Shown here: positions 1-64,000 of the stretch, piece after piece
Numbering within the stretch: the stretch's first letter is position 1
How the letters are laid out: every line of letters begins with the position of its first letter
Assembly (NCBI RefSeq): GCF_024178165.1
Contig: NZ_JAMZIE010000004.1
Coordinates: forward strand, 1-64,000
From: Halohasta salina
Lineage (GTDB): Archaea; Halobacteriota; Halobacteria; Halobacteriales; Haloferacaceae
Direction of reading: 5' to 3'
DNA length: 64,000 nt
Made by a program: the position numbers and the translations under genes
The notes under the pieces: generated by a model
What the model was told of the DNA's origin: nothing
Databases searched by the model: none
The model's input: only the letters and a program-made list of their open reading frames with translations

Positions 1-121
1 GGTGGGCAGTCGGTCGAGCGTTCGTCGCTGGTGTTCGCAGTTTGTACATTATTATAACCGCCAGCGACCGCATCAATCGCTAGATGATCGAACGCCAACT
101 GAGGAGGTCGCTAACTAGACA

Positions 122-715
122 GTGCCGATAGAAAAGGTTTATATTCACACGTCAAATAACGAAAATAGCTTCAGGAATCAGATGTATAATCCAATTGATT
201 TTCTTTTCATGCTTTATTGGCGCGTGTTTCGAGTGCTATCGATACTACGCGCAGGATTGCAGTTCACGACGAGAGGATGGGTGTCAGTGACATCGAAAAT
301 AAAGCATCCAGAGAAGTTCGAGATAGGCGGGGGAACGTACATAGGACATGATACGCATATTAAAGCCGGAAGGGGAATTACGTTTGGCTCTCACTGCACG
401 TTTCACGAGTATGGCCATCTGTCCGGGAACATATCAATTGGCGATGGAGTGCGCATTGCGAGTCAAGTGAGTATGTACGCAAGCACGCACAGTATGGAAC
501 GGAGTGAAATGATATACAAACAGGAAAGTTCCCACGGTAAGATCGTAATTGAAGACGATGTCTGGATCGGAACCGGTGCGAAAATTCTAAACGATGTTAC
601 TATTGGAGAGGGTGCAGTGGTAGGAGCCGGAGCAGTCGTCACAGGAGACGTTGACCCATATACTATAGTTGGGGGAGTTCCTGCAGTCCCCATCAGTAGC
701 CGAGACTCCAAATGA
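122..715 (+). CDS. Hexapeptide-repeat (left-handed beta-helix) O/N-acyltransferase
   Basis: Probable acyl-CoA-dependent acetyltransferase of 197 aa that decorates a sugar in surface-glycan assembly. From about residue 65 to the end it shows isoleucine/valine-rich hexapeptide repeats of the left-handed beta-helix fold (for example IGDGVRI, VTIGEGAVVGAGAVV), closing with the typical GGVPA cap. The candidate catalytic His lies in YASTHSM near residue 120, as in the maltose/galactoside acetyltransferase family. The GTG start is preceded 14 nt upstream by a purine-rich Shine-Dalgarno-like stretch (gaggagg, 101-107); an ATG at 182 is a possible alternative start. The gene is A/T-richer than the genes beyond 18 kb and opens the glycan island, followed 57 nt later by a flippase. 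The acceptor sugar cannot be told from sequence. Confidence 0.85.
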   Translation: MPIEKVYIHTSNNENSFRNQMYNPIDFLFMLYWRVFRVLSILRAGLQFTTRGWVSVTSKIKHPEKFEIGGGTYIGHDTHIKAGRGITFGSHCTFHEYGHLSGNISIGDGVRIASQVSMYASTHSMERSEMIYKQESSHGKIVIEDDVWIGTGAKILNDVTIGEGAVVGAGAVVTGDVDPYTIVGGVPAVPISSRDSK

Positions 716-772
716 TATACATTACATCGGGGAACATACTGAATCAGCTACTGATGAGGAGTTCTTTATAAC

Positions 773-2212
773 ATGCGAATCGGTCAAACCTCAGTTCTTC
801 TCTCACTGTCGAAATATTTCGGCTCATTTATAGCTTTTCTAACAACACTGTATTTTGCACGGGAGTTAGGCGCAGAGGTATTAGGCTACTACTCGCTGGT
901 TCTGATCGTGACAAAGTGGTTTGCGCTTTCTGGAGAGGTCGGTATCTCAACGGCGGTAAACAAACGAATCAGCGAAGCAGAAGAGCCATCAGCATACTAC
1001 TCCGCGGGCATTCTTCTCGGTCTCGGTTTGGGGTGTGTACTGGTAGCTGTGATAGTGCTTCTGCGGGAGAGTATTAATTCGTATGTAGGTATCGACACCT
1101 GGGTTTTTGTCGCAGTTATGACTCCTCTCTCGATACTGTACAGCATCACCGGGGCATCGTTAATGGGTGAACGTCGAGTCCACCTCGTCGCGTATCTCAC
1201 ACCGACACAGACGATCAGTCGGAGCCTCACCCAGATCGGGCTCGTCGTTGTCGGTTATGGATTAACCGGGATGATTTTCGGGTACATCGCAGGTCTCTTT
1301 TTGGCAGCAGCGTTAGGACTGTGGTTTATCTCCTTAGAGTTCGAAATGCCTACCAAGGATAAGTTCAAACGAATATATTCATTTGCAAAGTATTCGTGGC
1401 TAGGGAGCTTGAAGGGAAGGTCATTCAACGATGTTGATGTTATGGTGTTAGGCGCGCTCGTGTCGCCACAACTAGTTGGCATTTACTCTGTGGCGTGGGG
1501 GATAACTAATTTCATCGGTATCTTTGGGTCGAGTATTCAGAACACACTGTTTCCGGAGCTAAGTTATGCGAACTCTACGCAGCAGACTGATTCGCTCGGC
1601 AGTCTCATCTCTGACTCGCTTACCTACAGCGGCCTTGTGGCGATTCCAGGAGTGTTTGGAAGTCTCATCGTTGCGGATCGACTACTACGGATCTACGGCG
1701 GTGAGTTTACTCGTGGAGTGGCAGTTCTCAGTCTCTTAATCCTCGCAATGCTCATCTACGACTACCAAAATCAGCTCCTCAACGGTCTGAATGCAGTTGA
1801 TCGTCCGGGGATTGCATTCCGAGTAAATGCCACCTTTATCGCTGTGAATCTGGTCCTGAATGTGGCGCTGGTGTATGCATTTGGATGGGTCGGTGCTGCG
1901 GTGGCGACTGTCATCGCTGCCAGTATCGGGCTCGTCGTCTCATTCAGATATCTGCGGACGATAGCTGACTTCGAGGTCCCGATATCGGAGCTTGGCCGTC
2001 AGCTGGCGGCTGCGCTAACAATGGCACTCGTTGTCGGAGCCATACGACTCGGTGTTGAGTCGACCGTCTCAAGCATCCACAACACGGTATTCGTCGTGGC
2101 ACTTATTCTGTTGGGTGCCGGGGTGTATTTCACGACGCTGTATGCGATATCGATTCAGTTCAGAACGACCATACGGAACAACTCACCGGTAGAATTGCCG
2201 ACGGTGTTGTAA
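773..2212 (+). CDS. Polysaccharide flippase, Wzx/AglR-like (MATE/MOP superfamily)
   Basis: Integral membrane protein of 479 aa with about 12-14 hydrophobic segments spread over its length and few charged loops. This is the layout of the oligosaccharide flippase (RfbX/Wzx, PF01943/PF13440) group. Its inferred role is to move lipid-linked glycans (dolichol phosphate-linked in haloarchaea) across the cytoplasmic membrane before transfer to S-layer proteins or polymerisation. The start ATG has a gagga motif 12 nt upstream (756-760). It sits between an acyltransferase and a sulfatase-fold enzyme on the same strand, so the three could be co-transcribed. No oligosaccharyltransferase (AglB) is present in this window, so whether the cargo is an N-glycan or a free polysaccharide is open. 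Confidence 0.85.
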   Translation: MRIGQTSVLLSLSKYFGSFIAFLTTLYFARELGAEVLGYYSLVLIVTKWFALSGEVGISTAVNKRISEAEEPSAYYSAGILLGLGLGCVLVAVIVLLRESINSYVGIDTWVFVAVMTPLSILYSITGASLMGERRVHLVAYLTPTQTISRSLTQIGLVVVGYGLTGMIFGYIAGLFLAAALGLWFISLEFEMPTKDKFKRIYSFAKYSWLGSLKGRSFNDVDVMVLGALVSPQLVGIYSVAWGITNFIGIFGSSIQNTLFPELSYANSTQQTDSLGSLISDSLTYSGLVAIPGVFGSLIVADRLLRIYGGEFTRGVAVLSLLILAMLIYDYQNQLLNGLNAVDRPGIAFRVNATFIAVNLVLNVALVYAFGWVGAAVATVIAASIGLVVSFRYLRTIADFEVPISELGRQLAAALTMALVVGAIRLGVESTVSSIHNTVFVVALILLGAGVYFTTLYAISIQFRTTIRNNSPVELPTVL

Positions 2213-2276
2213 CCCCAGTAGCTGAAAGGGAGTTTCAAAAAAGCTTTGCCTTTTGTGAATCTGGTTGGGGTAGACA

Positions 2277-3629
2277 ATGACAAAGAACTGCGTTCTTCTT
2301 ACTATCGATAGTCTGCGTGCAGATCACGCGACCGAGGCAGCCGGGTTCCTGCCTCGACTCACCGAGTACGTAAACAGTGGTGTTCGGTTTACGCGGACGT
2401 ATTCGAACGGCTACTCGACGCCGATTTCGTTTCCGACGATTCTAACAGGGACGTATGCAGACCACTACGGCGGTCACGGATACATCTCCGATGACCGGCC
2501 GTTCCTCGCCGAGAAGTTCCGGAATGCTGGCTACGAGACCGCCGGCTTCCACACGAACCCCCATCTCCGGGATGAGAAGAACTACGATGTCGGGTTCGAA
2601 ACGTACAACGATTTTGACGATGAGGCCGGTCAGCTCTCCCGACTCCGCTATCTCATCACACAGAACCTCGACAGCGACTCGACGGTGTACAAACTGCTCA
2701 AGCGGGCCTACCATTTCGCCAGAACGACCTCCGGAAGCAGCGACTACACCGCGGCACCGAAACTCAACGGAAAAGCACTCAGGTGGCTCGACGAGGAGTA
2801 CGACGACGACAGCCCGTTTTTCCTCTGGACACACTATATGGATGTTCATTATCCGTTTTATCCGCCCGATGAGTTCCTCGAAGAGGTAACCGATAGCTCG
2901 ATTTCGAACAGCCGGGCGATTTCGCTCAACGGAAAAATGCATGAGGAGGGCACAGAGCTATCAGAGGCGGAGGCTGACGATCTCCGGTCGCTCTACCGTG
3001 GAGACATCCGCTATCTCGACCACCATATCGGTGAACTCATCGAGGCACTCAAACAGCGAGGCCTGTTCGAAGACACCGTCTTCATTATCACCTCGGATCA
3101 CGGCGAGCTGTTCGGCGAACACGGAGTGTTCGGGCATCCACCCGCTGGCTACGAGGAAAGCTTCCATATCCCGCTGTTCTGTTTCGGACCAGGAATTCCG
3201 GAGGGGACGCACGTTGATGAGTTGAACTCACTCGTAGATCTTCCCCCAACCATCGCCGAACTGTTCGATCTGGAGATCGATTCGAACTGGGAGGGCACAA
3301 GTCTTGTTCCGTCGCTCACCGGAGAGTTGAGTGAGACAGAACAAGGAATGTTTCTTGGTGACAAAGACGTGTTATCCTATCAGGACGGCTCGTGGCGACT
3401 CGTCTGGTGGCGGACCAAAGAGAATCCCGAACAGTCCGACCAGGAGATGGAGCTGTGGCGGCTCCCAGAGTGTGAACGCGTGCCACTGAGCGAACAGGAA
3501 GCCATCGTTGAGCAGTTCCGCGAGAAGATGGATACATATCTCGACCGAACAGATAGCCACGACGAACTCGACGAACCAACGGTAGACAGTGCAACTGAAG
3601 ACAGACTCGAAGCCCTCGGCTACAAATAA
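2277..3629 (+). CDS. Alkaline-phosphatase-superfamily 'sulfatase' enzyme
   Basis: A 450-aa cytoplasmic-looking protein of the sulfatase/phosphatase fold (PF00884). The N-terminal metal site is visible in LLTIDSLRADH near residue 10 and the second metal site in ITSDHGELFGEHG near residue 273. Where FGly sulfatases have C/S-x-P-S-R it instead reads YSTPISFPTILTG, so the likely nucleophile is Thr or Ser and no formylglycine can form. True sulfate-ester hydrolysis is therefore doubtful, and a phosphatase or phospho-group transferase acting on glycans fits better. It ends with EALGYK, the closing motif common in haloarchaeal members and shared with the gene ending at 8822. No signal peptide is evident. 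Its position in the glycan island suggests modification of a glycan or nucleotide-activated sugar. Confidence 0.8.
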   Translation: MTKNCVLLTIDSLRADHATEAAGFLPRLTEYVNSGVRFTRTYSNGYSTPISFPTILTGTYADHYGGHGYISDDRPFLAEKFRNAGYETAGFHTNPHLRDEKNYDVGFETYNDFDDEAGQLSRLRYLITQNLDSDSTVYKLLKRAYHFARTTSGSSDYTAAPKLNGKALRWLDEEYDDDSPFFLWTHYMDVHYPFYPPDEFLEEVTDSSISNSRAISLNGKMHEEGTELSEAEADDLRSLYRGDIRYLDHHIGELIEALKQRGLFEDTVFIITSDHGELFGEHGVFGHPPAGYEESFHIPLFCFGPGIPEGTHVDELNSLVDLPPTIAELFDLEIDSNWEGTSLVPSLTGELSETEQGMFLGDKDVLSYQDGSWRLVWWRTKENPEQSDQEMELWRLPECERVPLSEQEAIVEQFREKMDTYLDRTDSHDELDEPTVDSATEDRLEALGYK

Positions 3630-3686
3630 CACGACAGGGGGAGTCGCCCCACGGAGCGATTATCGGGGAAGAAACCGACAGCAAGC

Positions 3687-4814
3687 TCAGTCAGCGCTGC
3701 TGTCCAGTTCATCGTAGAGATCAATGTACTGTGAGCCGATAGCAGACGGAGAGTAGCGGTCCAGTACATATTTGCGGTTGGCTGTGCCGACATCACGGTC
3801 GAGGCTCCGGGTGTGTTGTATCGTCGCGGCGAGGTCATCTGGATTAGCTGGCTCACAGATCATCTCTTCATCCCGGACGATATCCGGTGGCCCACCAATA
3901 TCCGTACAGACGACTGGGAGTCTCGCCTGCATAGCCTCAATGACTGTTCGACCAAACGGTTCCGGCCAGATACCTGGGTGAACGAACATATCCGCCGACG
4001 CATACGCCGCCGCAATCTGGTCATGTTGAACCCAGCCGGAGAACTCGATTCGCTGGAGCACATCAAGCCGGTCGGCCAGTGATCGAAAACGGTCTACATC
4101 GCCTCCACCGACGATCCGTAACCGGTACTCCTCGGGAAGCTTCGTCATGGCGCTGATGAGGTGGTGTACGCCCTTTGTTTCAGACACAGTCCCTACATAG
4201 AGAAGCGAGTACTGATCGTCAGCTGTCGAGCTCTCGGGCACGGTAAACAGGGGGTCGATCATATTCGGGATGACCGAGATCCGGTCACGATCAAACCCTC
4301 TGTCGGTGTAAATATCCCGGACAGACTTACTCAGTGCGGTAAAATGATAGATTTGTTTCATGTATCGAAGAAGTAGTTTGTTAGTAGTCGGATGGCCGAC
4401 CAACTCGTAGAGCCGTTCAAGAGGCGATGGGGTCGTGTTGCTCACCGACTTCGGGAAGAAATGATAGGAGTTGAGCGTTCCCACCGAGGGGATGTCGAGT
4501 TTCGACGAGAGGTAGCCGACTGCGGGATGGAGCTCCATATTGTAGGCGTGGACGACATCGAACTCGGAGAGTCTCTCTCGGAGCTTGGGAACTGCGGCGA
4601 CGTTTTGATACTCTGTGAACAGCGGCGACGGACTCCCCAGCCGACAGACGCTGACGCCATCGATCTGCTCCTGTTTTGTGCCATCGAAACTGAAAACCGT
4701 AAGATCGTCGATCCGAGACGAGTCAGACAGATGATTCGCAAGAAGTTGGACACTTCGCTCACCCCCTCCTTTCATTGTTGGTGGATAGCGGGGTGTAACA
4801 ATTGTAATTTTCAT
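3687..4814 (-). CDS. Glycosyltransferase family 4 (GT-B fold)
   Basis: Retaining glycosyltransferase of 375 aa. The N-terminal Rossmann half has the GT4 opening TPRYPPTMKGGGERSV, and the C-terminal half has the donor-binding E-x7-E motif in EPFGRTVIEAM (around residue 285-295), followed by GGPPDIV. These are hallmarks of PF13439/PF00534 enzymes that use nucleotide-diphosphate sugars. It lies on the opposite strand to its left neighbour (convergent, 57 nt apart) and diverges from the oxidoreductase gene starting near 5113. The approximately 300-nt gap between them holds both promoters but no other recognisable gene. The linkage and the sugar added are unknown; its place in the island suggests one step of glycan assembly on the cytoplasmic face. 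Confidence 0.88.
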   Translation of the reverse strand: MKITIVTPRYPPTMKGGGERSVQLLANHLSDSSRIDDLTVFSFDGTKQEQIDGVSVCRLGSPSPLFTEYQNVAAVPKLRERLSEFDVVHAYNMELHPAVGYLSSKLDIPSVGTLNSYHFFPKSVSNTTPSPLERLYELVGHPTTNKLLLRYMKQIYHFTALSKSVRDIYTDRGFDRDRISVIPNMIDPLFTVPESSTADDQYSLLYVGTVSETKGVHHLISAMTKLPEEYRLRIVGGGDVDRFRSLADRLDVLQRIEFSGWVQHDQIAAAYASADMFVHPGIWPEPFGRTVIEAMQARLPVVCTDIGGPPDIVRDEEMICEPANPDDLAATIQHTRSLDRDVGTANRKYVLDRYSPSAIGSQYIDLYDELDSSAD

Positions 4815-5112
4815 TGTTGTACCGTGAGATAGGAGCGTTAAATATGTTTATTTCAGTATCGAACTCCCGACTAACCACACTACAGAGAGAGGGGCTCGGT
4901 AATCGAACCGCGACAAGCAGCTCCCTGTCGCCTGTTCGACAGGCCATCGTGAGCTGCGGCTGCTGGCCGAATAGTCACATATATGACAATCAAAACAGCC
5001 GAACCAGCGATTCGACCACCAAACACCAGCCGAGGAGGTGCTGAAAAGGGTAGTGTTGTCATCGAAAAGTATAAGATATGTAATATCCTGCTTTCTTTCT
5101 GTGCCAGAAGAA

Positions 5113-6180
5113 ATGGCTGATCCACTAAAGGTAGGCATTGTTGGTGCAGGGAGTATTACGGAAAATATCCATGCACCAATTGTCTCCAAAATGCCAGACC
5201 TAACTCTTTCGTATATTGCTGATGTCGATCCGGAGCGTGCCTCGGAGTTGGATGATTATGCCGACGCCACGATCGGGATCGAGGAGCCGGACTCGCTTCC
5301 AGCCTGTGATATTGCAGTTCTCGCGATTCCAATTGGTGTCCGAGAGCCGTATCACGAGGAATTCGCCCGACGGGACGTTCCACTGTTTGTCGAGAAGCCG
5401 TTTGCGACATCTCTGGAGGAACACACTCACCTTCTCGACATTCACGAGACAGTGTTCTGCGACTATATGCGGACGTGTTTTACCTCGACAAGGCAGCTTC
5501 GGACGATAGTTCAGTCGGGCGTGTTCGGACCGCCCAAACGGGTAGTCATGACCGAACAGGGGAGAGTGGGTGCAACCGGTCTGAGCCCCGGGAGCTACAA
5601 GTTAGACCCTGCTTTGAGCGGTGGCGGAGTGCTCATGGAACGCGGCTGTCATCCACTCAGCCAACTGGAGATCGTGTTCGAAGGCTACGAAAAAGAGGTA
5701 CAACAGGCTGACGTCGAGTCCAAAGAGGGGATCGATGTCCAGATGTCTGTGGATTTCGAGTTTCGGTCCGATGGCCGGGAGATACCGGTCGAATTTCATA
5801 CGACCGATCTGTACCCGATTCCGGACAAAACGATATGTGTGTTCGAAAACACGATCGTCGCGTTCGATCAGACCGACCCAGAGGCGACGGTTGACTGTTA
5901 TCCGTCAGCATCGAACGAGTCGTTTGTAGCGAGTTTGAGCTCGGATGCCGACCTTCAGACACGGTTCGATGAGATCGGGTCACGACCGCGTCTCACTCCA
6001 CCAGAAACTCGCTTAGAACTTGCCCCGGCGTCTGCATGGGCGAACGAAAACATCGAAGCCTTTTATTTACGGTGGCAACAGTTCCTATCAGACGTACATG
6101 ACGACACCGGCTACGGGACAATTATTCAGACCGCTCCAGAGGTAACTCGACTCACGAACGAAATATATGACTTCGAATAA
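5113..6180 (+). CDS. Gfo/Idh/MocA-family sugar oxidoreductase
   Basis: NAD(P)-dependent dehydrogenase of about 355 aa. The Rossmann motif VGIVGAGSITENIHAP sits directly after the chosen ATG, and the family's EKP motif is present (VEKPFATS, residue about 95-102). The rest matches the alpha/beta C-terminal domain with RGCHPLSQLE. Members oxidise or reduce sugar hydroxyls or inositols, often on nucleotide sugars. The frame is open upstream to 5038, but the Rossmann strand begins immediately after the ATG at 5113, so that start (or GTG at 5101) is preferred. Its stop overlaps the next gene by 14 nt, implying translational coupling with the NAD-dependent epimerase downstream. The pair probably makes or edits one unusual sugar. 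Confidence 0.85.
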   Translation: MADPLKVGIVGAGSITENIHAPIVSKMPDLTLSYIADVDPERASELDDYADATIGIEEPDSLPACDIAVLAIPIGVREPYHEEFARRDVPLFVEKPFATSLEEHTHLLDIHETVFCDYMRTCFTSTRQLRTIVQSGVFGPPKRVVMTEQGRVGATGLSPGSYKLDPALSGGGVLMERGCHPLSQLEIVFEGYEKEVQQADVESKEGIDVQMSVDFEFRSDGREIPVEFHTTDLYPIPDKTICVFENTIVAFDQTDPEATVDCYPSASNESFVASLSSDADLQTRFDEIGSRPRLTPPETRLELAPASAWANENIEAFYLRWQQFLSDVHDDTGYGTIIQTAPEVTRLTNEIYDFE

Positions 6181-7231
6181 CCAGTCAATAGCTATCATTG
6201 GCGCAAACGGGCAGGTAGGGATGGAGCTGAGTATTCTGTTGCGTGAGGCCGGCTACACAGTGTATCCAGTGATCCGGAACAAGATCTCAGCAGCAATGTT
6301 TGAGTCCCATGGGTTCAATTGCAGGGTCGGCGAGATCACCGACCAGGAGGCTGCTCCACGCCTCCTTGCGGATGTGGATGCAGTGATCGTGGCAGCGTTC
6401 GCCCCATGGTTCCGAGGACCGAAACCACGGCCAGCGCGGCAGATAAACGAGGCAATCGTCAGAAACAGTATCACGTATGCGCCAGCCCATGCTACAGTCG
6501 TCTACTTCAGTTCAATCGTCGCCTTTGGCTCGGATATCGGACTGAGCGACCTCCACTGGTATGGGAGGACGAAACGACATCTGGAGTCGATCGTCAAAAA
6601 CGAGTGTCGAGGAACGGACCACGAATGGTACAACCTTCGTCTCGGCCTTATTTACGGTCCAAATCAGGAGTTCACAAACCACTTCGTCGATGAGCTACAG
6701 GAACGACAACGGGTGTATCTTCCAGTTCGTCCCGACCGTCAAACCAACGTTGCCCACACGGTGACCCTTGCAGAAACCATCTCACAGTGTGTGCAACAGG
6801 AGCCCGACCCCGGAACGTACGGAGTGGTCAACCAACCGCAGTGGACATGGTCGGATCTGGTCGAGTACTATCTCCCAGAGACGAACGTCCAGTACCGACC
6901 GGAGCTGGCGACTGACGAGACGAATGCCGTTGTGCCGCAGTTCAAATCGCTTCTGGGTAACGTTCTTCCCGCAGTTGATACGTATCGTGAGATCCTGCTG
7001 TCGCTGCTTCTCTACCTGCCTGATTGGGCTAGCACATACGTTCTGCATGCGCACACGGACTCGGAAACAGCAGCTGCTATCGGTGAGTATCAAGACCGGG
7101 TCGCCTACGAGCACCGTCATCTGAGTTACGACCCCGTCCCCGAACCACATATCGAGGTGCCAGCCGCCGAGGAGCTGATCGCACGGGAAGAGGCGGTGTA
7201 CGAGGCGCTTAATATTCCCTCACACACCTGA
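6167..7231 (+). CDS. NAD-dependent epimerase/dehydratase (extended SDR)
   Basis: Extended short-chain dehydrogenase of 354 aa with the nucleotide-binding motif IAIIGANGQVGMEL at the N-terminus and the catalytic YxxxK as WYGRTK near residue 140, preceded by the Ser-containing VVYFSSIVAFG. The C-terminal third has extra sequence beyond a typical epimerase, ending in a charged helix. It overlaps the preceding Gfo/Idh gene by 14 nt, so the two are an operon. The substrate is most likely a nucleotide sugar; the reaction (epimerase, reductase or dehydratase) cannot be resolved by motif. After it comes a 223-nt gap with two near-identical 18-bp copies and a clear promoter for the next gene. Confidence 0.8.
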   Translation: MTSNNQSIAIIGANGQVGMELSILLREAGYTVYPVIRNKISAAMFESHGFNCRVGEITDQEAAPRLLADVDAVIVAAFAPWFRGPKPRPARQINEAIVRNSITYAPAHATVVYFSSIVAFGSDIGLSDLHWYGRTKRHLESIVKNECRGTDHEWYNLRLGLIYGPNQEFTNHFVDELQERQRVYLPVRPDRQTNVAHTVTLAETISQCVQQEPDPGTYGVVNQPQWTWSDLVEYYLPETNVQYRPELATDETNAVVPQFKSLLGNVLPAVDTYREILLSLLLYLPDWASTYVLHAHTDSETAAAIGEYQDRVAYEHRHLSYDPVPEPHIEVPAAEELIAREEAVYEALNIPSHT

Positions 7232-7305
7232 AAAAGTCGTCACTCGTGCCCAATAGCCACCTGACGGCCTGTATCTCGACGTCGAGGCCGAGTAGAACAA
7301 CGAAC

Positions 7306-7348
7306 GGTTCGGGTCACCGACAGAACGGTTGGTTCGGGTCGACGACAG
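7306..7348. repeat. Pair of 18-bp direct repeats upstream of the Kps-like gene
   Basis: Two copies of an 18-bp sequence beginning ggttcgggtc and ending cgacag lie at 7306-7323 and 7331-7348, matching at 16 of 18 positions. They sit about 75-120 nt before the TATA box of the next gene. Tandem operators are one possible reading; a chance local duplication is another. Confidence 0.45.
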
Positions 7349-7416
7349 CGGAATGCTGAGAGAAACCTAGCCTCCGAGACCGCAGTCATCCAGCGGTGAC
7401 CGAACGAAGATACAGA

Positions 7417-7430
7417 GCAACAATTATAAA
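7417..7430 (+). promoter_or_regulatory. BRE/TATA promoter of the Kps-like gene
   Basis: A TATA element (ttataaa, 7424-7430) preceded by a purine/CA-rich BRE-like gcaaca lies 25-31 nt upstream of the ATG at 7455. This spacing is typical of haloarchaeal leaderless transcripts. Confidence 0.6.
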
Positions 7431-7454
7431 TCAGTTCAAATATATCTCCGAATA

Positions 7455-8792
7455 ATGGACTTCGACTTTTTACTAACCACAGCCTGGAACCGGACGGATA
7501 TCCAGCTTGCGGGGGCCTGGGCTGATGAACTCGAACGGAGAGGCTATCGCACAGCAGTGTTCACGCCGTCAGAAAAAGAGATTCCAACAGAAAACGCGGA
7601 GGTGTTTCGGCTCTCCTCGCTGGTCTCCCGTGAGTCGATCGATCTCAGGTCGATCGAACAGCGCTACGATATCCCGAGTATCAGTCAGCTGTCGGTTACA
7701 GAGCGTGAGTATTTCACGCTGACTGAAGCCGAGACACGAAGACGAATACGCCGGTCTGTAGATGCCCTCGAGACGCTGTTTGAAAACCACGAGTTCGACT
7801 ACTGTCTTCAGGAGCGGGGTGGCGAAATCCACAGGCTCTTGGCACAGTACTACACCGAACACTACGGCGGAACGACGATCTGGCGCGGCTTTGGGTTCTT
7901 TGACGATTCGTTTTCCGTATCGACACATCTCCGCGAGCTGTGGGATACCTACGACATTATCGAGTACGACGAGATACCGGACGAAGGCAAAGAGTGGACA
8001 CGGGAGTATATCGAGGAGTTCAGAAACCGACGAAAACACTTCACATACGGTTCGACGGCCAACAACCGGATTGTCGCACTCCTCGACACCATCCGTGACC
8101 AGGTCATCAATAGGGATCAACCGGGGCAGGTTCACAGAGTTGGACTCAATGCCGCCAAGCGGAAACTGAAAGGAAAGCTAAACAAACGCATCTGTACGTC
8201 GGTCTCGCGGTCCGAAACGTTCTGTGAAGAGGAACGCTACGTGTTTTTCCCGCTGCAGTATCGGGCTGAATCACGGCTGACGGTGTATGCGCCGGAACAC
8301 TATGACCAGTGCTGGTCGGCCGAATATCTCGCCCGGATACTGCCGGAAGGCGTCACGCTTTGTGTCAAACCACATCCACATCATCCGGGGGAAGAATCAC
8401 CGCGATGGCTGTACGATCTGAACCAACGCTCGAATGTCGAGGTGCTCCATCCCGATCTGCACTCTCACGACGCCATACGTGGTGCCGAGGCTGTCGTCAC
8501 CATCAACAACACCGCCGGAGTCGAGGCGTTGATTTTCGGGAAATCGGTCGTAAATATGGGGCGAGCATTCTATAGCCATATCCCCGGTGTCCGTCGAGTA
8601 ACCGATCTGGGATCGCTTCCAGAGGTGATCGCCGAAGCAATCGACGACGAGCCAACGGAGACAGATATCGTCGAATCGGTCTACTCGCTGCGGCAAACCC
8701 TCCACGATGCAGACCGGGCGAAAGCAGAACAGAAGGAAACCCGTGCGACCATCGATGCCGTATTGGATCTCATCGAACAGCGGGCCGACTGA
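7455..8792 (+). CDS. Capsule-polysaccharide-synthesis-like protein (KpsC/KpsS-related)
   Basis: A 445-aa soluble protein. Its C-terminal half carries features of the Capsule_synth family (PF05159): LCVKPHPHHPGE near residue 300, then AEAVVTINNTAGVEALIFGK near residue 345-365, then VVNMGRAFYSHIPGV. In bacteria, KpsC/KpsS members transfer beta-Kdo to the lipid anchor of capsules. Kdo and the nonulosonates made from 11 kb onward are both CMP-activated ulosonic acids, so a CMP-sugar transferase role here is an attractive inference, not a demonstration. The N-terminal half has no motif I recognise. It is transcribed alone from a good TATA promoter. It could alternatively be a different GT-B-fold enzyme. 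Confidence 0.7.
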   Translation: MDFDFLLTTAWNRTDIQLAGAWADELERRGYRTAVFTPSEKEIPTENAEVFRLSSLVSRESIDLRSIEQRYDIPSISQLSVTEREYFTLTEAETRRRIRRSVDALETLFENHEFDYCLQERGGEIHRLLAQYYTEHYGGTTIWRGFGFFDDSFSVSTHLRELWDTYDIIEYDEIPDEGKEWTREYIEEFRNRRKHFTYGSTANNRIVALLDTIRDQVINRDQPGQVHRVGLNAAKRKLKGKLNKRICTSVSRSETFCEEERYVFFPLQYRAESRLTVYAPEHYDQCWSAEYLARILPEGVTLCVKPHPHHPGEESPRWLYDLNQRSNVEVLHPDLHSHDAIRGAEAVVTINNTAGVEALIFGKSVVNMGRAFYSHIPGVRRVTDLGSLPEVIAEAIDDEPTETDIVESVYSLRQTLHDADRAKAEQKETRATIDAVLDLIEQRAD

Positions 8793-8821
8793 GAGCCTCG
8801 AAACCGAGGTCAAGACCGACG

Positions 8822-9889
8822 TTATTCTTTGTATCCTAACGCTCTGAGTCGCTCCTCAGCGACGTCAGCATCGGCAGTGGTTTCTTCTTTTGGTGGTTCT
8901 GAAACAACCGTCCGTCTCGAACCACCCGCAACGACAAACCACGGAACGCGACGTAGTTCGTCCGTTGGCACCTCCGGGTGTCCATAGCAACTAATCGGGA
9001 TTGGGTGTGAGGTCTCCCCCAGCATCTCGCCGTGATCAGCGCTAAGAACTGTTTTCCCGTCGATTTTCGACAGCAGATCTTTCACACACTCCATGACGAC
9101 CTCCAGATTTTCATCATATATCTCGACTAACTCCTCGTCGGTACAGTCGATGAGATTATGGAAGACAGCAGAGTAGGTGTCGATCGTCTGTTCGTCCGGA
9201 TATTTAGAGTTCGCTCCTCGCAGCCCATTGTCTTCGATGAACTGCTTTCCTTTGTCACCGATCCACGGCGCATGTGGCTGCATATAGTGAATAAGAAGGC
9301 GTTTGTCCGGGTATTTCTCGTGGGCTTCAACTGCTGCTCTAGTGACTGCCTCAGGCGGCACTGCCTGTAGCTCTTCGTCCCAGTCGTCATCCCACAGAGT
9401 GATCACATCATGAAACACGTCCCGGGCATACGTCGCTGCATAGCTGTTTGCTGTAACGTACACTGTATCGTGGTATTCGTTGCCAGAAAAGTTGCGCTCC
9501 ATGAACGTCGCACTTTTACTCCCTAACGACATGATGCTGTCTAGCTCACCGTCGAGTGTGACAGTTCGCTCGAACGCATCGTATCGGCACGCATCAAGCA
9601 ACACCAAATTATCCCAATCCTTGTCCAGGAAGTTCTCGCCGGTCTGCTCGGTGAAATAGTTGTGATACAGAACGTTAAGCTGCCGAAGCAGGTACTGATC
9701 GATATGACCGCGGAGAATAGCAGGGTCCGAGAGCGTCCGTCTGGCACCGTATCTGAATTTCAGCCAGTTTGGAACGACTTCCTTATACCCTTTTATAAGA
9801 AGCGGGACCAAGCCTTCCTCTGAATACACTCGCTTGGCTCGTTGAACAATGGGTTGGCGTGCCTTTTCTCGACGCATAACGACAGACAA
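8822..9889 (-). CDS. Sulfatase-fold hydrolase/transferase, short form
   Basis: A 355-aa member of the alkaline-phosphatase superfamily. Metal-binding segments are VLLDACRYDAFE (about residue 92-103) and LSADHGEMLGE (about residue 285), and it ends in LRALGYKE like the gene at 2277-3629. It is shorter than classical sulfatases (usually more than 450 aa) and has an N-terminal extension of about 80 residues rich in basic and aromatic residues. The candidate nucleophile region reads GSKSATFMERNF, again with no Cys, so formylglycine-type sulfatase activity is unlikely. It converges with the Kps-like gene (29 nt apart). I infer that it removes or transfers a charged ester group on the surface glycan. 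Confidence 0.75.
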   Translation of the reverse strand: MSVVMRREKARQPIVQRAKRVYSEEGLVPLLIKGYKEVVPNWLKFRYGARRTLSDPAILRGHIDQYLLRQLNVLYHNYFTEQTGENFLDKDWDNLVLLDACRYDAFERTVTLDGELDSIMSLGSKSATFMERNFSGNEYHDTVYVTANSYAATYARDVFHDVITLWDDDWDEELQAVPPEAVTRAAVEAHEKYPDKRLLIHYMQPHAPWIGDKGKQFIEDNGLRGANSKYPDEQTIDTYSAVFHNLIDCTDEELVEIYDENLEVVMECVKDLLSKIDGKTVLSADHGEMLGETSHPIPISCYGHPEVPTDELRRVPWFVVAGGSRRTVVSEPPKEETTADADVAEERLRALGYKE

Positions 9890-10180
9890 AATAATATTAC
9901 AGCCGATAAGTATTTCGTTTTATACGTTGTCCGATGGACAGCGGTTCCGTATCAGTAGCTCACAACGCCTAACCAGTCAACTCGATCCGAGACACCGATA
10001 CCGTGCTGATGAGTCGTCAGGCGCAGAATCGGTATCAGGGCCTAACGTAGTTGGGACTAGTGTGTTCGACAGCAGGGCGTTGTATAACGAAACCAGTGTT
10101 TAGAATCGTCAGTTCGATTGCATGGTTGAACTAGACAGTGAAGCAAAAACCACTTATTCTATGGCTGGCAACTGATATTT
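9890..10180. other. A/T-rich intergenic region with one arm of a direct repeat
   Basis: About 290 nt between divergent genes. I see no convincing gene in either direction. It contains the left copy of an imperfect 46-bp direct repeat (9967-10012) and, at 10152-10159, a TATA-like ttattct about 26 nt before the methyltransferase ATG. Confidence 0.5.
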
Positions 10181-10985
10181 ATGACGAAATCAAACGAGCC
10201 AGTAAAAAAGGCGATTTCTACGCTCTCAAACTCGCCGTTCGAAAGCGCAGTTGGATACCTGAAAAACGATGTTCCGATGTGGATCACTTATCTCTGGGCA
10301 GATTCCTACATAGAGGGCTCTCGGTGGTATCAAGAGTTCCGCTGCCACCGTGATGGCCCTATCCCTGCAGGTAGTTCCTCGGATCTCAAAACCGCTCAGT
10401 TCGAATTTTTCAAGGATCAAGGCCTTTCGCAGACTGACGCAATGCTTGATATCGGCTGTGGCTGTCTGTTCGCCGGTGAGAGCTTTATCGACTACCTCAA
10501 CCCCGAAAACTACTACGGCATGGATATCTCCCCGTCACTCATCAAGGCGGGGAAACAGCGACTTGGCGAATCAACGATGCGAGAAAAGAAACCCAGCCTC
10601 TTTGTTAACGCGGATTTGAAGTTTGATGAGTTTTATGCAGACAAAAAATTTGACTATATTAACTGTCAATCTGTTTGGACACATATGCCTCGTGAACTTA
10701 TTCAAGAGTGTCTTGACAATATTGGGTCTGTGATGCACGATGAATCAGTGTTCTACCCAACGTTCACTGAGCAACCGATTGACCGACCAATAGAGACCCA
10801 GCCATACAATTACGCCTACTATCCTGAAGAATTAATCCGAATGGCAGAGGACGCTGGCCTTTCTGCAACACAACTTGATGTGGAGTACCCCAACGAGTGG
10901 GCCAGCGTTCTGGAGATAACACTCAGTGAGTAACAGGGCCTACTCAGCTCCCTCGATTCGAGACACTAGTGGTGTCCTGATAATT
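9967..10985. repeat. Imperfect 46-bp direct repeats flanking the methyltransferase gene
   Basis: The segments 9967-10012 and 10940-10985 both begin gccta, share ctcgat[c/t]cgagacac in the middle and end in a ctgat element. By my hand alignment about 31 of 46 positions match without gaps. They bracket the single methyltransferase gene, suggesting a cassette-like insertion or a local duplication. The identity is modest and could be partly chance. Confidence 0.35.
10181..10933 (+). CDS. Class I SAM-dependent methyltransferase
   Basis: A 250-aa methyltransferase. SAM-binding motif I is MLDIGCGCLFAGESF near residue 90, motif II ends in GMDISPSLI, and the later QSVWTHMP segment near residue 165 matches motif IV placement. 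Likely targets are sugar hydroxyl or carboxyl groups, because O-methylated uronic acids are known in haloarchaeal N-glycans (for example AglP in Haloferax volcanii); this target is inferred. The gene is flanked by imperfect 46-bp direct repeats and has low G+C for the organism, consistent with recent acquisition. The start ATG lies about 26 nt from a TATA-like box, so the transcript is probably leaderless. Confidence 0.82.
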   Translation: MTKSNEPVKKAISTLSNSPFESAVGYLKNDVPMWITYLWADSYIEGSRWYQEFRCHRDGPIPAGSSSDLKTAQFEFFKDQGLSQTDAMLDIGCGCLFAGESFIDYLNPENYYGMDISPSLIKAGKQRLGESTMREKKPSLFVNADLKFDEFYADKKFDYINCQSVWTHMPRELIQECLDNIGSVMHDESVFYPTFTEQPIDRPIETQPYNYAYYPEELIRMAEDAGLSATQLDVEYPNEWASVLEITLSE

Positions 10986-11175
10986 ATCGATACTGGTCGT
11001 GCGGTGAGCGAAGCGGAAGCTGTCGGCAGCAGCCAGCCGACGACGCATTCACGCGGATCGATAACAACTGACTGATCGAAGCCAACTGACTGGCTAGCTT
11101 TTGGCCGCCGAGTGGCTACGTCAGAACCGTTATCTACCCGGCAGTGTCTTCTTCAACAGACAGACCCTCTTCATC

Positions 11176-11925
11176 ATGCACACCACAGGGATCATTCAGG
11201 CGAGAATGAGTTCGACACGACTACCGGGGAAAATGATGCTTCCCCTCGATGGGAGACATGTTATAGAGCATGTAATAGCGCGTGTCGCAGCAGCCGAAAC
11301 GGTTGACGACGTGGTCGTCGCAACAAGCACCAGAAAACCCGACGACATCATTGCGACCTATGCGGAACGGAGCGGCGCAACGGTGTTCCGGGGTGAGGAA
11401 GCAGATGTACTGGGTCGGATTCACGCCGCAGCAGCACGCGAGGCGTCCGATATAATCGTTCGGATCACGGGAGACTGTCCGCTTGTGTCGCCAGCCTGTA
11501 TTGATGCGGTCGTAGATCGATTGCGTGCTGATGAGTTGGATTACGCGACAAACATTATCGAGCGCACGTTTCCGCGGGGGTTGGATGTTGAAGCATTTAC
11601 CTTCGATTCGTTCGATGTTGTCGAGACCAAGACGGCTGACTCTCACCACCGGGAACATGTCACACCATACTACCGTGAGAACCCAGACCAGTTCTCGATA
11701 GGGAACGTAACAGCCGACGATGTATTTCAAGAACAGCGGCTCCAGAACCGAACTGATCTCAGACTCACGCTGGATGAGGCACCGGATTATGAACTGCTCC
11801 GAACCATCTACGAGAACAGTAGCTACGAATCGTTTCTTTCTGTTGTCGATGCAGTCGAATACATCGATGAACACGGCCTCAGCTCGATGAACCGGTCAGT
11901 CAGCCAAAAAACTCCGAGCTCATGA
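11176..11925 (+). CDS. SpsF-type CMP-nonulosonate cytidylyltransferase
   Basis: A 249-aa nucleotidyltransferase of the SpsF/CMP-Kdo-synthetase-like group (PF02348). It opens with GIIQARMSSTRLPGKMML, the CTP-binding signature, and has IVRITGDCPLVSPACID near residue 95-110, which holds the metal-binding Asp. It should activate a nonulosonic acid (legionaminic or pseudaminic type) with CTP to give the CMP-sugar used by a glycosyltransferase. The ATG at 11176 is preferred over a TTG at 11101 because the conserved N-terminal strand begins right after it. It is followed 13 nt later by an SpsG-type hydrolase, the same pairing as spsF-spsG in Bacillus spore-coat loci. The upstream 240-nt gap (10934-11175) shows no gene. 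Confidence 0.85.
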   Translation: MHTTGIIQARMSSTRLPGKMMLPLDGRHVIEHVIARVAAAETVDDVVVATSTRKPDDIIATYAERSGATVFRGEEADVLGRIHAAAAREASDIIVRITGDCPLVSPACIDAVVDRLRADELDYATNIIERTFPRGLDVEAFTFDSFDVVETKTADSHHREHVTPYYRENPDQFSIGNVTADDVFQEQRLQNRTDLRLTLDEAPDYELLRTIYENSSYESFLSVVDAVEYIDEHGLSSMNRSVSQKTPSS

Positions 11926-11938
11926 GGATAGCGGAACA

Positions 11939-12958
11939 ATGGACGTTATAATCCGGGCCGATGGGGGCTCCGAAATCGGCTACGGCCATCTGTTTCGCTC
12001 GGCTGCACTCGCCGAAGAGCTACAGAGAAATGGAGAGACAGTTACTGTTGCAACGACGACTCCACAGCCGGCTCGGACAGTGTTCCCGGAGAGCGTTACG
12101 ATATCTCAGCTTCCCTCGAGGAGCGACCCTTCGCCGTTTATTGACTGGCTCGATACAGCAGCAACTGATGTCGTGTTTACTGATTGCTATCCGGTCGATA
12201 CTAGCTATCAGCAGGCGGTACGGCAGCGAGTTCCGCTTGCGGTACTACAGGATGATGCCCGACACGCAGTGTGTGCGGACCTCCTTGTAAACGGAAACCT
12301 GTATGCAGCAGATCTCGATTACACATATGTCGGCCAACAGCCCAAAGCCTGTCTCGGTCCCGACTACGTCATCTTGCGGCGTGAGGTTCGTGCCCGTCTA
12401 CAGAAGGACCCGGCGTGGCGGCCACAGCCTGAGCGTGCGCTCATTACGATGGGTGGCAGCGATACCGCTGGTTTGACTCCGACCGCGGTTCGTGCCTTCG
12501 ACGGCTTTGACCTCCGGGTAGACGCCGTTGTCGGTCCAGGATGCCCTGCAGAGCTCGAACAGGAGGTTCGGAAAGCAGCGGCTACCAGTTCCACTAAAGT
12601 CCGTGTCAGCCGTAATCCGGAGACACTGGTAACGCTCATGGCAGAGGCAGATTTCGCTGTGAGCACAGCCAGTACGACCACGTATGAACTCCTCGCGCTG
12701 GGGACACCCATACTGAGTATTCCGGTAGCAAATAATCAAGAGGCAGTTGCGTCGAGCCTCCGTCGTCGAGATATTGCGACGGTACTGCAGCGAACTGCTG
12801 GCGAGAAGGCGTTCCGGAACGCTATCAAAGAATTAATACAGCAGACCGAACTGCGACGAACCCGGCAGAGGCGTGGTCGAGAACTCGTCGACGGAAACGG
12901 TGTCATACGAGTACGTGACGCGCTCCGTTCGATTACCGAGACACGTGCCGATCAATAA
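11939..12958 (+). CDS. PseG/SpsG-type UDP-sugar hydrolase
   Basis: A 339-aa GT28/MurG-like protein. The glycine-rich IIRADGGSEIGYGHLFRS at the N-terminus, including the GxGHxxR pattern, is the PseG signature (UDP-2,4-diacetamido-2,4,6-trideoxy-beta-L-altropyranose hydrolase family), where the His acts in water activation. The C-terminal domain has the nucleotide-binding ITMGGSDTAGLT near residue 175 and STASTTTYELLALGTP near residue 240-255. Its inferred role is to release UDP and give the free 2,4-diacetamido hexose that the NeuB-type synthase condenses with phosphoenolpyruvate. No NeuC/LegG-type hydrolysing 2-epimerase is present, so this step follows the Pse/Sps scheme. It sits between the cytidylyltransferase and the N-acetyltransferase on one strand. 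Confidence 0.85.
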   Translation: MDVIIRADGGSEIGYGHLFRSAALAEELQRNGETVTVATTTPQPARTVFPESVTISQLPSRSDPSPFIDWLDTAATDVVFTDCYPVDTSYQQAVRQRVPLAVLQDDARHAVCADLLVNGNLYAADLDYTYVGQQPKACLGPDYVILRREVRARLQKDPAWRPQPERALITMGGSDTAGLTPTAVRAFDGFDLRVDAVVGPGCPAELEQEVRKAAATSSTKVRVSRNPETLVTLMAEADFAVSTASTTTYELLALGTPILSIPVANNQEAVASSLRRRDIATVLQRTAGEKAFRNAIKELIQQTELRRTRQRRGRELVDGNGVIRVRDALRSITETRADQ

Positions 12959-13021
12959 CCCCGACAAGAGAGAGGGACTAAGCCAAACGTATTTTAACGA
13001 ACCCACCCACAATGCCCAATA

Positions 13022-13558
13022 ATGCCGAATTGTGACGGTTGTGAGCTTCCAACTAGTCGACAAAAATCTAAGGATAACGAGGCGGAGACACTGTGTGGAG
13101 CATGTACCGAACTCAGAGAAGGGACACCCTCTGTCTGGGTATCACCGCTGGAATCTCGTGAACTAGAACTCGTGCTTGCCTGGCGATCACACCCCGAAGT
13201 GTATGCTAACTTTCGCCAGCAAGACGGTCCGCTTACGTGGGACGAACACGTGTCGTGGTTCGAATCACGCGATACAGACCGCTATGATTTCATAATCCAT
13301 TTCGATGGACGCCGGGTTGGAGCGATCAATATCAACCAGGCCAATGAGGTTGGGATTTTTCTCGGTGATTTCTCCGCAGGCGGTCACGGAGTCGCAACGG
13401 TCACCGTTGAGTGGTTGTGTCAGCGTTTCGATTATCGAGCACCGCTATATGCCGAGGTTCATGATGAAAACCAGGCTTCAAAACGGCTGTTCAAACGGTG
13501 TGGCTTTCAACAGCGTGATGCTGACAGTGACTGGATAGAGTACGTCTACGATCCCTAG
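13022..13558 (+). CDS. GNAT N-acetyltransferase with N-terminal zinc-ribbon-like extension (PseH/SpsD role)
   Basis: A 178-aa protein. The C-terminal 135 residues are a GNAT acetyltransferase: VSPLESRELELVLAWRSHPEV resembles the PseH opening, followed by VGIFLGD, GVATVTVEWL and the closing NQASKRLFKRCGF acetyl-CoA-binding segment. The likely reaction is N-acetylation of the 4-amino group formed by the aminotransferase. The first 35 residues are unusual: MPNCDGC and later LCGACTEL give two CxxC pairs, a zinc ribbon not expected in PseH. The TATA-like attttaac lies about 30 nt upstream. Its stop codon lies in the same CTAG palindrome as the stop of the convergent synthase gene. The zinc role (structural or protein-binding) is unknown. 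Confidence 0.8.
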   Translation: MPNCDGCELPTSRQKSKDNEAETLCGACTELREGTPSVWVSPLESRELELVLAWRSHPEVYANFRQQDGPLTWDEHVSWFESRDTDRYDFIIHFDGRRVGAININQANEVGIFLGDFSAGGHGVATVTVEWLCQRFDYRAPLYAEVHDENQASKRLFKRCGFQQRDADSDWIEYVYDP

Positions 13559-14604
13559 CGCTCTACATCATCCCACTGTATACCGGCACTTTTTGAGACA
13601 GTGCGAGCAGCGGTTCTCCCAAGAAGTTCGTCGTAGAACTTCGGATGCAGACCGGCCTCTCTCTTACCCGGGCGGAGTATCTTCAGATTTGAGTCAGTGA
13701 ACTCTGCACCGGCCGGGATATCCTCAACAGCATGGATAGCGCGCCGGGCTTTGTCGTAGAGTTCGGACTCGACATCAATCACGACCTTCTCACCGGTTCC
13801 GAGGGCGGCCTCGATGTCTCGAACCACAGTCACCATCTCGCTGAGCTCGTCGGGTTCGAGCGCGAACTGATGGTCGGGGCCTTCCATCGATTTATCCAGT
13901 GTGAAATGTTTCTCGACAACGCTCGCTCCCATCGCAACCGCGGCAGCCGGCGCAGTCACGGGGTCGAGCGTATGGTCCGAGAGACCAGCCGGAACCCCGA
14001 ACTCGTCGACGAGCGTCTCGACGACGCGGACGTTGATATCTTCGAGCGGGGTTGGATAGGCAGCCACACACTGGAGGAGTGCAAGTCCTTGGACGCCTGC
14101 GGACTCCAGTACGTCGACCGACTCCCGAACCTCCGACAGCTCGTGGGCTCCGGTCGACATAATGATCGGTTTGTCGCTGTCAGCTAACTCTCGGAGAAAC
14201 GGATGGTGACTGCTGGTGTAGCTTGCGACCTTCCATGCCGGAACGTACTCCGAGAGTAGCTCGGCGGATCGCTCGTCGAACGGCGTCGACAAAAAGTAGA
14301 TATCGTGCTCGACACAGTACTCGTAGAGTTCCGGGATCCACTCGTGGGGCATCTCCATCGACTCGATGATCTCGTAGATCGAACGATCGTCGTCGAGATA
14401 TTCGACTTCACCGCTGTCCTCGACGTACATATCCTCTGCACGGAACGTTTGGAACTTCACCGCATCCGCTCCGGCGTCGACGGCAACGTCGATCAACTCC
14501 TTGGCAGTCGATAAATCGCCGTTGTGGTTCGATCCCGCCTCCGCGATAACGAACGTCGGCTCCTCCGGACCAACGGGTTGGTTGCCAATCGTGAACGTCT
14601 CCAT
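13555..14604 (-). CDS. neuB: NeuB-family nonulosonic acid synthase (PEP-condensing)
   Basis: A 349-aa synthase that condenses phosphoenolpyruvate with a 6-deoxy-diacetamido hexose (or ManNAc) to make a nine-carbon ulosonic acid. The N-terminal TIM barrel (PF03102) shows VIAEAGSNHNGDLSTAKELI and ADAVKFQTFRAEDMY, and the metal/PEP region is VVEKHFTLDKSMEGPDHQF near residue 230-250. A C-terminal SAF antifreeze-like domain follows (ILRPGKREAGLHP and RTAARTVS). Length and domain order match PseI/LegI/SpsE. It is the last gene of a four-gene minus-strand run and ends in a CTAG shared with the convergent acetyltransferase. Motifs do not separate sialic, legionaminic and pseudaminic synthases, though the neighbours exclude plain sialic acid. 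Confidence 0.92.
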   Translation of the reverse strand: METFTIGNQPVGPEEPTFVIAEAGSNHNGDLSTAKELIDVAVDAGADAVKFQTFRAEDMYVEDSGEVEYLDDDRSIYEIIESMEMPHEWIPELYEYCVEHDIYFLSTPFDERSAELLSEYVPAWKVASYTSSHHPFLRELADSDKPIIMSTGAHELSEVRESVDVLESAGVQGLALLQCVAAYPTPLEDINVRVVETLVDEFGVPAGLSDHTLDPVTAPAAAVAMGASVVEKHFTLDKSMEGPDHQFALEPDELSEMVTVVRDIEAALGTGEKVVIDVESELYDKARRAIHAVEDIPAGAEFTDSNLKILRPGKREAGLHPKFYDELLGRTAARTVSKSAGIQWDDVER

Positions 14605-14639
14605 ACCGTAGTTTCGCGGTGGAAGGAAAATAAACGCTC

Positions 14640-15824
14640 CTACTGGTGATATGTCGACAGCCGCTGGACGGCAGTTATGACGTCCGTAATATCGCCGTCA
14701 TCCATCTCCGCATGTAGCGGGAGACTCACCAACCCGTCGTACACTGCTTCCGTCTCGGGGAACTGTCCCGGTTCGTAGCCGAACTCCTGGAAGTACGGGT
14801 GGTAGTGCAATGGAACGTAGTGGACTTGCACGCCAATATTCTCTGCGTGCATCGCGTTGACAAATTCCGTGCGATTACAGCCGAAGGATTCGCGTACCTC
14901 GATGGCGTAGAGGTGATACATCGGGTCGGCGTCGACCGGTTCCGGTGGCGTCCGGATGCCGTCGATAGCAGCAAACGCAGCGTCATACCGGTCGACGACC
15001 TCGTCGCGTCGCTGTTTGAACTCGTCGAGACGATCCAACTGTGCCAGTCCGAGGGCGGCCTGGATATCCGTGACGTTGTAGTTGTAGCCGAGTCCCTCGG
15101 TCACCTGGTACCACGGCTCGTCGTCGTGACCTTCGGGTTCGTAGTTCATATCGAACGACCGGAGCCGCCGAAGTCGCTCGGCAAGGTCGTCGTCGTCGGT
15201 GACGACCATGCCGCCCTCGCCGGTCGTGATATTTTTGACGGGATGGAAACTGAACATCGTCATATCTCGCTGGGCACCGATTGGCTCGTCGTGCCACGTC
15301 CCTCCGAAAGCGTGGCAGGCATCCCAGATCACCGTTAGATCGTGTTCGTCGGCCACTGCAAGCAACCCCTCTATATCTGCGGGATAGCCTGCGTAATGCA
15401 TCGGGACGATTCCAGCGGTGTCCTCAGTTATCTGTTCACGAACAGCGTCAGGATCGAGCGTCCGACGGTGGGAATCGATATCGGCGAATACCGGGGTTGC
15501 GTCGTTGTACGTCGCGGCGTGAGCCGTCGACGCGAACGTCAGCGGCGTCGTGATCACCTCGTCGCCCGGTCCGAAGCCAGCCGCCGCACCGGCCAGATGC
15601 AGTGCGGTTGTCCCGGAGGTCGTTGCGACGGCGTGGTCAACGCCGACCATATCGGCAACACGAGTTTCGAACTCGTCGACGGTCGGCCCGCGCGTAATGT
15701 AGTCGCCTTCAAGCGCTTCCGCGACAGCCTCGGTTTCGTGATCAGTGATACTCTGACTGCCGTATCCGAGAACCGACTCCCGGATCGGCTCGCCGCCGTA
15801 GTGGGCCGGTCGATCGTCGGCCAT
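14640..15824 (-). CDS. DegT/DnrJ/EryC1/StrS aminotransferase (PseC/LegC/SpsC role)
   Basis: A 394-aa PLP-dependent sugar aminotransferase (PF01041). The internal aldimine Lys is in FSFHPVKNITTGEGG near residue 195, the PLP phosphate-binding ATTSGTTALHLAG is near residue 67, and WDACHAFGG near residue 170 supplies the pyridine-nitrogen Asp. It should aminate the 4-keto group of a UDP-4-keto-6-deoxy-HexNAc made by the dehydratase at 16767-17792, using glutamate. It starts only 2 nt after the SDR gene ends, so they are co-transcribed, and the synthase follows 35 nt later. The order dehydratase, SDR, aminotransferase, synthase fits a biosynthetic pathway to a diacetamido nonulosonate. Confidence 0.9.
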   Translation of the reverse strand: MADDRPAHYGGEPIRESVLGYGSQSITDHETEAVAEALEGDYITRGPTVDEFETRVADMVGVDHAVATTSGTTALHLAGAAAGFGPGDEVITTPLTFASTAHAATYNDATPVFADIDSHRRTLDPDAVREQITEDTAGIVPMHYAGYPADIEGLLAVADEHDLTVIWDACHAFGGTWHDEPIGAQRDMTMFSFHPVKNITTGEGGMVVTDDDDLAERLRRLRSFDMNYEPEGHDDEPWYQVTEGLGYNYNVTDIQAALGLAQLDRLDEFKQRRDEVVDRYDAAFAAIDGIRTPPEPVDADPMYHLYAIEVRESFGCNRTEFVNAMHAENIGVQVHYVPLHYHPYFQEFGYEPGQFPETEAVYDGLVSLPLHAEMDDGDITDVITAVQRLSTYHQ

Positions 15825-15826
15825 CG

Positions 15827-16774
15827 TTACTCGGCGGCCTCCTCGCGGAGCCGCGTTCGAAGCCGATCAATCCCGTCTTCCAGCGACACGTCGGGTTCCC
15901 AATCGAGCATCGACTCGGCCTTGCTCGGATCACACCGGAGCGTCTGTACCTCGCTCTGAGGGTGATGGTGCTCGACGTGAGTGATCTCGGTATCCCCGGT
16001 AGCAACCAGTTCTGCGAGATCGTTGATCGAGATATCCGAGCCGGTCCCGGCGTTGAGCACTTCGCCGGTGGCCTCCTCACAGAAGGTCCCCTTGACGATG
16101 AACCGGGCGCAATCGGTCGCGTACAGCAGGTCGCGGCTCTGTGTGCCGTCACCGAAGATCTTCAGCGGTTCGCCGTCGAGGTCTCGGCTCGTAAAGATCG
16201 AGACGACGCCGCCAGCCATTCCGGTCTTCTGGAACGGGCCGTACGTGTTGAACGGCCGGAGTATCACGACAGGAAGGTCGTAGCCGTGGTAGTAGCTCTC
16301 GGCGAGGTCCTCCGCCGCGAGTTTCGAGCCAGCGTACGGCGAGGCGGGCTTGACCGGGTGTGTCTCATCGATTCCCGATCCCGAGTCGACCATATCGTAC
16401 ACCATACACGTCCCGACGAGTCCAAGTCGCGTGTCGGTACGTCGACACGCTTCGAGGACGGTCTGGGTCCCGACGACGTTCGTCTCGAAATGCGACTGTG
16501 GATCGTCGAGGCTTTCCTGCACGTCGATTTCGGCCGCGAGGTGGAAACAGGCTTCGACCCTATCGTCGAACAACGAGTCGACGATATCGGGGTCACGGAC
16601 GTCACCAACGGTGAGTTCGAACGCCGGATCCGAATCGAAGGCCGCAACGTTCCGACGTGACCCGTTCGAGAGATCGTCGAGTCCGCGCACGGTGTACCCA
16701 CAGTCAAGTAGTTCCTTGACTACCCACCGGCCAATAAAGCCGGCTGCACCGGTAACGACGACAGTGTTACTCAT
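15827..16774 (-). CDS. Extended SDR nucleotide-sugar epimerase/dehydratase of the nonulosonate operon
   Basis: A 315-aa NAD-dependent SDR. The Rossmann motif VVVTGAAGFIGRWVV is at the start, the active-site YAGSK is near residue 148, and RPFNTYGPFQKTG precedes the substrate-binding half. The residue trio before VY reads GTCMVYD instead of the usual SSSxVYG, so it belongs to a distinct subgroup. It overlaps the dehydratase gene by 8 nt at its start and nearly abuts the aminotransferase, so it must serve the same pathway. A standard Pse or Sps pathway does not need a second SDR. It could change stereochemistry at one carbon (deciding legionaminic versus pseudaminic or an isomer) or make a different partner sugar. 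Its substrate is unassigned. Confidence 0.8.
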   Translation of the reverse strand: MSNTVVVTGAAGFIGRWVVKELLDCGYTVRGLDDLSNGSRRNVAAFDSDPAFELTVGDVRDPDIVDSLFDDRVEACFHLAAEIDVQESLDDPQSHFETNVVGTQTVLEACRRTDTRLGLVGTCMVYDMVDSGSGIDETHPVKPASPYAGSKLAAEDLAESYYHGYDLPVVILRPFNTYGPFQKTGMAGGVVSIFTSRDLDGEPLKIFGDGTQSRDLLYATDCARFIVKGTFCEEATGEVLNAGTGSDISINDLAELVATGDTEITHVEHHHPQSEVQTLRCDPSKAESMLDWEPDVSLEDGIDRLRTRLREEAAE

Positions 16775-17792
16775 TGGTTACCTCAACTGCGCCCGTCTCT
16801 TCGAGAAGTGTTACGATTTCGTCCTTCGAGAGTTTCGGGGCGTCACCCGACGAACGTACGATGTCGTCGGCAGGTGTGAAATTGTTGCCGTTCTCGAATG
16901 AAATGTACTCGCTCGTCTCCGGTCGGATCGCATACAGGACATCGTTCTCGTAGGCGCGATTCGTCTCCCGTTCGGTCATGATTTCCTCGTGAAACGTTTC
17001 ACCGGGTCTGCGACCGATAATATCGATATCGATATCACTTGGATCGTGATTGTATTGCGGGGCGAACACCTCGATCATCGCTTCAGCGAGATCCTCGATC
17101 CGAATCGCGGGCATCTTGTAAACGAACACTTCGCCACCCTCGGTTTTCTCGATCGCCTGTGAGATGAGATCGAACACGTCGTCATACGTTAGGAAAAATC
17201 GCGTCATCTGTGTGTCGGTAAGTGTGACTGGCCCGCCATCCCGGATCTGGTCGACGAACAGCGGTACCACCGACTGCGAAGAGTTCAGAATGTTCCCAAA
17301 TCGGACCGAAGTAAACCGGAGGTCCGAGCGACCACTGTGTTTGTTTCCGGCAGTGAGTAGTCGCTCGCCGAGGAGCTTCGTCGTTCCCATCGTATTGGCC
17401 GGATCGACTGCCTTGTCGCTGCTGGTGAAGACGACGCGCTGGACGCCCGAATCGATCGCTGCGTCGACGATGTTTTGAATCCCAAGGACGTTCGTTTTCA
17501 CCGCCTCAAACGGATTGTACTCACAGACGTCGACGTGTTTCATTGCTGCCGTGTGGATCACGACGTCGATATCCTCCATCGCCCGATGGAGTCGGCCCGC
17601 TTCGCGTACGTCCCCCGCGAGAAACCGGCACCGGTCGTCATTGAGTGCCGATTTGAGGTCTGCAAGTCCTGCCTCGTCGTTATCGAACACGCGGAGTACT
17701 TCCGGGTCGCGCGCAAGCAACCTGGGAGCAAGCATACTACCGACCGACCCAGCACCACCCGTCAGAAGGACTTTATTTCCGTCGATCATCAT
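16767..17792 (-). CDS. UDP-GlcNAc 4,6-dehydratase (PseB/FlaA1/SpsM-like)
   Basis: A 341-aa member of the polysaccharide biosynthesis protein family PF02719. The features are VLLTGGAGSVGSML, HTAAMKHVDVCE, the catalytic SSDKAV near residue 125, and MGTTK in place of the usual YxxxK (Met replacing Tyr, as in the SMK-type WbpM subgroup), plus RFGNILNSSQSVVPLF. It should convert UDP-GlcNAc to a UDP-4-keto-6-deoxy-hexose, the first committed step of pseudaminic or Sps-type legionaminic acid synthesis. It is first in its operon and lies 173 nt from the divergent GlmU-like gene that supplies UDP-GlcNAc, so precursor and pathway genes are placed back to back. C5 inversion or retention cannot be decided here. 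Confidence 0.88.
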   Translation of the reverse strand: MMIDGNKVLLTGGAGSVGSMLAPRLLARDPEVLRVFDNDEAGLADLKSALNDDRCRFLAGDVREAGRLHRAMEDIDVVIHTAAMKHVDVCEYNPFEAVKTNVLGIQNIVDAAIDSGVQRVVFTSSDKAVDPANTMGTTKLLGERLLTAGNKHSGRSDLRFTSVRFGNILNSSQSVVPLFVDQIRDGGPVTLTDTQMTRFFLTYDDVFDLISQAIEKTEGGEVFVYKMPAIRIEDLAEAMIEVFAPQYNHDPSDIDIDIIGRRPGETFHEEIMTERETNRAYENDVLYAIRPETSEYISFENGNNFTPADDIVRSSGDAPKLSKDEIVTLLEETGAVEVTNE

Positions 17793-17930
17793 ATATCAAA
17801 GACCGTATCGGCTAGTGCTGATAAACCCACCGAGTATTCGTGTATACCCTCTTTCGATAGCGCTTCACGACACCCAGCCAGATCTAGTCAGGATCGTCTT
17901 ACATTCACTATATCCGGTAACTGTATCGAA

Positions 17931-17943
17931 GCAAATGTTAAGG
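17931..17943 (+). promoter_or_regulatory. BRE/TATA promoter of the GlmU-like/glmS operon
   Basis: The sequence gcaaatgttaagg combines a BRE-like gcaaat with a weak TATA (tgttaa) 23-35 nt before the ATG at 17966, the normal spacing for a leaderless haloarchaeal transcript. Confidence 0.5.
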
Positions 17944-17965
17944 CCAAACAGACGAATTCGATCCC

Positions 17966-19183
17966 ATGTCAGACGTTTCTACAACTTCGGGCAACCAACT
18001 CTCCTCGGCGGTCGTCCTCGCTGCCGGGGAGGGAGTCAGACTCAGACCCCTCACGGCCAACCGGCCCAAACCGATGCTTCCGGCCGGCACGCGGCCGATC
18101 CTCGAACACGTCCTCAACGCCCTGATCGACACCGGCGTCGACGACATCCACCTCGTCGTCGGCTACCAGGCCAACCGCGTACGCTCGCATTTCGGGCCGA
18201 CCTACCGCGAGATCCCGATCACCTACCACACCCAGACGAACCAGCTCGGCAGCGGCCACGCCCTCCTGCAGGCGCGGGACGGCCCGGAGGGGTCGTTCCT
18301 GCTGGTCAACGGCGACCAGATCGTCGACCACCGGATCGTCGAGGCGGTTGGCGAGGCCCACGCCGACGCCGCCACGCTCGCGGTCGTCGAGGGACCGGAG
18401 GCCGCCGACTACGGCGCGGTGTCAGTCGACGGCGATGACGTAACCGAACTGGTCGAACAGCCAGCAAGCGGCGAATTCCGGCTGTTCAACGCCGGTGTCT
18501 ACGCATTCTCCCAGCGGATCTTCGAAGTGCTCGAGACGCTGTCGGTCGAGCGCGGCGAACTCCCGCTGACCGACGCGATCCAGCGGCTGATCGCGGCCGA
18601 CGAACACAGCGTCGGCGGAGTCCGGACCGACCACTTCTGGATAGATGCCACCCATCCGTGGGACCTACTATCGTTGTCTCGTGAACTGCTCTCCCGCGGC
18701 TGGGTCGACGCCCCGGCCATCGACGGCGACATCTACGTCGACGACACCGCACACGTCCATCCCGAGGCGACACTGGTCGGGCCAGTGGTCGTCGACAGCG
18801 ATGCCGTCATCGAAGCCGGGGCAGTCGTCGGCCCCTACGCTGCTATCGGGGCGAGTGCGACGGTCGGCTCCGGCTCGGTCCTGCAAGATGTCGTCGTCGA
18901 CACCGACACCACCATCGGCCCCAACACGACCGCGATCGAACTGGTCGCCGGACAGGGCTGTGAGCTCGGGGCCGGGCTCACCGTCGCCGGCGGCCCGGCC
19001 GACGTCGTCCTCGACGACCAAGTCCACGGCGACGTCGACCTCGGGGGCGTCCTCGCCGACCGTGTCGGCCTCGGCGGCGGTGTCAGCCTCGAACCCGGCG
19101 CGCTGGTCGGCCCCGACGCGACGGTCGGCGAGGGGGTCATCGTTCGTGGTCGCATCGACGCTGGCAGCGAGGTGGTTCGCTGA
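17966..19183 (+). CDS. GlmU-like bifunctional sugar-1-phosphate nucleotidylyltransferase/acetyltransferase
   Basis: A 405-aa protein with an N-terminal nucleotidyltransferase domain (VVLAAGEGVRLRPLTANRPK, residue about 15-35) and a C-terminal left-handed beta-helix of hexapeptide repeats from about residue 255 (IEAGAVVGPYAAIGASATVG, ATVGEGVIVRGRI). Archaeal homologues catalyse GlcN-1-P acetylation and UDP-GlcNAc formation. Its stop overlaps the glmS start by one base (TGATG), so it is coupled with the enzyme that makes GlcN-6-P. This two-gene operon therefore supplies UDP-GlcNAc, and it diverges from the nonulosonate operon that consumes it. Codon use switches here to the high-GC style of the core genome. 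A pure thymidylyl- or uridylyltransferase activity is the main alternative. Confidence 0.87.
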   Translation: MSDVSTTSGNQLSSAVVLAAGEGVRLRPLTANRPKPMLPAGTRPILEHVLNALIDTGVDDIHLVVGYQANRVRSHFGPTYREIPITYHTQTNQLGSGHALLQARDGPEGSFLLVNGDQIVDHRIVEAVGEAHADAATLAVVEGPEAADYGAVSVDGDDVTELVEQPASGEFRLFNAGVYAFSQRIFEVLETLSVERGELPLTDAIQRLIAADEHSVGGVRTDHFWIDATHPWDLLSLSRELLSRGWVDAPAIDGDIYVDDTAHVHPEATLVGPVVVDSDAVIEAGAVVGPYAAIGASATVGSGSVLQDVVVDTDTTIGPNTTAIELVAGQGCELGAGLTVAGGPADVVLDDQVHGDVDLGGVLADRVGLGGGVSLEPGALVGPDATVGEGVIVRGRIDAGSEVVR

Positions 19184-20979
19184 TGTGCGGGATCGTCGGC
19201 TCGATTGGTCGCGGCGAGGGCACCGTCGACGTCCTGATGGACGGCCTCCGTAGTTTGGAGTACCGTGGTTACGACTCGGCGGGGATCGCCCTCGGTCCTG
19301 AGACGACAGTGCTCCGCAAATCGGGGGAACTCGATGCGCTGTCCGAGGTCGTCGACGCAACCGAGCCGACCGGTACCTACGGCATCGGCCACACGCGCTG
19401 GAGTACCCACGGCCCACCGACCGACCGCAACGCCCACCCACACACCGACGAAAGCGGGCGGGTCGCAGTGGTCCACAACGGGATCATCGAGAACTACGCC
19501 GCACTCAAAGCCGAACTCGAAGAGACAGGCGTCACCTTCACCAGCGACACCGACACCGAGGTCGTCCCGCATCTGATCGCCCAGCGACTCGATGCCGGCG
19601 TCGACCCCGAAACCGCGTTCCACGACACGGTCGACAGACTAGAGGGGAGCTACGCCATCGCGGCAATTGTCGAGGGCAGGGAGACGATCTACGCCGCTCG
19701 ACAGGGGTCGCCACTAGTCGTCGGCGTCGGCGACGGAACCACCTATCTGGCCAGCGATGTGCCCGCGTTCGTCGACCACACCCGCGATGTCGTCTTTCTG
19801 GAGGACGGCCAGCGCGTGGTCGCCACCCCCGATGGCTACACCGTCCTCGACAGCGACCGCCAGCTGGTCGACATGGCGGTCGAAACCGTCTCGTATACGG
19901 CCGAAGCGACTGGCAAGAGCGGGTACGACCACTACATGCTCAAGGAGATCCACGAGCAGCCAACCGCCCTCCGGCAGTGTTTCTCCGGCCGGGCCGACGC
20001 CCTGGATGGGACGATCACCCTCGAAGAGGTCGACGAGATCCCACAGCCCGATGCGGTCCAGTTCGTCGCCTGCGGCACCTCCTACCACGCCGCCCTCTAC
20101 GGCGCGGCGATCCTCCGAGAGATGGGCATCCCCGCCGAGGCGTATCTCGCCAGCGAGTACGCGCTGTCGCCGCCGCCCGTCTCGCTTGGGACGCTCGTCG
20201 TCGGGATCACCCAGAGCGGCGAGACTGCCGACACCCTCGCCGCCCTCCGGGATGCCAAGAGTCGCGGGGTCAGCACCCTCGCACTGACCAATACGGTCAA
20301 CTCGACAGCTGCCCGCGAGTGCGACCACGCGGTCTACATCCGCGCTGGACCCGAAATCGGGGTCGCGGCAACTAAGACCTTCTCCTCGCAACTAGTGGGC
20401 TGTAACCTGCTCGCCGAGGAGTTGGTCGACGGGCCACGTGACCTTCGGCCGCTGATCGAGTCGCTCCGGGATCTCCCGGACGACGTCCAGTCGATCCTCG
20501 ATTCCTCACGGGCCGGAGAACTCGTCGAGGAGTACGCCGACAGCGACGCCTACTTCTTTATCGGCCGGGGGACGAACGTCGCGGTCGCCCTCGAAGGCGC
20601 GCTCAAATGCAAGGAAATCAGCTACGAACACGCCGAGGGGTTCCCGGCTGGCGAACTCAAACACGGCCCGCTGGCGTTGGTCACGCCTGAGACGCCGGTG
20701 TTTGCGGTCGTCACCGGCGACGACGAGCGCGCTCGGAAGACGCTGGGCAACATCAAGGAGGTCCAAGCTCGCGGCGCACCCGTGATTGCGGTTACTGATG
20801 GAGTGTCCGATGCCGCCGAAATCGCCGACGAGACGCTCATGATTCCGGAAACGAGCGAGCGGGCCGCGCCGGTGTTGGCCAACGTCCAACTACAGCTGTT
20901 CTCGTATCATCTGGCCGACGCGCTGGGTCGACCGATTGACAAGCCACGAAACCTCGCCAAGAGCGTAACAGTCGAATAG
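19183..20979 (+). CDS. glmS: Glutamine--fructose-6-phosphate aminotransferase (isomerising)
   Basis: A 598-aa GlmS of normal length. The N-terminal glutaminase domain begins MCGIVGSIG with the nucleophilic Cys at residue 2 and has SLEYRGYDSAG and HNGIIENY. Two SIS sugar-isomerase domains follow, with VACGTSYHAALYG near residue 290, ITQSGETADT near residue 345 and EGALKCKEISYEHAEG near residue 468-482. The protein ends with the conserved DKPRNLAKSVTVE. It converts fructose-6-P and glutamine to glucosamine-6-P, the entry to UDP-GlcNAc. It is translationally coupled to the upstream GlmU-like gene. Adjacent nonulosonate and sugar-nucleotide genes make a dedicated supply of UDP-GlcNAc for glycans plausible. 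Confidence 0.96.
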   Translation: MCGIVGSIGRGEGTVDVLMDGLRSLEYRGYDSAGIALGPETTVLRKSGELDALSEVVDATEPTGTYGIGHTRWSTHGPPTDRNAHPHTDESGRVAVVHNGIIENYAALKAELEETGVTFTSDTDTEVVPHLIAQRLDAGVDPETAFHDTVDRLEGSYAIAAIVEGRETIYAARQGSPLVVGVGDGTTYLASDVPAFVDHTRDVVFLEDGQRVVATPDGYTVLDSDRQLVDMAVETVSYTAEATGKSGYDHYMLKEIHEQPTALRQCFSGRADALDGTITLEEVDEIPQPDAVQFVACGTSYHAALYGAAILREMGIPAEAYLASEYALSPPPVSLGTLVVGITQSGETADTLAALRDAKSRGVSTLALTNTVNSTAARECDHAVYIRAGPEIGVAATKTFSSQLVGCNLLAEELVDGPRDLRPLIESLRDLPDDVQSILDSSRAGELVEEYADSDAYFFIGRGTNVAVALEGALKCKEISYEHAEGFPAGELKHGPLALVTPETPVFAVVTGDDERARKTLGNIKEVQARGAPVIAVTDGVSDAAEIADETLMIPETSERAAPVLANVQLQLFSYHLADALGRPIDKPRNLAKSVTVE

Positions 20980-21065
20980 AGCTGCTGTCGGCCCTGCGGT
21001 ACTCGTATCACCACCTCAGTTCGAAAAGAGCGGCCTTTTTGTGTCATCCAACGAAGCCCGAACCA

Positions 21066-22051
21066 ATGCGTGTCCTCGTAACCGGTGGCGCTGGATTCAT
21101 CGGCGGTCATATTGCCGAACAGTTCGCGGCCAGCGGCCACGACGTCACGGTGTTGGACAACTTCGTTCCGTACTACGATCTCGGAATCAAAGATCACACC
21201 GTCTCGGTCGGCCGGGAGGCAGCCGACGAGAGCGGCGGGAGCTACGAACTCGTCGACGGCTCGGTCACCGACGACGAGACGGTCGACGAGATCGTCGCCG
21301 AGACCGACGTGATCTATCACCAGGCCGCACAGGCCGGGGTACGGAAAAGTGTCGAGCAGCCAGCGAAGGTCAACCACTACAACGTCGACGGCACCGTCAC
21401 CGTGCTCGAAGCCGCCCGAAACACGACGTCGACCGCGTCGTCGTCGCCTCCTCGTCGTCGGTCTACGGCAAGCCCGACTACCTCCCGTACGACGAAGTCC
21501 ATCCGAAGAACCCCGTCTCGCCGTACGGCGTCTCGAAACTCGCCGCCGAGCAGTACACCCGTGTTTACAACGAGATCTACGACCTCCCGACGGTCGCGCT
21601 CAGATACTTCACCGTCTATGGGCCGCGAATGCGGCCGAACATGGCGATGACGAACTTCGTCTCCCGGTGTCTGCACGGTGAGCCGCCGGAGATCTACGGT
21701 ACTGGCGACCAGACGCGTGACTTCACCTATATCGAGGATATCCGCCGTGTCAACGAACAGCTACTGACCGACGACAGCGCCGATGGCGAGATCGTCAACA
21801 TCGGGTCGACCGACAACATCGACATCCTGACGCTTGCCGAAGTTATCCGCGACGAAATCGACCCGACGCTGGATATCGTCTACGATGACGCGCGGACCGG
21901 CGACGCCGAACACACCCACGCCGACGTCTCGAAAGCAAACGAGTTGTTGGGTTACGAACCGACGGTCGACATCCGAGACGGCGTGAACCAGTTCATCGAC
22001 TGGTACCGCGCAAACGAGGAGTGGTACGATCCGCTGGTGAGGCAGTCTTAA
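21066..22051 (+). pseudogene. NAD-dependent nucleotide-sugar epimerase, frameshifted
   Basis: The reading frame from ATG 21066 encodes MRVLVTGGAGFIGGHIAEQF up to VTVLEAAR, where it derails. The protein resumes in the -1 frame with DVDRVVVASSSSVYGK and runs on with YGVSK (YxxxK) and TYGPRMRPNM to the stop at 22051. Restoring one base in the A-run at 21419-21421 (AAA to AAAA) gives a continuous protein of about 328 aa of the UDP-glucose 4-epimerase/UDP-glucuronate epimerase type. All catalytic motifs are intact. It lies between glmS and a convergent nucleotidyltransferase. Either a recent slip in a homopolymer inactivated the gene, or it is an assembly/sequencing error, which I consider about equally likely. 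Confidence 0.8.
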
Positions 22052-22057
22052 AAGGAT

Positions 22058-22780
22058 TTAAGCCTCGGCAGCCGCCTGTAACCGCTCTTCGGCTTCCTCT
22101 CTGTCTTCGGGATAACCCACGTCGATGCGCCATCCTTCGAGGCCGATCGCGTCGATGGTCCGACCGCTCCGGATCAGCAGATCGATCGCTTCACTGATTT
22201 CGTATTCGCCGCGGTTCGACGGCTGGACCAGCTTGCAGGCGTGGAAGATAGCCGGTGAAAACGTGTAGAACCCAGTCATCACGAGGTTTGACGGCGGATC
22301 GTCGGGTTTCTCGACGACATCGGTGATCTCTCCGTACTTGTTTGTGTCACAGACGCCGTAGCGGCTCGCCTCCTCCCACGGCACTTCCTCGACGAGGAAT
22401 GCTGCATCCGCCCGGTCTTCTTGTTGTCGACGGACGACATCGTCGAGGTTCGCCTGAAAGACGTTGTCACCCAACATCAACATGAAATCGTCGTCGATAT
22501 GCTCCTCGACGGAGAGCAGCGCGTGGGCGAGACCTTTCTGTTCGCGCTGGTGGGTGTAGGTGATCGGCACACCCTCGTACTCGTCGCCATAGTGGTCGAT
22601 AATCCGCTCTTTGAGGTAGCCGACGACGACGATCAGCTCGTCGGCCCCCAGTTCGACGAGTTGGTCGAAACAGTGGGTCAGGATTGGCTGGCCGTCGATC
22701 TCAACCATTCCCTTCGGTTTGTCCTCGGTCAGTGGCCGAAGCCGGGTCCCCTCGCCGGCAGCTAACACAACTGCTTTCAT
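22058..22780 (-). CDS. Sugar-1-phosphate nucleotidyltransferase (AglF/RfbA-like)
   Basis: A 240-aa single-domain nucleotidyltransferase (PF00483). The signature VVLAAGEGTRLRPLTEDKPK is at the N-terminus, LMLGDNVFQ near residue 107 holds the metal-binding Asp, and DVVEKPDDPP near residue 155 is the sugar-binding strand. The lack of a beta-helix C-terminus separates it from the GlmU-like protein at 17966. It probably makes UDP- or dTDP-glucose from glucose-1-phosphate, feeding the UDP-glucose 6-dehydrogenase that starts 133 nt away on the other strand; this pair mirrors AglF and AglM of Haloferax volcanii. It converges with the frameshifted epimerase, 6 nt apart. The nucleotide preference cannot be read from the sequence. 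Confidence 0.87.
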   Translation of the reverse strand: MKAVVLAAGEGTRLRPLTEDKPKGMVEIDGQPILTHCFDQLVELGADELIVVVGYLKERIIDHYGDEYEGVPITYTHQREQKGLAHALLSVEEHIDDDFMLMLGDNVFQANLDDVVRRQQEDRADAAFLVEEVPWEEASRYGVCDTNKYGEITDVVEKPDDPPSNLVMTGFYTFSPAIFHACKLVQPSNRGEYEISEAIDLLIRSGRTIDAIGLEGWRIDVGYPEDREEAEERLQAAAEA

Positions 22781-22912
22781 ACTAATTCATCGGTGGCAAT
22801 CTGTCTGTATATGTCTTGTTATCATTCGTAACCGACTCCAATCTGCTCGCCGGTAGTGCTCAGAGTAGCCAAATCCAAAGGTTGAGTAGCGACGACAGAG
22901 ACTGACCAATCA

Positions 22913-24205
22913 ATGCGAATCAGTATCATCGGGAGCGGCTACGTCGGCACCACCATCGCGGCCTGTTTCGCCGATATGGGCCACGAGGTCGTCAACGTCG
23001 ACGTCGACGCAGAAATCGTCAATACGATCAACAGCGGCCGCTCGCCGATCCACGAGCCGGGACTCGACGAACTGCTCGAAAACCACAGCGGCGAGGCCCT
23101 CACCGCGACCACCGACTACGACGCCGTTCTCGACACCGAGGTCACGTTCCTCGCGCTGCCGACCCCCGCCCGCGAGGACGGCAGCATCGACACCTCGATC
23201 ATCGAGGCGGCCGCCGAAACGCTCGGCGAAACCCTGCAGGCGAAAGACGGCGACCACGTCGTCACTACCAAGAGCACGGTCATTCCGACGACGACGAGCG
23301 AGACGCTGGCGCCGATCCTCGAAGCAGCCTCCGGAAAGACGCTCGGCGAGGACCTTCACGTGGCGATGAACCCCGAGTTCCTCCGAGAGGGGACCGCTGT
23401 CGACGATTTCCTCGATCCCGACAAGATCGTCCTCGGAACCGACAGCGACGCCGCCCGGAAGACGCTCCACGACGTCTTCGAGCCCCTGATCGCCGAGACC
23501 GGTGCACCGGTCGTCGACACCGGTATCGAGGAAGCCGAGATGATCAAGTACGCCAACAACGGTTTTCTCGCCGCGAAGGTCAGCCTCATCAATGACATCG
23601 GAAACATCTGCAAGGAGTACGGCGTCGACGCCTACGAGGTCGCCGACGCCATCGGCCTCGACGACCGGATCAGCGCCCGATTCCTCCGCAGCGGCCTCGG
23701 TTGGGGAGGTAGCTGCTTCCCGAAAGACACGGCTGCAATTAGGGCTGCTGCCCGCGAACAGGGGTACGAACCCCTGATGTTGGATGCGGCGACTGAGATC
23801 AACGACCGCCAGCCAGCGCGGCTGCTCTCGCTGCTTGATCGCCACGTCGACGTCGCCGACGAACGCGTCGCTGTTCTCGGGCTCTCGTTCAAGCCCGGCA
23901 CGGACGACATCCGGAACTCGCGGGCGATCCCGGTGATCGAGGGGCTCCAAGCACGCGGTGCCACGGTCGTCGCCTACGATCCGGTTGCCGCCGACAACAT
24001 GCGCAAGCAGTTCCCGGAGATCGAGTACGTCGACTCGCCGGAAGCCGCCCTCGACAGCGCTTCGGCGGCGCTCGTCGTGACCGACTGGCCGGAGATCACG
24101 GCGCTGGACGCGGAGTTCGACGCCATGTCGACCCCGGTCGTCGTCGACGGTCGACGCGCCATCGACCGCCGGGACGGCATCGTGTATGAAGGCTTGACGT
24201 GGTAG
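22913..24205 (+). CDS. aglM: UDP-glucose 6-dehydrogenase (AglM-like)
   Basis: A 430-aa UDP-glucose/GDP-mannose dehydrogenase. The NAD-binding [19 protein letters not shown] is at the N-terminus, and the catalytic Cys lies in [13 protein letters not shown] near residue 265. The central domain linker and the C-terminal UDP-binding domain ([15 protein letters not shown], near residue 325) follow in order. It oxidises UDP-glucose twice to UDP-glucuronate with 2 NAD+, giving the hexuronic acids typical of haloarchaeal N-glycans. The family also contains UDP-ManNAc dehydrogenases, so specificity is inferred from the neighbouring glucose-type nucleotidyltransferase. It is followed 71 nt later by an ABC exporter on the same strand. 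Confidence 0.9.
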
Positions 24206-24276
24206 GGTCGGCTGGCGACTGGGCCGACCAGTATCGTTCCGCAATCCTTTCACGTCCGCCATCACAGCCTCCCGTA

Positions 24277-26088
24277 ATGACCGACAGCACCGATCATGCC
24301 AACCTCACATGGGGCGAAAAACTGGCAGCCCTCCGGCGGGTCGCCAGCTACCGCCCGGCGTTCACTGCCGGGCTGATCCTCCTCGGCGGCTTCGTCGCCG
24401 CGCTCGAAGGCGTCGGTCTCGGCTTTATCCATCCGATTATCGAGGTCGCGCAGGCCGAGGGGCCGGTCGACGGCGGCGGCCCGGTGTTGGAGACGTTCCT
24501 CACCATCTACACATTCTTCGGCATCCCGTTCGACCTCGCCTATCTGCTCGTCGGGGTGACGGGCGTGATGATCGTCCGGTATACGCTGTCGTTCCTCGTC
24601 GCGTGGCTGAAGGCGTACCTCGCTACGGCCTACGAAGCAGCACTGCGGACCCGTGCCTTCGAGGACGCGCTCGGTGCTCGTGTCGGCTACTTCGATGCCG
24701 AAGGATCGGACGATATCCTCAACGCGATCATCACCGAGACCCGGTTCTCGGGTCAAGTGATACAGAAGGGCGTGGCAACGATGGAGCGACTCTTTTTGGT
24801 CGGGATGTATCTCGCGGTGATGCTCTACATTACGCCGCTGATGACCGGGCTGGCCGTCGGGCTGCTCGGGACGATCACGGTCGTCCTCCGGGTCGGGATC
24901 GAACCCGCAGTCACCGTCGGCACGCGTGTCGCCGAGGCCAACGAGCGCGTCCAGACCGCGGTCCAAGCCGGTACACAGGGGATCCGCGACGTCAAACTGT
25001 TCCGGATGTCCGGGGAACTCTTCGAGAACTTCCAGACCGCGATCGATCAGTACCGGACCTCGGAGGTCGCCATCTCGCGGAACGAGGCCGCGATCACGAA
25101 CTTCTACCAACTCGCCGCCGCGATCACGATCTTCGTGTTGATCTACGTCGGCTTCGTCTTTTCGGGGCTCGAACTCGGCGAACTCGGCATCTTCCTCATC
25201 GCCATGTTCCAACTCGCCCCGCGGGTGAGCACGCTCAACAGTCAACTGTACAGCCTCGAAGGTGCACTATCGCATCTCGTCCGCACCCACGAGTTTCTCG
25301 ACGACCTCGACACCAGGCAGGAGACCGGCGGCGACCGGTCAGTCGCGTCGGTCGACGAAATCAGCTTCAAGGACGTCACGTTCAGTTACTCCGACGACGA
25401 ACACGTTCTGGACGGGGTCTCATTCACCGTCGACCGCGGCGAGTTCGTCGCCTTCGTCGGCCAGTCCGGCGCGGGGAAGTCGACGATCGTCTCGCTGCTC
25501 GCCCGACTCTACGAGCCCGACAGCGGTGAAATTCGGGCCAACGGGACGCCGATCGAGGCGTTCGCCCTTGAGGAGTGGCGCGAACGGATCGCCGTCGTCC
25601 GCCAGCAACCGTTCATCTTCGACGACACGCTCGCGCGCAACGTGACGGTCGGCAACCGCGAGGCGACCCGCGACGAGGTCGAACGTGCCTGCGAGATCGC
25701 CATGGTCGACGAGTTCGTCGACGATCTGCCCAACGGCTACGACTCCCAACTCGGCGACGACGGCGTCCGGCTCTCCGGCGGCCAGCGCCAGCGGATCGCG
25801 GTCGCCCGCGCGCTGCTGACCGACGCCGACTTCCTCGTGTTGGACGAGGCGACCAGCGATCTCGATTCGGGGCTGGAACGCGACTTGCAGGCGTCGATCG
25901 AGTCGATGGATCGGGCGGTCGGCATGATCGCCATCGCCCATCGGTTGTCGACGGTTCGCAACGCCGACCGGATCCACACCCTCGACGACGGGCGAATCGT
26001 CGAGTCGGGCTCTCACGAGGAACTACTGGAAGCCGATGGCTCGTACGCCGGCCTCTACGAAATGCAAGCGCATCACGGACAGTCATGA
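24277..26088 (+). CDS. MsbA-like ABC exporter (fused permease and ATPase)
   Basis: A half-transporter of about 603 aa. The N-terminal 330 residues contain about six transmembrane segments (ABC_membrane, PF00664). The C-terminal ATPase has Walker A GQSGAGKST near residue 400, Q-loop VRQQPFIFDDT, signature LSGGQRQRIAVARALL near residue 505 and Walker B FLVLDEATSDLD. It probably works as a homodimer that exports or flips a lipid-linked product. The ATG at 24277 is chosen because an upstream GTG at 24199 lies inside the preceding gene. Sitting among sugar-nucleotide genes, it could flip a lipid-linked glycan in parallel with the Wzx-type protein at 773-2212; lipid or drug export is the alternative. 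Confidence 0.9.
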   Translation: MTDSTDHANLTWGEKLAALRRVASYRPAFTAGLILLGGFVAALEGVGLGFIHPIIEVAQAEGPVDGGGPVLETFLTIYTFFGIPFDLAYLLVGVTGVMIVRYTLSFLVAWLKAYLATAYEAALRTRAFEDALGARVGYFDAEGSDDILNAIITETRFSGQVIQKGVATMERLFLVGMYLAVMLYITPLMTGLAVGLLGTITVVLRVGIEPAVTVGTRVAEANERVQTAVQAGTQGIRDVKLFRMSGELFENFQTAIDQYRTSEVAISRNEAAITNFYQLAAAITIFVLIYVGFVFSGLELGELGIFLIAMFQLAPRVSTLNSQLYSLEGALSHLVRTHEFLDDLDTRQETGGDRSVASVDEISFKDVTFSYSDDEHVLDGVSFTVDRGEFVAFVGQSGAGKSTIVSLLARLYEPDSGEIRANGTPIEAFALEEWRERIAVVRQQPFIFDDTLARNVTVGNREATRDEVERACEIAMVDEFVDDLPNGYDSQLGDDGVRLSGGQRQRIAVARALLTDADFLVLDEATSDLDSGLERDLQASIESMDRAVGMIAIAHRLSTVRNADRIHTLDDGRIVESGSHEELLEADGSYAGLYEMQAHHGQS

Positions 26089-26134
26089 ACGACGAAAGCA
26101 AAGCAGTAATGAACAGTGCTACAGAGGTTTGAGT

Positions 26135-27064
26135 ATGCACGATCAACGTGTTCTCGTCACCGGTGGCGCGGGGTTTATCGGCTCGAACCTCGCCAACCAT
26201 CTCGCCGTCGACAACGACGTGATCGCCGTCGACGACACCTACCTCGGGACGCCCGAGAACCTCTCTGAGGCAGTTGAGTTCGTCGAGGCGTCAGTCCTCG
26301 ACGACGATTTTCCTGCAGATGTCGATGTTCTCTTTCATACCGCGGCACTCTCTTCGCGGAATATGCACGAAGAGAACCCCCAGCGTGGCTGTCGGGTCAA
26401 CGTCGAGGGGTTCGTCAACACTGTCGAGCAGGTCCGCAAACAAGGGTGTGAGACCGTCGTCTACGCCTCGACCTCATCGATCTACGGCAGCCGAACCGAA
26501 CCCTCACCGGAGAGTATGGATGTTGAAGCCCATACCGGCTACGAAGCCTCGAAACTCGCCCGCGAACGCTACGCCGAGTACTACGCCAACCACCACGACA
26601 TGTCGATGGCTGGACTTCGGTTCTTCTCGGTCTATCAGGGGTTCGGGGGTAACGAGGCACACAAAGGCGAGTACGCCAACACGGTCGCGCAGTTCGCCGA
26701 TGCCATCGCCAACGACGAGGCTCCGGAACTGTTCGGCGACGGCAGCCAGACGCGTGATTTCACCCACGTCGAGGATGTTAGCCGAGCCTGTGAACTCGCT
26801 GCCGACTACGAGCTGACAGGCGTCTACAACGTCGGTACCGGCGAATCCTACAGCTTTAACAAAATGATCGATCTGATCAACGACACGCTGGGAACAAATA
26901 TCGAACCCAAATATGTCGAGTGTCCGTTCGATGGCTACGTCCACGACACGCTGGCCGACATCACGAAGTTTAATGAGGCGACCGGCTGGGAACCAGAAAT
27001 CGGCTTCGAAGAAGGTGTAAGGCGAGTGTGTGAACCCTATCTCGACGAGTCCATCGACGCGTAG
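26135..27064 (+). CDS. NAD-dependent nucleotide-sugar epimerase
   Basis: A 309-aa extended SDR with VLVTGGAGFIGSNLANHL at its start, the catalytic Ser in YASTSSIYGS near residue 115, and the YxxxK motif as YEASK near residue 139. RFFSVYQGFGGNEAHKGEY marks the substrate-binding half and GDGSQTRDFTHVED the typical epimerase loop. UDP-glucose/GalNAc 4-epimerase-type chemistry is likely. It starts 46 nt after the ABC exporter, probably in the same transcript. It is intact, so it could compensate for the frameshifted epimerase at 21066-22051, though identity between the two is only moderate by eye. It marks the right end of the glycan island. Confidence 0.87.
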   Translation: MHDQRVLVTGGAGFIGSNLANHLAVDNDVIAVDDTYLGTPENLSEAVEFVEASVLDDDFPADVDVLFHTAALSSRNMHEENPQRGCRVNVEGFVNTVEQVRKQGCETVVYASTSSIYGSRTEPSPESMDVEAHTGYEASKLARERYAEYYANHHDMSMAGLRFFSVYQGFGGNEAHKGEYANTVAQFADAIANDEAPELFGDGSQTRDFTHVEDVSRACELAADYELTGVYNVGTGESYSFNKMIDLINDTLGTNIEPKYVECPFDGYVHDTLADITKFNEATGWEPEIGFEEGVRRVCEPYLDESIDA

Positions 27065-27153
27065 CTGGGACTACTGCCAAACGGATTGCTGTTGTACGTA
27101 TCTCACAACGCTCAAGTCGGTCTGCCACCGTTCGTCTCCAAGGAGCACACAGA

Positions 27154-27927
27154 ATGACACATATTAGCGTTATCGGCTGCGGGAACATGGGGGGCGCATT
27201 TATCAAAGGCCTCCACAAAGCGGGCGATCACACGGTAACCGCCTGCGACGTCGACACCGACGTTCTCGACGCGATCGCACCCTACTGCGAGGAAACCACC
27301 ACCGAACTCTCGGTCGCATCCGAGGCCGAGGTGGTCGTGTTGGCGGTCAAACCGGATCTCGTCGGGGCGATCCTGCCGGATCTCGACCTCGACAGCGATC
27401 AGACCCTCCTGTCGATCGCCGCCGGCGTGTCGACGGACCTGCTGGAACCCGAAACCGAGGCCAGCGTCGTCCGTCTGATGCCGAACCTCGCCGCCGAGTA
27501 CGGGATGATGGCCGCCGCCGTCACGGGCGATGTAACCGACGAGATCCGCGAGATACTCGGCGCAGTCGGCGAGTTCGTCGAGGTCAGTGAGTCAGAGATG
27601 GATATCGCCACCGCGGTCAACGGCAGCGGCCCCGCCTTCGTCTTCTACCTTCTCGACGCGATGGCGAAAGCCGGCGTCGACGGCGGCCTCAGTCGAGCGG
27701 AGGCCCGGACGCTCGCCGCCCAGACGTTCAAGGGGGCCGCCGAGACCGTCAAACAGTCCGACAAATCCGTCGAGGACCTGATCGACGCGGTCTGTTCGCC
27801 CAACGGGACGACTATCGAGGGGATGGACGTCCTCTGGGACAGCGACGTCGAAGCCGAAGTCGGCGAGGCCGTGGCCGCCGCCGAGGAGCGCTCGAAGGAA
27901 CTGGCGCGGGACGCCGAGGATGAGTGA
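27154..27927 (+). CDS. proC: Pyrroline-5-carboxylate reductase
   Basis: A 257-aa NAD(P)H-dependent reductase that converts 1-pyrroline-5-carboxylate to L-proline. The Rossmann motif [18 protein letters not shown] is at the start, VVLAVKPD is near residue 67, and the C-terminal dimerisation domain has the P5CR signature region [20 protein letters not shown] near residue 155. Its last codons overlap proB by 8 nt, so it heads a proCBA operon. The whole path from glutamate to proline is therefore encoded in one transcript. Confidence 0.95.
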
Positions 27928-28789
27928 GGCCGACGACGAGGTCGAGACGGCTCACGGACAGCAGACCGTCGACCCCGAGACGGCTGCCGCCGCCCGCAAG
28001 CAGGCGGCCGCCGCCGACCGCGTGATCGTCAAAGCCGGGACCAACTCGCTGACCGACAGCGAGTCGAACCTCGACGACGACAAACTCGACAAACTGGTCG
28101 ACGACTTGGTCGACCTGCTGGACCGCGGTAAGGAGGTCATCCTCGTCTCTTCGGGGGCCGTGGGAGCCGGGAAAGGTCGCGTGGGGAACGGCGAGGAGAC
28201 GCTCGAAGAGCTCCAGGCGCTGTCGACGGTGGGGCAATCCCACCTCATGCGACGCTACACCGAGAGCTTCGAGCGCCACGGCTACACGGTCGCCCAGATC
28301 CTGCTCACACAGGACGATCTGGAGAACCCCGACCGGTTTACGAACTTCCACAACACCATCGAGACCCTGCTGGAGTGGGGAATCGTCCCCATCATCAACG
28401 AAAACGACGCGATCGGCACCGAAGAGCTCCGGATCGGCGACAACGACATGATCTCCGCATCCATCGCGATGGGCGTCGACGTCGACCTGCTGGTCACACT
28501 CACCGACGTCGGTGGCGTCTACACGGGCAATCCCAAGGAGGACGACGACGCCGAGTTGATCGAGGCGGTCGGCGAGAACTACGGCTACGTCCAGGACCTG
28601 ATCGAGGAGAGCGCCGCCGAGAGCTTCGGCGGGATTCAAACGAAGGTCTCGGGTGCCCGGACGGTGAGCGAACACGGGATTCCCGCCGTGATCGCGCGGT
28701 CGACCGAGCCCGACGTGCTGGAGCAAATCGCCACTGAAAAACCCGTGGGGACCATATTCGTGCCCATCAACGGTGACCACGATGACTGA
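27920..28789 (+). CDS. proB: Glutamate 5-kinase
   Basis: A 289-aa amino-acid kinase-fold enzyme that phosphorylates L-glutamate with ATP. The motifs are [15 protein letters not shown] near residue 34, [13 protein letters not shown] near residue 75, and [20 protein letters not shown] near residue 155-175. The PUA domain found at the C-terminus of E. coli ProB is missing, so the protein stops after the kinase domain, and feedback inhibition may differ from the bacterial enzyme. The N-terminal 30 residues are a charged extension. The gene overlaps proC (8 nt) and proA (8 nt). Confidence 0.95.
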
Positions 28790-30125
28790 CCAAACAACGG
28801 AGCAAAAGGTAGCCGACGCAGAGCGGGCCGCACTGCAACTCGCACAGTGTTCGGAGGCCGAACGAAACCGGGCGCTAGAAGCGATCGCCGACGCCATCGA
28901 GGCCCACAGCGAGGAGATCCTCGCAGCCAACGCCGAGGACGTCGAGGAGGCCGAGAGGATGCTCGAACAGGGGGAGTACACGCAAGCGCTCGTCGACCGC
29001 CTCACCCTCTCGGAGTCGAAGCTCGCCTCGATCGCCGAGATGGTCCGCAGCGTCGCCGCGCAGGACGACCCCCTCGGCGAAACCCTCGAAGCACGCCGAC
29101 TTGACGACGGCCTCGAACTCTACAAGCGCGCGGTCCCCATCGGCGTCATCGGGACGGTCTTCGAGTCCCGACCCGACGCGCTGGTGCAGATCGCCGCATT
29201 AAGCCTCAAATCCGGCAACAGCGTCATCCTCAAGGGTGGCAGCGAGGCCAGCGAATCCAATCGGGTGCTGTACGACATCATCGTCGAGGCCACGAGCGAC
29301 CTGCCCGAGGGGTGGGCGCAGTTGATCGAGGCCCGCGAGGACGTCGACACCCTGCTGGGGATGGACGAGTCGGTCGACCTGCTGATGCCCCGGGGCAGTT
29401 CGGAGTTCGTCCGCTACATTCAGGACAACACCAAGATCCCCGTGCTGGGCCACACCGAGGGCGTCTGTCACGTCTACGTCGACGACGACGCCGATCTGGA
29501 GATGGCCGCCGAAGTCGCCCACGACGCGAAGGTCCAGTATCCCGCCGCCTGCAACGCTGCTGAAACCCTGCTGATCCACGAGTCGGTCGCCGAGGAGTTC
29601 GTGCCGGAGATCGTCGACCGCTACGAGGAGACGGGCGTCGAGATGCGTGGCGACACGCGCGTGCGCGAGATTGCCGATATGGATGCCGCCAGCGACGAGG
29701 ACTGGTCGACTGAGTACGGCGACCTGATCATCTCCCTCAAAATCGTCGACTCGCTTGTCGACGCGGTCGACCACGTCAACACCTACGGCTCGAAACACAC
29801 CGACTCGATCATCACCGAAGACGCCGACGCCGCCAGCGTCTTCATGCAGGGGATCGACTCGGCGAGCGTCTTCCACAACGCGTCGACCCGCTTTTCGGAC
29901 GGCTACCGCTTCGGTCTCGGGGCGGAGGTCGGCATCTCGACGGGCAAGATCCACGCCCGCGGTCCGGTCGGACTGGCGGGACTGACGACCTACCAGTACT
30001 TCCTCGAAGGCGACGGCCAGATCGTCGCCAGCTACTCCGGCGAGAACGCACGTGAGTACATCCACGAGGACTTCGACGGCGAGTGGACGCCCGGGCGATT
30101 GGCCGGGCCGACGATCGAACAGTAG
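28782..30125 (+). CDS. proA: Glutamate-5-semialdehyde dehydrogenase
   Basis: A 447-aa aldehyde-dehydrogenase-fold enzyme that reduces gamma-glutamyl phosphate with NADPH to glutamate semialdehyde. The catalytic Cys lies in [11 protein letters not shown] near residue 250, with [20 protein letters not shown] near residue 125 and [12 protein letters not shown] near residue 150. The ATG at 28782 is preferred; an in-frame GTG lies 9 nt upstream. It overlaps proB by 8 nt and closes the proCBA operon. Downstream (30126-30240) is a short non-coding stretch with an imperfect inverted repeat around gagtagtcgaccgtcgactc that may act in transcript ending. Confidence 0.95.
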
Positions 30126-30240
30126 TCGGGAGTAGTCGACCGTCGACTCCGTACTCCGTTCGTCGCTGTGCGCCTCCCGTCATCGCTGCATCGCTCACCT
30201 CCGAGCAACAACTGATGTAGCCCCGTCTCCAACAACCCGT

Positions 30241-31815
30241 ATGCACCAACCCATCGTCGGGGAGCCCCCCGACTACAGCCTCTCGACCGACGAGGTGCCG
30301 TGGGTTCTGGGCACCCAACTCACCCGGCAGTGTGGGCCGGTCGCCCGGGCACCCGAGGGCAGCGATGTCCTGCTGATCGAAGCCCGCGACTTTGCTGCCC
30401 GGATGCCGTACCACCACCACAAGCTGACGCTCGTCTTTTCGGCGATGCGGCAGTTCCGGGACCGCCTGCGCCGGGACGGCTACGACGTTACCTACATTCG
30501 GGCCGACTCCTTCGGCGACGGACTGTCGACCTTCTTCGAGAACAACCCCGACAGCCGACTCGTCGCCATGCGGTCGCCGAGCTACGGCTCCGAACACCGA
30601 TTCGGTGAACTCGCAGAGGAGGCTGGCGGCGAGGTTCGCTTCGTCGACAACGAACTCTTTGTTAGCACGCGACAGGCGTTCGACGAGTGGGCCAACGGCG
30701 GTTCCAGCGGGAAGTCGACGTTCAAACACGAGCGGTTCTACCGCTGGATGCGCCGGGAGTCGGGCGTGCTGATGGACGGCGAAGACCCGGTCGGCGGTGA
30801 CTGGAACTACGACGACGAGAACCAAGCGTTCCCACCCGACGACTGGGAGCCGCCCGCCGTCCCCGAGCAGGACCTTGACCCAATCGTCGAGGAGACCGCG
30901 GCGTGGGTCGAGTCGACCTTCGACACGTGGGGCAGCACCGATCTGGCCGACTTCCACTGGCCCACCACACGACAGGCGGCGTGCGAACACCTCCACCACT
31001 TCGTCACCGAGCGACTGCCGGAATTCGGTCCGTATCAGGACGCGATGCGGGCCGACGACTGGGCGATGGCCCACAGTCTCCTCAGTTCGTCAGTCAACCT
31101 CGGGCTGCTCCACCCGCTGGAGGTGATCGAGGAGATCGAAGCCGCCTACGAGACTCGGGACCTCCCGTTGAACTCCGTCGAGGGGTCCATTCGTCAGATT
31201 CTGGGGTGGCGGGAGTTCATGCGGCACGTCTACCGCCACACGATGCCGGAACTGGCGACGGCCAACCAGCTGGGCGCGCCGCACGACCTCCCGGAACTGT
31301 ACTGGAGCGGCGAGACGAACATGCAGTGTCTCTCGGAGACCGTCGACGACGTCCACCGCCGGGGGTATGCCCACCACATCCAGCGGCTGATGATCCTGGC
31401 TAACTTCGCCACGCTGTGGGGCATCGAGCCGCGTGAACTCAACGCGTGGTTCCACGCGACCTACGTCGACGCCTACCACTGGGTGACGACGCCGAACGTG
31501 GTCGAGATGGGCCAGTACGGCCACGGCGTCTTCGCCACCAAACCCTACGTCTCGTCGGCCAACTACGTCGACCGAATGTCCGACTACTGTGGGGACTGCC
31601 AGTATTACAAGACGAAGACCACCGGCGAGGGGGCCTGCCCGTTCAACGCGCTGTACTGGGACTTTCTGGATCGAAACGAAGACACCCTCCGAAGCAACCA
31701 CCGGATGGGACTGATGTACAGCCACGTCGACAACAAGCAGGAGGCCGACGAGATGGACGAGATCCGCCAGCGGGTCGACGAACTCCGGGCGATGGCCGAC
31801 GACGGAACACTGTGA
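30241..31815 (+). CDS. FeS-type photolyase/cryptochrome (PhrB-like, DPRP family)
   Basis: A 524-aa member of the deoxyribodipyrimidine photolyase-related family (PF04244), the FeS-BCP/prokaryotic (6-4) photolyase group. The C-terminal FAD-binding half has RQILGWREFMRHVYRH near residue 320, and WFHATYVDAYHWV and GQYGHGVFATKPY near residues 400-430. Four candidate cluster ligands are Cys360 or so in NMQCLSETV and the run DYCGDCQYY plus GACPFN near 445-470, matching the [4Fe-4S] ligands of Agrobacterium PhrB. FAD, a lumazine-type antenna and the FeS cluster are expected from the family. The probable role is light-driven DNA repair, which suits a sunlit brine. It is transcribed alone after the proline operon. 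Confidence 0.9.
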   Translation: MHQPIVGEPPDYSLSTDEVPWVLGTQLTRQCGPVARAPEGSDVLLIEARDFAARMPYHHHKLTLVFSAMRQFRDRLRRDGYDVTYIRADSFGDGLSTFFENNPDSRLVAMRSPSYGSEHRFGELAEEAGGEVRFVDNELFVSTRQAFDEWANGGSSGKSTFKHERFYRWMRRESGVLMDGEDPVGGDWNYDDENQAFPPDDWEPPAVPEQDLDPIVEETAAWVESTFDTWGSTDLADFHWPTTRQAACEHLHHFVTERLPEFGPYQDAMRADDWAMAHSLLSSSVNLGLLHPLEVIEEIEAAYETRDLPLNSVEGSIRQILGWREFMRHVYRHTMPELATANQLGAPHDLPELYWSGETNMQCLSETVDDVHRRGYAHHIQRLMILANFATLWGIEPRELNAWFHATYVDAYHWVTTPNVVEMGQYGHGVFATKPYVSSANYVDRMSDYCGDCQYYKTKTTGEGACPFNALYWDFLDRNEDTLRSNHRMGLMYSHVDNKQEADEMDEIRQRVDELRAMADDGTL

Positions 31816-31863
31816 GCGTACCGACCCCCGAGACCATTTACCGGTTCGACGCCAACGGAGCGT

Positions 31864-32028
31864 ATGCTTCGACTGCGATTTTTCGCCTGTCGACGGTGCG
31901 AAACCGTGTTTGCCGACCCTGAAGAACCACCGGGCTGTGACTGTGGCACCGACGCGTCGCTGGAGGAGATCACCGACGACGTGCAGGCCGAACCCTACTT
32001 CACCCAGTTGCGTGAAGCCGACACGTGA
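31864..32028 (+). CDS. Small zinc-finger-like protein, 54 aa
   Basis: A short frame starts MLRLRFFACRRCETVFADPE and then PPGCDCGTDASLEEI. It holds a CxxC pair (CRRC) and a CDC pair 12 residues later, the pattern of haloarchaeal zinc-finger micro-proteins. Codon use is strongly G/C at third positions and acidic residues dominate the C-terminus, as in real genes of this genome. It follows the photolyase gene by 48 nt and could be co-transcribed. The function is unknown; small Zn-finger proteins of this class are thought to bind nucleic acid or protein partners. Confidence 0.65.
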   Translation: MLRLRFFACRRCETVFADPEEPPGCDCGTDASLEEITDDVQAEPYFTQLREADT

Positions 32029-32105
32029 TTTCAGCGAACTGAGACGACCGAGGATTTAATCGCTCCAAGCTCGTGGTGTACGTTGCCATGTGACATCACG
32101 TCGAC

Positions 32106-32243
32106 ATGGAGATCGATTGGGATGCGGTTGTCGAAGACCAGGAGCCGGAGACCGAAAAAATCGATACGGATGAGGAACCTGAGGAGCGGGCCGTCGACGG
32201 CGAGGCGTCGACGCCCGAAATCACGGCCCCGGCCGACGACTGA
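32106..32243 (+). CDS. Small acidic hypothetical protein, 45 aa
   Basis: The frame starts MEIDWDAVVEDQEPETEKID and ends APADD, with 17 Asp/Glu residues by count and almost no hydrophobic core. An in-frame stop lies 15 nt upstream of the ATG, fixing the start. An A/T-rich element (gatttaatc, about 32054) lies roughly 50 nt upstream. Extreme acidity is typical of soluble haloarchaeal peptides and the end is clean before the convergent pyruvate kinase gene (72 nt later). No family is recognised and no function is proposed. It might be unexpressed. Confidence 0.45.
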   Translation: MEIDWDAVVEDQEPETEKIDTDEEPEERAVDGEASTPEITAPADD

Positions 32244-32315
32244 CCGCCCAGTCGATCCATCAGAACAGATGGACTCATCGCTCGTTTTTATACACCTACC
32301 CCGCCGGAGCGGTCG

Positions 32316-34070
32316 CTATCGCTCTGCGGGGTCGAGTTGACTGACCGAGCCGCGGTAGATAATACCGCGCTCCGCGTCGAGAGTCACCGTCTCCCCGTCA
32401 CCGATGTCGCCGGTCAGATCCGCACTGGAGACGGTCGGAATATCGCCGTCGCGTGCCACCGACGTTGCACTGTTCGGCTCACTGCGGCAGTCGACGATCC
32501 CCGCGATCTCTGCTGGCTCGCCGGTCAGTTCACCATCGAACTCGCGCCGGATCCCAACGATCGAATCCGCGGGCACGTCCGACAGGCCGCCGGAGTCGAT
32601 CCAGTGGAACGCCCCGACAGCGACGCCGTCGACGACCGACTCGCCGGAGCCGACCGTCTCGGTGGCGACGTGGATCTTGAGGGTGTTCGAGGAGTGCGTC
32701 CCGTCGAGTTCGGTCATCATTCCCGAGAGGACGACGACCGTATCGCCGCTGTCGACGGCCTCGGTTTCGAGTCCGGTCTGGACCGCGTTCTCGATGATGG
32801 CGCTGGCTCCCTCGGAAGTGTAGGGGGTGGTCTCGGAGATGATCCCCCACGACAGCGCGAGTCGACGGCGGACCTCGTCGCTCGGCGTCGAGCCCACGAT
32901 CGGCACCGACGGCCGGAATTTGGAGACCTTTTGGGCCGTATACCCCGACTCGCTCGCCGCAACGATGGCGCTCGCGTCGATGTCGCCGACGAGATATCTG
33001 GCGGCTCGCGCCAGCGCATCCGTCTGTGGCACATCCGCCTCCGGCACGTTCTGCTCGACGGTTTGTTTGTACTCCTCGCTGCGTTCGACGTCCCGAACGA
33101 TCCGATCCATCGTCTCGACGACCAGCGGCGGGTGAGCCCCCATCGCCGTCTCGCCCGACAGCATCACGGCGTCGGTGCCGTCGAGGACCGCGTTGGCCAC
33201 GTCGGAGGCCTCCGCGCGGGTCGGTCGACGGCTCTCGGTCATCGAGTCGAGCATCTCGGTGGCCGTGATGACGGGGACGCCGGCGTTCCGACACTTGCGG
33301 ATGATCCGTTTCTGGGTCATCGGCACGTCTTCGAGCGGCATCTCGACGCCGAGATCTCCACGGGCGACCATGACGCCGTAGGCCGCGTCGATGATGCTGT
33401 CGACGTTGTCGACGGCGACATCGCGTTCGATTTTGGCGATGACGGGGATGTCCGCGCCCAACTCTTGGAGGGTGTCGCTGATCTCGTGGACGAACGCGCC
33501 GTCGCGGACGAAGGAGGCCGCGACGAAGTCGACCCCTTTGTCGGCGGCGACTTCGAGTTCCTGCCGGTCCTTTTCAGTGACCGTCGGCAATCCGAGTTCG
33601 ACACCCGGCACGTTGACGCCCTTTCGACCCCCGAGTTCGCCGCCGTTCTTGACGGTGACCGTAACGCCCTCGTCGTCGACGGCCTCGACAGTCGTCTCGA
33701 TCCGGCCGTCGTCGAGCAGGATCCGGTCTCCGGGGTCGACGGCGGTCAGACTGTGTGAGACCCCCACTTCCTCGGGAGTCGCCTCCTCGCCCTCGACGAA
33801 CCGGACCGTCGAGTCGGCTTCGAGTCGGATTTTGTCGTCGATCGGCGCGGTGCGGATTTCGGGGCCGGGCAGGTCGTGCATCACGGCGACCGGGCGGTCG
33901 GTCTTTGCGTCGACCTCGCGGACCCGGTCGATTACCGTCCGCCGGTGGTCGGGCGTCCCGTGGCTCGCGTTCATCCGGGCGACCGACATCCCGGCTTCGG
34001 CGAGGGCTTCGAGCGTCGCCGGCGAGTCCGAGGCCGGACCGATCGTACAGACGATCTTTGCGTTTCGCAT
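32316..34070 (-). CDS. pyk: Pyruvate kinase with C-terminal PEP-utiliser-like domain
   Basis: A 584-aa pyruvate kinase. The barrel begins RNAKIVCTIGPASDSP with VARMNASHG, and the Mg/PEP segment is VMVARGDLGVEMPLEDVP near residue 235. The catalytic-loop region TATEMLDSMTESRRPTRAEA is near residue 265, and the C-terminal domain has VAASESGYTAQKVSKFRP near residue 365. The last 100 or so residues exceed the about 475-aa core and end with an ECTS-like domain (IVDCRSEPNSATSVARDGDI), comparable to the extra domain of Bacillus pyruvate kinases but lacking the TSHAA His. It catalyses PEP + ADP to pyruvate + ATP. It is convergent with the small 45-aa gene. Confidence 0.95.
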   Translation of the reverse strand: MRNAKIVCTIGPASDSPATLEALAEAGMSVARMNASHGTPDHRRTVIDRVREVDAKTDRPVAVMHDLPGPEIRTAPIDDKIRLEADSTVRFVEGEEATPEEVGVSHSLTAVDPGDRILLDDGRIETTVEAVDDEGVTVTVKNGGELGGRKGVNVPGVELGLPTVTEKDRQELEVAADKGVDFVAASFVRDGAFVHEISDTLQELGADIPVIAKIERDVAVDNVDSIIDAAYGVMVARGDLGVEMPLEDVPMTQKRIIRKCRNAGVPVITATEMLDSMTESRRPTRAEASDVANAVLDGTDAVMLSGETAMGAHPPLVVETMDRIVRDVERSEEYKQTVEQNVPEADVPQTDALARAARYLVGDIDASAIVAASESGYTAQKVSKFRPSVPIVGSTPSDEVRRRLALSWGIISETTPYTSEGASAIIENAVQTGLETEAVDSGDTVVVLSGMMTELDGTHSSNTLKIHVATETVGSGESVVDGVAVGAFHWIDSGGLSDVPADSIVGIRREFDGELTGEPAEIAGIVDCRSEPNSATSVARDGDIPTVSSADLTGDIGDGETVTLDAERGIIYRGSVSQLDPAER

Positions 34071-34167
34071 TACTGTGTCACTCCCGACGTGTTATCGGAT
34101 GTGGATTGGTGACTGTTCACATTATGACAGTTGGCTGGCAGATATAAAAATCGAGTTCACGGTTCGA

Positions 34168-35643
34168 CTACCCGTCCAGTGTGCCAACCGCGCTGTACGT
34201 TTCGTCCTCGTATCGGATCGTGACCGTCTCGTTTTCCTCGTAGCCGGCCAGTCGGAGCGCAGTGCCGCGGTCGGTCTTCACGCGGACCGCGTCGACATCC
34301 GCGTCGAACAGCGGCAGCGCGTTCCGGAGTCCTCTGAACGGTCGGCGAGGAAGCTGTTCGGGGACCAGCTCTCGATCCGGCTCACCGTCGGCCCGGCGCA
34401 CCGTGAACGTCGCCGGTCGACGGGCCTCGGCGTGGTTCGGAAGCTCGACGACGGTCGTCGAGCCCTCCTCGACGATTTCGGCGTCCGACTCGATGTCGAC
34501 CGCGATGGCCGGCGCGTCGACCGCGAGTAGCGCGGCGTACTGTTCGGTCTCGGTGTCGAAGCCGCCGGTGTAGGCGTAGAGCCCGCCACCGAGGAAACCG
34601 ACCGCTCGGCCGTCGGTCGACGAGGGGGCGGCCTCGTGATAGACGCCGAGTTCGGTTGCCGAGCGGTCGCCGGGGGTAAGTTCGGCCGCCGGCTGGGGCC
34701 ACTCCCACGGCGCGATCGGGTACCACCCACCGTCGACGAGCTTGTGGAGCCGCCAGTAGTAGGGGTTTCCGGAGATCGACTCCCGGCTGTGGTTGACGAG
34801 TTCGAAGCCGATCCGTTCGGGCGGCTCCACCTGCTCGGCGTCGGGCCGGAGGAACCGCTCGGTCGACGGCGTCGACTCATGGTACCAGACGGTCGACTGC
34901 TCGCCCGGCAGCCCCGGCGGCTCGCGGCCGGCCAACCCGGAGTTTCCGTCGGGCCCCGGCTCGTCGGTCGACCACGCGACGATGGCCAGCCGGTCGTCCC
35001 GTTCGAACCGATACCGGCCGGGACCGATCGGCGGCTCGTCGTCGAGATGGTGGCCGACGAGGTGGTACTCGGCGACGAAGCCGGTCTCGCCGTCGACGGT
35101 CACGGTCTCGGCATACCAGTCGTCGCCGAGGTCCGCCAACCGCCACCGGCCGTCGTCCCGCTCGGTGGTCGGGACAGTTTCGGCGAGCGGATGGGCCTCG
35201 GTCGGCGCGAGGTAGACCGTCGTTCGATCGCCCTCGGTCATCCGTGCGAGCGACGGCGAGTCCAGCGGCCCGAGCCGCCGGAGTTCGAGCGGCTGTTCGA
35301 ACGGTCTGGTGTTGGCGACGGTGGCGACGAGGGTCGCAGGGGCCTCGGCGGTCGCGCCGCTGCGGAAATCCATCCCTACCGCAAAGCCGTCGTCGGTTCG
35401 CTGCCCGCGACCAACGATCGCCGCCGTCAGCGGTGCCGTCTCGAAGTCGACGACCGTCGGCTCCCTGAACGTCGGCAGCTCGTCGACCGACTGCCAGAAG
35501 TCGTCGTCGGACCCACCCGAGTCGTCGGATCCGGTCGATTCGTTCGCGGCCGCATCGGGTTCGGCGGGCGCGTCGTCGACACAGCCGGCAAGCCCGAAGA
35601 CTGCGGCCGTCGTCGCCCCCGAAAGCACGGTTCGGCGGTTCAT
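34168..35643 (-). CDS. Putative Tat-exported lipoprotein, 491 aa
   Basis: The N-terminus MNRRTVLSGATTAAVFGLAGC has a twin-arginine pair, a hydrophobic stretch and a lipobox ending in Cys21. This is the signal of haloarchaeal lipoproteins exported folded by Tat. An acidic low-complexity linker (about residues 25-50) then precedes a soluble domain of no family I recognise, with repeated beta-rich segments and Pro/Gly-rich loops. The mature protein is expected on the outside of the cell membrane. It is transcribed alone, 97 nt after pyruvate kinase starts in the same direction. Its function is unknown and no metal or catalytic motif stands out. Confidence 0.75.
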   Translation of the reverse strand: MNRRTVLSGATTAAVFGLAGCVDDAPAEPDAAANESTGSDDSGGSDDDFWQSVDELPTFREPTVVDFETAPLTAAIVGRGQRTDDGFAVGMDFRSGATAEAPATLVATVANTRPFEQPLELRRLGPLDSPSLARMTEGDRTTVYLAPTEAHPLAETVPTTERDDGRWRLADLGDDWYAETVTVDGETGFVAEYHLVGHHLDDEPPIGPGRYRFERDDRLAIVAWSTDEPGPDGNSGLAGREPPGLPGEQSTVWYHESTPSTERFLRPDAEQVEPPERIGFELVNHSRESISGNPYYWRLHKLVDGGWYPIAPWEWPQPAAELTPGDRSATELGVYHEAAPSSTDGRAVGFLGGGLYAYTGGFDTETEQYAALLAVDAPAIAVDIESDAEIVEEGSTTVVELPNHAEARRPATFTVRRADGEPDRELVPEQLPRRPFRGLRNALPLFDADVDAVRVKTDRGTALRLAGYEENETVTIRYEDETYSAVGTLDG

Positions 35644-35712
35644 GTCCGCAGACGCGTCGGTTCGAGTAAATAGTTTCTGCAGACTGAAACGTTGAGTTGG
35701 TTGACCGACGGA

Positions 35713-36324
35713 CTACAGCGCTTCGAGGTCCGCACGGGAGTTCACGTCGCGGAGGCTCCGCCAGTCGGTGTGGGCCGCGACCGTCGACGCCGGGATCACC
35801 ACGGTATCGATCTCGTCGAGCGCACCGTGGAGGCTCCGCCGGTCGGCCGCCAGCTGCCGGGTGGCGACTGCCTCCAGTCGGTTGGCCCGGTAGACCGCCT
35901 GCGTCGGCTGGAGATGGCCTCCTTCGAGTTCGGGAATGGCTGCGTCGTGGCCCGCCGCCCGCTCGAAGAGGAACGACACGAACGCGGGGTCGAGGAAGGG
36001 CATGTCGCAGGCGACGACCGCGGCGTAAGTCGTCTCGACGGCCCCGCAGCTGGCGGCGAGGCCGGCCAGCGGCCCGCCGTCCGGTTCGGGATCGTGGACG
36101 AACGCGACCGGCGTATCAGTGACGCCTGCGAGTGCCGTCTCGAAGGCCGGCTGCTGGTCGGTCCGGCAGCTGACGACGAGGCGGTCGACGACGCCCGCGA
36201 GGCGGTCGACGACGCGGGCGAGCATGGGACGGCCGTCGACGGTCGCCAGCGCCTTGTCGGCCCCCTCGAAGCGGGTCGAGTAGCCGCCGGCCAACACCAC
36301 GCCGCTCCGTGGGCGATCGGTCAT
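35713..36324 (-). CDS. mobA: Molybdenum cofactor guanylyltransferase
   Basis: A 203-aa nucleotidyltransferase. Directly after the chosen ATG comes SGVVLAGGYSTRFEGADKAL, the MobA GTP-binding loop (LAGGxSxRxGxDKA), and later VVACDMPFLDP near residue 100, which holds the metal Asp. MobA links GMP to Mo-molybdopterin to form the MGD cofactor needed by DMSO-reductase-family enzymes, and such an enzyme is encoded at 42813-45167. The frame is open upstream to 36675, but the conserved loop starts at residue 3 of the ATG 36324 frame, so that start is firm. Its neighbourhood supports its role in the molybdoenzyme module. Confidence 0.9.
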   Translation of the reverse strand: MTDRPRSGVVLAGGYSTRFEGADKALATVDGRPMLARVVDRLAGVVDRLVVSCRTDQQPAFETALAGVTDTPVAFVHDPEPDGGPLAGLAASCGAVETTYAAVVACDMPFLDPAFVSFLFERAAGHDAAIPELEGGHLQPTQAVYRANRLEAVATRQLAADRRSLHGALDEIDTVVIPASTVAAHTDWRSLRDVNSRADLEAL

Positions 36325-36426
36325 TGTGGCTCGCTCGGTGCCGCCGGGATTTGAGTTCGGCGGTCGGCGTTCCCGGCAACCAATAATTGTCACAACAGTT
36401 TTGCGTTCTGCCTTGGAAGTCCGTAT

Positions 36427-36759
36427 ATGACAGATACTGTCGAAGACACCGACGAACTCCCGTCGACGGCGGGCGAGTTGGCCGACGACTACCCCGAGAT
36501 CTGGGAGCAGTACAGCGGCCTCGGCGAGGCCTGTTCGGCGGCCGGCCCGATCGACGGCGAGACCAAGCGGCTGGTCAAACTCGCGTTGGCGGCGGGCTCG
36601 GAGTCCGAAGGTGCCGTCCATTCCCACGTCCGGCGGGCCCTCGATGAGGGCTTCGACCCCGATGCGCTGCGGCACGTGGCGCTGCTGTCGATCCCCACGC
36701 TGGGCTTCCCGAAGGCGATGGCGACCCTGACGTGGATCGACGATCTGGTCGACGAGTAG
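36427..36759 (+). CDS. Carboxymuconolactone decarboxylase-family protein lacking active-site cysteines
   Basis: A 110-aa protein of the CMD/AhpD fold (PF02627): ETKRLVKLALAAGSESEGAV (residue about 41-60), then SHVRRALDEG, and the C-terminal GFPKAMATLTW. Canonical AhpD-type members carry a redox CxxC next to a His in this helix. Here the corresponding stretch reads EGAVHSHVRRA, with no Cys, so peroxidase chemistry is not expected. It may be a structural or ligand-binding relative. It lies 62 nt before the HTH_10 regulator on the same strand, but that gene has its own TATA box at 36793-36799, so they can be transcribed separately. Confidence 0.8.
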   Translation: MTDTVEDTDELPSTAGELADDYPEIWEQYSGLGEACSAAGPIDGETKRLVKLALAAGSESEGAVHSHVRRALDEGFDPDALRHVALLSIPTLGFPKAMATLTWIDDLVDE

Positions 36760-36785
36760 CGGCTTCCCGCGGGCTGGGAGACCGA

Positions 36786-36799
36786 CGAAGAATTTTACT
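36786..36799 (+). promoter_or_regulatory. BRE/TATA promoter of the HTH_10 regulator
   Basis: The BRE-like cgaagaa (36786-36792) is followed by the TATA-like ttttact (36793-36799), 23-29 nt upstream of the ATG at 36822, the spacing of leaderless haloarchaeal promoters. Confidence 0.55.
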
Positions 36800-36821
36800 G
36801 CTTGGGCTCTCAGATGCGGCT

Positions 36822-37565
36822 ATGAGCCGTTCCGATGGATCGGATCCCCCGGCCGATCCTCAGCCAGCAGCCGTCGAGGACCGCGATCTCCGGGTCGTCC
36901 TCGAAATCGAGCGTGGCGGCCCCTGCTTCATGGACGACCTCGCGGGCGACGTGATCGACGTCGACGTCCGGGTCGTCGATGGCGTCTGTCACACCGAGGC
37001 GACGGTGTGTGAGTCCTGTGGCCCCGAGGAGACGACGATCGACGCCTGTCGGGCGGCCGACACTGCCCCCGAAGACGGTGACGACGCCGAGTCCGAAAAC
37101 GGCGAGGGCGACGACGCCGAGTCCGACCGCGTGATCACAAAATACCACACCGACGAGGTGTGCGACTACTGCCCGTCGTCGGTGTTTGCGGCCTACGGCT
37201 GTATCCCACACTTCCTGCGGGCCGACGGCCAGTCGTTTTTCATCAAGGCGTTTCTACCCAACTCCGCGAAGGTCTCGAACCTCGTCGCCGACCTCAACGA
37301 GGTCGGCTCGACCGTCCGGCTGGTGAGTATGACCCACACCGGCAGCGGTGAGGAACTCAGCGAGGAGATCTACGAGGTCGACGTCTCGGCGCTGACGCCC
37401 AAACAGCGGGCGGCCCTCGAGTTGGCGATCGAGGAAGGCTACTACGAGTCCGGCGAGAAGCCGTCGATGGCCTCGCTGGCCGACCAGCTCGGCATCTCGA
37501 CGTCGGCGTTCTCCCAGCGGCTCGCCCGCGCCGAGGGGAACGTGATGGGGCAGTTCTCCGAGTAG
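36822..37565 (+). CDS. Cys-rich HTH_10 (Bat/DmsR-like) transcription regulator
   Basis: A 247-aa regulator. The last 55 residues form the bacterio-opsin-activator HTH_10 domain (LTPKQRAALELAIEEGYYES, then SMASLADQLGISTSAFSQRL). The N-terminal half is a sensor-like region with clustered cysteines: TVCESCG near residue 65 and EVCDYCPSSVF plus YGCIP near residue 112-130. An acidic insert (residue about 87-105, rich in E, D, G and S) divides it. Cys-rich HTH_10 proteins such as DmsR of Halobacterium control DMSO/TMAO respiration genes, so control of the molybdoenzyme operon at 42.5-46.8 kb is a reasonable inference. The ATG at 36822 has a TATA box 23-29 nt upstream. It abuts the CoA-disulfide reductase gene tail to tail. 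Confidence 0.8.
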   Translation: MSRSDGSDPPADPQPAAVEDRDLRVVLEIERGGPCFMDDLAGDVIDVDVRVVDGVCHTEATVCESCGPEETTIDACRAADTAPEDGDDAESENGEGDDAESDRVITKYHTDEVCDYCPSSVFAAYGCIPHFLRADGQSFFIKAFLPNSAKVSNLVADLNEVGSTVRLVSMTHTGSGEELSEEIYEVDVSALTPKQRAALELAIEEGYYESGEKPSMASLADQLGISTSAFSQRLARAEGNVMGQFSE

Positions 37566-39215
37566 TCAGTCGTCCGTTTCTTCGGCCGCCCGGTAGCGGT
37601 AGTAGCCGCCGGTGAGACTGCGGGCCTCGATCCCCTCGTGGTCGAGGATCCGGGTCGCCATGTAAGAGCTTTTGCCGATCTTGCAGTAGGTCAGGACCTC
37701 GTCGTCGACCGCCCGCTCGGCGGCCCACGACCGGAGCTTGCCCAGCGGGACGTGTTCGTCGCCCGGGATCGATCCCTGCGCCTCGCGCATCTCCGGCGGC
37801 CGGGTGTCGACCACTGTTGCGTCCGCACGCTGCTCTCGGAACTCCTGGAGGTGGATGATGTCAGCGACCCCCTCGACGACGTTCGCGCCGATCATCCCCA
37901 GGACGTTAACCGGGTCCTTCGCTGCGGAGTACGGCGGTGCGTAGGCCAGATCCAGATCCCGGATGTCGAAGACGGTATCGTCGTGGGCCATCGCGGTCGC
38001 CAACACGTCGATCCGCTTGTCGACGCCGGCCTCGCCGATCGCTTGGGCGCCGAGGATCGTCCCGTCGTCGGGATCGAACAGGAGTTTGAAGTGGATGTCC
38101 GTCGCGCCGGGGTAGTAGCCGGCGTGGTCCGGCTCGGCCGTGTAGATCGCCTCGTAGGAGCGATCCGCCTCGCGCAGCGTCTCCTCGGTGCGGCCGACCG
38201 TGCCCACGTCGAGATCGAACACTTTGGCGATCGCCGTATCGAGCACCGGATCCAGCGTGTCGTCGTGGCCTGCGATGTCGTTGGCCGCGACCCGGCCCTC
38301 GCGGTTGGCCGGCCCGCCGAGGGGGATCCACGCCCGCTCGCCGAAGGCGCTGGGGACCGCCACCGCGTCGCCGACCGCGTGGATCGACGGCACGTCGGTC
38401 CGGAGCCGGTCGTCGACTGCGATCGCGCCGCTGTCGTGGAGTTCCACGCCGGCGGCCTCGGCCAACTCGGTCCGCGGCCGAACGCCGGTGGCGATCACGA
38501 CCAGATCGAACTCGTGGTCGACGCCGTCGATCGCGGCGATGATCGTCCCGTCGTCGGCCTCGGTCAGATCCTCGACGCCCGTGCCCAACTGGAGGTCGAC
38601 GCCGTGGGCCTCGATCTCCCCTTCGACGAGTGCGGCCATCTCCTCGCCGAGGGTGTTCGGCATCACCTGATCGAGGAGTTCGGCGACGACGACCTCGTGG
38701 CCGGCCGCCTGGAGGTTCTCGGCGACCTCGATACCGATGTAGCCGCCGCCGATGACGAGTGCACGCTCGGCGGCCTCGACGTCCTCGCGGGCGTCGACCG
38801 CATCGTCGACCGTCCGGAGGGTGTGGCAGTGCTCGATGGCCTCGACGTCGAACATCGGCGGCACCAGCGGCTCGGCCCCGGTGGCCAACACCAACTCGTC
38901 GTACGCGAGGTCGTAGGCCGCGCCGTCGCCGGGGTCGACCATCGCCTGCCGGTCGTCCGGGTCGATATCGGTCACCGTCTGGCCGGTTCGGATGTCCAGA
39001 TCGAACGCCGCACTCAGTTGGGCCGCACCCATGACCGCCAGCTCCGATTCGGGAACGGTGTCGCTCAGATGGTAGGGGAGCCCACAACTCGCATACGAGA
39101 CGTTGTCGGTCGCTTCGATAACGGTGATGTCGGCGGCCTCGTCCAGCCGACGCAGCCGCGTTGCGGTGCTCATCCCTGCGGCGTTCCCGCCGACGATCAG
39201 ATACTGCGGATCCAT
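37566..39215 (-). CDS. CoA-disulfide reductase fused to a rhodanese domain
   Basis: A 549-aa flavoprotein. The FAD-binding IVGGNAAGMSTATRLRR is at the start, and the single active-site Cys of CoADR lies in VSYASCGLPYHLS near residue 45. The second dinucleotide fold is ERALVIGGGYIGIEVAENL near residue 148. After about residue 455 a rhodanese domain follows, with a Cys-containing active loop, LTYCKIGKSSYM, near residue 515. Fused enzymes of this type reduce CoA persulfides or polysulfides with NAD(P)H, using sulfur chemistry. The neighbourhood of a Psr/Phs-like oxidoreductase and a Cys-rich regulator supports a role in sulfur handling. The promoter at 39237-39250 resembles those of the oxidoreductase region. 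An in-frame GTG at 39221 is an alternative start. Confidence 0.9.
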   Translation of the reverse strand: MDPQYLIVGGNAAGMSTATRLRRLDEAADITVIEATDNVSYASCGLPYHLSDTVPESELAVMGAAQLSAAFDLDIRTGQTVTDIDPDDRQAMVDPGDGAAYDLAYDELVLATGAEPLVPPMFDVEAIEHCHTLRTVDDAVDAREDVEAAERALVIGGGYIGIEVAENLQAAGHEVVVAELLDQVMPNTLGEEMAALVEGEIEAHGVDLQLGTGVEDLTEADDGTIIAAIDGVDHEFDLVVIATGVRPRTELAEAAGVELHDSGAIAVDDRLRTDVPSIHAVGDAVAVPSAFGERAWIPLGGPANREGRVAANDIAGHDDTLDPVLDTAIAKVFDLDVGTVGRTEETLREADRSYEAIYTAEPDHAGYYPGATDIHFKLLFDPDDGTILGAQAIGEAGVDKRIDVLATAMAHDDTVFDIRDLDLAYAPPYSAAKDPVNVLGMIGANVVEGVADIIHLQEFREQRADATVVDTRPPEMREAQGSIPGDEHVPLGKLRSWAAERAVDDEVLTYCKIGKSSYMATRILDHEGIEARSLTGGYYRYRAAEETDD

Positions 39216-39236
39216 ACTCACACCGGAGTGACGCGA

Positions 39237-39250
39237 AGGTTTATATATTG
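39237..39250 (-). promoter_or_regulatory. TATA promoter of the CoADR-rhodanese gene
   Basis: On the minus strand the sequence reads caatatataaacc, with TATA about 26-32 nt from the ATG at 39215. The continuation tatataaaccttcgc is close to tatataaaaccttcacc of the oxidoreductase promoter at 42499, a possible shared element. Confidence 0.6.
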
Positions 39251-39410
39251 TTTGTAGTTCCCATTATTATAGAATACCCTCCGACCAGCCTTCGCGAGGG
39301 AAGCATCGGCTCGAAACGCTACACTGGACGGCACTTGATTGGACCGTTGTTGGCCCGTGCAGGCGACCAATAGCTATTCGGTCGACCGGCATGAACGCAC
39401 AGGTGATACA

Positions 39411-40190
39411 ATGCCGACGCTCACGATCCTCGCGGGCAACGCGGTTGCGGGCTCGCGACCCAAGGGGCTCCGGGCCGAGTGGGGGTTCGCGGCCGCGGTC
39501 GACGGCCTGCTGTTCGATGCCGGCCAGACCGGCGTTGCGGCCGACAACGCCGCCACCCTCGGGATGGGCCCCTTCGAGGCGGTCGTGTTGAGCCACGGTC
39601 ACTACGACCACACCACCGCGCTGCCGGCGTTTCTGGACGACGCCACTGAACTGTACTGCCATCCGGCGGCCTTCGAGCCGAAATACCACGGCGACGAACC
39701 GATCGGGATGCCCTACGACCGAGAGTGGATCGCCTCGCAGGTAGAGTTGCGGACCCACCGCAAGCCGACCGAGGTCGCACCGGGAGTCCACGCCCTCGGA
39801 GAAATCCCCCGGGAGTACCCCGACAGCCGCACCGGCAGCCACGTCGTCGACGGCGAGCGCGTCGAGGACCCCGTGTGGGACGACCAGTCGCTGGTCGTCG
39901 AGGGCGAGGAGGGGCTCGGGCTGGTCGTCGGCTGCTGTCACGCCGGGCTCCGGAACACGATCAGCCACGCCGAATCGGTCTTCGAGGAGCCGATCCACAC
40001 GGTCGTTGGCGGGACGCATCTCCGGTCGACCGACCTCGCCGAGATCGAGCCGATCGTCGCGTGGCTCGAGGGCCGGATCGAGCGGATCGCCCCCACCCAC
40101 TGCACCGGCCGCCTCGCCCAACGGGCCCTCGCCGACGCCTTCGGCGAGGACTTCCTGCGGGTCGGCGCTGGCTCGCGGGTCGACCTGTAG
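39411..40190 (+). CDS. MBL-fold metallo-hydrolase (COG1237-like)
   Basis: A 259-aa metallo-beta-lactamase-fold protein. The metal motif is VVLSHGHYDHTTALPAF near residue 60 (SHGHYDH, in place of the usual HxHxDH with leading His), and GCCHAGLRNTI near residue 175 is the next ligand site. The pattern matches the COG1237 group related to pterin-dependent beta-ribofuranosylaminobenzene phosphate synthases. Its reaction is not known. It is divergent from the CoADR-rhodanese gene with a 195-nt shared promoter region, and it ends 23 nt before the convergent TrmO gene. Given sulfur-related neighbours, a persulfide dioxygenase-like role was considered, but the motif does not match ETHE1. Confidence 0.8.
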   Translation: MPTLTILAGNAVAGSRPKGLRAEWGFAAAVDGLLFDAGQTGVAADNAATLGMGPFEAVVLSHGHYDHTTALPAFLDDATELYCHPAAFEPKYHGDEPIGMPYDREWIASQVELRTHRKPTEVAPGVHALGEIPREYPDSRTGSHVVDGERVEDPVWDDQSLVVEGEEGLGLVVGCCHAGLRNTISHAESVFEEPIHTVVGGTHLRSTDLAEIEPIVAWLEGRIERIAPTHCTGRLAQRALADAFGEDFLRVGAGSRVDL

Positions 40191-40213
40191 TCGGCTCGAC
40201 AGCGCCGACCGAC

Positions 40214-40705
40214 TCAGCGGAACCGGTCGTCGGCCGTCGTCGACTCGACGCCCGCGTCGGTCGCGTCGACCCAGCCGGCGGCCGTGTCGGCGGGCACGTC
40301 GAACTGCGGGACGAACGGCTTGATATCCAACAGCGGCGTCCCGTCGACCACGTCGATCCCGCTGACGGCGAGTTCCCGGCCGTCGACCGACTCAACGCCG
40401 ACGATCGAGAGACCGATCCCGTTGGGTCGGCGTGGCGCACGGGTCGCAAACAGTCCCCGCTCCGTCTCGTCGAGAAACGGTGTCGGCCGCAGGCTGTAGT
40501 CGTCGTCGCCGGCGTGGAAGTGGTACACCAGGATACAGTGCGAAAAGCCATCGAGATCCGCGAGCCCCGCCTCGTAGGCCGGGTCGACGACGACCGTCCC
40601 GCGGGCGCTTGCCTCGCCGGCCGGCTGGATCGGCATCCCCTCGGGGGTCTCGAACGGCGTTCGGATCTCCCCGATCGGCTCGTAGCAGTACCGGTCGCCG
40701 GTCAT
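40214..40705 (-). CDS. trmO: tRNA m6t6A37 methyltransferase TrmO
   Basis: A 163-aa beta-barrel SAM methyltransferase of the TsaA/TrmO (UPF0066) family, with the N-terminal PIGEIRTPFETPEGMPIQPA and the family core ETERGLFATRAPRRPNGIGL near residue 80-100. Closely following motifs are DIVDGTPLLDIKP-like residues (VVDGTPLLDIKPF, near residue 122). It N6-methylates t6A at position 37 of tRNA. The ATG overlaps the stop of the upstream Mrp gene by 4 nt (ATGA type), so both are co-translated with the 130-aa gene further upstream. The association with Mrp looks like operon packing and not a shared pathway. Confidence 0.92.
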   Translation of the reverse strand: MTGDRYCYEPIGEIRTPFETPEGMPIQPAGEASARGTVVVDPAYEAGLADLDGFSHCILVYHFHAGDDDYSLRPTPFLDETERGLFATRAPRRPNGIGLSIVGVESVDGRELAVSGIDVVDGTPLLDIKPFVPQFDVPADTAAGWVDATDAGVESTTADDRFR

Positions 40706-41805
40706 TCGTCGGCGCCCTCGGTTTCCTCGGCTGGCTCTGCCGCCGCAGCGTGTGACTGCCGACGACGCTGGCCGACGTGATCCATCACGTCGGCGGCGAG
40801 ATCGGCGAACAGTTCGCCGACCGTCGAGTCCTCGAGGACGATCGGTTCGCCGACCTCGCCGGCCTCGCCGATGGCGGGATCCAGCGGGATCCGGCTCAAC
40901 ACGGGGAGGTCGAACTCCTCGGCCAGTTGGCTGCCGCCGCCGGCCCGGAACACCTCGTGGTGGTCCCCGCAGTTCGGACAGACGAACGCGCTCATGTTCT
41001 CGACGATGCCGAACACCTCGGCTTCGTGGTCGTCGAACAGCCGGACCCCCTTGCGGGCGTTGTCGAGGGCGACGTCCTGCGGCGTCGTCACGACGACCGA
41101 CCCCATGACTGGCATCTGCTGGAGCATCGTTAGCTGGGCGTCGCCGGTGCCCGGCGGCAGGTCGACCACGAGGTAGTCCAGCGGCCCCCAGTCGACGTCG
41201 TGCCAGAGTTCCGTGAGCGTCTGGTCGACCATCGAGCCGCGCCAGACGACCGGCAACTCCTCGTCGACGAGGAAGCCGACGCTCATCAGCTTCAGGCCGT
41301 GAGCCTCAACCGGCACGATCTCCTGACGCTGGTTGGCCCGCACCGGCTCACCTTGGACGCCGAGCATCCGTGGAATGTTCGGGCCGTAGACGTCGGTGTC
41401 GAACAGCCCCACCCGCGCGCCGCGGTCGGCGATCCCCGCCGCGATGTTGACCGCGATCGTACTCTTGCCGACGCCGCCCTTCCCGGAGGAGACAGCGATG
41501 ACGATCGGCGCGTCGTCGTCGGCCGCCGGGGTGTCGTCGTCGATGGCGATCGACAGCGAGGGCTCGTAGCCCGCCGCCTCGACGGCCTCCCGGACCGCCG
41601 CCGCCAACTCGGTCTCGGCCGGCGAGTACGGCGCGCCGAACGCCAGCGGCACGTGGGCCGTCCCGTCGTCGACGGTGATCTCGCCGACCAGCCCGGCCGA
41701 GACGATGTCTTCGGTCGCCGCTTCCGCCTCACTCGACGCGTCGTCCTCGCTCGACGGCGCGGGAACCGTGATCTCCCGGAGCGCCTCCTCGATCGCGTGG
41801 GTCAC
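40702..41805 (-). CDS. Mrp/ApbC (NBP35-type) iron-sulfur carrier ATPase
   Basis: A 367-aa P-loop ATPase that binds and transfers [4Fe-4S] clusters. The N-terminal 80 residues form a MIP18/DUF59-like domain, followed by the deviant Walker A IAVSSGKGGVGKSTIAVNIA near residue 105-125. LPPGTGDAQLT near residue 215 and the cluster-binding CPNC (FVCPNCGDHHEVF, near residue 270) complete the Mrp signature. It overlaps TrmO and the 130-aa gene by 4 nt each, forming a three-gene minus-strand operon driven from the mirror promoter at 42243-42257. The oxidoreductase operon on the other side needs up to five Fe-S clusters per complex, so co-control would be useful. Confidence 0.93.
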   Translation of the reverse strand: MTHAIEEALREITVPAPSSEDDASSEAEAATEDIVSAGLVGEITVDDGTAHVPLAFGAPYSPAETELAAAVREAVEAAGYEPSLSIAIDDDTPAADDDAPIVIAVSSGKGGVGKSTIAVNIAAGIADRGARVGLFDTDVYGPNIPRMLGVQGEPVRANQRQEIVPVEAHGLKLMSVGFLVDEELPVVWRGSMVDQTLTELWHDVDWGPLDYLVVDLPPGTGDAQLTMLQQMPVMGSVVVTTPQDVALDNARKGVRLFDDHEAEVFGIVENMSAFVCPNCGDHHEVFRAGGGSQLAEEFDLPVLSRIPLDPAIGEAGEVGEPIVLEDSTVGELFADLAADVMDHVGQRRRQSHAAAAEPAEETEGADE

Positions 41806-42194
41806 AGCGATTCCTCCGTCGTGGCGGGGAGGCGATCACAGTCGGCGATGGTCGCCGGCAGCTCGCGGTCGGAGACATCAAGCCGGATACTGTCGCGTTC
41901 CCACAGCGTTCCGTTGAGCCCGGTGACGACCTGTTTGAGGCTGTCTTTGGCCTTCGCGTGGCACTCGCTGTTGACGAACGTGGCCCACGCTTCCAACGAC
42001 TGGAAGCCGAAGAGGAACTTCACCTCCGGGGACATCCCCTTGTCGTTCTCCCAGACGTCGAACGTCGACACCGCCTCGTGGGTCACCCACTCCATGCTGT
42101 TTTCGGCCAGCCACTGGTCGTACTGCCCCCGACAGGTGCCGATCACGTCGAACTCGATCTCGTAACTGTAGGGCGTCGAGTGCCTCGTTGTCAT
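41802..42194 (-). CDS. Conserved-looking hypothetical protein, 130 aa
   Basis: A 130-aa soluble protein starting MTTRHSTPYSYEIEFDVIGT, with a compact alpha/beta pattern (SYEIEFDVIG, VKFLFGFQSLEAWATFVNSE) reminiscent of dimeric alpha/beta-barrel folds, but I do not recognise the family. It overlaps the Mrp start by 4 nt, so it is the first gene of the operon ending with trmO. The ATG at 42194 is used because only a TTG lies further upstream (42236), and because it places the TATA centre 57 nt away, exactly as for the divergent oxidoreductase operon. Its function is unknown; the shared promoter hints at involvement with the Fe-S or molybdoenzyme module. Confidence 0.7.
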   Translation of the reverse strand: MTTRHSTPYSYEIEFDVIGTCRGQYDQWLAENSMEWVTHEAVSTFDVWENDKGMSPEVKFLFGFQSLEAWATFVNSECHAKAKDSLKQVVTGLNGTLWERDSIRLDVSDRELPATIADCDRLPATTEESL

Positions 42195-42242
42195 ATGTAT
42201 TCCCAAGCGCCCGCACACCATTGCCCTACTGCTCAACTGGAT

Positions 42243-42257
42243 AAGGTTTTAAATACG
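42243..42257 (-). promoter_or_regulatory. Mirror promoter (left arm) for the 130-aa/mrp/trmO operon
   Basis: On the minus strand cgtatttaaaacctta supplies a strong TATA (tatttaaa, centre about 42251), 57 nt from the ATG at 42194. It and the following bases match the right-arm promoter at 42498-42522 in 21 of 25 positions. Confidence 0.75.
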
Positions 42258-42390
42258 ACGCGCCGACGGGCGCGCGGTGATCCCGGCACGGATCCGGGTA
42301 CGCCCCGGCTTGCGAACGGCTGGGTGGAAACCCGGTCGACCCCGCCGGTCGAAGCGCCTCCCGACCAGCGCGTCGGAGCCCTCCGACCGG

Positions 42391-42459
42391 GGTGTCGGCG
42401 ATCGTTCGACCGGGGTGTCGGCGATCGTTCGACCGGGGTGTCGGCGATCGTTCGACCGG
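42391..42459. repeat. Three perfect tandem copies of a 23-bp unit
   Basis: The unit begins ggtgtcggcgatcgttcgac and ends cgg. It is repeated without a spacer at 42391-42413, 42414-42436 and 42437-42459, and each copy is identical. A partial fourth copy may start at 42460. It lies inside the 241-bp gap between the two mirror promoters. The half-palindrome cgatcg sits in each unit. With no spacers it is not a CRISPR array; an operator array or a replication-slippage product are the two readings. Confidence 0.85.
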
Positions 42460-42497
42460 GACGATCGGGAGGAGTCGACCCCGTCGGGTCGAGGTGA

Positions 42498-42511
42498 GTA
42501 TATAAAACCTT
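42498..42511 (+). promoter_or_regulatory. Mirror promoter (right arm) for the molybdoenzyme operon
   Basis: The sequence gtatataaaacctt carries a strong TATA (tatataaa, centre about 42503), 57 nt before the ATG at 42560, implying a leader of about 30 nt. It is the inverted near-copy of the promoter at 42243-42257. Confidence 0.8.
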
Positions 42512-42559
42512 CACCGGTTGAGAGTGAGTGATACGGGGGTATGGATCGCTTGTACAGAT

Positions 42560-42820
42560 ATGAGCAACCCAACCGACCCATCGGCATCGCTGGGAGCGGA
42601 CGACGCGGGGATGAACCCGCTGGATCTCGTCGACGACCTCGACGATGCCCCCGACGACAGCGAGTACGACCAGGAGCTCGGTCGGCGCATGGGGATCGAC
42701 GCCATGCGCGTCGCCAACGGCGAGCTGGACGAACAGGCGTTCCACGAGAAATACGAGGAAGAGCTCATCGCCGAGTTCGGTGACGACTACAGCCCGGCGG
42801 CGGTGATGCGCGATGAGTAG
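42560..42820 (+). CDS. Small acidic protein preceding the molybdoenzyme catalytic subunit, 86 aa
   Basis: An 86-aa acidic protein: MSNPTDPSASLGADDAGM, then an acidic helix MRVANGELDEQAFHEKYEEE (residue about 55-74) and a short C-terminus (YSPAAVMRDE). No cysteine is present, so despite its place it cannot itself hold an Fe-S cluster. It overlaps the catalytic-subunit gene by 8 nt, so it is translated together with it. Short proteins at this position occur in haloarchaeal dms-like operons and some are annotated as ferredoxin N-terminal domain proteins, which I treat with caution. A small assembly or regulatory factor is likely. The start follows the TATA box by 57 nt. Confidence 0.7.
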   Translation: MSNPTDPSASLGADDAGMNPLDLVDDLDDAPDDSEYDQELGRRMGIDAMRVANGELDEQAFHEKYEEELIAEFGDDYSPAAVMRDE

Positions 42821-45167
42821 CGAATCACGAAGCGGACTGACGCGGCGCTCGCTGCTGAAGGCGAGCGCAGGCGCGGCCGCCATGGCGTCGCTCGGCGGGT
42901 GTGCGGACACCGCCGAACAGCTCGGCGTCGGCACCACCGACCGGACCGCGACCCCGGTCGCCGACGCCAACACCGCCTACGGTAACTGCTGGATGTGCTG
43001 TCACAACTGCGCCCAGGAGGTGAAGGTGACCGACGACGGCACCGTCGTCGGCATCACGGGCGTCGACGGCAACCCACGTGGGAGCGCTGGCGCTGGCACC
43101 GAGGGGACGCTGTGTCCCAAGGGCCTGGGCCAACTCGACAAGACCCACGACCCCGAACGGATCAAACAGCCATACATCCGCAAGGACGGCGAACTCCAGG
43201 AAGCGACCTGGGAGGAGGCCTTCGAGTACACCGCCGAGCGACTCGAAGAGTTCGACGAGGAACACGGGGCCGAAACGTTCCTGGACGCCGGAAGCTGGGC
43301 CGAGACCCCCATCTTCCGGACGATCTGGCGGGACCTCTACGGCACCCCCGAGCGGATCGGCCGCGGGATCCACGTCTGTGCCGGCCCGACGTTCGTCAAC
43401 GGCGGGATGATGGGCGTCGGCTCGAACGCCCGGGTGCCGGACTACCAGAACTCGGAGTACCTCATTATGTGGGGCCGCAACCCCCTGGAGGCCTTCGCCG
43501 GTCAGTTCGAGGCCAAGGGGATCCTGAAAGCCATCGAGGAAAACGACGCGACGCTGGTCACCATCGACCCGCAGTACACCGAGACCGCCGAGAAGTCCGA
43601 CGCGTGGCTGCCGATCAAGCCACGGACCGACGGCGCCCTCGCCTTGGCGATGGCGAACGTCATCATCGAGGAGAACCGCTACGACGCCGACTTCGTGGAG
43701 AATCACACCTACGGTTTCGAAGCCTACCGGGAGGCCGTCGCGGACAAGACGCCCGAGTGGGCCGCCGAGATCACCGAGATCGAGGCCGACAAGATCCGCG
43801 CGATCGCCCGTGGCTTCGCCGAGGCCGCCCCGGCGGCGGGTATCTCGGTGTGGTCGGGGACCGCCCAGTCGGGCAACGGCTGGAAGGCGACCCAGAACAT
43901 CATCGCGCTCAACGGGCTGGTCGGCAACATCGACCGCCCCGGCGGGCTGCGGCTCTGGAAGTCGACGCCGATGGCCGACCCCTTCGAGGTCTGCGAGTGG
44001 ACCCCCGAAGGCAAGGGCAGCGGCGAGGCCCGCGGCACCGCGACGACGATTGGCGTCGATCTGCCGAACAACGCCGCGGGCAAGACGCCCGCCTTCAAGA
44101 AGTACGACGAGTACAGCGACAATCCCGCCCGCCACATCACGGGGATCGCCCACAACCTCGTCCCCGAGATGGTCGACAACGGCCACATCAACGGGATGTA
44201 CTGCCACCACGACATGCCGTTGAAGGACGGCAACGCCGAGGCGTGGCTGGAGGCCCTCGACGAGATGGATCTGGTGATCGCCGTCGACGCCTACTGGAAC
44301 GGCGTCACCCGCAACGCCGACGTGGTGTTCGCGGACGCCACCCAGCTCGAAAAGGACACCATCGGTACCGGCTCGTGGAGCTCCTACAGCGACAAGCAGT
44401 GGGTCGTCGGCGGGAAGGCCGCCGTCGAACCGCAGTTCAACACGAAGCCGGACTTCGAGATCCTGACCGGCCTCGCCGATGCCATGGGCTGGGGCGAGTA
44501 CTTCCCGTGGGAGGACCACGAGGAGTTCATCGACGACCAGCTGCAGGCACTCGACCTCACCCTCGAAGAGCTCTCGACGGGCGACCAGAACTACGAGCTC
44601 GTCGGCGAGTACGGCTACGAACAGTGGCGCGACAGCGAGGGCCCGGCGTTCCGGTTCGATCTCGACCAGATCGGGGCGTTCACCAAGGCCGCCGAAGAGG
44701 CCGGGATGGACACCGTCCCCGAGTGGCAGCCGCCGGGCACCTACGGCGACGAACTCAGCGAGGAGTACCCACTGGAGTTCTACGACATCCGGTCGGTGTA
44801 CTTCTCACACGGCAGCGATCAGGGGATCGACCGGCTGCTCGAGCAGTTCGCTCGGAAGAACGATCTCCACGAGAAGGACTACCGCGGCAACTACCTCCAT
44901 ATCAACCCGGTCGACGCCGAGGCGCGGGGCATCGAAACGGGCGATATGGTGACCATCGAGTCGGAAACCGGCGGGGGCGAGCTGATGGCCCACGTCACCG
45001 AGCTGATCAAACCCGGCGTCGTCACCAGCGAGTACGGCTTCGGCGAGGGCTCGACCCAAGCGGACTACGAGGGGCTGAACACCATGAAACTCCACGAAAC
45101 CCAGATGGACCCGATCACGGGACAGGTCGACAGACACATCGCGGTTGCGGTCAACGGAGGCGATTAA
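42813..45167 (+). CDS. Molybdopterin oxidoreductase catalytic subunit, Psr/Phs-like, Tat lipoprotein
   Basis: A 784-aa DMSO-reductase-superfamily enzyme. The signal SGLTRRSLLKASAG (RR at 11-12) ends in a lipobox with Cys30, so it is exported folded by Tat and anchored outside. The [4Fe-4S] motif is Cys59, Cys62, Cys66 (CWMCCHNC) and Cys101 (CPKG). The candidate Mo ligand lies in RGIHVCAGPTFVNGG as Cys189, the Cys-type ligand of polysulfide/thiosulfate reductases and arsenate-type enzymes, not the Ser of DmsA/DorA. MGD binding follows. Substrate candidates are polysulfide, thiosulfate or tetrathionate, but sequence does not settle it. It overlaps the small 86-aa gene by 8 nt and is followed 1 nt later by the Fe-S subunit. 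Confidence 0.9.
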   Translation: MSSESRSGLTRRSLLKASAGAAAMASLGGCADTAEQLGVGTTDRTATPVADANTAYGNCWMCCHNCAQEVKVTDDGTVVGITGVDGNPRGSAGAGTEGTLCPKGLGQLDKTHDPERIKQPYIRKDGELQEATWEEAFEYTAERLEEFDEEHGAETFLDAGSWAETPIFRTIWRDLYGTPERIGRGIHVCAGPTFVNGGMMGVGSNARVPDYQNSEYLIMWGRNPLEAFAGQFEAKGILKAIEENDATLVTIDPQYTETAEKSDAWLPIKPRTDGALALAMANVIIEENRYDADFVENHTYGFEAYREAVADKTPEWAAEITEIEADKIRAIARGFAEAAPAAGISVWSGTAQSGNGWKATQNIIALNGLVGNIDRPGGLRLWKSTPMADPFEVCEWTPEGKGSGEARGTATTIGVDLPNNAAGKTPAFKKYDEYSDNPARHITGIAHNLVPEMVDNGHINGMYCHHDMPLKDGNAEAWLEALDEMDLVIAVDAYWNGVTRNADVVFADATQLEKDTIGTGSWSSYSDKQWVVGGKAAVEPQFNTKPDFEILTGLADAMGWGEYFPWEDHEEFIDDQLQALDLTLEELSTGDQNYELVGEYGYEQWRDSEGPAFRFDLDQIGAFTKAAEEAGMDTVPEWQPPGTYGDELSEEYPLEFYDIRSVYFSHGSDQGIDRLLEQFARKNDLHEKDYRGNYLHINPVDAEARGIETGDMVTIESETGGGELMAHVTELIKPGVVTSEYGFGEGSTQADYEGLNTMKLHETQMDPITGQVDRHIAVAVNGGD

Positions 45168-45168
45168 A

Positions 45169-45771
45169 ATGGGTGAACAGTGGGGATTCTACTTCGACTC
45201 GGACAAGTGTATCGGCTGCCACGCCTGCTCGGTGTCGTGTAAACAGCGACACGGCCGCGACCCCGAACAGGACGAGTGGCGAACTGTCAAGAACGTCACG
45301 ACCGGCGAGTTCCCCGACGTGAGCTCGCTGCCGATCTCGATGTCGTGTATGCACTGCTCGGATGCGCCCTGCGAGAAGGTCTGTCCGTGCAACTCGATCC
45401 AGAAACGCGAGGAAGACGGCATCGTGGTCGTCGATCGGGACAGCTGTATCGGCTGTCACTACTGTGGGTGGGCCTGCCCGTACGGCGCACCGACCTACGA
45501 CGACGGCGGCATCATGTCGAAATGTAACCTCTGTCTCGGCGAAGGGCCGGGCGGTGGCTACGAGATGCCGCCGCGAGAGGAACAGGAGGGCGGCGGCTCA
45601 CAGCCCGCCTGTGTCGACAACTGTGTCGGCGGCGCGATCGAAGCGGGGCCGATCAGCGAGCTGAAGGACAAGGCCACCACGGAGGCCGTCGAGCAGTTCG
45701 AACAGGAGCCGGCCAACGTGATCGTCGAGGCGAACAGAGAAGACACCAACGCGTTCCCATACGAGGCGTGA
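45169..45771 (+). CDS. Four-cluster ferredoxin subunit (DmsB/PsrB-like)
   Basis: A 200-aa electron-transfer subunit. Four Cys groups are visible: CIGCHACSVSC near residue 13-23, CMHCSDAPCEKVC near residue 63-75, CIGCHYCGWAC near residue 95-106, and CNLC with a distal CVDNC near residue 119-152. They are expected to hold four [4Fe-4S] clusters and pass electrons from the membrane subunit to the catalytic subunit. It lacks a signal peptide, so it is carried across the membrane with the Tat-exported partner. It starts 1 nt after the catalytic subunit ends. The length fits PsrB/PhsB/DmsB (about 190-205 aa). Confidence 0.93.
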   Translation: MGEQWGFYFDSDKCIGCHACSVSCKQRHGRDPEQDEWRTVKNVTTGEFPDVSSLPISMSCMHCSDAPCEKVCPCNSIQKREEDGIVVVDRDSCIGCHYCGWACPYGAPTYDDGGIMSKCNLCLGEGPGGGYEMPPREEQEGGGSQPACVDNCVGGAIEAGPISELKDKATTEAVEQFEQEPANVIVEANREDTNAFPYEA

Positions 45772-45777
45772 TCAACG

Positions 45778-46815
45778 ATGACATCATTCGGACTCTGGTG
45801 GGGTGGCGCTGGCCACTGGGACGTCTTCGTGGCCATCTACCTCTTCCTCGGGGGCATCTCCGGGGGTGCGTTCCTCGTCGCAGCGATCGCCGAGTGGTTC
45901 GGTGAGCGCAGCGGCCACGAGGGCTACGAGTTCATCACCCGCTGGGGGTGGACGCTCTCGTTCGGCACCATCGTCGTCGGTTCGTGGACGCTGCTGGCAC
46001 ACCTCTCGGGGCCGTTCCTCCGGGCGTTCATGTTCCCAGTGAAGTTCACCAACTGGACGTCCTGGATGGCGATCGGCACCTGGGTGGTCGTCACCTTCAG
46101 CCTCGTCGTCATGGCGCGGATGATCTGGGCGACCTTCGGAGCCGAGGCCACCGACGACCCCAGCGGCCTGCCGCGGCACGTCGTCAATAAGCTGGGCAAC
46201 AACCTCTTCGTCGACTGGGGGATCGACCTCGTCGACTGGGGGGCGGATCGCACCCGCCCGACCGGGGTGCTCAAGCGGCTGGTGCAGGTCGGCGGCGCCG
46301 CGCTGGCGGTCATGCTGGTGATCTACACCGCCCTGCTGTTGAGCGCGGTCGGCTGGATGGTGCCACTGTGGAACGGGACCCTGCTGCCGCCGCTGTTCGT
46401 CGCCAGTGGCTTCTCGGCCGGGATCGCCATGGTGATCGCGGTCACCGCTTGGCAGAACGACCTCGATAGCCACCTCGTCCACCGGTTCGGCCTGCTCGAC
46501 GACGCCGTGATCCTCGGCGAAGCGGTCGTGCTGGCGGCGCTGCTGTACACGCTGACGACGGGCGGCTACGGGGCCGCCCGGACCCTCGATGGGCTCACCA
46601 GCGGGGGCGGCCTGCTGCTGTTGGTCGGGATGATCAGCGCGGGGCTGTTGCTCCCGCTTGCCATCTCGGCAGCCCAGAGCCTCGTCGGCAGCGGGAGCGT
46701 GCTGGCGAGCCGACGCGTGACGACCGCGAAGTTCGGGCTGGTTATCGCCGGCTCGTTCCTCCTGCGGTTCCTGCTGATCTTCACGGCGGTCCAGCAGCCC
46801 ATCATCGTGACGTAA
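45778..46815 (+). CDS. NrfD/PsrC-type quinol-oxidising membrane subunit
   Basis: A 345-aa integral membrane protein with about nine hydrophobic segments. It opens GHWDVFVAIYLFLGGISGGA, typical of NrfD/PsrC (PF03916), where the GGxxGG-type helix lies near the quinone site. It should oxidise (mena)quinol and anchor the catalytic and Fe-S subunits at the outer face of the membrane. It lies 6 nt after the Fe-S subunit gene. Use of an NrfD-type anchor together with a Cys-ligated catalytic subunit favours a Psr/Phs-type over a DmsC-type complex. The chaperone gene follows 74 nt later. Confidence 0.9.
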   Translation: MTSFGLWWGGAGHWDVFVAIYLFLGGISGGAFLVAAIAEWFGERSGHEGYEFITRWGWTLSFGTIVVGSWTLLAHLSGPFLRAFMFPVKFTNWTSWMAIGTWVVVTFSLVVMARMIWATFGAEATDDPSGLPRHVVNKLGNNLFVDWGIDLVDWGADRTRPTGVLKRLVQVGGAALAVMLVIYTALLLSAVGWMVPLWNGTLLPPLFVASGFSAGIAMVIAVTAWQNDLDSHLVHRFGLLDDAVILGEAVVLAALLYTLTTGGYGAARTLDGLTSGGGLLLLVGMISAGLLLPLAISAAQSLVGSGSVLASRRVTTAKFGLVIAGSFLLRFLLIFTAVQQPIIVT

Positions 46816-46889
46816 CGCTCATTCCCGCCGGCTTCTTTCGACCGATATACTACCGCTGTCACAGTGCCGACCTGCACACGGAGCTACCG

Positions 46890-47450
46890 ATGAACGACAC
46901 CTACGCCGACTGCTACGCGCTGCTCGCATCGTGTTTCCAACACCCCGACGACGCCTTCGTCGAGGCCGTCGACGACGGCACGCTCGCGGCGACCATCGAC
47001 GAGTACGCCGAGACCCTCGGCGTCGAGGGCATTGAGCCGCCGCCGGGGTTCGACGAGCCGCCGCGGGAGGCGTATCTCCGGACGTTCGAGGCCTTCGACG
47101 GCGAGTACGCCCCGCCGGCGGAGTCGGCCTACGAGGCCTGGTGGGACGGCGAGAAACGGGGGATCCTCTCGGGGCCGCCGGCCAGTGACATGCAGCAGCG
47201 CTACGAGGCACTCGACGCCGAGGTGCCGGCGGCTTACCCGGCCGACCACATCTCGCTGCTGTTGGAGTACGCCAGCCTGCTCCTGGAGGCGGGCAACCGT
47301 GAGGAGTACGCCGCGTTCCACGTGGCCCACTTCGAGTGGCTCCCGGCGTTCCGCGAGCGCGTCGAGTCGACGGCCGACTCGCCGTTCTACCACTGGGCGG
47401 TCCAGACGCTCGACCGGATGACGAGCGCCATCGGCGACGACCTAGCGTAA
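46890..47450 (+). CDS. TorD/DmsD-type redox enzyme maturation chaperone
   Basis: A 186-aa all-helical protein of the TorD family (nitrate reductase delta/DmsD group). The N-terminus MNDTYADCYALLASCFQHPD and the central EAYLRTFEAFDGEY and SLLLEYASLLLEAGNREEY are typical. These chaperones hold the Tat signal of the catalytic molybdoenzyme until the cofactor is inserted. It is encoded after the three complex subunits, as expected for its partner at 42813-45167. It may be in the same transcript (74-nt gap). Its length matches the family. Confidence 0.88.
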   Translation: MNDTYADCYALLASCFQHPDDAFVEAVDDGTLAATIDEYAETLGVEGIEPPPGFDEPPREAYLRTFEAFDGEYAPPAESAYEAWWDGEKRGILSGPPASDMQQRYEALDAEVPAAYPADHISLLLEYASLLLEAGNREEYAAFHVAHFEWLPAFRERVESTADSPFYHWAVQTLDRMTSAIGDDLA

Positions 47451-47583
47451 TCGCCTCGCCGGATCGTGAACACCGGTGTCCACTTCGACTGTCGGCGCCG
47501 TCGGCCACCACGGCTCACGTAATCGGAAGGCATTACATCGGAATCGGAACTCAATCAACACAACAGGACCTATGGGACGACAT

Positions 47584-48531
47584 ATGGTTACGAGACGGAC
47601 GACGAAGACGGGATCCCGCCGGGCACTGCTGACCGCGATCGGCGCGTCGGCGCTGGGGGCCGTCGCGGGCTGTCTCGGTGGAAGTGGCAACGAGGACTCG
47701 GTCGAGGTGCTGTCGGCCGGAAGTCTCGCCCGAACCTTCGAGGATCACCTCGGGCCGGCGTTCGAGGCCGACACTGGCATCAGCATCCACGGCGAATACT
47801 ACGGTACGAACGCAGTGATGCGGATGGTCACCGACCGAACGAAACACCCGGATGTAATCGTCAGCGCCGACGCGACGCTGCTCCGGGACCGACTGTATCC
47901 GGAGTTCACCGACTGGGACGTCGAGTTCGCCGCCAACAGCCTCGGGATCGGCTACAACGCCGACACCGAGTTCGGCCAGAGGCTCGACGCCGGCGAGCCG
48001 TGGTACGAACTCGCCCGCGGAACCGACGACGGCGACCTCGCTATCAGCGACCCGGAACTCGACCCGCTGGGCTACCGGGCCATCCAGGCGTTCAAACTCG
48101 CAGCGGGCGAACACGGCCTCGATGGGTTCCGCGAGGCGATGGCCGACCGGGTCTACGAGGAGCCCGAGGAGCCACAACTACTGGCGGGTGTCGAGACCGG
48201 CTCCCGTGTGGGGTCGGTCGTCTACCGCAACATGGCCGTCGACCACGACCTCCCGTTTTTCGAGTTCCCTGCCGCGTACAACTTCGCCGCCCCCGAGCGG
48301 GCCGAGGCGTACGCCGAGGCGACCTACACCTTCGAGGACGGCGAAACCATCGAGGGCCGACCCATTCTCTACAACCTCACCGTCAACCCCGAAGCCGACA
48401 ACCTCGAGGGGGGCCAGCGGCTCGGCCAGTACATCGTCGACCACCCCGAGATCCTCGAGGCGGCCGGATTGACCGTCGGCGAGGCGTTCCCGCGGGCAAA
48501 CGGCGAGGTTCCGGAGGCGATCGCGTTGTGA
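47584..48531 (+). CDS. wtpA: Molybdate/tungstate ABC transporter substrate-binding lipoprotein (WtpA/ModA-like)
   Basis: A 315-aa periplasm-side binding protein. The signal TGSRRALLTAIGASALGAVA ends in a lipobox (AVAGCLG), with a twin-arginine-like pair. The mature part begins VEVLSAGSLARTFEDHLGP, the archaeal ModA/WtpA opening in which Ser and Ala-Gly contact the oxyanion. Later segments HPDVIVSADATLL and ANSLGIGYNAD match the family. It captures molybdate or tungstate for the permease that overlaps its stop by 4 nt. An in-frame ATG at 47572 is an alternative start. Its position directly after the molybdoenzyme and chaperone genes makes it the metal supply of the module. Confidence 0.9.
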   Translation: MVTRRTTKTGSRRALLTAIGASALGAVAGCLGGSGNEDSVEVLSAGSLARTFEDHLGPAFEADTGISIHGEYYGTNAVMRMVTDRTKHPDVIVSADATLLRDRLYPEFTDWDVEFAANSLGIGYNADTEFGQRLDAGEPWYELARGTDDGDLAISDPELDPLGYRAIQAFKLAAGEHGLDGFREAMADRVYEEPEEPQLLAGVETGSRVGSVVYRNMAVDHDLPFFEFPAAYNFAAPERAEAYAEATYTFEDGETIEGRPILYNLTVNPEADNLEGGQRLGQYIVDHPEILEAAGLTVGEAFPRANGEVPEAIAL

Positions 48532-49346
48532 GCCTCGCTCGCCGGGCGTGGGCCGGGGGGGCCGCCCGCCGACCGGAGCTACTGGTCCCCGCGGCGCTCG
48601 GCGGGCTGCTCCTCCTGTATTTCGCGCTGCCGTTCGCCGCGTTTCTCGCCCGCGTCGGGTCGACGCCGATCCTCGCCCAGCTGTCGGCGCCGGGCGCCCA
48701 GCAGGCGATCCGCCACTCGCTTCTCACCGCGCCGGTGTCGACGGCGATCGCGACGATCTTCGGGGTCCCGCTGGCCTACGTGTTGGCCCGGCAGTCGTTC
48801 CCTGGCAAACGGCTCGTCGAGGGGCTCGTCGTCCTCCCGTTGGTCGTCCCGCCGGTCGTCGGCGGGGCGATGATCCTCACTGCTGTCGGGCGGTTCACGC
48901 CGCTCGGGTCGGCCGCAGCGAGCGTCGGGATCCCCCTGACCGGCAGCCTGATCGGCGTCGTCCTCGCCCAGACGTTCGTCGCCGCACCGTTCGTGATCAT
49001 CACCGCCCGCGCCGGCTTCGGGGCGATCGACGAACGGCTCGAACAGGCCTCCCGCTCGCTGGGGTATGGACCGCTGTCGACGTTCCGAAACGTCTCGTTG
49101 CCGCTGGCCCGCGGCTCGATCGCTGCCGGGATGGTGCTCACCTTCGCGCGGGCGATGGGAGAGTTCGGCGCGACGATGATGGTCGCCTACAACCCCCGGA
49201 CGATCCCCACCCAGATCTGGGTCGACTTCATCGGCGGCGGGATCGACGCTATCCTCCCGCTGGCGCTGGCGCTGTTCGGGCTGACGCTGCTTGTCGTCGC
49301 CGCCATCCAGCGACTCGGCCGGCTGCCGACGGTGGTCGAGCGATGA
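48528..49346 (+). CDS. wtpB: Molybdate/tungstate ABC transporter permease (WtpB/ModB-like)
   Basis: A 272-aa membrane permease with about six transmembrane segments. The binding-protein-dependent transport (EAA) motif is recognisable at EQASRSLGYGPLSTFRNVSL near residue 173, followed by ARAMGEFGATMMVAYN. It starts with GTG inside the last codons of the binding-protein gene (GTGA overlap) and its stop overlaps the ATPase start (ATGATG). The three genes are therefore one operon. The start could be missed by ATG-based calling, since the frame is open far upstream. It forms the channel through which the oxyanion is imported. Confidence 0.92.
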   Translation: MSLARRAWAGGAARRPELLVPAALGGLLLLYFALPFAAFLARVGSTPILAQLSAPGAQQAIRHSLLTAPVSTAIATIFGVPLAYVLARQSFPGKRLVEGLVVLPLVVPPVVGGAMILTAVGRFTPLGSAAASVGIPLTGSLIGVVLAQTFVAAPFVIITARAGFGAIDERLEQASRSLGYGPLSTFRNVSLPLARGSIAAGMVLTFARAMGEFGATMMVAYNPRTIPTQIWVDFIGGGIDAILPLALALFGLTLLVVAAIQRLGRLPTVVER

Positions 49347-50416
49347 TGCTCAACGTCGACGGCCTCGGCCACCGCTATGGGACCGAACGGGCGCTCGACG
49401 ACGTCTCCTTCGGCCTCGACACCGGCGAACTGGTCGCGGTGCTCGGCCCCAGCGGCTGCGGGAAGACGACGCTCGTCCAGGCGATCGCCGGCCACCTCAC
49501 CCCGACCGCCGGCCGGGTCCGGCTCCGTGGCCACGACGTCACCGGCCAGCCACCCGAACGGCGGGCGGTCGGCCTCGTCTTTCAGCAGTCGACGCTCTAC
49601 CCGCATATGACCGTCGGCGAGAACGTCGCCTACGGGCTCGGCCCACAGGGAGTCGACCCGGACGAGCACGAGGCGATCGTCGACGAGTACCTCGATCTGG
49701 TCAACCTCGCCGATCGGCGGACGGCCTACCCGAACGAACTCAGCGGCGGCCAACAGCGCCGGGCGGAACTCGCACGGGCGCTGGCACCCCAGCCCGACCT
49801 GCTCGTCCTCGACGAACCGCTGTCGGCGCTCGACCGGGCCCTCCGGGTCCAGCTCCGGGGAGAGATCGCCCGGATCCAGCGCGAAACCGGGGTGACGACG
49901 CTGTTCGTCACGCACGACCAACAGGAGGCCATGGAGCTGGCCGACCGGCTGGTGGTCATGCACGGCGGCGCGGTCGCGGCGGTCGGCCCGCCCCGTCGGC
50001 TCTACGAGTCGCCACCGACGCCGTTCGTGGCGTCGTTTCTCGGCCGGTCGACCGAGCTTCCGGCGACGATCGCCGCCACCGAGCCGCTCCGGCTCGCTGT
50101 CGGTGGCGACGAACTCACGCTGCCCGACGCCGGGCGGACGCCGCCGGTCGGGGCGTCGGTCCGCTGTCTGTTCCGCCCCCACGGGCTGTCGATCCGGCCG
50201 CCGGAGGACGCGGACGCCGAGCTGTCGGGGACCGTCCGCCGGGTGGCCGACCTCGGCCGGCGTTACGACGTGACCGTCGAAACGGACGACGGCACGGCGC
50301 TGGTCGTCGAGCGCCGGAGGGAGCCGCCGGCGGTCGGCGAGGCCGTCGCGGTGGCCGTCGACGCCGGGTCGGTCGTGGCGTTTACTGCCGCTGGCGAGCC
50401 GATCGACGCGGCGTGA
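49343..50416 (+). CDS. wtpC: Molybdate/tungstate ABC transporter ATPase (WtpC/ModC-like)
   Basis: A 357-aa ABC ATPase. Walker A is LGPSGCGKTTLVQAIAG near residue 35, the Q-loop VFQQSTLYPHMT, the signature NELSGGQQRRAELARALAPQ near residue 135 and Walker B LLVLDEPLSALD. The D-loop and H-loop (FVTHDQQEAME) follow. From about residue 240 a C-terminal TOBE-type domain (ATELPATI and CLFRPHGLSIRP) may sense the oxyanion. It overlaps the permease gene at its start. Its last 35 nt overlap the end of the convergent P450 gene. Confidence 0.92.
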   Translation: MMLNVDGLGHRYGTERALDDVSFGLDTGELVAVLGPSGCGKTTLVQAIAGHLTPTAGRVRLRGHDVTGQPPERRAVGLVFQQSTLYPHMTVGENVAYGLGPQGVDPDEHEAIVDEYLDLVNLADRRTAYPNELSGGQQRRAELARALAPQPDLLVLDEPLSALDRALRVQLRGEIARIQRETGVTTLFVTHDQQEAMELADRLVVMHGGAVAAVGPPRRLYESPPTPFVASFLGRSTELPATIAATEPLRLAVGGDELTLPDAGRTPPVGASVRCLFRPHGLSIRPPEDADAELSGTVRRVADLGRRYDVTVETDDGTALVVERRREPPAVGEAVAVAVDAGSVVAFTAAGEPIDAA

Positions 50417-51773
50417 TCGTCGACTCGACGGGGCCGCCCGGTCGGAGCGTCGGCGTCGCCCGGAGGTCGTCGAGGGCGTCGTCGGCGACGTCGACGTCGA
50501 ACGACTTGACGATCGCCGCCAGCGCCAACCGCGCGCCCGTGATCGAGAACTGTCGACCGATGCAGGCGTGGGGCCCACTGCTGAACGGGAAGTAGGCTTC
50601 GACCGACTGCGGGGACCGATCCTCCCAGCGGTCGGGATCGAACGTCTCGGGGTCGTCGAAGTACCGCGAATCGCGGTGGATCGACCACTGCGGCATGATG
50701 ACCGCCGCCCCTTCGGGCACGCGGTAGTCGCCGAGCCGCACGTCCGCCGACGTCTGGCGGAAAACGGCCCACGCTGCCGGATACAGCCGGAGGGCCTCCT
50801 GAAAGACCCGGCCCGTATATTCGAGATCGGAAACGTGGTCGTAGCTCGGCGTCTCGTCGCCGATGACCGCCTCGGCCTCCTCGCGGACGCGCTGGCGGAT
50901 CTCGGGGTGCTTCGAGAGGAGGCTCTGGGTGTACGTAAGCGACAGCGCAGTGGTCTCGTGGCCCGCGATCAGGAACGTCGCCACCTCGTCGCGGATCTGG
51001 TTGTCGGGATACTCCACGTCCGGATCGTCTTCGACCTGCAACAGCATCGTCAGCATGTCTTTCGGCCGCTCCTCGTCGGTTTCGGGGTCGTGATCGGCGA
51101 GATCCGCGCGCCGCCGCTCAATGAGTTCCTCGGCGAGGCCGAGAATCCCCTCGGCGGCCTCCTTGAATTCGGGGTCGGTCCGAGTCGGGACCCACTCGGG
51201 GGTGACCGCATCGAGGCCGAACTCGAACTCGTCGCCGGCGACCTGCATCCAACTGTGGAACTGTTCGGCGCGTTCGAGACCGATGTCTTCGCCGAGCAGG
51301 ATTTCCGATGCGACGCGGACAGTCAGGGCGGTCATCTCACCGTGGAGGTTGCGGGAGATCGACTCGTTCCCGTCGAGGGCGGTCGACCATTCGTCGACGA
51401 GCGTCGAGACGCGCCGGCCGACAGTGTTGGCGTAGGCTCGAACCTGCGGGCCCATGAACGCCGGCCCCATGATGCCCCGTTGCTGTTCCCACAACTCGCC
51501 CTCGCTTTGGACGAGTCCTTGGGTGGCGATCAGCGCGGCGGGGCCGCTTGCGGGGACGCGGCTGAACTCCGCGGGCCGCGAGAGCGCGTCGTGGACGAGT
51601 TCCGGGTTTGTAACCACCACAAGCGGTGCACGACCGGGGATCGGCACCGCCGCGGCGTCGTCGAACCGTGCTTGCATCGCCTCGATGAACCGGAAGGTGT
51701 CGTCACCGAAGCGAAGCGCGTTCAGCAGGCCCGACTCCGGGGGGTTCGGTAGGTCTCGTCCCATACCATTCAT
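50382..51773 (-). CDS. Cytochrome P450 (first copy)
   Basis: A P450 of about 463 aa. The I-helix oxygen-binding motif is FLIAGHETTALSLT near residue 260, the ExxR motif is in FQEALRLYPA near residue 315, and the heme-binding Cys lies in FPFSSGPHACIGRQFS near residue 400. It has no N-terminal membrane anchor, so it is a soluble bacterial-type P450; reductant partners are not encoded nearby. The ATG at 51773 is used, with ATG 51764 an alternative. The gene converges with the transporter ATPase and overlaps it by 35 nt, and divergently faces a universal stress protein 69 nt away. The substrate is unknown. A second P450 lies at 58810. Confidence 0.92.
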   Translation of the reverse strand: MNGMGRDLPNPPESGLLNALRFGDDTFRFIEAMQARFDDAAAVPIPGRAPLVVVTNPELVHDALSRPAEFSRVPASGPAALIATQGLVQSEGELWEQQRGIMGPAFMGPQVRAYANTVGRRVSTLVDEWSTALDGNESISRNLHGEMTALTVRVASEILLGEDIGLERAEQFHSWMQVAGDEFEFGLDAVTPEWVPTRTDPEFKEAAEGILGLAEELIERRRADLADHDPETDEERPKDMLTMLLQVEDDPDVEYPDNQIRDEVATFLIAGHETTALSLTYTQSLLSKHPEIRQRVREEAEAVIGDETPSYDHVSDLEYTGRVFQEALRLYPAAWAVFRQTSADVRLGDYRVPEGAAVIMPQWSIHRDSRYFDDPETFDPDRWEDRSPQSVEAYFPFSSGPHACIGRQFSITGARLALAAIVKSFDVDVADDALDDLRATPTLRPGGPVESTITPRRSARQRQ

Positions 51774-51842
51774 AAGAACCGATAGGGCTTGTAGGTTGGG
51801 CCAAGGGATGCAATTAAGCCGGGGGCCTTCCTGTGTGGAACC

Positions 51843-52295
51843 ATGTACGATACGGTGCTGGTTCCGACCGACGGTAGCGATGCCGTGGAGCAGGCGCTGC
51901 CCCACGCCCTCCGACTCGCCGCCGACACCGGCGCGACGATACAGGCGCTGTACGTCGTCGACACGCGGACGGTTCACGCCGCCGACGCCGACGACCGCGA
52001 GGCCGTCGCCGACGATCTGGTCGAAGCCGGCGAGGCGGCCGTCGAGGCCGTCGCCGACCGGGCGGCCGCCGAGGGTCTCGAGTTCGAAACCGAAATTCGC
52101 CGCGGCACCCCCGACAAGGAGATCGTCGCCCACGCCGACGAGACCGACAGCGACGTCATCGTCATCGGCACCGACGGCAAGACGCCCCGTGAGAAACTGC
52201 AGGCGCTCGGCAGCGTCTCCGAACGCGTCGTCGACAACGCACCGATCCCGGTGTTCGTCGTCAAAGGCGGCCTCAAAACGGCCGCCACCCAGTGA
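51843..52295 (+). CDS. Universal stress protein (UspA family)
   Basis: A 150-aa single-domain Usp. The N-terminal YDTVLVPTDGSDAVEQAL and the C-terminal ATP-binding region DVIVIGTDGKTPREKLQALG followed by GSVSERVVDNAP match the family pattern (G-2x-G-9x-G[S/T]). It probably binds ATP and acts in stress physiology. The stop overlaps the elp3 start by 4 nt, so the two are coupled. It diverges from the P450 gene, with the shared 69-nt spacer holding both promoters. Confidence 0.92.
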   Translation: MYDTVLVPTDGSDAVEQALPHALRLAADTGATIQALYVVDTRTVHAADADDREAVADDLVEAGEAAVEAVADRAAAEGLEFETEIRRGTPDKEIVAHADETDSDVIVIGTDGKTPREKLQALGSVSERVVDNAPIPVFVVKGGLKTAATQ

Positions 52296-54019
52296 GCGAC
52301 ACCCTTAACCCCGAAACTCGCCGAACGGGGAGTAATGACCACTCGGGAGGTGCCGGCGTGAGTTCCGAGGCTGCCGGCCGGAGCGACGCCTTCGAACGGG
52401 CCTGCGAAGCACTCGTCGCAAAGATCATCGACGGCGAGGTCGACCGCGATGACCTCGAATCGGCCAAACTCGACGTCTGTTCGGAGTACTCCGCACCCAA
52501 GGTGCCAAAGAACACCGAACTCCTCGAGTTCGCCCCACAGGAACACCGCGAGGACGTCAAGGCGGTCGTCAAGCGCAAGCCAGTCCGCACTGCCTCGGGC
52601 GTCTCGCCAGTGGCGATCATGACCTCGCCGCACATGTGCCCCCACGGGAAGTGTCTCTACTGTCCCGGCGGCCCCGCCAGCGAGTTCGACTCCTCCCAGA
52701 GCTACACCGGCCACGAGCCCGCCGCCGCCCGCGGCGTCCAGAACGACTACGACCCCTACGGCCAGGTCACCCTGCGGCTCCACCAACTCCGAACGATCGG
52801 CCACCCGGTCGACAAGGTCGAACTCATCCTGATGGGCGGGACGATGACCGCCCGGAGCCACGACTACCAGGAGTGGTTCGTCAAACGAGCCCTCCAGGCG
52901 ATGAACGACTACGATCTCGACAGCGAGCCGGAGGCCGCCGAGGGCGTGAGCTTCGCCGAGGACCCGGAAGACTACGAGTTCGAGTACCTCGAAGACGTGA
53001 TCGCCGAAAACGAAACCAACGAGATCCGCAACATCGGCACCACGTTCGAGACGAAACCCGACTGGTGTGACCCCGAGCAGATCGACCGAATGCTCGACCT
53101 CGGCGGCACGAAGGTCGAGGTCGGCGTCCAGACGACCTACGAGCGGATCAATCGGGAGATGCACCGCGGCCACGGCTCCCAAGCCTCCATCGACGCCAAC
53201 CGTCGACTCCGGGATTCGGGGTTCAAGGTGGGCTTCCACATGATGCCCGGCCAGCCGGGGATGACCAAGGAAATGTGTCTGGAGGATTTCCGGCAGCTGT
53301 TCTCGAACTCCGACTACAAGCCAGACTACCTCAAGATCTACCCCACACTGGTCGTTCGGGACACCCTCACCTACGACATGTGGCGGCGCGACGAGTACGA
53401 ACCGCTCAACAACGAGGAGGCCGCCGACCTCATTGCCGAAGTGATGGGGATGATCCCGAAGTACACCCGGCTCCAGCGCGTCCAGCGTGACATCCCCGCG
53501 GACTTCATCGACGCCGGAGTCTGGAAGTCGAACCTCCGACAGCTCGCCAGCCAGCGGGCCGAAGAGAAGGGCATCGAGATTCGGGACATCCGCGCCCGCG
53601 AAGTCGGAATGAACGAGGCCGACCCCAATCCCGGGGATATCGAACTCGACATCATGACCTACGAGGTCTGCGGCGGCACCGAGCACTTCATCAGTTTCGA
53701 AGATCCCGTCCAGGACCTGCTCATCGGCTTCTGTCGGCTCCGCTTCCCGAACGATCCGGTCCGACGAGAGCTCCAGGACGCGGCCATCGTCCGCGAACTC
53801 CACGTCTACGGCAGCGAGGCCGGCATCGGAAAGGAGGCGGGCGACCGCGACTGGCAACACCGCGGCTACGGCAAAAAACTGCTCGCCAAGGCCGAAGAAC
53901 TCGCCGTGGACGCGGGCTTCGACAAACTCAGCGTGATCTCGGGCATTGGCGTCCGGCAGTACTACCGCGAGAAGCTGGGCTACACCCAAGACGGCCCCTA
54001 TGTCAGCAAGTGGCTGTAG
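52292..54019 (+). CDS. elp3: Elp3, tRNA uridine-34 carboxymethyl-modification enzyme
   Basis: A 575-aa radical-SAM/acetyltransferase fusion. The radical-SAM cluster motif is MCPHGKCLYC (C-x4-C-x2-C) near residue 113-121, in the Elp3 type. The lysine acetyltransferase (GNAT) domain is C-terminal (RELHVYGSEAGIGKEAGDRD, then GYGKKLLAKAEELAV). The enzyme adds carboxymethyl groups at tRNA U34. It starts with GTG and overlaps the universal stress protein gene by 4 nt. A T-tract terminator follows. Confidence 0.95.
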   Translation: MSDTLNPETRRTGSNDHSGGAGVSSEAAGRSDAFERACEALVAKIIDGEVDRDDLESAKLDVCSEYSAPKVPKNTELLEFAPQEHREDVKAVVKRKPVRTASGVSPVAIMTSPHMCPHGKCLYCPGGPASEFDSSQSYTGHEPAAARGVQNDYDPYGQVTLRLHQLRTIGHPVDKVELILMGGTMTARSHDYQEWFVKRALQAMNDYDLDSEPEAAEGVSFAEDPEDYEFEYLEDVIAENETNEIRNIGTTFETKPDWCDPEQIDRMLDLGGTKVEVGVQTTYERINREMHRGHGSQASIDANRRLRDSGFKVGFHMMPGQPGMTKEMCLEDFRQLFSNSDYKPDYLKIYPTLVVRDTLTYDMWRRDEYEPLNNEEAADLIAEVMGMIPKYTRLQRVQRDIPADFIDAGVWKSNLRQLASQRAEEKGIEIRDIRAREVGMNEADPNPGDIELDIMTYEVCGGTEHFISFEDPVQDLLIGFCRLRFPNDPVRRELQDAAIVRELHVYGSEAGIGKEAGDRDWQHRGYGKKLLAKAEELAVDAGFDKLSVISGIGVRQYYREKLGYTQDGPYVSKWL

Positions 54020-54050
54020 ATCGTAGGGAGTCGCTACCGGACGTTAGTCG

Positions 54051-54058
54051 TTTTTTTT
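54051..54058 (+). terminator. T-tract terminator after elp3
   Basis: Eight consecutive T (54051-54058), 32 nt after the elp3 stop and preceded by G/C-rich sequence, is the common form of intrinsic terminator in haloarchaea. Confidence 0.6.
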
Positions 54059-54070
54059 AATGCCTGTTGG

Positions 54071-54235
54071 TCAGATTCGGAGTGTCCCTGCCAGCAGGCT
54101 GTCGCCGAACCCGTCCATCCATGTGGCGAATCCATCCTCGCCGTACTCGTAGACGAACGAGTGGGCGTCGTAGGTCGACGTGTTCCGCTGGTTCCGGGCC
54201 TCCTCAGGCGGCGACTCATTGTGTTCTGTATCTAT
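54071..54235 (-). pseudogene. Gene remnant (C-terminal fragment, minus strand)
   Basis: Reading minus, the frame ends ...STYDAHSFVYEYGEDGFA then TWMDGFGDSLLAGTLRI before its stop at 54071. Nearly every codon third position is G or C, the pattern of a true gene, while upstream of about 54235 the frame loses that bias and has no ATG or GTG near. It therefore looks like the C-terminal end of a gene whose 5' part was lost. The original family is not recognised. It sits beside the broken lipoate ligase. Confidence 0.4.
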
Positions 54236-54380
54236 CCTCGGTCGGGTACAAAAAACGCGACCTATCGAGGACGGCTTTGGCACCCTTGTTGACAGCGGGT
54301 CGATCCACAAAAGTAGCCACCATCTACGGAAGTCTCTCTCCGGACGCAATCGCTTTGTTTCGGCAGGGGGCACTATCGAT

Positions 54381-55228
54381 ATGTCCGATTCAGTCGACCA
54401 AACCTCCGTGGACCACGACACCACCACAGGAGAGTGGCGACTCATCCGCGAGGAAGCCTGGCCTGGCCCGATGCAGATGGCCCTTGACGAGACCGCCGCC
54501 GAAACCGCCGCCGCGGGCGGCCCCCGGACCGTCCGCGTCTACCAGTAGGAGCCCGGCTGTCTTTCCCTTGGGTACCATCAGGACCCCGAGACGGTCGACT
54601 GGGACGCCTGCGAAGCGGCCGGCATCGACGTGACGCGCCGACAGACCGGCGGCGGCGGGATCTACCACGATACCTACGGTGATATCTCCTACTCGATCAC
54701 GGCTCCGGCCGCCGAGTTCCCGAGCGACCTGCTGGATGCGTACCACGAGCTCTGTGCGCCGATTTTGGATGCGTTCGACCGGATGGGAGTCGACGCGAGG
54801 TTCGTCGACAGCGAGGCCGAGGCGCTCTACACCCCCTCGTGCTATCTTCGGTCACTCCATCCCGCGCATGATATCGTCGCCGGAGGCAAGAAAATCAGCG
54901 GCAACGCCCAGTACCGCCGGAAGGACGCCGTCATTCAGCACGGCTCGTTGACCTACAGCGTCTTGGCCGACCGGCATCTGTCGACGTTCGTCGACCCCCG
55001 ACCGACGCCGACGCATTCGCCGATCGAGTCACGGGGATCGACGAGCAGGCCGACTGCAGCCGAACTGAAGCCGTCGCTGCCCTCGAATCCGCGCTCGCGG
55101 AATGGTCGGGAGCCAGCGAGGGATCGTGGACCGACGACGAACTCCGGCGAGCCGAGGCACGCGTAGCCGAAAAGTACGGGGCCGACGAGTGGGTGTGTCG
55201 GGTTCCGGGCCAGCGGTCGACTGACTGA
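54381..55228 (+). pseudogene. Lipoate--protein ligase A (biotin/lipoate ligase family), broken twice
   Basis: The protein starts MSDSVDQTSVDHDTTTGEWR with the ligase opening PMQMALDETA. It is cut by an in-frame TAG at 54546-54548, just before EPGCLSLGYHQDPE (a Trp codon, TGG, is expected). The same frame then continues RRQTGGGGIYHDTYGDISYS and the Lys-containing ISGNAQYRRKDAVIQHGSL, so the core and the ATP/lipoate motifs are present. Near 54989-55011, beside a run of five C, the frame shifts by -1 (or +2). The rest (FADRVTGIDEQ to the stop at 55226-55228) is normal. Two separate lesions argue for a true pseudogene. It would have attached lipoate to 2-oxoacid dehydrogenase or glycine-cleavage proteins. 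Confidence 0.88.
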
Positions 55229-55237
55229 CGGCGTTTA

Positions 55238-55348
55238 CTAGTCGTTTTTCCGCAGGGATCGACCGCACTCGGGACACTCCGTTGCGGTGATCGTCACCTG
55301 CAGATCACAGTCCGGACAGTACCGCCGGTAACAGGCTGGATCGCCCAT
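55238..55348 (-). CDS. Micro zinc-ribbon protein, 36 aa
   Basis: The minus-strand frame reads MGDPACYRRYCPDCDLQVTI then TATECPECGRSLRKND. The two CxxC pairs (CPDC and CPEC), 15 residues apart, form a rubredoxin/zinc-ribbon knuckle. The pattern, length and charged tail are like many haloarchaeal zinc micro-proteins. Spacing to the FAD oxidoreductase gene (62 nt, same strand) allows co-transcription. No function can be given. Confidence 0.7.
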   Translation of the reverse strand: MGDPACYRRYCPDCDLQVTITATECPECGRSLRKND

Positions 55349-55409
55349 ACCGGCTATCGTGTGCGAACCGTCTTAGCCATCACGCCGAGGTCCGATGTTG
55401 GCCTGTCGA

Positions 55410-56822
55410 CTAGCTATCGGCCTCGGCACGGGGCGAAACGTTCTGGTTCAGGTGGAACAGGTTTTCGGGGTCGTATTGTCCCTTGATGTCGACCAGTCGG
55501 TCGTAGTTCTCGCCGAACAGCAGCCGTGCAGGATCCTCGGCGAACCCCGGGAAGTTGCCGTACCGCCCGCCAGTGACCGACAGTTCTTCGAACGCTGCGA
55601 ACCCCTCGCGGGCCCACTCGATGTTCGCCTCGTCGGCTTCGGGATCCTCCCAGTTGGCCTCGAAGGTGAGCATGAACGGTTTGTCGCGGTGCCAGAAGGC
55701 AGTGGCGTCCTGTGGCACGTCGGCGACCGCACCGCCGAGCCACCAGATGTCGACCGTCGAGAGCGGCGACGGCGCGGCCTCGTTGTAACGGAGCATGAGA
55801 TCGATGACTTCCTCATTGAGGTCCGCGAGATAGGTCGACTTCCAGTAGTAGCGGAGGCCGTCCGGGTAGTCTTCATCCAGCAGCGTCTGCAGTGCCTCGA
55901 ACTGTGTCGGCCCGCTGAAGTCCGCGATGGGGTCGCTGCCCTCGGTAAGCGACGCCATCATCGCCTCAGCCTCGTCGGGGTCGTCCCGGATGCAGCCGAG
56001 GAAGGCGACTGCGGGCTCGCCCCACGACTCGGCAGGGAACTCGTCGAGTTCGGGGACTGTGGCGGCGAACGGGAGGATCGCGGTGCTCCGTGGCGCCGAC
56101 TCGGTCCACTCGCGGAAGCGACTCAGTAGGGTGGCGGCCTCCTCGCCGTGGTACCACGCGAAGACTTGGTGGACCTCGGGGCCGACATCGTGGAGGTCGT
56201 ACTCGAAGGCGGTGACGACGCCGAAGTTGCCGCCGCCACCTCGGAGGGCCCAAAACAGGTCCTCGTGTTGGTGTTCGTTCGCCGTGCGAACCTGCCCGTC
56301 GGCGGTCACGATCTCGACTTCGAGGAGATTGTCGACTGAGAGTCCGTACTCCCGTGAGAGGTGACCGTAGCCACCGTTGAGCGTTAATCCGGCGATTCCA
56401 GTCTCGCTTACGACCCCGAGCGGCGTGGCGAGCCCGAACAGTTGGGTTTCGTGATCCACGTCGCCGAGCGTCGCCCCGGCTCCTACGCGGACTGTCCGTG
56501 CCTCGCGGTCGACGGACACGCCGTTCATCGCCGAGAGGTCGAGCATGAGCCCATCGTCAGCGACGGCATAGCCAGCAACATTATGACCACCGCCGTGAAC
56601 GGCGATCTCTATCCCGGACTCACGGGCGAAGTTTACGGCGGCGACGACATCCGCGGTCCCAGTCGGCTGGACGATCAGCGCGGGCCACCGGTCGATCATC
56701 CCGTTCCAGACCGAACGAGCGACGTCGTAGGCTTCGTCGTCAGGGAGGAGGATCTCCCCGCGGATCTCGGTCCGTAACGTCGGCAGCTGTGATTCGATAT
56801 CGGAGCGTGTTCGAGTAGCCAT
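55410..56822 (-). CDS. FAD-linked oxidoreductase, berberine-bridge-enzyme-like
   Basis: A 470-aa flavoprotein of the PCMH/FAD_binding_4 family (PF01565). The FAD-binding segment is IAVHGGGHNVAGYAVADDGL near residue 75-95, in which the His can bind FAD covalently, and the BBE C-terminal segment (DIKGQYDPENLFHLNQN) closes the protein. Related enzymes oxidise sugars or alkaloid-like substrates and hand electrons to O2. No twin-arginine signal is seen. It is followed on the same strand by the 36-aa zinc-ribbon gene. The substrate is unknown; sugar oxidation suits the polysaccharide-rich context only loosely. Confidence 0.88.
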   Translation of the reverse strand: MATRTRSDIESQLPTLRTEIRGEILLPDDEAYDVARSVWNGMIDRWPALIVQPTGTADVVAAVNFARESGIEIAVHGGGHNVAGYAVADDGLMLDLSAMNGVSVDREARTVRVGAGATLGDVDHETQLFGLATPLGVVSETGIAGLTLNGGYGHLSREYGLSVDNLLEVEIVTADGQVRTANEHQHEDLFWALRGGGGNFGVVTAFEYDLHDVGPEVHQVFAWYHGEEAATLLSRFREWTESAPRSTAILPFAATVPELDEFPAESWGEPAVAFLGCIRDDPDEAEAMMASLTEGSDPIADFSGPTQFEALQTLLDEDYPDGLRYYWKSTYLADLNEEVIDLMLRYNEAAPSPLSTVDIWWLGGAVADVPQDATAFWHRDKPFMLTFEANWEDPEADEANIEWAREGFAAFEELSVTGGRYGNFPGFAEDPARLLFGENYDRLVDIKGQYDPENLFHLNQNVSPRAEADS

Positions 56823-57031
56823 AATCCTTCACAACTGACAGTTCGGGCGAGACCGGCTTAGAGATAGCTGCACAGTACTGTCGACATGGCGACAGCAGCT
56901 CAACGAATGGCACACGGATACAGTCGACACGACGGCCGGAAGCCGAGCCTGTTCTCGGCAGCCGTTCCGTTGCCGACGACTCGGCTTCCGCCATCGAAGT
57001 CGCTTTGAGGGCCGTCGACCTACCACCGAGT

Positions 57032-57901
57032 ATGAACGTCGGTGCACACGTTTCGATCTCAGGGTCCCGCGTCTCCTCGGACACCGCAACCCCGGAGTAC
57101 AACGATATTCGCAACGCCGTCGACCGCCAGCTCGCCTTCGGCGGCAACTGCGGCCAGATCTTCACCACCTCGCCGCAGGTCTGGCAACAGCCCGAAATCA
57201 GCGACGAGGCCGCCCAAGGCTTCCGCGAGCTCACCGCCGAGAAACTGGAGGGGCCGTGGGTGATCCACTCGGCGTATCTCGTCAACCTTTGTACCCCCAA
57301 AGACGACCTCCGACAGAAGTCGATCGACAGCATGCAGGCCGAACTCGATGCGGCCGACAAACTCGGTATCCCCTACGTCAACGTCCACCTCGGTGCCCAC
57401 ACCGGCGCAGGTGTCGGGGGGGGTCTCGACAACGCCGCCGAGGTCATCGACGAACTCGACGTGCCCGAGGACGTCCAGATCCTCGTCGAGAGCGACGCCG
57501 GTAGCGGCACCAAACTCGGCGGCGAGTTCGATCACCTCGCAGGGATCATCGAGCGGACGGATGAAGAAATCGGCATCTGTATCGACACCGCCCACACGCT
57601 CGTCGCGGGCAACGATCTGACGACACCCGAAGCCGTCGACGAAACGATCCAGCGCTTCGACGACGTGGTGGGCCTCGAATACCTCGAATACATCCACCTC
57701 AACGACTCGAAACACGACATCGGCACCCACAAGGACGAACACGCCCTGATCGGCGAGGGCTACATCGGGGAGGACGGTATCGCGGCGATCATCAACCATC
57801 CCGAACTGCGAGACCTCCCGTACGCGCTCGAAACCCCGACCGAGGACGGCAAGGGCTTCGAGTGGAACATCGCGAAAGTCAAGGAACTCCGTGAGAACTG
57901 A
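57032..57901 (+). CDS. nfo: Endonuclease IV (AP endonuclease)
   Basis: A 289-aa TIM-barrel metallo-nuclease that cuts 5' of abasic sites. It opens [11 protein letters not shown] and has [14 protein letters not shown] near residue 183, which bears the zinc ligands. [20 protein letters not shown] near residue 220-240 is the most diagnostic segment (His and Asp ligands), followed by GEGYIGEDG and [10 protein letters not shown]. The ATG at 57032 replaces a longer upstream frame starting 57005. It precedes a methyltransferase by 6 nt. It belongs to base-excision repair, along with the photolyase further left. Confidence 0.94.
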
Positions 57902-57907
57902 TCGGCC

Positions 57908-58735
57908 GTGCGCCGGTTCTCCGCCGAGTATCTCGAACGAACCCGCGAGGGGATGTGGGCCGACTCCCGTGAGGCACTCGCCGACCTCGACCTCTCCGAC
58001 CGAACCCGGATTCTCGATGTCGGTTGCGGCACCGGCGAACTCACGCGCGTCTTGGCCGAGGAGTCGACCGCCGAGGTCGTCGGCTGTGACGCCGACCGCG
58101 AACTGCTGGCGGTCGCCAGCGCCCACGTCCCGGCCGTCGCTGGCGACGCATTCCGACTCCCGTTTGCGACCGACAGTTTCGACCTCGTCGTCTGTCAGGC
58201 ACTCCTGATCAACCTCCCCGACCCGGCGGCCGCCCTCGAAGAGTTCGCCCGCGTCTCGTCGGCCCTCGTCGCCGCCGTCGAGCCGAACAACGCCGCAGTC
58301 GACGTCGACTCCACGGTGAGCGCGGAGGTCGACCTCGAAACCCGCGTCCGGGAGGCGTATCTCCGTGGTGTCGAAACCGACGTCGCCCTCGGCGACCGGG
58401 TCGAATCGCTGTTCGAGGAGAGCGGTATCGAGGTGATCTCGACTCACCGCTACGATCACGAAAAACGGACCGAGCCGCCCTACAGCGAGGCCGCGCTCAC
58501 GGATGCGGCCCGCAAGGCCAGCGGCGCGGGGCTGGCTGACCACGAGATGGAACTCCGCCGCGGGATGGAGGGTCAGGAGTCGACTTACGACGACCTCCGT
58601 CGAGAGTGGCGCGAGATGGGCCGGACGGTCGTCGACGAAATGCAGGCGGGCGACTACGAACGCGTCGAACACGTTCCCTTCGACGTGACCGTCGGGCGAG
58701 TCGAGACGTCTGCAGCGTCGAGCAACGACAGCTGA
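57908..58735 (+). CDS. Class I SAM methyltransferase (UbiE/Methyltransf_11-like)
   Basis: A 275-aa enzyme with the SAM motif RILDVGCGTGELTRVLAEES near residue 35-55, motif II VVGCDADREL, and DLVVCQALLINLPDPAAALE near residue 95-115. It starts with GTG, 6 nt after endonuclease IV, so the two are co-transcribed. The extended C-terminus (about 100 residues beyond the Rossmann core) is charged. The substrate (small molecule or quinone) cannot be read from sequence. The next gene is the second P450. Confidence 0.87.
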   Translation: MRRFSAEYLERTREGMWADSREALADLDLSDRTRILDVGCGTGELTRVLAEESTAEVVGCDADRELLAVASAHVPAVAGDAFRLPFATDSFDLVVCQALLINLPDPAAALEEFARVSSALVAAVEPNNAAVDVDSTVSAEVDLETRVREAYLRGVETDVALGDRVESLFEESGIEVISTHRYDHEKRTEPPYSEAALTDAARKASGAGLADHEMELRRGMEGQESTYDDLRREWREMGRTVVDEMQAGDYERVEHVPFDVTVGRVETSAASSNDS

Positions 58736-58809
58736 CGAACTTCACGTCAGCGTCTCACCACCCGCAACAGGGGGCAACGCCTTTCCTGATCCCGAGGAAA
58801 CAGGAATCC

Positions 58810-60177
58810 ATGTCCGAGCCGACCGAGCCGCAGGCCCCGCCGGTCGACGAACGCGAGCCGCCGACCCACGACGGACTCCCGGTGATCGGTAACACCCACC
58901 AACTGGTCGCCGAGCAAGGTGGGCTGTTCGAGGCCGCCGCCGAACACGGCGATCTCGTCCGGCTTCGACTGCTCGGGATGGGCGATCTGTACCAGGTGAG
59001 CAGCCCGGAACTCGCCGAGCAGATCCTCGTCGACAGACACGACGAGTTCCGGAAGGCCACCCAGAGCAAGGAGGACCTCGGGACGCTGATCGGACAGGGG
59101 CTCATCCTCAGCGAGGGCGAGCTGTGGGAACGCCAACGGGCGCGGATCGAACCGGCATTCTACATGGGCCGTATCAAACAGTACACCGACACAATGATCG
59201 ACGAGATCGGGGAGGCCGCCGCCGACTGGGAGGGCGAACCGACCGTCGACATTGAGGATGAAATGAAGGCGCTGACGCTTCGCATCCTCGTCAAGGCGAT
59301 CTTCGGCACCGAGATAGAGTACGAGGCACGCGGGATCCGAGAGACCGTTAAACAGTTACAGGAGCCCGGCGAGCCGGCCAAACAGCCCATCGCGCGGATG
59401 GTCCCCCAGTGGGTCCCGATCCCGATGTGGCGGCGCTACAAGGAAGGTATCGAGGAGATGGAGTCGGTTATCGAAGCCTTCGTCGACGCCCGCCGAGGGG
59501 AGACCGACGACCACGACGACCTGCTGTCGATGCTGTTGGCCGGAACCGACGACGACGGCGAGACGATGTCCGAGGAACTCGTCCGCGACGAACTGATGAC
59601 GTTCCTCTTTGCGGGCCACGAGACGACCGCGACTCCGCTGACGTTCACGTGGTTCCTGCTCGCCCAACATCCCGAGGTCGAGCGTCGATTGGTCGACGAA
59701 CTCGACGACGTCCTCGGCGGTCGAGGGCCGACCTTCGAGGACCTACCCGACTTGGAGTACACCGAACAGGTACTCAAGGAGGCGATGCGGATCTACCCGC
59801 CGGTGCCCACGATTCCGCGGGAACCCACCGAGGACGTCACACTCGGCGGCTACCGGATTCCGGCAGGGTCGACTGTCGCGCCCTCACAGTGGGTGCTCCA
59901 TCGTGACGACCGGTTTTGGGACGAGCCAAGCGCGTTCCGACCCGAGCGGTTCGCCGACGAGAGCGACCGTCCGGACTTCGCGTACTTCCCGTTCGGTGGC
60001 GGCCCGCGGCGGTGTATCGGCCAGCAGTTCGCCATGGTCGAAGGCAAACTCATCCTTGCGGCGCTCGCTCAACAGAACCATCTCGAACTCGTTTCCGATC
60101 CCGACGTCGACCTCTCGGTCAGCATCACGACCCGGCCGCTCGACCCGATCGAGATGCGGGTCACGCCGCGCCAGTAG
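58810..60177 (+). CDS. Cytochrome P450 (second copy)
   Basis: A soluble P450 of 455 aa. The I-helix [11 protein letters not shown] motif is near residue 265, the ExxR motif [13 protein letters not shown] near residue 315, and the heme Cys in [16 protein letters not shown] near residue 395-410. It resembles the first P450 (50382-51773) in layout, but its heme loop (GGGPRRC) and I helix differ from the first (SSGPHAC), so they are separate paralogues. The open frame extends upstream to 58606, but the ATG at 58810 follows the preceding methyltransferase by 74 nt. Redox partners are not in the window. It ends 1 nt before the convergent DUF21 gene. Confidence 0.93.
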
Positions 60178-60178
60178 G

Positions 60179-60694
60179 CTAGTCGACGTACGGTTTTTCG
60201 ATCTCGGCGTCGGCACTGAGCAGCGCGTTGAGACGGCCGGTGACCGCTTCCAAGATCGTTATCAGCGGCGAGAGGGATCGCTCGACGAGGGAGACCGGAC
60301 GGGCGGCCCGGAGCGACCACGTTTCGGCATTGCCGAGGCCGAATGCTTTGGGGACGATCTCGCCGAAGACGAGGATCACGAGGCTCGTCAGTAGCGTCGT
60401 AACGACGATCGCCGTTCCGGCGGGCAGATAACTTACGACGAGGACCGTGATGATGCTCGAAATCGCGATGTTGACGATGTTGTTGCCGACCAGTAGTGTC
60501 ACCAACAGGCGGTGAGGGTTGGTGTACAGTTCCTGCAGGAGTCGGGCGTCGGCATCCCCAGTGGCCGCCTGCTGATCGACCTGTTCGGCCGATAGCGAGA
60601 AGATCGCGATCTCCGAACTCGAAAAGAAGGCACTCAACAGCAACAACACGAGCGTCGCACCGATGCCAGCCAGCGTCACCGTCGACGAGACCAT
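60179..60694 (-). CDS. DUF21-only membrane protein (CNNM/CorC-like, truncated form)
   Basis: A 171-aa membrane protein. It opens with a hydrophobic helix (IGATLVLLLLSAFFSSSEIA) and shows NPHRLLVTLLVGNNIVNIAI near residue 60-80 and LVILVFGEIVPKAFGL near residue 105-120, the DUF21 (PF01595) signature of CNNM/MpfA Mg2+ transporters. The CBS and CorC/HlyC domains that follow in full-length members (about 400 aa) are absent, so this is a transmembrane-only form. Gene loss to the right is unlikely, since the stop is only 1 nt from the P450 stop. Mg2+ or Co2+ transport is the likely role. Confidence 0.85.
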   Translation of the reverse strand: MVSSTVTLAGIGATLVLLLLSAFFSSSEIAIFSLSAEQVDQQAATGDADARLLQELYTNPHRLLVTLLVGNNIVNIAISSIITVLVVSYLPAGTAIVVTTLLTSLVILVFGEIVPKAFGLGNAETWSLRAARPVSLVERSLSPLITILEAVTGRLNALLSADAEIEKPYVD

Positions 60695-60847
60695 ACCGAC
60701 AGTCCGTACAGCCCGGTAACAAAACCACTGATGCCGACAGTGGTACTCCGGGTCAGGAGGGCAGTCGTCTCCTCGCGGTGATCGGTCGGCGGTGCTGTCA
60801 GCCGAATCGGCGATACGGTTTACGTTCGTGGTAGTCCTCGGATAGCT

Positions 60848-61243
60848 ATGGGACGAACACTACTCACAGGGCTCGGGATCGTCATGGCACTGTTTCCGGA
60901 CCGTGTCACCGACTGGTACCAGCAGGTCGCCTTCGAGAACCCCGAGGCGGCCATCGGCAAGGATTGGCTCCCCTCGGCGGTCCGGGCCGAAGGGCTACTG
61001 ATCGGCCTCCTTGCTCTCGTCGGCGGTCGGGGCTACGCGTGGCTGCTGAACCTGCTCGGAATTGCGGGTGGGATCGTCCTGCTGTTCCCGAAGCGGTATC
61101 TCGACTGGGGCGCGCGGATCGCCTACCGAAACCCCGAAGAGATCGAGTGGGTCGACTGGTTCCCCGCCCTCGCCCGTGGCCTCGGCGTGATCTACGTCGT
61201 GGGCAGTCTACGGGCGTACACGCGTCGACACTGCGCCGAGTAG
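60848..61243 (+). CDS. Small membrane protein of unknown function, 131 aa
   Basis: A 131-aa protein with an N-terminal hydrophobic stretch (TLLTGLGIVMALFPDRVTDW), a middle membrane segment (GYAWLLNLLGIAGGIVLLFP) and a C-terminal one (LARGLGVIYVVGSL). It has internal pseudo-symmetry: DRVTDWYQQVAFENPE (about residues 19-34) and KRYLDWGARIAYRNPE (about residues 82-97) match in the spacing of DW, an aromatic/AY and NPE, so it may have arisen by duplication. No family is recognised. It lies 153 nt from the divergent DUF21 gene. Confidence 0.7.
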   Translation: MGRTLLTGLGIVMALFPDRVTDWYQQVAFENPEAAIGKDWLPSAVRAEGLLIGLLALVGGRGYAWLLNLLGIAGGIVLLFPKRYLDWGARIAYRNPEEIEWVDWFPALARGLGVIYVVGSLRAYTRRHCAE

Positions 61244-61280
61244 TCGATCCGAACCCCATCACAACTGCGGGAGGTCGGCG

Positions 61281-62108
61281 TCACTCCTCTCGCGTGTAGG
61301 TCACGGTCCGGCCCCAACTGCTCTTTTTGCCCCACAGCCCCGACCGCATACATTCGAGTTCGACGATCTGGGAGTTGTCAACGAACAGATTGACGTTCGG
61401 ACCGAAGTTCTTGATGTACCACTCGAAGACCTCCGGGTCGGCAGCCTCGAAGACGCAGTTCTCGATGCCGACCTCGTTGGCGATCTCGAAGGCCACGTCG
61501 GTCCGCCACTCGGCGACCTGCTCGGTGATGCCTTCGGATTCGACCATGATCTTGTAGGCCCCGGCGTCGAGATGCTGTTTGGCCTCCCGGATCGCGCTGC
61601 CGGGGTCGATCTCGGGTTCGCTCTCCAGTTCCTCGACACTGGAGGCTCCGCCCGCGCCGAACTGGACGTTGATCTCGGGTTTCGGCTTCAGATCGTGGTC
61701 GGCGACGAGTTCGGTCAACGCGACCATGTCTTCGGTGCCAGTAGCGAGAAAACCGCTGGAGACTTCGACGATGTCGAAGCCCAGTTCGCCCGCCTCGGCG
61801 ACGTACTCTTCGACCTTGTCGTGGTCCCGGACGAGGACGTTCTCGATGAAGCCGCCGGTCGACACCGAGACGTTGTACTCGTGGCAGACATCGATGAGTT
61901 CCCGGACTGCCGACTCGGGCATCAGGGCGAACGAGCCCCCGGAGAACTTGTATATGTCGACGTAGTTGCCCATCGTCTCGAAGATGTCCCGGAGTTCGCG
62001 GGGGCCCATCGGATCGTAGTAGGGCCCGCGCATTTCCGTAATGCCGGTGTCGCGTGGCTTTTCGGGGCGGTGGTTCGTGTGGAGGAACTCGAAGGTGCGG
62101 TCGACCAT
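61281..62108 (-). CDS. comA: Phosphosulfolactate synthase (ComA-like)
   Basis: A 275-aa TIM-barrel protein of the PSLS family (PF02679). It has ITEMRGPYYDPMGPRELRDI near residue 22-42, YVDIYKFSGGSFALMPESAV near residue 50-70, and SVSTGGFIENVLV near residue 84-97. ComA adds sulfite to phosphoenolpyruvate to form (2R)-phospho-3-sulfolactate, the first step of coenzyme M synthesis in methanogens. The rest of the CoM path is not in the window, and haloarchaea are not methanogens, so the product is probably sulfolactate or another sulfonate. Two ATGs are close (62114 and 62108); the latter is preferred. It is followed on the same strand by an MmgE/PrpD gene that could share a promoter. Confidence 0.88.
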   Translation of the reverse strand: MVDRTFEFLHTNHRPEKPRDTGITEMRGPYYDPMGPRELRDIFETMGNYVDIYKFSGGSFALMPESAVRELIDVCHEYNVSVSTGGFIENVLVRDHDKVEEYVAEAGELGFDIVEVSSGFLATGTEDMVALTELVADHDLKPKPEINVQFGAGGASSVEELESEPEIDPGSAIREAKQHLDAGAYKIMVESEGITEQVAEWRTDVAFEIANEVGIENCVFEAADPEVFEWYIKNFGPNVNLFVDNSQIVELECMRSGLWGKKSSWGRTVTYTREE

Positions 62109-62174
62109 GGCCATCCTGACGGGTGAGCGGCACTTAGCGGTAGTTTCCAGCTACGTTGCAGCTACGTGAGCGGG

Positions 62175-63524
62175 CTATGCGAACAGTTCAGTGAAATCGA
62201 TCACGTCGTACTGTTCGAGCGTCCGGACCGTGTCGACGAAGCCGTAGCGGTGGGTGTCGTCGTACCGATCGCTCGCCATCTCGTGGAACTTCGTTTCGAC
62301 ATCTGCCCAGTCCATCGGATCGGTCGGATGGCCGCGGAACGCGCTTTTTTCGGTTTCGTAGGTCGTGTCGTCGAGTTCGATCTCGACGCGGGCAGGCATC
62401 TCACCAGCTTCGAACCGCTCGGTAAAGGCGTCGTCTTCGTCGACGGTGACGGTCCGAAGCAAGGTCTGGACGTCCTCGCTTCTGATCCGCTCCGATTCGT
62501 AGGCGTCGTTGGTGAGTTCGCGGTCGATGAGTGCGACCGCCAGCATATACGGCAGCGAGTGGTCGGCTTGGGCTTTAGTTTCGACTTCGTACCGCGAGCC
62601 CTCGCCGCCGCCGATGATGAGCTTCGCGCCCGCGAAGGTGTCGAGATGGATCGACGCCACCTCGTCGGGGTCGATTTCGTGTTCCTCGGCGAGTTCGATC
62701 ACCCCCTCGACTGCCGACTGGGCGTAGGTCTCGGCGACGTACCGTTTTGTCATAGTGTCAAAGACGCGCTCACAGCCCGGATCGAGGTCGACCTCGAAGG
62801 GGCCGGAGATCGTGTCTTGCCACCCCTTCTGGCCCTCGAAGAGGTTCGTCGGCCCTTCGACACCGTTGCGAGCGAGGAAGCAGGCGTACACCGCGTTCCG
62901 AGCGGCGTTCGCGCTCGCCACCCCCTTCCACTCGTTGATGCCGCCGGTTCGGGTCACACGCAGAGCGTTGTGAGCGGTGCCTGCAATGCCGAGGGCGTTC
63001 AGAAGTTCCTCGTGGTCGAGGCCGAGAACCTTCCCCGCGCCCGCCGCCGCGGCAATGACGGTATGGGTGACGTGGTCCCATCCCTTGTCGCGGACCGGCG
63101 CGTTCCACGCCAACTCGCCCTGTACTTCGTAGGCGACGCCGACGGCTTCGATGAGTTCGCGGCCGGAGGCGTCGACCACCTCGCCGCAGGCGACGACGCT
63201 CGCGATGGTGTCGCTGGGATGGGGCGTCTCGCCGGGGGCGAGAAACGAGTCCATGTAGTCGAGATACCGGACGAGTGCGGTGTTGTACATCGCCGCCCCA
63301 CTGGGTGAGGCAGATTCGTCACGACCCCAGAGTCGACACGGGCCCTCTGTGCCGAACTCGGTGACCGTCTTGCCGACCGCCTCGACCGGCGGCTCGCCCA
63401 TCGCGCCGATGGCGATCCCGGCCGAATCGAGGACGCGCTTTTTGAGCTCTTCGCTCGTTTCGTCCGAAAGCTCGTCGTAAGAGACCGATTCGATGAAGGC
63501 AGCCAGTTCCTCGGTGGAGGGCAT
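62175..63524 (-). CDS. MmgE/PrpD-family protein (iminodisuccinate epimerase/2-methylcitrate dehydratase-like)
   Basis: A 449-aa MmgE/PrpD protein (PF03972). It shows KRVLDSAGIAIGAMGEPPVE near residue 28-48 (the all-helical domain), AYEVQGELAWNAPVRDKGWD near residue 128-148, and the conserved HVTHTVIAAAAGAGKVLGLD following. Family members dehydrate 2-methylcitrate or act on related acids such as cis-aconitate or iminodisuccinate. There are no further 2-methylcitrate-cycle genes in the window, so the metabolic role is open. It sits upstream of comA on the same strand, separated by 60-70 nt. Confidence 0.85.
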   Translation of the reverse strand: MPSTEELAAFIESVSYDELSDETSEELKKRVLDSAGIAIGAMGEPPVEAVGKTVTEFGTEGPCRLWGRDESASPSGAAMYNTALVRYLDYMDSFLAPGETPHPSDTIASVVACGEVVDASGRELIEAVGVAYEVQGELAWNAPVRDKGWDHVTHTVIAAAAGAGKVLGLDHEELLNALGIAGTAHNALRVTRTGGINEWKGVASANAARNAVYACFLARNGVEGPTNLFEGQKGWQDTISGPFEVDLDPGCERVFDTMTKRYVAETYAQSAVEGVIELAEEHEIDPDEVASIHLDTFAGAKLIIGGGEGSRYEVETKAQADHSLPYMLAVALIDRELTNDAYESERIRSEDVQTLLRTVTVDEDDAFTERFEAGEMPARVEIELDDTTYETEKSAFRGHPTDPMDWADVETKFHEMASDRYDDTHRYGFVDTVRTLEQYDVIDFTELFA

Positions 63525-63627
63525 ACATCACGGGCCACGGGCAACGACAAATGAGTGCTGGCCCAGCTATTTTATATCGTGGTATGAAGTTTATCAGAAC
63601 GTATTCCGCACCGATCCACACGGATAG

Positions 63628-64000
63628 TTAAATAATGTCGCCGCGGACGGTCGCACCGGTATGTTCGGTTCGGTAGCGACTCACGCGGTCTGCAGCCTCT
63701 TCGGCCGTCTCGCTGTCGACACCCATCTGTTCGAGTGCCCCCGAGAGCGTCGGAAACGGGAGTTCACCACCACGAAGCTTATCGAGCAGATCGTGGTCCC
63801 ACTGGCCATCGACCCAGAGACACACCCCACGGGGATCGAGGATCTGTTCGTAGGACTCCCGGGCGAGCGCGCCGCGGAGCCGCTGGGTGACGTTCTCGTC
63901 GAAACTCGCGTTGCAGACTTCGAGGTGGATCGGCTCGCTCTCGCCCAGCAGGTGGGCCGCGAGACACTTCTCGGGGGCAGCGTGGCCGCTGTCGTTGGCT
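63628..64000 (-). CDS. Partial hypothetical protein, cut by the window edge
   Basis: The C-terminal at least 124 residues of a minus-strand protein whose start lies beyond base 64000. The visible part reads ANDSGHAAPEKCLAAHLLGE, then SEPIHLEVCNASFDENVTQR, and further VCLWVDGQWDHDLLDKLRGG, to the stop at 63628. An internal GTG at 63825 is not the true start because coding continues upstream in frame with full haloarchaeal codon bias. No family is recognised. The intergenic gap to the MmgE/PrpD gene (63525-63627) is A/T-rich. Confidence 0.75.
   Translation of the reverse strand, partial: ANDSGHAAPEKCLAAHLLGESEPIHLEVCNASFDENVTQRLRGALARESYEQILDPRGVCLWVDGQWDHDLLDKLRGGELPFPTLSGALEQMGVDSETAEEAADRVSRYRTEHTGATVRGDII

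Follow-up and report, generated by a model that had tools for sequence, protein, structure and literature searches.

The SDR gene and its surroundings

What does an additional SDR do when its gene begins inside the gene of a nonulosonate-pathway dehydratase? The question is raised by an intact open reading frame of 315 codons on the minus strand (15827–16774, with the ATG at 16774) of the window, the stretch of 64,000 nucleotides analyzed here, which corresponds to positions 1–64000 of one contig of a 3.04-Mb assembly comprising 25 contigs. The best overall explanation, to which a probability of about 0.72 is assigned, is that this gene encodes a haloarchaeal Pal that would act after the upstream dehydratase in a nonulosonate pathway, the sugar being likely pseudaminic acid (Pse), which resembles sialic acid. 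The elements contributed by the present analysis are the homology to Pal, a conserved motif, the overlap with the dehydratase gene, the co-occurrence with NeuB and PseG, and the exclusion of NeuC, while the Pen–Pal chemistry is taken from published accounts of Bacillus thuringiensis.

The gene order on the minus strand is dehydratase (16767–17792, 341 residues, PseB/Pen (Polysacc_synt_2) superfamily), SDR, DegT-family, PseC-like aminotransferase (14640–15824), and NeuB-family nonulosonate synthase (13555–14604). The open reading frame coordinates agree with the preliminary description, in which the SDR gene overlapped the dehydratase gene by 8 nt and abutted the aminotransferase gene; the 3′ end of the dehydratase gene covers the start of the SDR gene (coding-strand overlap ATGAGTAA), and the aminotransferase ATG at 15824 follows the SDR stop codon after a gap of 2 nt. 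Since an overlap of 1, 4, or 8 nt between the Pal and dehydratase genes is present in 20 of 21 distinct same-strand haloarchaeal loci, compared with 3 of 44 other loci, the overlap goes beyond chance. In two haloarchaeal loci (L115 and L117), the dehydratase gene lies on the opposite strand, 229–242 nt from Pal, with no overlap.

The minus-strand run is faced by three genes on the plus strand, encoding a cytidylyltransferase (CTP_transf_3; PseF/SpsF-like; 11176–11925, its start ATG at 11176 chosen from the sequence), a PseG-family UDP-sugar hydrolase (11939–12958), and a PseH-like GNAT acetyltransferase (13022–13558, model score below the cut-off). The acetyltransferase and synthase genes, together spanning 13022–14604, are arranged tail to tail and share 4 nt (13555–13558). 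Beside the cluster, flippase-like, sulfatase, glycosyltransferase, and capsule-synthesis genes (773–8792) resemble a surface-glycan island. On its other side, the plus-strand region 17966–20979 contains an archaeal GlmU-like gene (Arch_glmU 268 bits, cut-off 292) and a second gene that we take, from its start sequence only, to encode GlmS; the two could supply UDP-GlcNAc, the substrate of the nonulosonate pathway. Further along the plus strand, a GalE/WbpP-like SDR gene (21039–22051) is split over two overlapping frames, with the switch near 21420–21455, so that either the gene is broken or the sequence contains an error.

Identification of the SDR as Pal

In a sequence search of solved structures, the SDR matched best Pal from B. 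thuringiensis (PDB 6bwl, E 2.5e-103), with 157 of 301 aligned residues identical (52%), followed by a UDP-glucose 4-epimerase (E 2.8e-46). Thus, the gene regarded earlier as an unexplained SDR belongs to a family that has a name. Its motifs GTCMVYD (residues 121–127) and YAGSK (residues 147–151) do depart from those of ordinary epimerases, as had been pointed out, but they do not define a distinct new subgroup, GTCMVYD being the signature of Pal, with STCMVYD as its B. thuringiensis counterpart. The Pal sequences compared number 90, one from each of 88 distinct loci plus those of 6bwl and the window; all of them have Cys123, Met124, Tyr147, and Lys151, and 89 have Thr122, although this conservation is partly built in, since two of the six seed peptides used to collect the loci overlap the conserved motifs. 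The best 80 of 176 loci were used, and the seeds included CMVYDMVD and FIGRWVVK, which inflates the conservation in these segments; 15 further Pal loci were gathered by a whole-protein search instead. Among the best 80 of 176 loci, the nearest relatives come from named haloarchaea that include Natronoglomus, Natronomonas, Halovenus, and Halorubrum, which marks the source of the window as a haloarchaeon. Of seven further SDR genes inspected in the window genome, six had their motif read, and TCM is absent from all six.

None of the NCBIfam models listed for this protein bears the name Pal. With Pal as its closest solved SDR, with T-C-M-V-Y and Y-x-x-x-K in place, and with its linkage to dehydratase and nonulosonate genes, the product of 15827–16774 is a haloarchaeal Pal, a member of an already known family that, by analogy, would lead to UDP-4-keto-6-deoxy-L-AltNAc. 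It resembles the B. thuringiensis enzyme in the TCM and YAGSK motifs, the UDP-GlcNAc dehydratase partner, and the nonulosonate cluster, and differs from it in being archaeal, in the overlap of its gene with the dehydratase gene, in having a partner with Met in place of Tyr, and in the accompanying synthase, which is not of the PseI type. The segment T122-C123-M124 carries Cys-Met where dehydratases have their acid/base pair, Asp-Glu or Asp-Lys, and from this replacement we infer that the SDR would not itself dehydrate UDP-GlcNAc.

Distribution of Pal among haloarchaea and in Bacillus

In an even draw of 293 genomes from the larger order (Halobacteriales), the SDR was found in 16 (E ≤ 1e-60, 68–82% identity, the window itself excluded) and NeuB in 48 (E ≤ 1e-30). 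All 16 Pal genomes are among those 48, so that NeuB accompanies Pal in 16/16 genomes and is present in 32/277 genomes lacking it. The co-occurrence with NeuB, which the preliminary description had proposed to look for, speaks for its placement of the SDR in a nonulosonate pathway. Every haloarchaeal Pal locus listed also contains dehydratase, aminotransferase, and NeuB genes. At an identity of at least 57%, the dehydratase partner occurs in the same 16 genomes and in one more (G164), where neither Pal nor NeuB was matched at the thresholds given above. The dehydratase of the latter genome (9909–10958 of locus L157, minus strand) is a Met-type enzyme with T-S-S-D-K, and no SDR, aminotransferase, or synthase gene was found nearby. 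In one of the Pal genomes (G165, locus L112), the Pal-adjacent dehydratase gene is interrupted by one stop codon, and the Pal and synthase frames are open.

The hydrolases of the 48 NeuB-bearing haloarchaea divide along the same line. PseG (E ≤ 0.001) is found in 15/16 genomes with Pal and 5/32 without it, and NeuC above its cut-off in 0/16 and 23/32, respectively; the Fisher P values are small, from tests that ignore shared ancestry. The alternation of Pal and NeuC is seen within five genera (g2, g25, g35, g42, and the window's own, g1, in which the window genome, G000, is paired with G173), and no NeuC match was found in the window genome. PseG is missing from a single Pal genome (G068), in which the locus is near a contig end. 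In four Pal-less, NeuB-bearing genomes (G119, G122, G215, and G262), the PseG match lies inside an open frame of ~550 codons, perhaps that of a fused enzyme. Another Pal-less locus (L158 of G124, 5489–10576) combines PseG and an aminotransferase with a synthase from the clade of the haloarchaeal Pal loci. It was considered as a Pal locus minus Pal, and this was dropped, as the SDR next to it has STCSVYG and is not Pal but part of a fusion protein, whose other portion is presumably CBS-domain-like.

A NeuB-family synthase was also found in 30 of 41 Bacillus genomes, none of which has two at the threshold used. When compared with the window synthase, 25 score ~282–294 bits and five score 223–232 bits. 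Pal is present in 5/5 genomes of the lower-scoring group, whose synthase is of the Pse type, and in 0/25 with the SpsE type, where the SpsE type was called from scores near that of SpsE (1vli, 292 bits), three synthases scanned, and six sps-operon-like loci, and the PseI type was checked on one of the five (L055, 508 bits on PseI). Species of Bacillus thus alternate between Pal with a Pse-type synthase and an SpsE-type synthase.

The partner dehydratase and the division of the reaction

In B. thuringiensis, UDP-4-keto-6-deoxy-L-AltNAc is made by two enzymes, Pen and Pal, whereas Helicobacter uses PseB alone, as related in passages of PMC7439481. Pal is described as a UDP-6-deoxy-D-GlcNAc-5,6-ene 4-oxidase/5,6-reductase/5-epimerase (PMC5109656), and Pen is classed with 5,6-dehydratases (PMC8987622); the same three accounts, citing Li et al. 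2015 and Delvaux et al. 2018, place both enzymes in the Pse route. A Pse route with two SDRs is therefore already known, and the premise that a single SDR suffices does not hold for it. The idea that the SDR might make a stereochemical correction deciding which nonulosonate is formed was of the right kind, as Pal is a 5-epimerase, but the chemistry is not new. If the B. thuringiensis chemistry is also valid in haloarchaea, the dehydratase encoded upstream would oxidize C4 of UDP-GlcNAc and remove water across C5–C6, after which Cys123 of Pal could serve as the proton donor to C5, with roles for Tyr147, Lys151, and bound NAD; the pathway would probably end in Pse.

The nearest solved structure to the window dehydratase is that of Pen from B. 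thuringiensis (6bwc, the crystallized chain being a mutant at the Asp-Lys positions according to PMC8987622). The gene adjoins that of Pal in both organisms, and both enzymes have a T-S-S context and, two positions ahead of the Tyr/Met residue, an Asn. In turn, the window enzyme, which keeps D126-K127, has Met135 in place of the Tyr of the YxxxK motif and groups apart from Pen in the tree, in an archaeal branch. Because the Pen triad (T-D-K ... Y-x-x-x-K in Table 1 of PMC8987622) includes this Tyr and is thus incomplete here, the product of 16767–17792 was not filed as Pen; it does not belong to PseB (TIGR03589) either, scoring 290.9 bits against a curated cut-off of 407.75. The ranking of PDB matches was dropped as proof of Pen, since a dehydratase from a Pal-less haloarchaeal locus (L159) likewise ranks Pen first (265 bits).

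Among the 95 loci used (L024–L118), 88 are distinct, of which 68 gave a dehydratase row (a match of 150 bits, 250–480 residues long, in the available flank) and 20 gave none. Met occupies the Tyr position in 39 of these rows and Tyr in 29. The pattern T-S-S-D-K...M is found in the window and in all 22 haloarchaeal rows, and Tyr in 29 of 46 non-haloarchaeal rows, nearly all from Bacillota. Dehydratases of Pal-less haloarchaea have another context in 12 of 13 cases ([IV]-S-T-D-K...S-V-M or near). In the tree, the window enzyme falls inside a haloarchaeal clade of 24 rows (100/100), Pen is located in a Tyr-type branch of Bacillota, the 12 enzymes from haloarchaea lacking Pal group into one clade on the archaeal side, and the distribution of Tyr and Met requires three changes. 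A shift in the Pal active site accompanying the state of the partner was sought and none was seen in the TCM or YxxxK motifs; only residues 94, 152, 184, and 185 of Pal differ strongly between the two groups.

These data bear on an alternative that leaves the gene at its place in the pathway and departs from the preferred reading in what passes from the dehydratase to Pal. The dehydratase might complete a 4,6-dehydration alone, with a Met site like those of SpsM, PglF, and CapE, and release the 4-keto sugar, so that epimerization at C5 would be all that is left to Pal. The abundance of Met among Pal-linked dehydratases, the haloarchaeal ones without exception, fits such a scheme, as do the 4-keto-6-deoxy products reported for the Met-type PglF and SpsM (in passages of PMC7439481 and PMC8987622). 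Against it, Tyr-type and Met-type partners are accompanied by an identical Pal active-site motif, suggesting that Pal works in the same way with both, and we consider this alternative somewhat unlikely. Met alone sets neither retention nor inversion, and its use as the mark of a retaining dehydratase was dropped, since the CapE and WbjB rows have it too; both are C5-inverting enzymes, the activity being named in the title of PDB entry 4j2o. We can speculate, tentatively, that the division of labor has shifted in haloarchaea, so that a Met-type dehydratase, related to Pen but distinct from it, would free the finished 4-keto-6-deoxy sugar and Pal would be a dedicated C5-epimerase switch. In an otherwise Sps-like pathway with an SpsE-like synthase, this switch would replace legionaminic acid as the product by pseudaminic acid or by a nonulosonate epimeric at C8 and undescribed in archaea; this is a doubtful proposition. 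With Met in place of Tyr, the dehydratase provides a natural experiment on how the SDR pair shares out the chemistry.

The sugar made by the pathway

The final sugar is likely Pse, even with a haloarchaeal synthase nearer to SpsE than to PseI. The window synthase scores 350 bits on NnaB and 312.4 on PseI (cut-off 340.25), both below cut-off, and is thus not placed in the PseI type; its nearest solved structure is SpsE (292 bits), followed by a Pse synthase (219 bits). Four further haloarchaeal Pal loci show the same pattern; by contrast, the synthases of three Pal loci outside the haloarchaea (Bacillus, Paenibacillus, and Methanolobus) reach 474–508 bits on PseI, over the cut-off. In the NeuB tree, for which the non-haloarchaeal loci were thinned to every second one, the synthases of the haloarchaeal Pal loci form a clade of their own that includes one Pal-less row. 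The hydrolase is of the kind expected for Pse, PseG (164 bits, cut-off 153.55) instead of NeuC. The aminotransferase scores 392 bits on PseC (cut-off 423.5) and 238 on LegC, but its likeness to PseC was dropped as proof of Pse, because SpsC from two sps operons reaches 401–415 bits on the same model.

When the window enzymes were compared with those of ten Bacillales Pal loci and of six sps operons, the scores were 321–355 and 286–311 for the aminotransferase, 92–174 and 95–110 for the cytidylyltransferase, 82–112 and 66–92 for the hydrolase, and 178–235 and 277–296 for the synthase, respectively. The aminotransferase and hydrolase lean softly toward Pse, although SpsC and SpsG of the legionaminic operons are also their relatives. 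On these sequence comparisons, Pse is the probable product and legionaminic acid an unlikely one, with the remainder left to another isomer or another fate. Pse is not rated higher because pen-pal restored legionaminic acid in a B. subtilis spsM mutant (PMC7439481), so that Pen–Pal is able to feed either branch.

The latter observation is also part of an alternative in which the SDR is Pal, yet the two enzymes deliver UDP-4-keto-6-deoxy-D-GlcNAc to a Sps-like downstream set that makes legionaminic acid. It agrees with the formation of both epimers by Pen and Pal in vitro (as cited in PMC7439481), with the kinship of SpsG and SpsC to PseG and PseC, and with the proximity of the window synthase to SpsE, an enzyme of legionaminic acid synthesis. 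It is at odds with the distribution of Pal in Bacillus (in none of the 25 genomes whose synthase is of the SpsE type and in all five with the Pse type), with the preference of the aminotransferase, the cytidylyltransferase (9/10 loci), and, narrowly, the hydrolase for the Bacillales Pal loci over the sps operons, and with the lack of NeuC above cut-off in Pal-bearing haloarchaea. We regard this alternative as distinctly unlikely. The least tenable one, that the SDR is a LegB-type 4,6-dehydratase or a GalE-type 4-epimerase for another sugar, is highly improbable, for although LegB (TIGR04180) is its highest-scoring NCBIfam model, ahead of RmlB and GalE, the score of 193.1 bits is far below the curated cut-off of 475, no Asp-Glu/Lys pair follows T122, and Pal is far closer than the 4-epimerase in the structure search.

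Comparison with known pathways

The route with Pal as the second enzyme resembles the sps pathway of B. subtilis (SpsM, C, D, G, E, and F) in being UDP-linked, in the PseG-family hydrolase, in the SpsE-like synthase, and in the Met-type dehydratase (M146 in SpsM, according to PMC7439481), and is set apart from it by Pal. The haloarchaeal pathway described in PMC6137143 leads to legionaminic acid in Halorubrum sp. PV6 (LegB/LegC/LegG) and also includes NeuB; as presented there, it uses LegB and a NeuC-type hydrolase/2-epimerase, where the window has Pal and PseG. The novelty is modest and consists in a Pal route in haloarchaea that combines an SpsE-like synthase with a Met-type dehydratase as the partner of Pal. 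No description of Pal in archaea was found in the literature searched, which was mostly open-access and may not have included the 2013 survey of archaea that PMC6137143 cites, and no claim to a first report is made.

The presence of Pal could indicate, at the gene level, which nonulosonate a microbe is equipped to synthesize, and pseudaminic-type sugars are predicted from the Pal route for 16 of the 293 haloarchaeal genomes sampled. In a study of Methanoperedens, a Leg pathway was assigned by its authors from the genome (PMC11337218); two Methanoperedens loci (L071 and L076), from assemblies other than those of that study, contain Pal together with a Met-type dehydratase.

Follow-up and report, generated by a model that had tools for sequence, protein, structure and literature searches.

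Does a single regulator serve two divergent operons whose promoters resemble mirror images of each other? The question is raised by a locus of Halohasta salina, for which we analyzed positions 1 to 64,000 of the forward strand of contig NZ_JAMZIE010000004.1 (GCF_024178165.1); this whole 64,000-nt stretch is referred to as the window. On the plus strand, the right operon starts with a gene for a small Ferredoxin_N (PF16947) protein (42560..42820) and continues with a molybdopterin oxidoreductase (42813..45167), a 4Fe-4S dicluster subunit (45145..45771), an NrfD/PsrC-type membrane anchor (45778..46815) and a TorD-like chaperone (Nitrate_red_del, 46890..47450). This set of a Tat-signal molybdoenzyme, FeS subunit, NrfD/PsrC anchor and TorD-like chaperone fits the Psr/Phs-type make-up, with a TAT_signal match of 19.6 bits that lies under the Pfam cut-off of 22.7. 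The molybdoenzyme is nearest to PhsA and not to DMSO_red_II, PhsA being its top NCBIfam match at 285 bits, far under the equivalog cut-off of 694. As judged from these matches, the right operon appears to be a respiratory operon of the polysulfide/thiosulfate-reductase type, with a predicted substrate.

The left operon, on the minus strand, has the gene of a 130-aa protein (41802..42194) in first position, followed by mrp, encoding an Mrp/NBP35-type Fe-S carrier ATPase (40702..41805), and then by the gene of a TrmO-domain protein (40214..40705). The 130-aa protein has no match among Pfam and NCBIfam profiles, and its AlphaFold model (pLDDT 80) is similar to dimeric alpha-beta-barrel/ABM proteins; we therefore call it ABM-like. 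Homologues of its family often have mrp as the next gene or a molybdoenzyme operon nearby. The left operon is predicted to provide an Fe-S carrier and accessory (helper) functions for the reductase. The cluster is flanked by a MobA-like gene (35713-36675) and by the genes of an ABC transporter and its solute-binding protein (47476-50416), whose substrate may be molybdate; these neighbours fit a molybdoenzyme island.

The left arm (42256-42232, minus strand, GTATTTAAAACCTTATCCAGTTGAG) and the right arm (42498-42522, plus strand, GTATATAAAACCTTCACCGGTTGAG) are identical at 21 of 25 positions, with 241 nt separating them. No 25-nt inverted match in the intergenic region (365 nt) is better, 300 dinucleotide shuffles of that region peaked at 19, and the runner-up match to either arm within the window is 16/25. 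The core common to both arms, AAAACCTTNNCCNGTTGAG, occurs exactly at these two places only in the 3.04-Mb genome, and all remaining matches carry 3 mismatches (the genome-wide scans were pattern searches). The mirror-image arms described in an earlier, sequence-only reading of this DNA were thus confirmed. In each arm, a TATA box is followed, after a spacer of 3 nt, by a 13-bp element. For the psr-type molybdoenzyme operon, these are the TATA box TATATAAA (42499..42506, plus) and the element TTCACCGGTTGAG (42510..42522, plus), and for the ABM-mrp-trmO operon the TATA box TATTTAAA (42248..42255, minus) and the element TTATCCAGTTGAG (42232..42244, minus); we propose the two elements as copies of an operator for an HTH_10 regulator. 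The distance from AAAACCTT to the ATG is 56 nt on either side (ATG at 42194 on the minus strand and at 42560 on the plus strand). The same reading had claimed an equal spacing of 57 nt, which holds to within one base, and the presence of two real promoters, one per direction, is likewise supported. Past the 25 nt, the leaders are identical at only 19 of 41 positions, chiefly near the ATG. A PWM scan of the 64-kb window found just the two arms and no further sites, including in the promoter of the candidate HTH_10 regulator gene.

To see how widely the element is used, we gathered the sequences that lie upstream of Ferredoxin_N operons in numerous haloarchaeal genomes. With 37 haloarchaeal promoters as input, de novo EM yielded a TATA box followed by 3 nt and CTTAACTATTCAG (full motif TATATAAAACCCTTAACTATTCAG), the fixed TATA spacing being partly built into the motif model. 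The log-likelihood was 373, compared with 73-86 for shuffled sets, and 36 of the 37 promoters fit the model. The same architecture precedes most Ferredoxin_N-molybdoenzyme operons of both psr/phs and dms type; DMSO-reductase-type operons within the set carry the element, which is therefore not confined to psr. The promoters of L085/L103, L084/L102 and L096 showed a poor fit or none, and a promoter on a Halobiforma plasmid scored weakly. With leave-group-out matrices, 92% of sites scored above the 95th percentile of a control set of 1186 further sites, which are TATA-like sequences and not mapped promoters; the arms of the window scored 7.2 and 6.0 in this analysis, against 0.2. The strict consensus TWTAAANNNCTKMAYWRTWCAG has nine exact matches in 293 genomes, all of which precede Ferredoxin_N operons by their coordinates, and a reversed control pattern has none. 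Sites outside the training set turned up in places where they were expected: at L161 (+4236), with an HTH_10 gene on one side and a molybdoenzyme gene on the other, ahead of a Ferredoxin_N gene (L146 -4364) and at L176 (+2564 and -685), and such sites are present on a Halorubrum plasmid. A partial match on contig C19 (TATAAGTCCTTGCGCGGTTGTG, with similar ones in G001 and G002) was discarded: it lacks GTTGAG, has no gene of the system beside it and adjoins a MarR/TrmB-like gene.

The wording of the element differs between lineages. Promoters of the same cluster are more alike than promoters from different clades (mean 11.2 vs 7.3 of 16 positions, p = 9e-5), the L150 pair (7/16) being the exception among five within-cluster pairs. 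At L142/L143, AATTGATCCCG is common to the promoter of the reductase and that of a gene for a rhodanese-type lipoprotein; the L143 pair is not mirrored, both promoters lying on the plus strand. CTGTA-N3-TACAG, or a near version of it, occurs at L154/L155 and on the Halorubrum plasmid both in the dms promoter and in the one that leads to mrp. On C18, the genome of the window carries a second cluster with another HTH_10 gene and another variant of the element. Overall, the same layout recurs over haloarchaea with lineage-specific site wording. Extra copies of the element were seen ahead of rhodanese-type lipoprotein genes (L057:3877 and L143:8446), and sulfurtransferases may on this account be members of the regulon.

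Haloarchaea have many HTH_10 proteins, and the window encodes one at 36822..37565 on the plus strand. Its C-terminal HTH_10 domain scored 53.3 bits, over the Pfam cut-off of 23.1, and its match to DmsR_N, at 24.8 bits, stayed under the cut-off of 27. Since DmsR_N is below the cut-off and there is no neighbouring DMSO reductase operon, we did not assign the protein to DmsR proper and refer to it as DmsR-like. A search of the PDB found no sequence relative of it. The gene lies about 5 kb from the arms, and the genome encodes other HTH_10 proteins. Among 36 Ferredoxin_N loci, 31 have an HTH_10 gene that is encoded on the same strand and lies no more than 1 kb upstream. Differences between elements correlate with differences between HTH domains (34 loci: r = 0.74, and partial r = 0.58 once Ferredoxin_N distance is controlled for), and 19 representatives gave r = 0.66 and partial r = 0.60 (p = 0.0002), in a test that cannot fully strip out the common ancestry of clusters. 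Covariation, adjacency and shared variants within each cluster are what is expected of local regulator-operator pairs, which makes the 36822 protein the best candidate, as the earlier reading had proposed. One element is found in both promoters, is kept in relatives and covaries with the HTH_10 domain, and the idea of one regulator for both operons is therefore supported. Directly upstream of a broken HTH_10 homologue (L120, G003:C56), we also noticed TTTATATAT and, after it, the perfect palindrome GTAACTCAGAGTTAC, possibly an autoregulatory site.

From these patterns we infer the identity of the factor and its physical binding to DNA. The protein encoded at 36822-37565 would bind the 13-bp, roughly dyadic element located 3 nt downstream of the TATA box in both divergent promoters, and binding at both arms would co-control the psr/phs-type molybdoenzyme operon and the ABM-mrp-trmO operon. 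We put the probability that the arms are two copies of the site of the local HTH_10/DmsR-like protein, co-controlling the two operons probably by activation, at about 0.74. In the aligned promoters, an A is found at +34 from the TATA start in 85% of 34 cases. Using this offset, transcription of the right operon is predicted to start at 42533 (plus strand) and that of the left operon at 42221 (minus strand), which would place the element at about -23 to -11. No CGAAA-type BRE (consensus from PMC4983044) is conserved upstream of the TATA box in the aligned promoters. The element is partly dyadic: 3.2 of 6 pairs match, where base composition predicts 1.5. This is no clear excess over re-dealt half-sites (p = 0.05), and symmetry is poor in the arms of the window; a symmetric dimer site is no more than suggested.

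The direction of control is the point at which the strongest alternative arises. The same HTH_10 protein could act at the same element as a repressor, blocking TFB or RNA polymerase until an inducer, such as a sulfur compound or low oxygen, frees the DNA. The stretch from -23 to -11 overlaps the region that the polymerase has to occupy. In archaea, repressors frequently bind between the TATA box and the start, and in that case the sign of control would be reversed. Moreover, NarO, a protein of bacterioopsin-activator type, is reported as an activator of nar and as a nitrate-dependent repressor of dms (PMC10062603, PMC11218638). On the other hand, almost all promoters keep the TATA spacing exactly, to the base, and a steric repressor would tolerate shifts. 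In addition, DmsR was identified genetically as an activator of dms in Halobacterium (PMC1447603), and dms-type operons bear the same element. For these two reasons we lean towards activation, and consider a repressor rather unlikely, if well ahead of the other alternatives.

A further possibility is that a recent inverted duplication placed one promoter on the other side, so that the likeness of the arms reflects descent and not joint regulation. This can be addressed in a same-genus MAG (G003, contigs LKML01000060/62/93), which contains homologues of both operons at three loci, each of them with both arms kept; the MAG has 6% contamination, and its three loci may stem from mixed strains. At L057 the arms are close, about 0.14 kb apart and divergent as in the window, and at L056/L160 and L058 other genes intervene, leaving the arms about 2.5 and 4.8 kb apart. 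The distance of 56 nt from AAA to ATG is kept in all eight promoters of the clade (window and G003). The sequence-only reading had held that the symmetry would be accidental if related genomes had one arm or different TATA distances; both arms and the 56-nt spacing are retained at the three G003 loci. Since the arms are retained whatever their separation, they are, on comparison of these loci, two independently maintained sites.

Equal 56-nt leaders and some leader likeness by the ATG (the 19/41 positions above) would agree with a recent duplication. However, the likeness is confined mostly to 25 nt, and the two sides remain alike at 12-13 of 16 positions in three diverged G003 loci, even when kilobases apart. 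Unrelated clades pair their promoters likewise with other variants, and at L142/L143 in the same orientation. The element is regulator-specific and also common to non-mirrored promoters of other clusters (L143), so the likeness of the arms can be explained without a duplication. We regard a recent duplication as improbable; an old duplication followed by selection, and with it the inverted-duplication origin suggested in the earlier reading, may have occurred.

The surroundings of the arms vary within the genus. In the three left promoters of G003, the ATG at 56 nt starts an ORF of 32-33 codons (MSQSC.., MKQSC.., MNQHY..; L056:5897-5995, L057:1671-1769, L058:5888-5989), the stop of which overlaps the start of the gene for the 130-aa protein (ATGA), so that the left gene proper begins about 95 nt further down. 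The window has no such leader ORF, and the ATG of the 130-aa gene itself (42194) sits at the 56-nt position. The HTH_10 orthologues of the 36822 regulator in G003 are 70-76% identical to it. The 130-aa gene is missing from two further genomes of the genus, as is a close homologue of the regulator (28-30% at best), and a Ferredoxin_N search in one of them (G001) found none. Between the arms of the window lies a tandem repeat of 3.3 perfect copies of 23 bp (42384-42460, plus strand). Its unit occurs once elsewhere in the genome, with 2 mismatches, and was not seen in the spacer of the divergent relative locus L057; we therefore rejected it as a part of the device.

The arms might also reflect a general feature of haloarchaeal core promoters, a TATA box with a downstream WW element, and no specific operator. 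The TATA boxes are ordinary, and haloarchaea have been proposed to use a -10 WW element (PMC4983044). However, the 13-bp element is absent from the 1186 other TATA-like sites (not mapped promoters), and it is sequence-specific, lineage-specific and restricted to these gene clusters, which makes this explanation very improbable. Least probable of all is that the arms pair with each other, as a cruciform or RNA loop enclosing the 241 bp, or by DNA looping. Their 84% complementarity is what two similar promoters pointing in opposite directions will show, and the arms are retained with other spacers and at separations of 2.5-4.8 kb, so that pairing is not required and an intramolecular stem-loop, whose pairing distance is not kept in L056/L160 and L058, was rejected. 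Thus, of the earlier reading, the promoters, their spacing and the single regulator are supported, and the loop is not.

That HTH_10 regulators lie beside anaerobic-respiration operons is already known from DmsR, NarO and Psr clusters. In dmsREABCD of Halobacterium, an HTH_10 gene adjoins a molybdoenzyme operon, as here, and dms-type members of our set carry the element. In contrast, the window enzyme is psr/phs-like, the proposed regulator is a weak DmsR_N match encoded at a distance of about 5 kb, and the site is present at two divergent operons. We found no description of a DmsR operator in the openly licensed papers searched. Bat is another regulator of the HTH_10 family with a short site common to several co-regulated promoters (PMC1447603); the bop UAS, compared by description only, is described 5′ to bop, whereas the window element lies directly downstream of the TATA box. 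NarO of Haloferax volcanii is also a regulator of anaerobic respiration, and the denitrification promoters of Haloferax mediterranei, for which no NarO homologue is reported (PMC10062603), have in common the short, semi-palindromic motif CGAAYATDKTYG, a different motif at variable distances. Natronoarchaeal clusters combine psrABCD with sulfurtransferases and bacterioopsin-activator genes (PMC6176080, in part), and the portion of that paper compared here describes no operator or divergent accessory operon. The openly licensed papers searched yielded no description of the operator, its position, the pairing of reductase and Mrp operons or the lineage variants, an absence that is weak evidence.

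Taken together, the element provides a concrete, testable candidate operator for the DmsR branch, with a position, a consensus and lineage-specific variants. It would tie an operon for an Fe-S carrier (Mrp) by regulation to respiratory molybdoenzymes. To our knowledge, the position directly downstream of the TATA box is not one that archaeal activators are expected to use, and the element raises the mechanistic question of archaeal activation from there. Tentatively, DmsR-type HTH_10 proteins that serve anaerobic respiration might activate from just downstream of the TATA box at an invariant 3 nt, each cluster having its own matching regulator-operator pair. If this is true, the cluster-specific pairs would constitute a ready-made specificity code that can be read from genomes.
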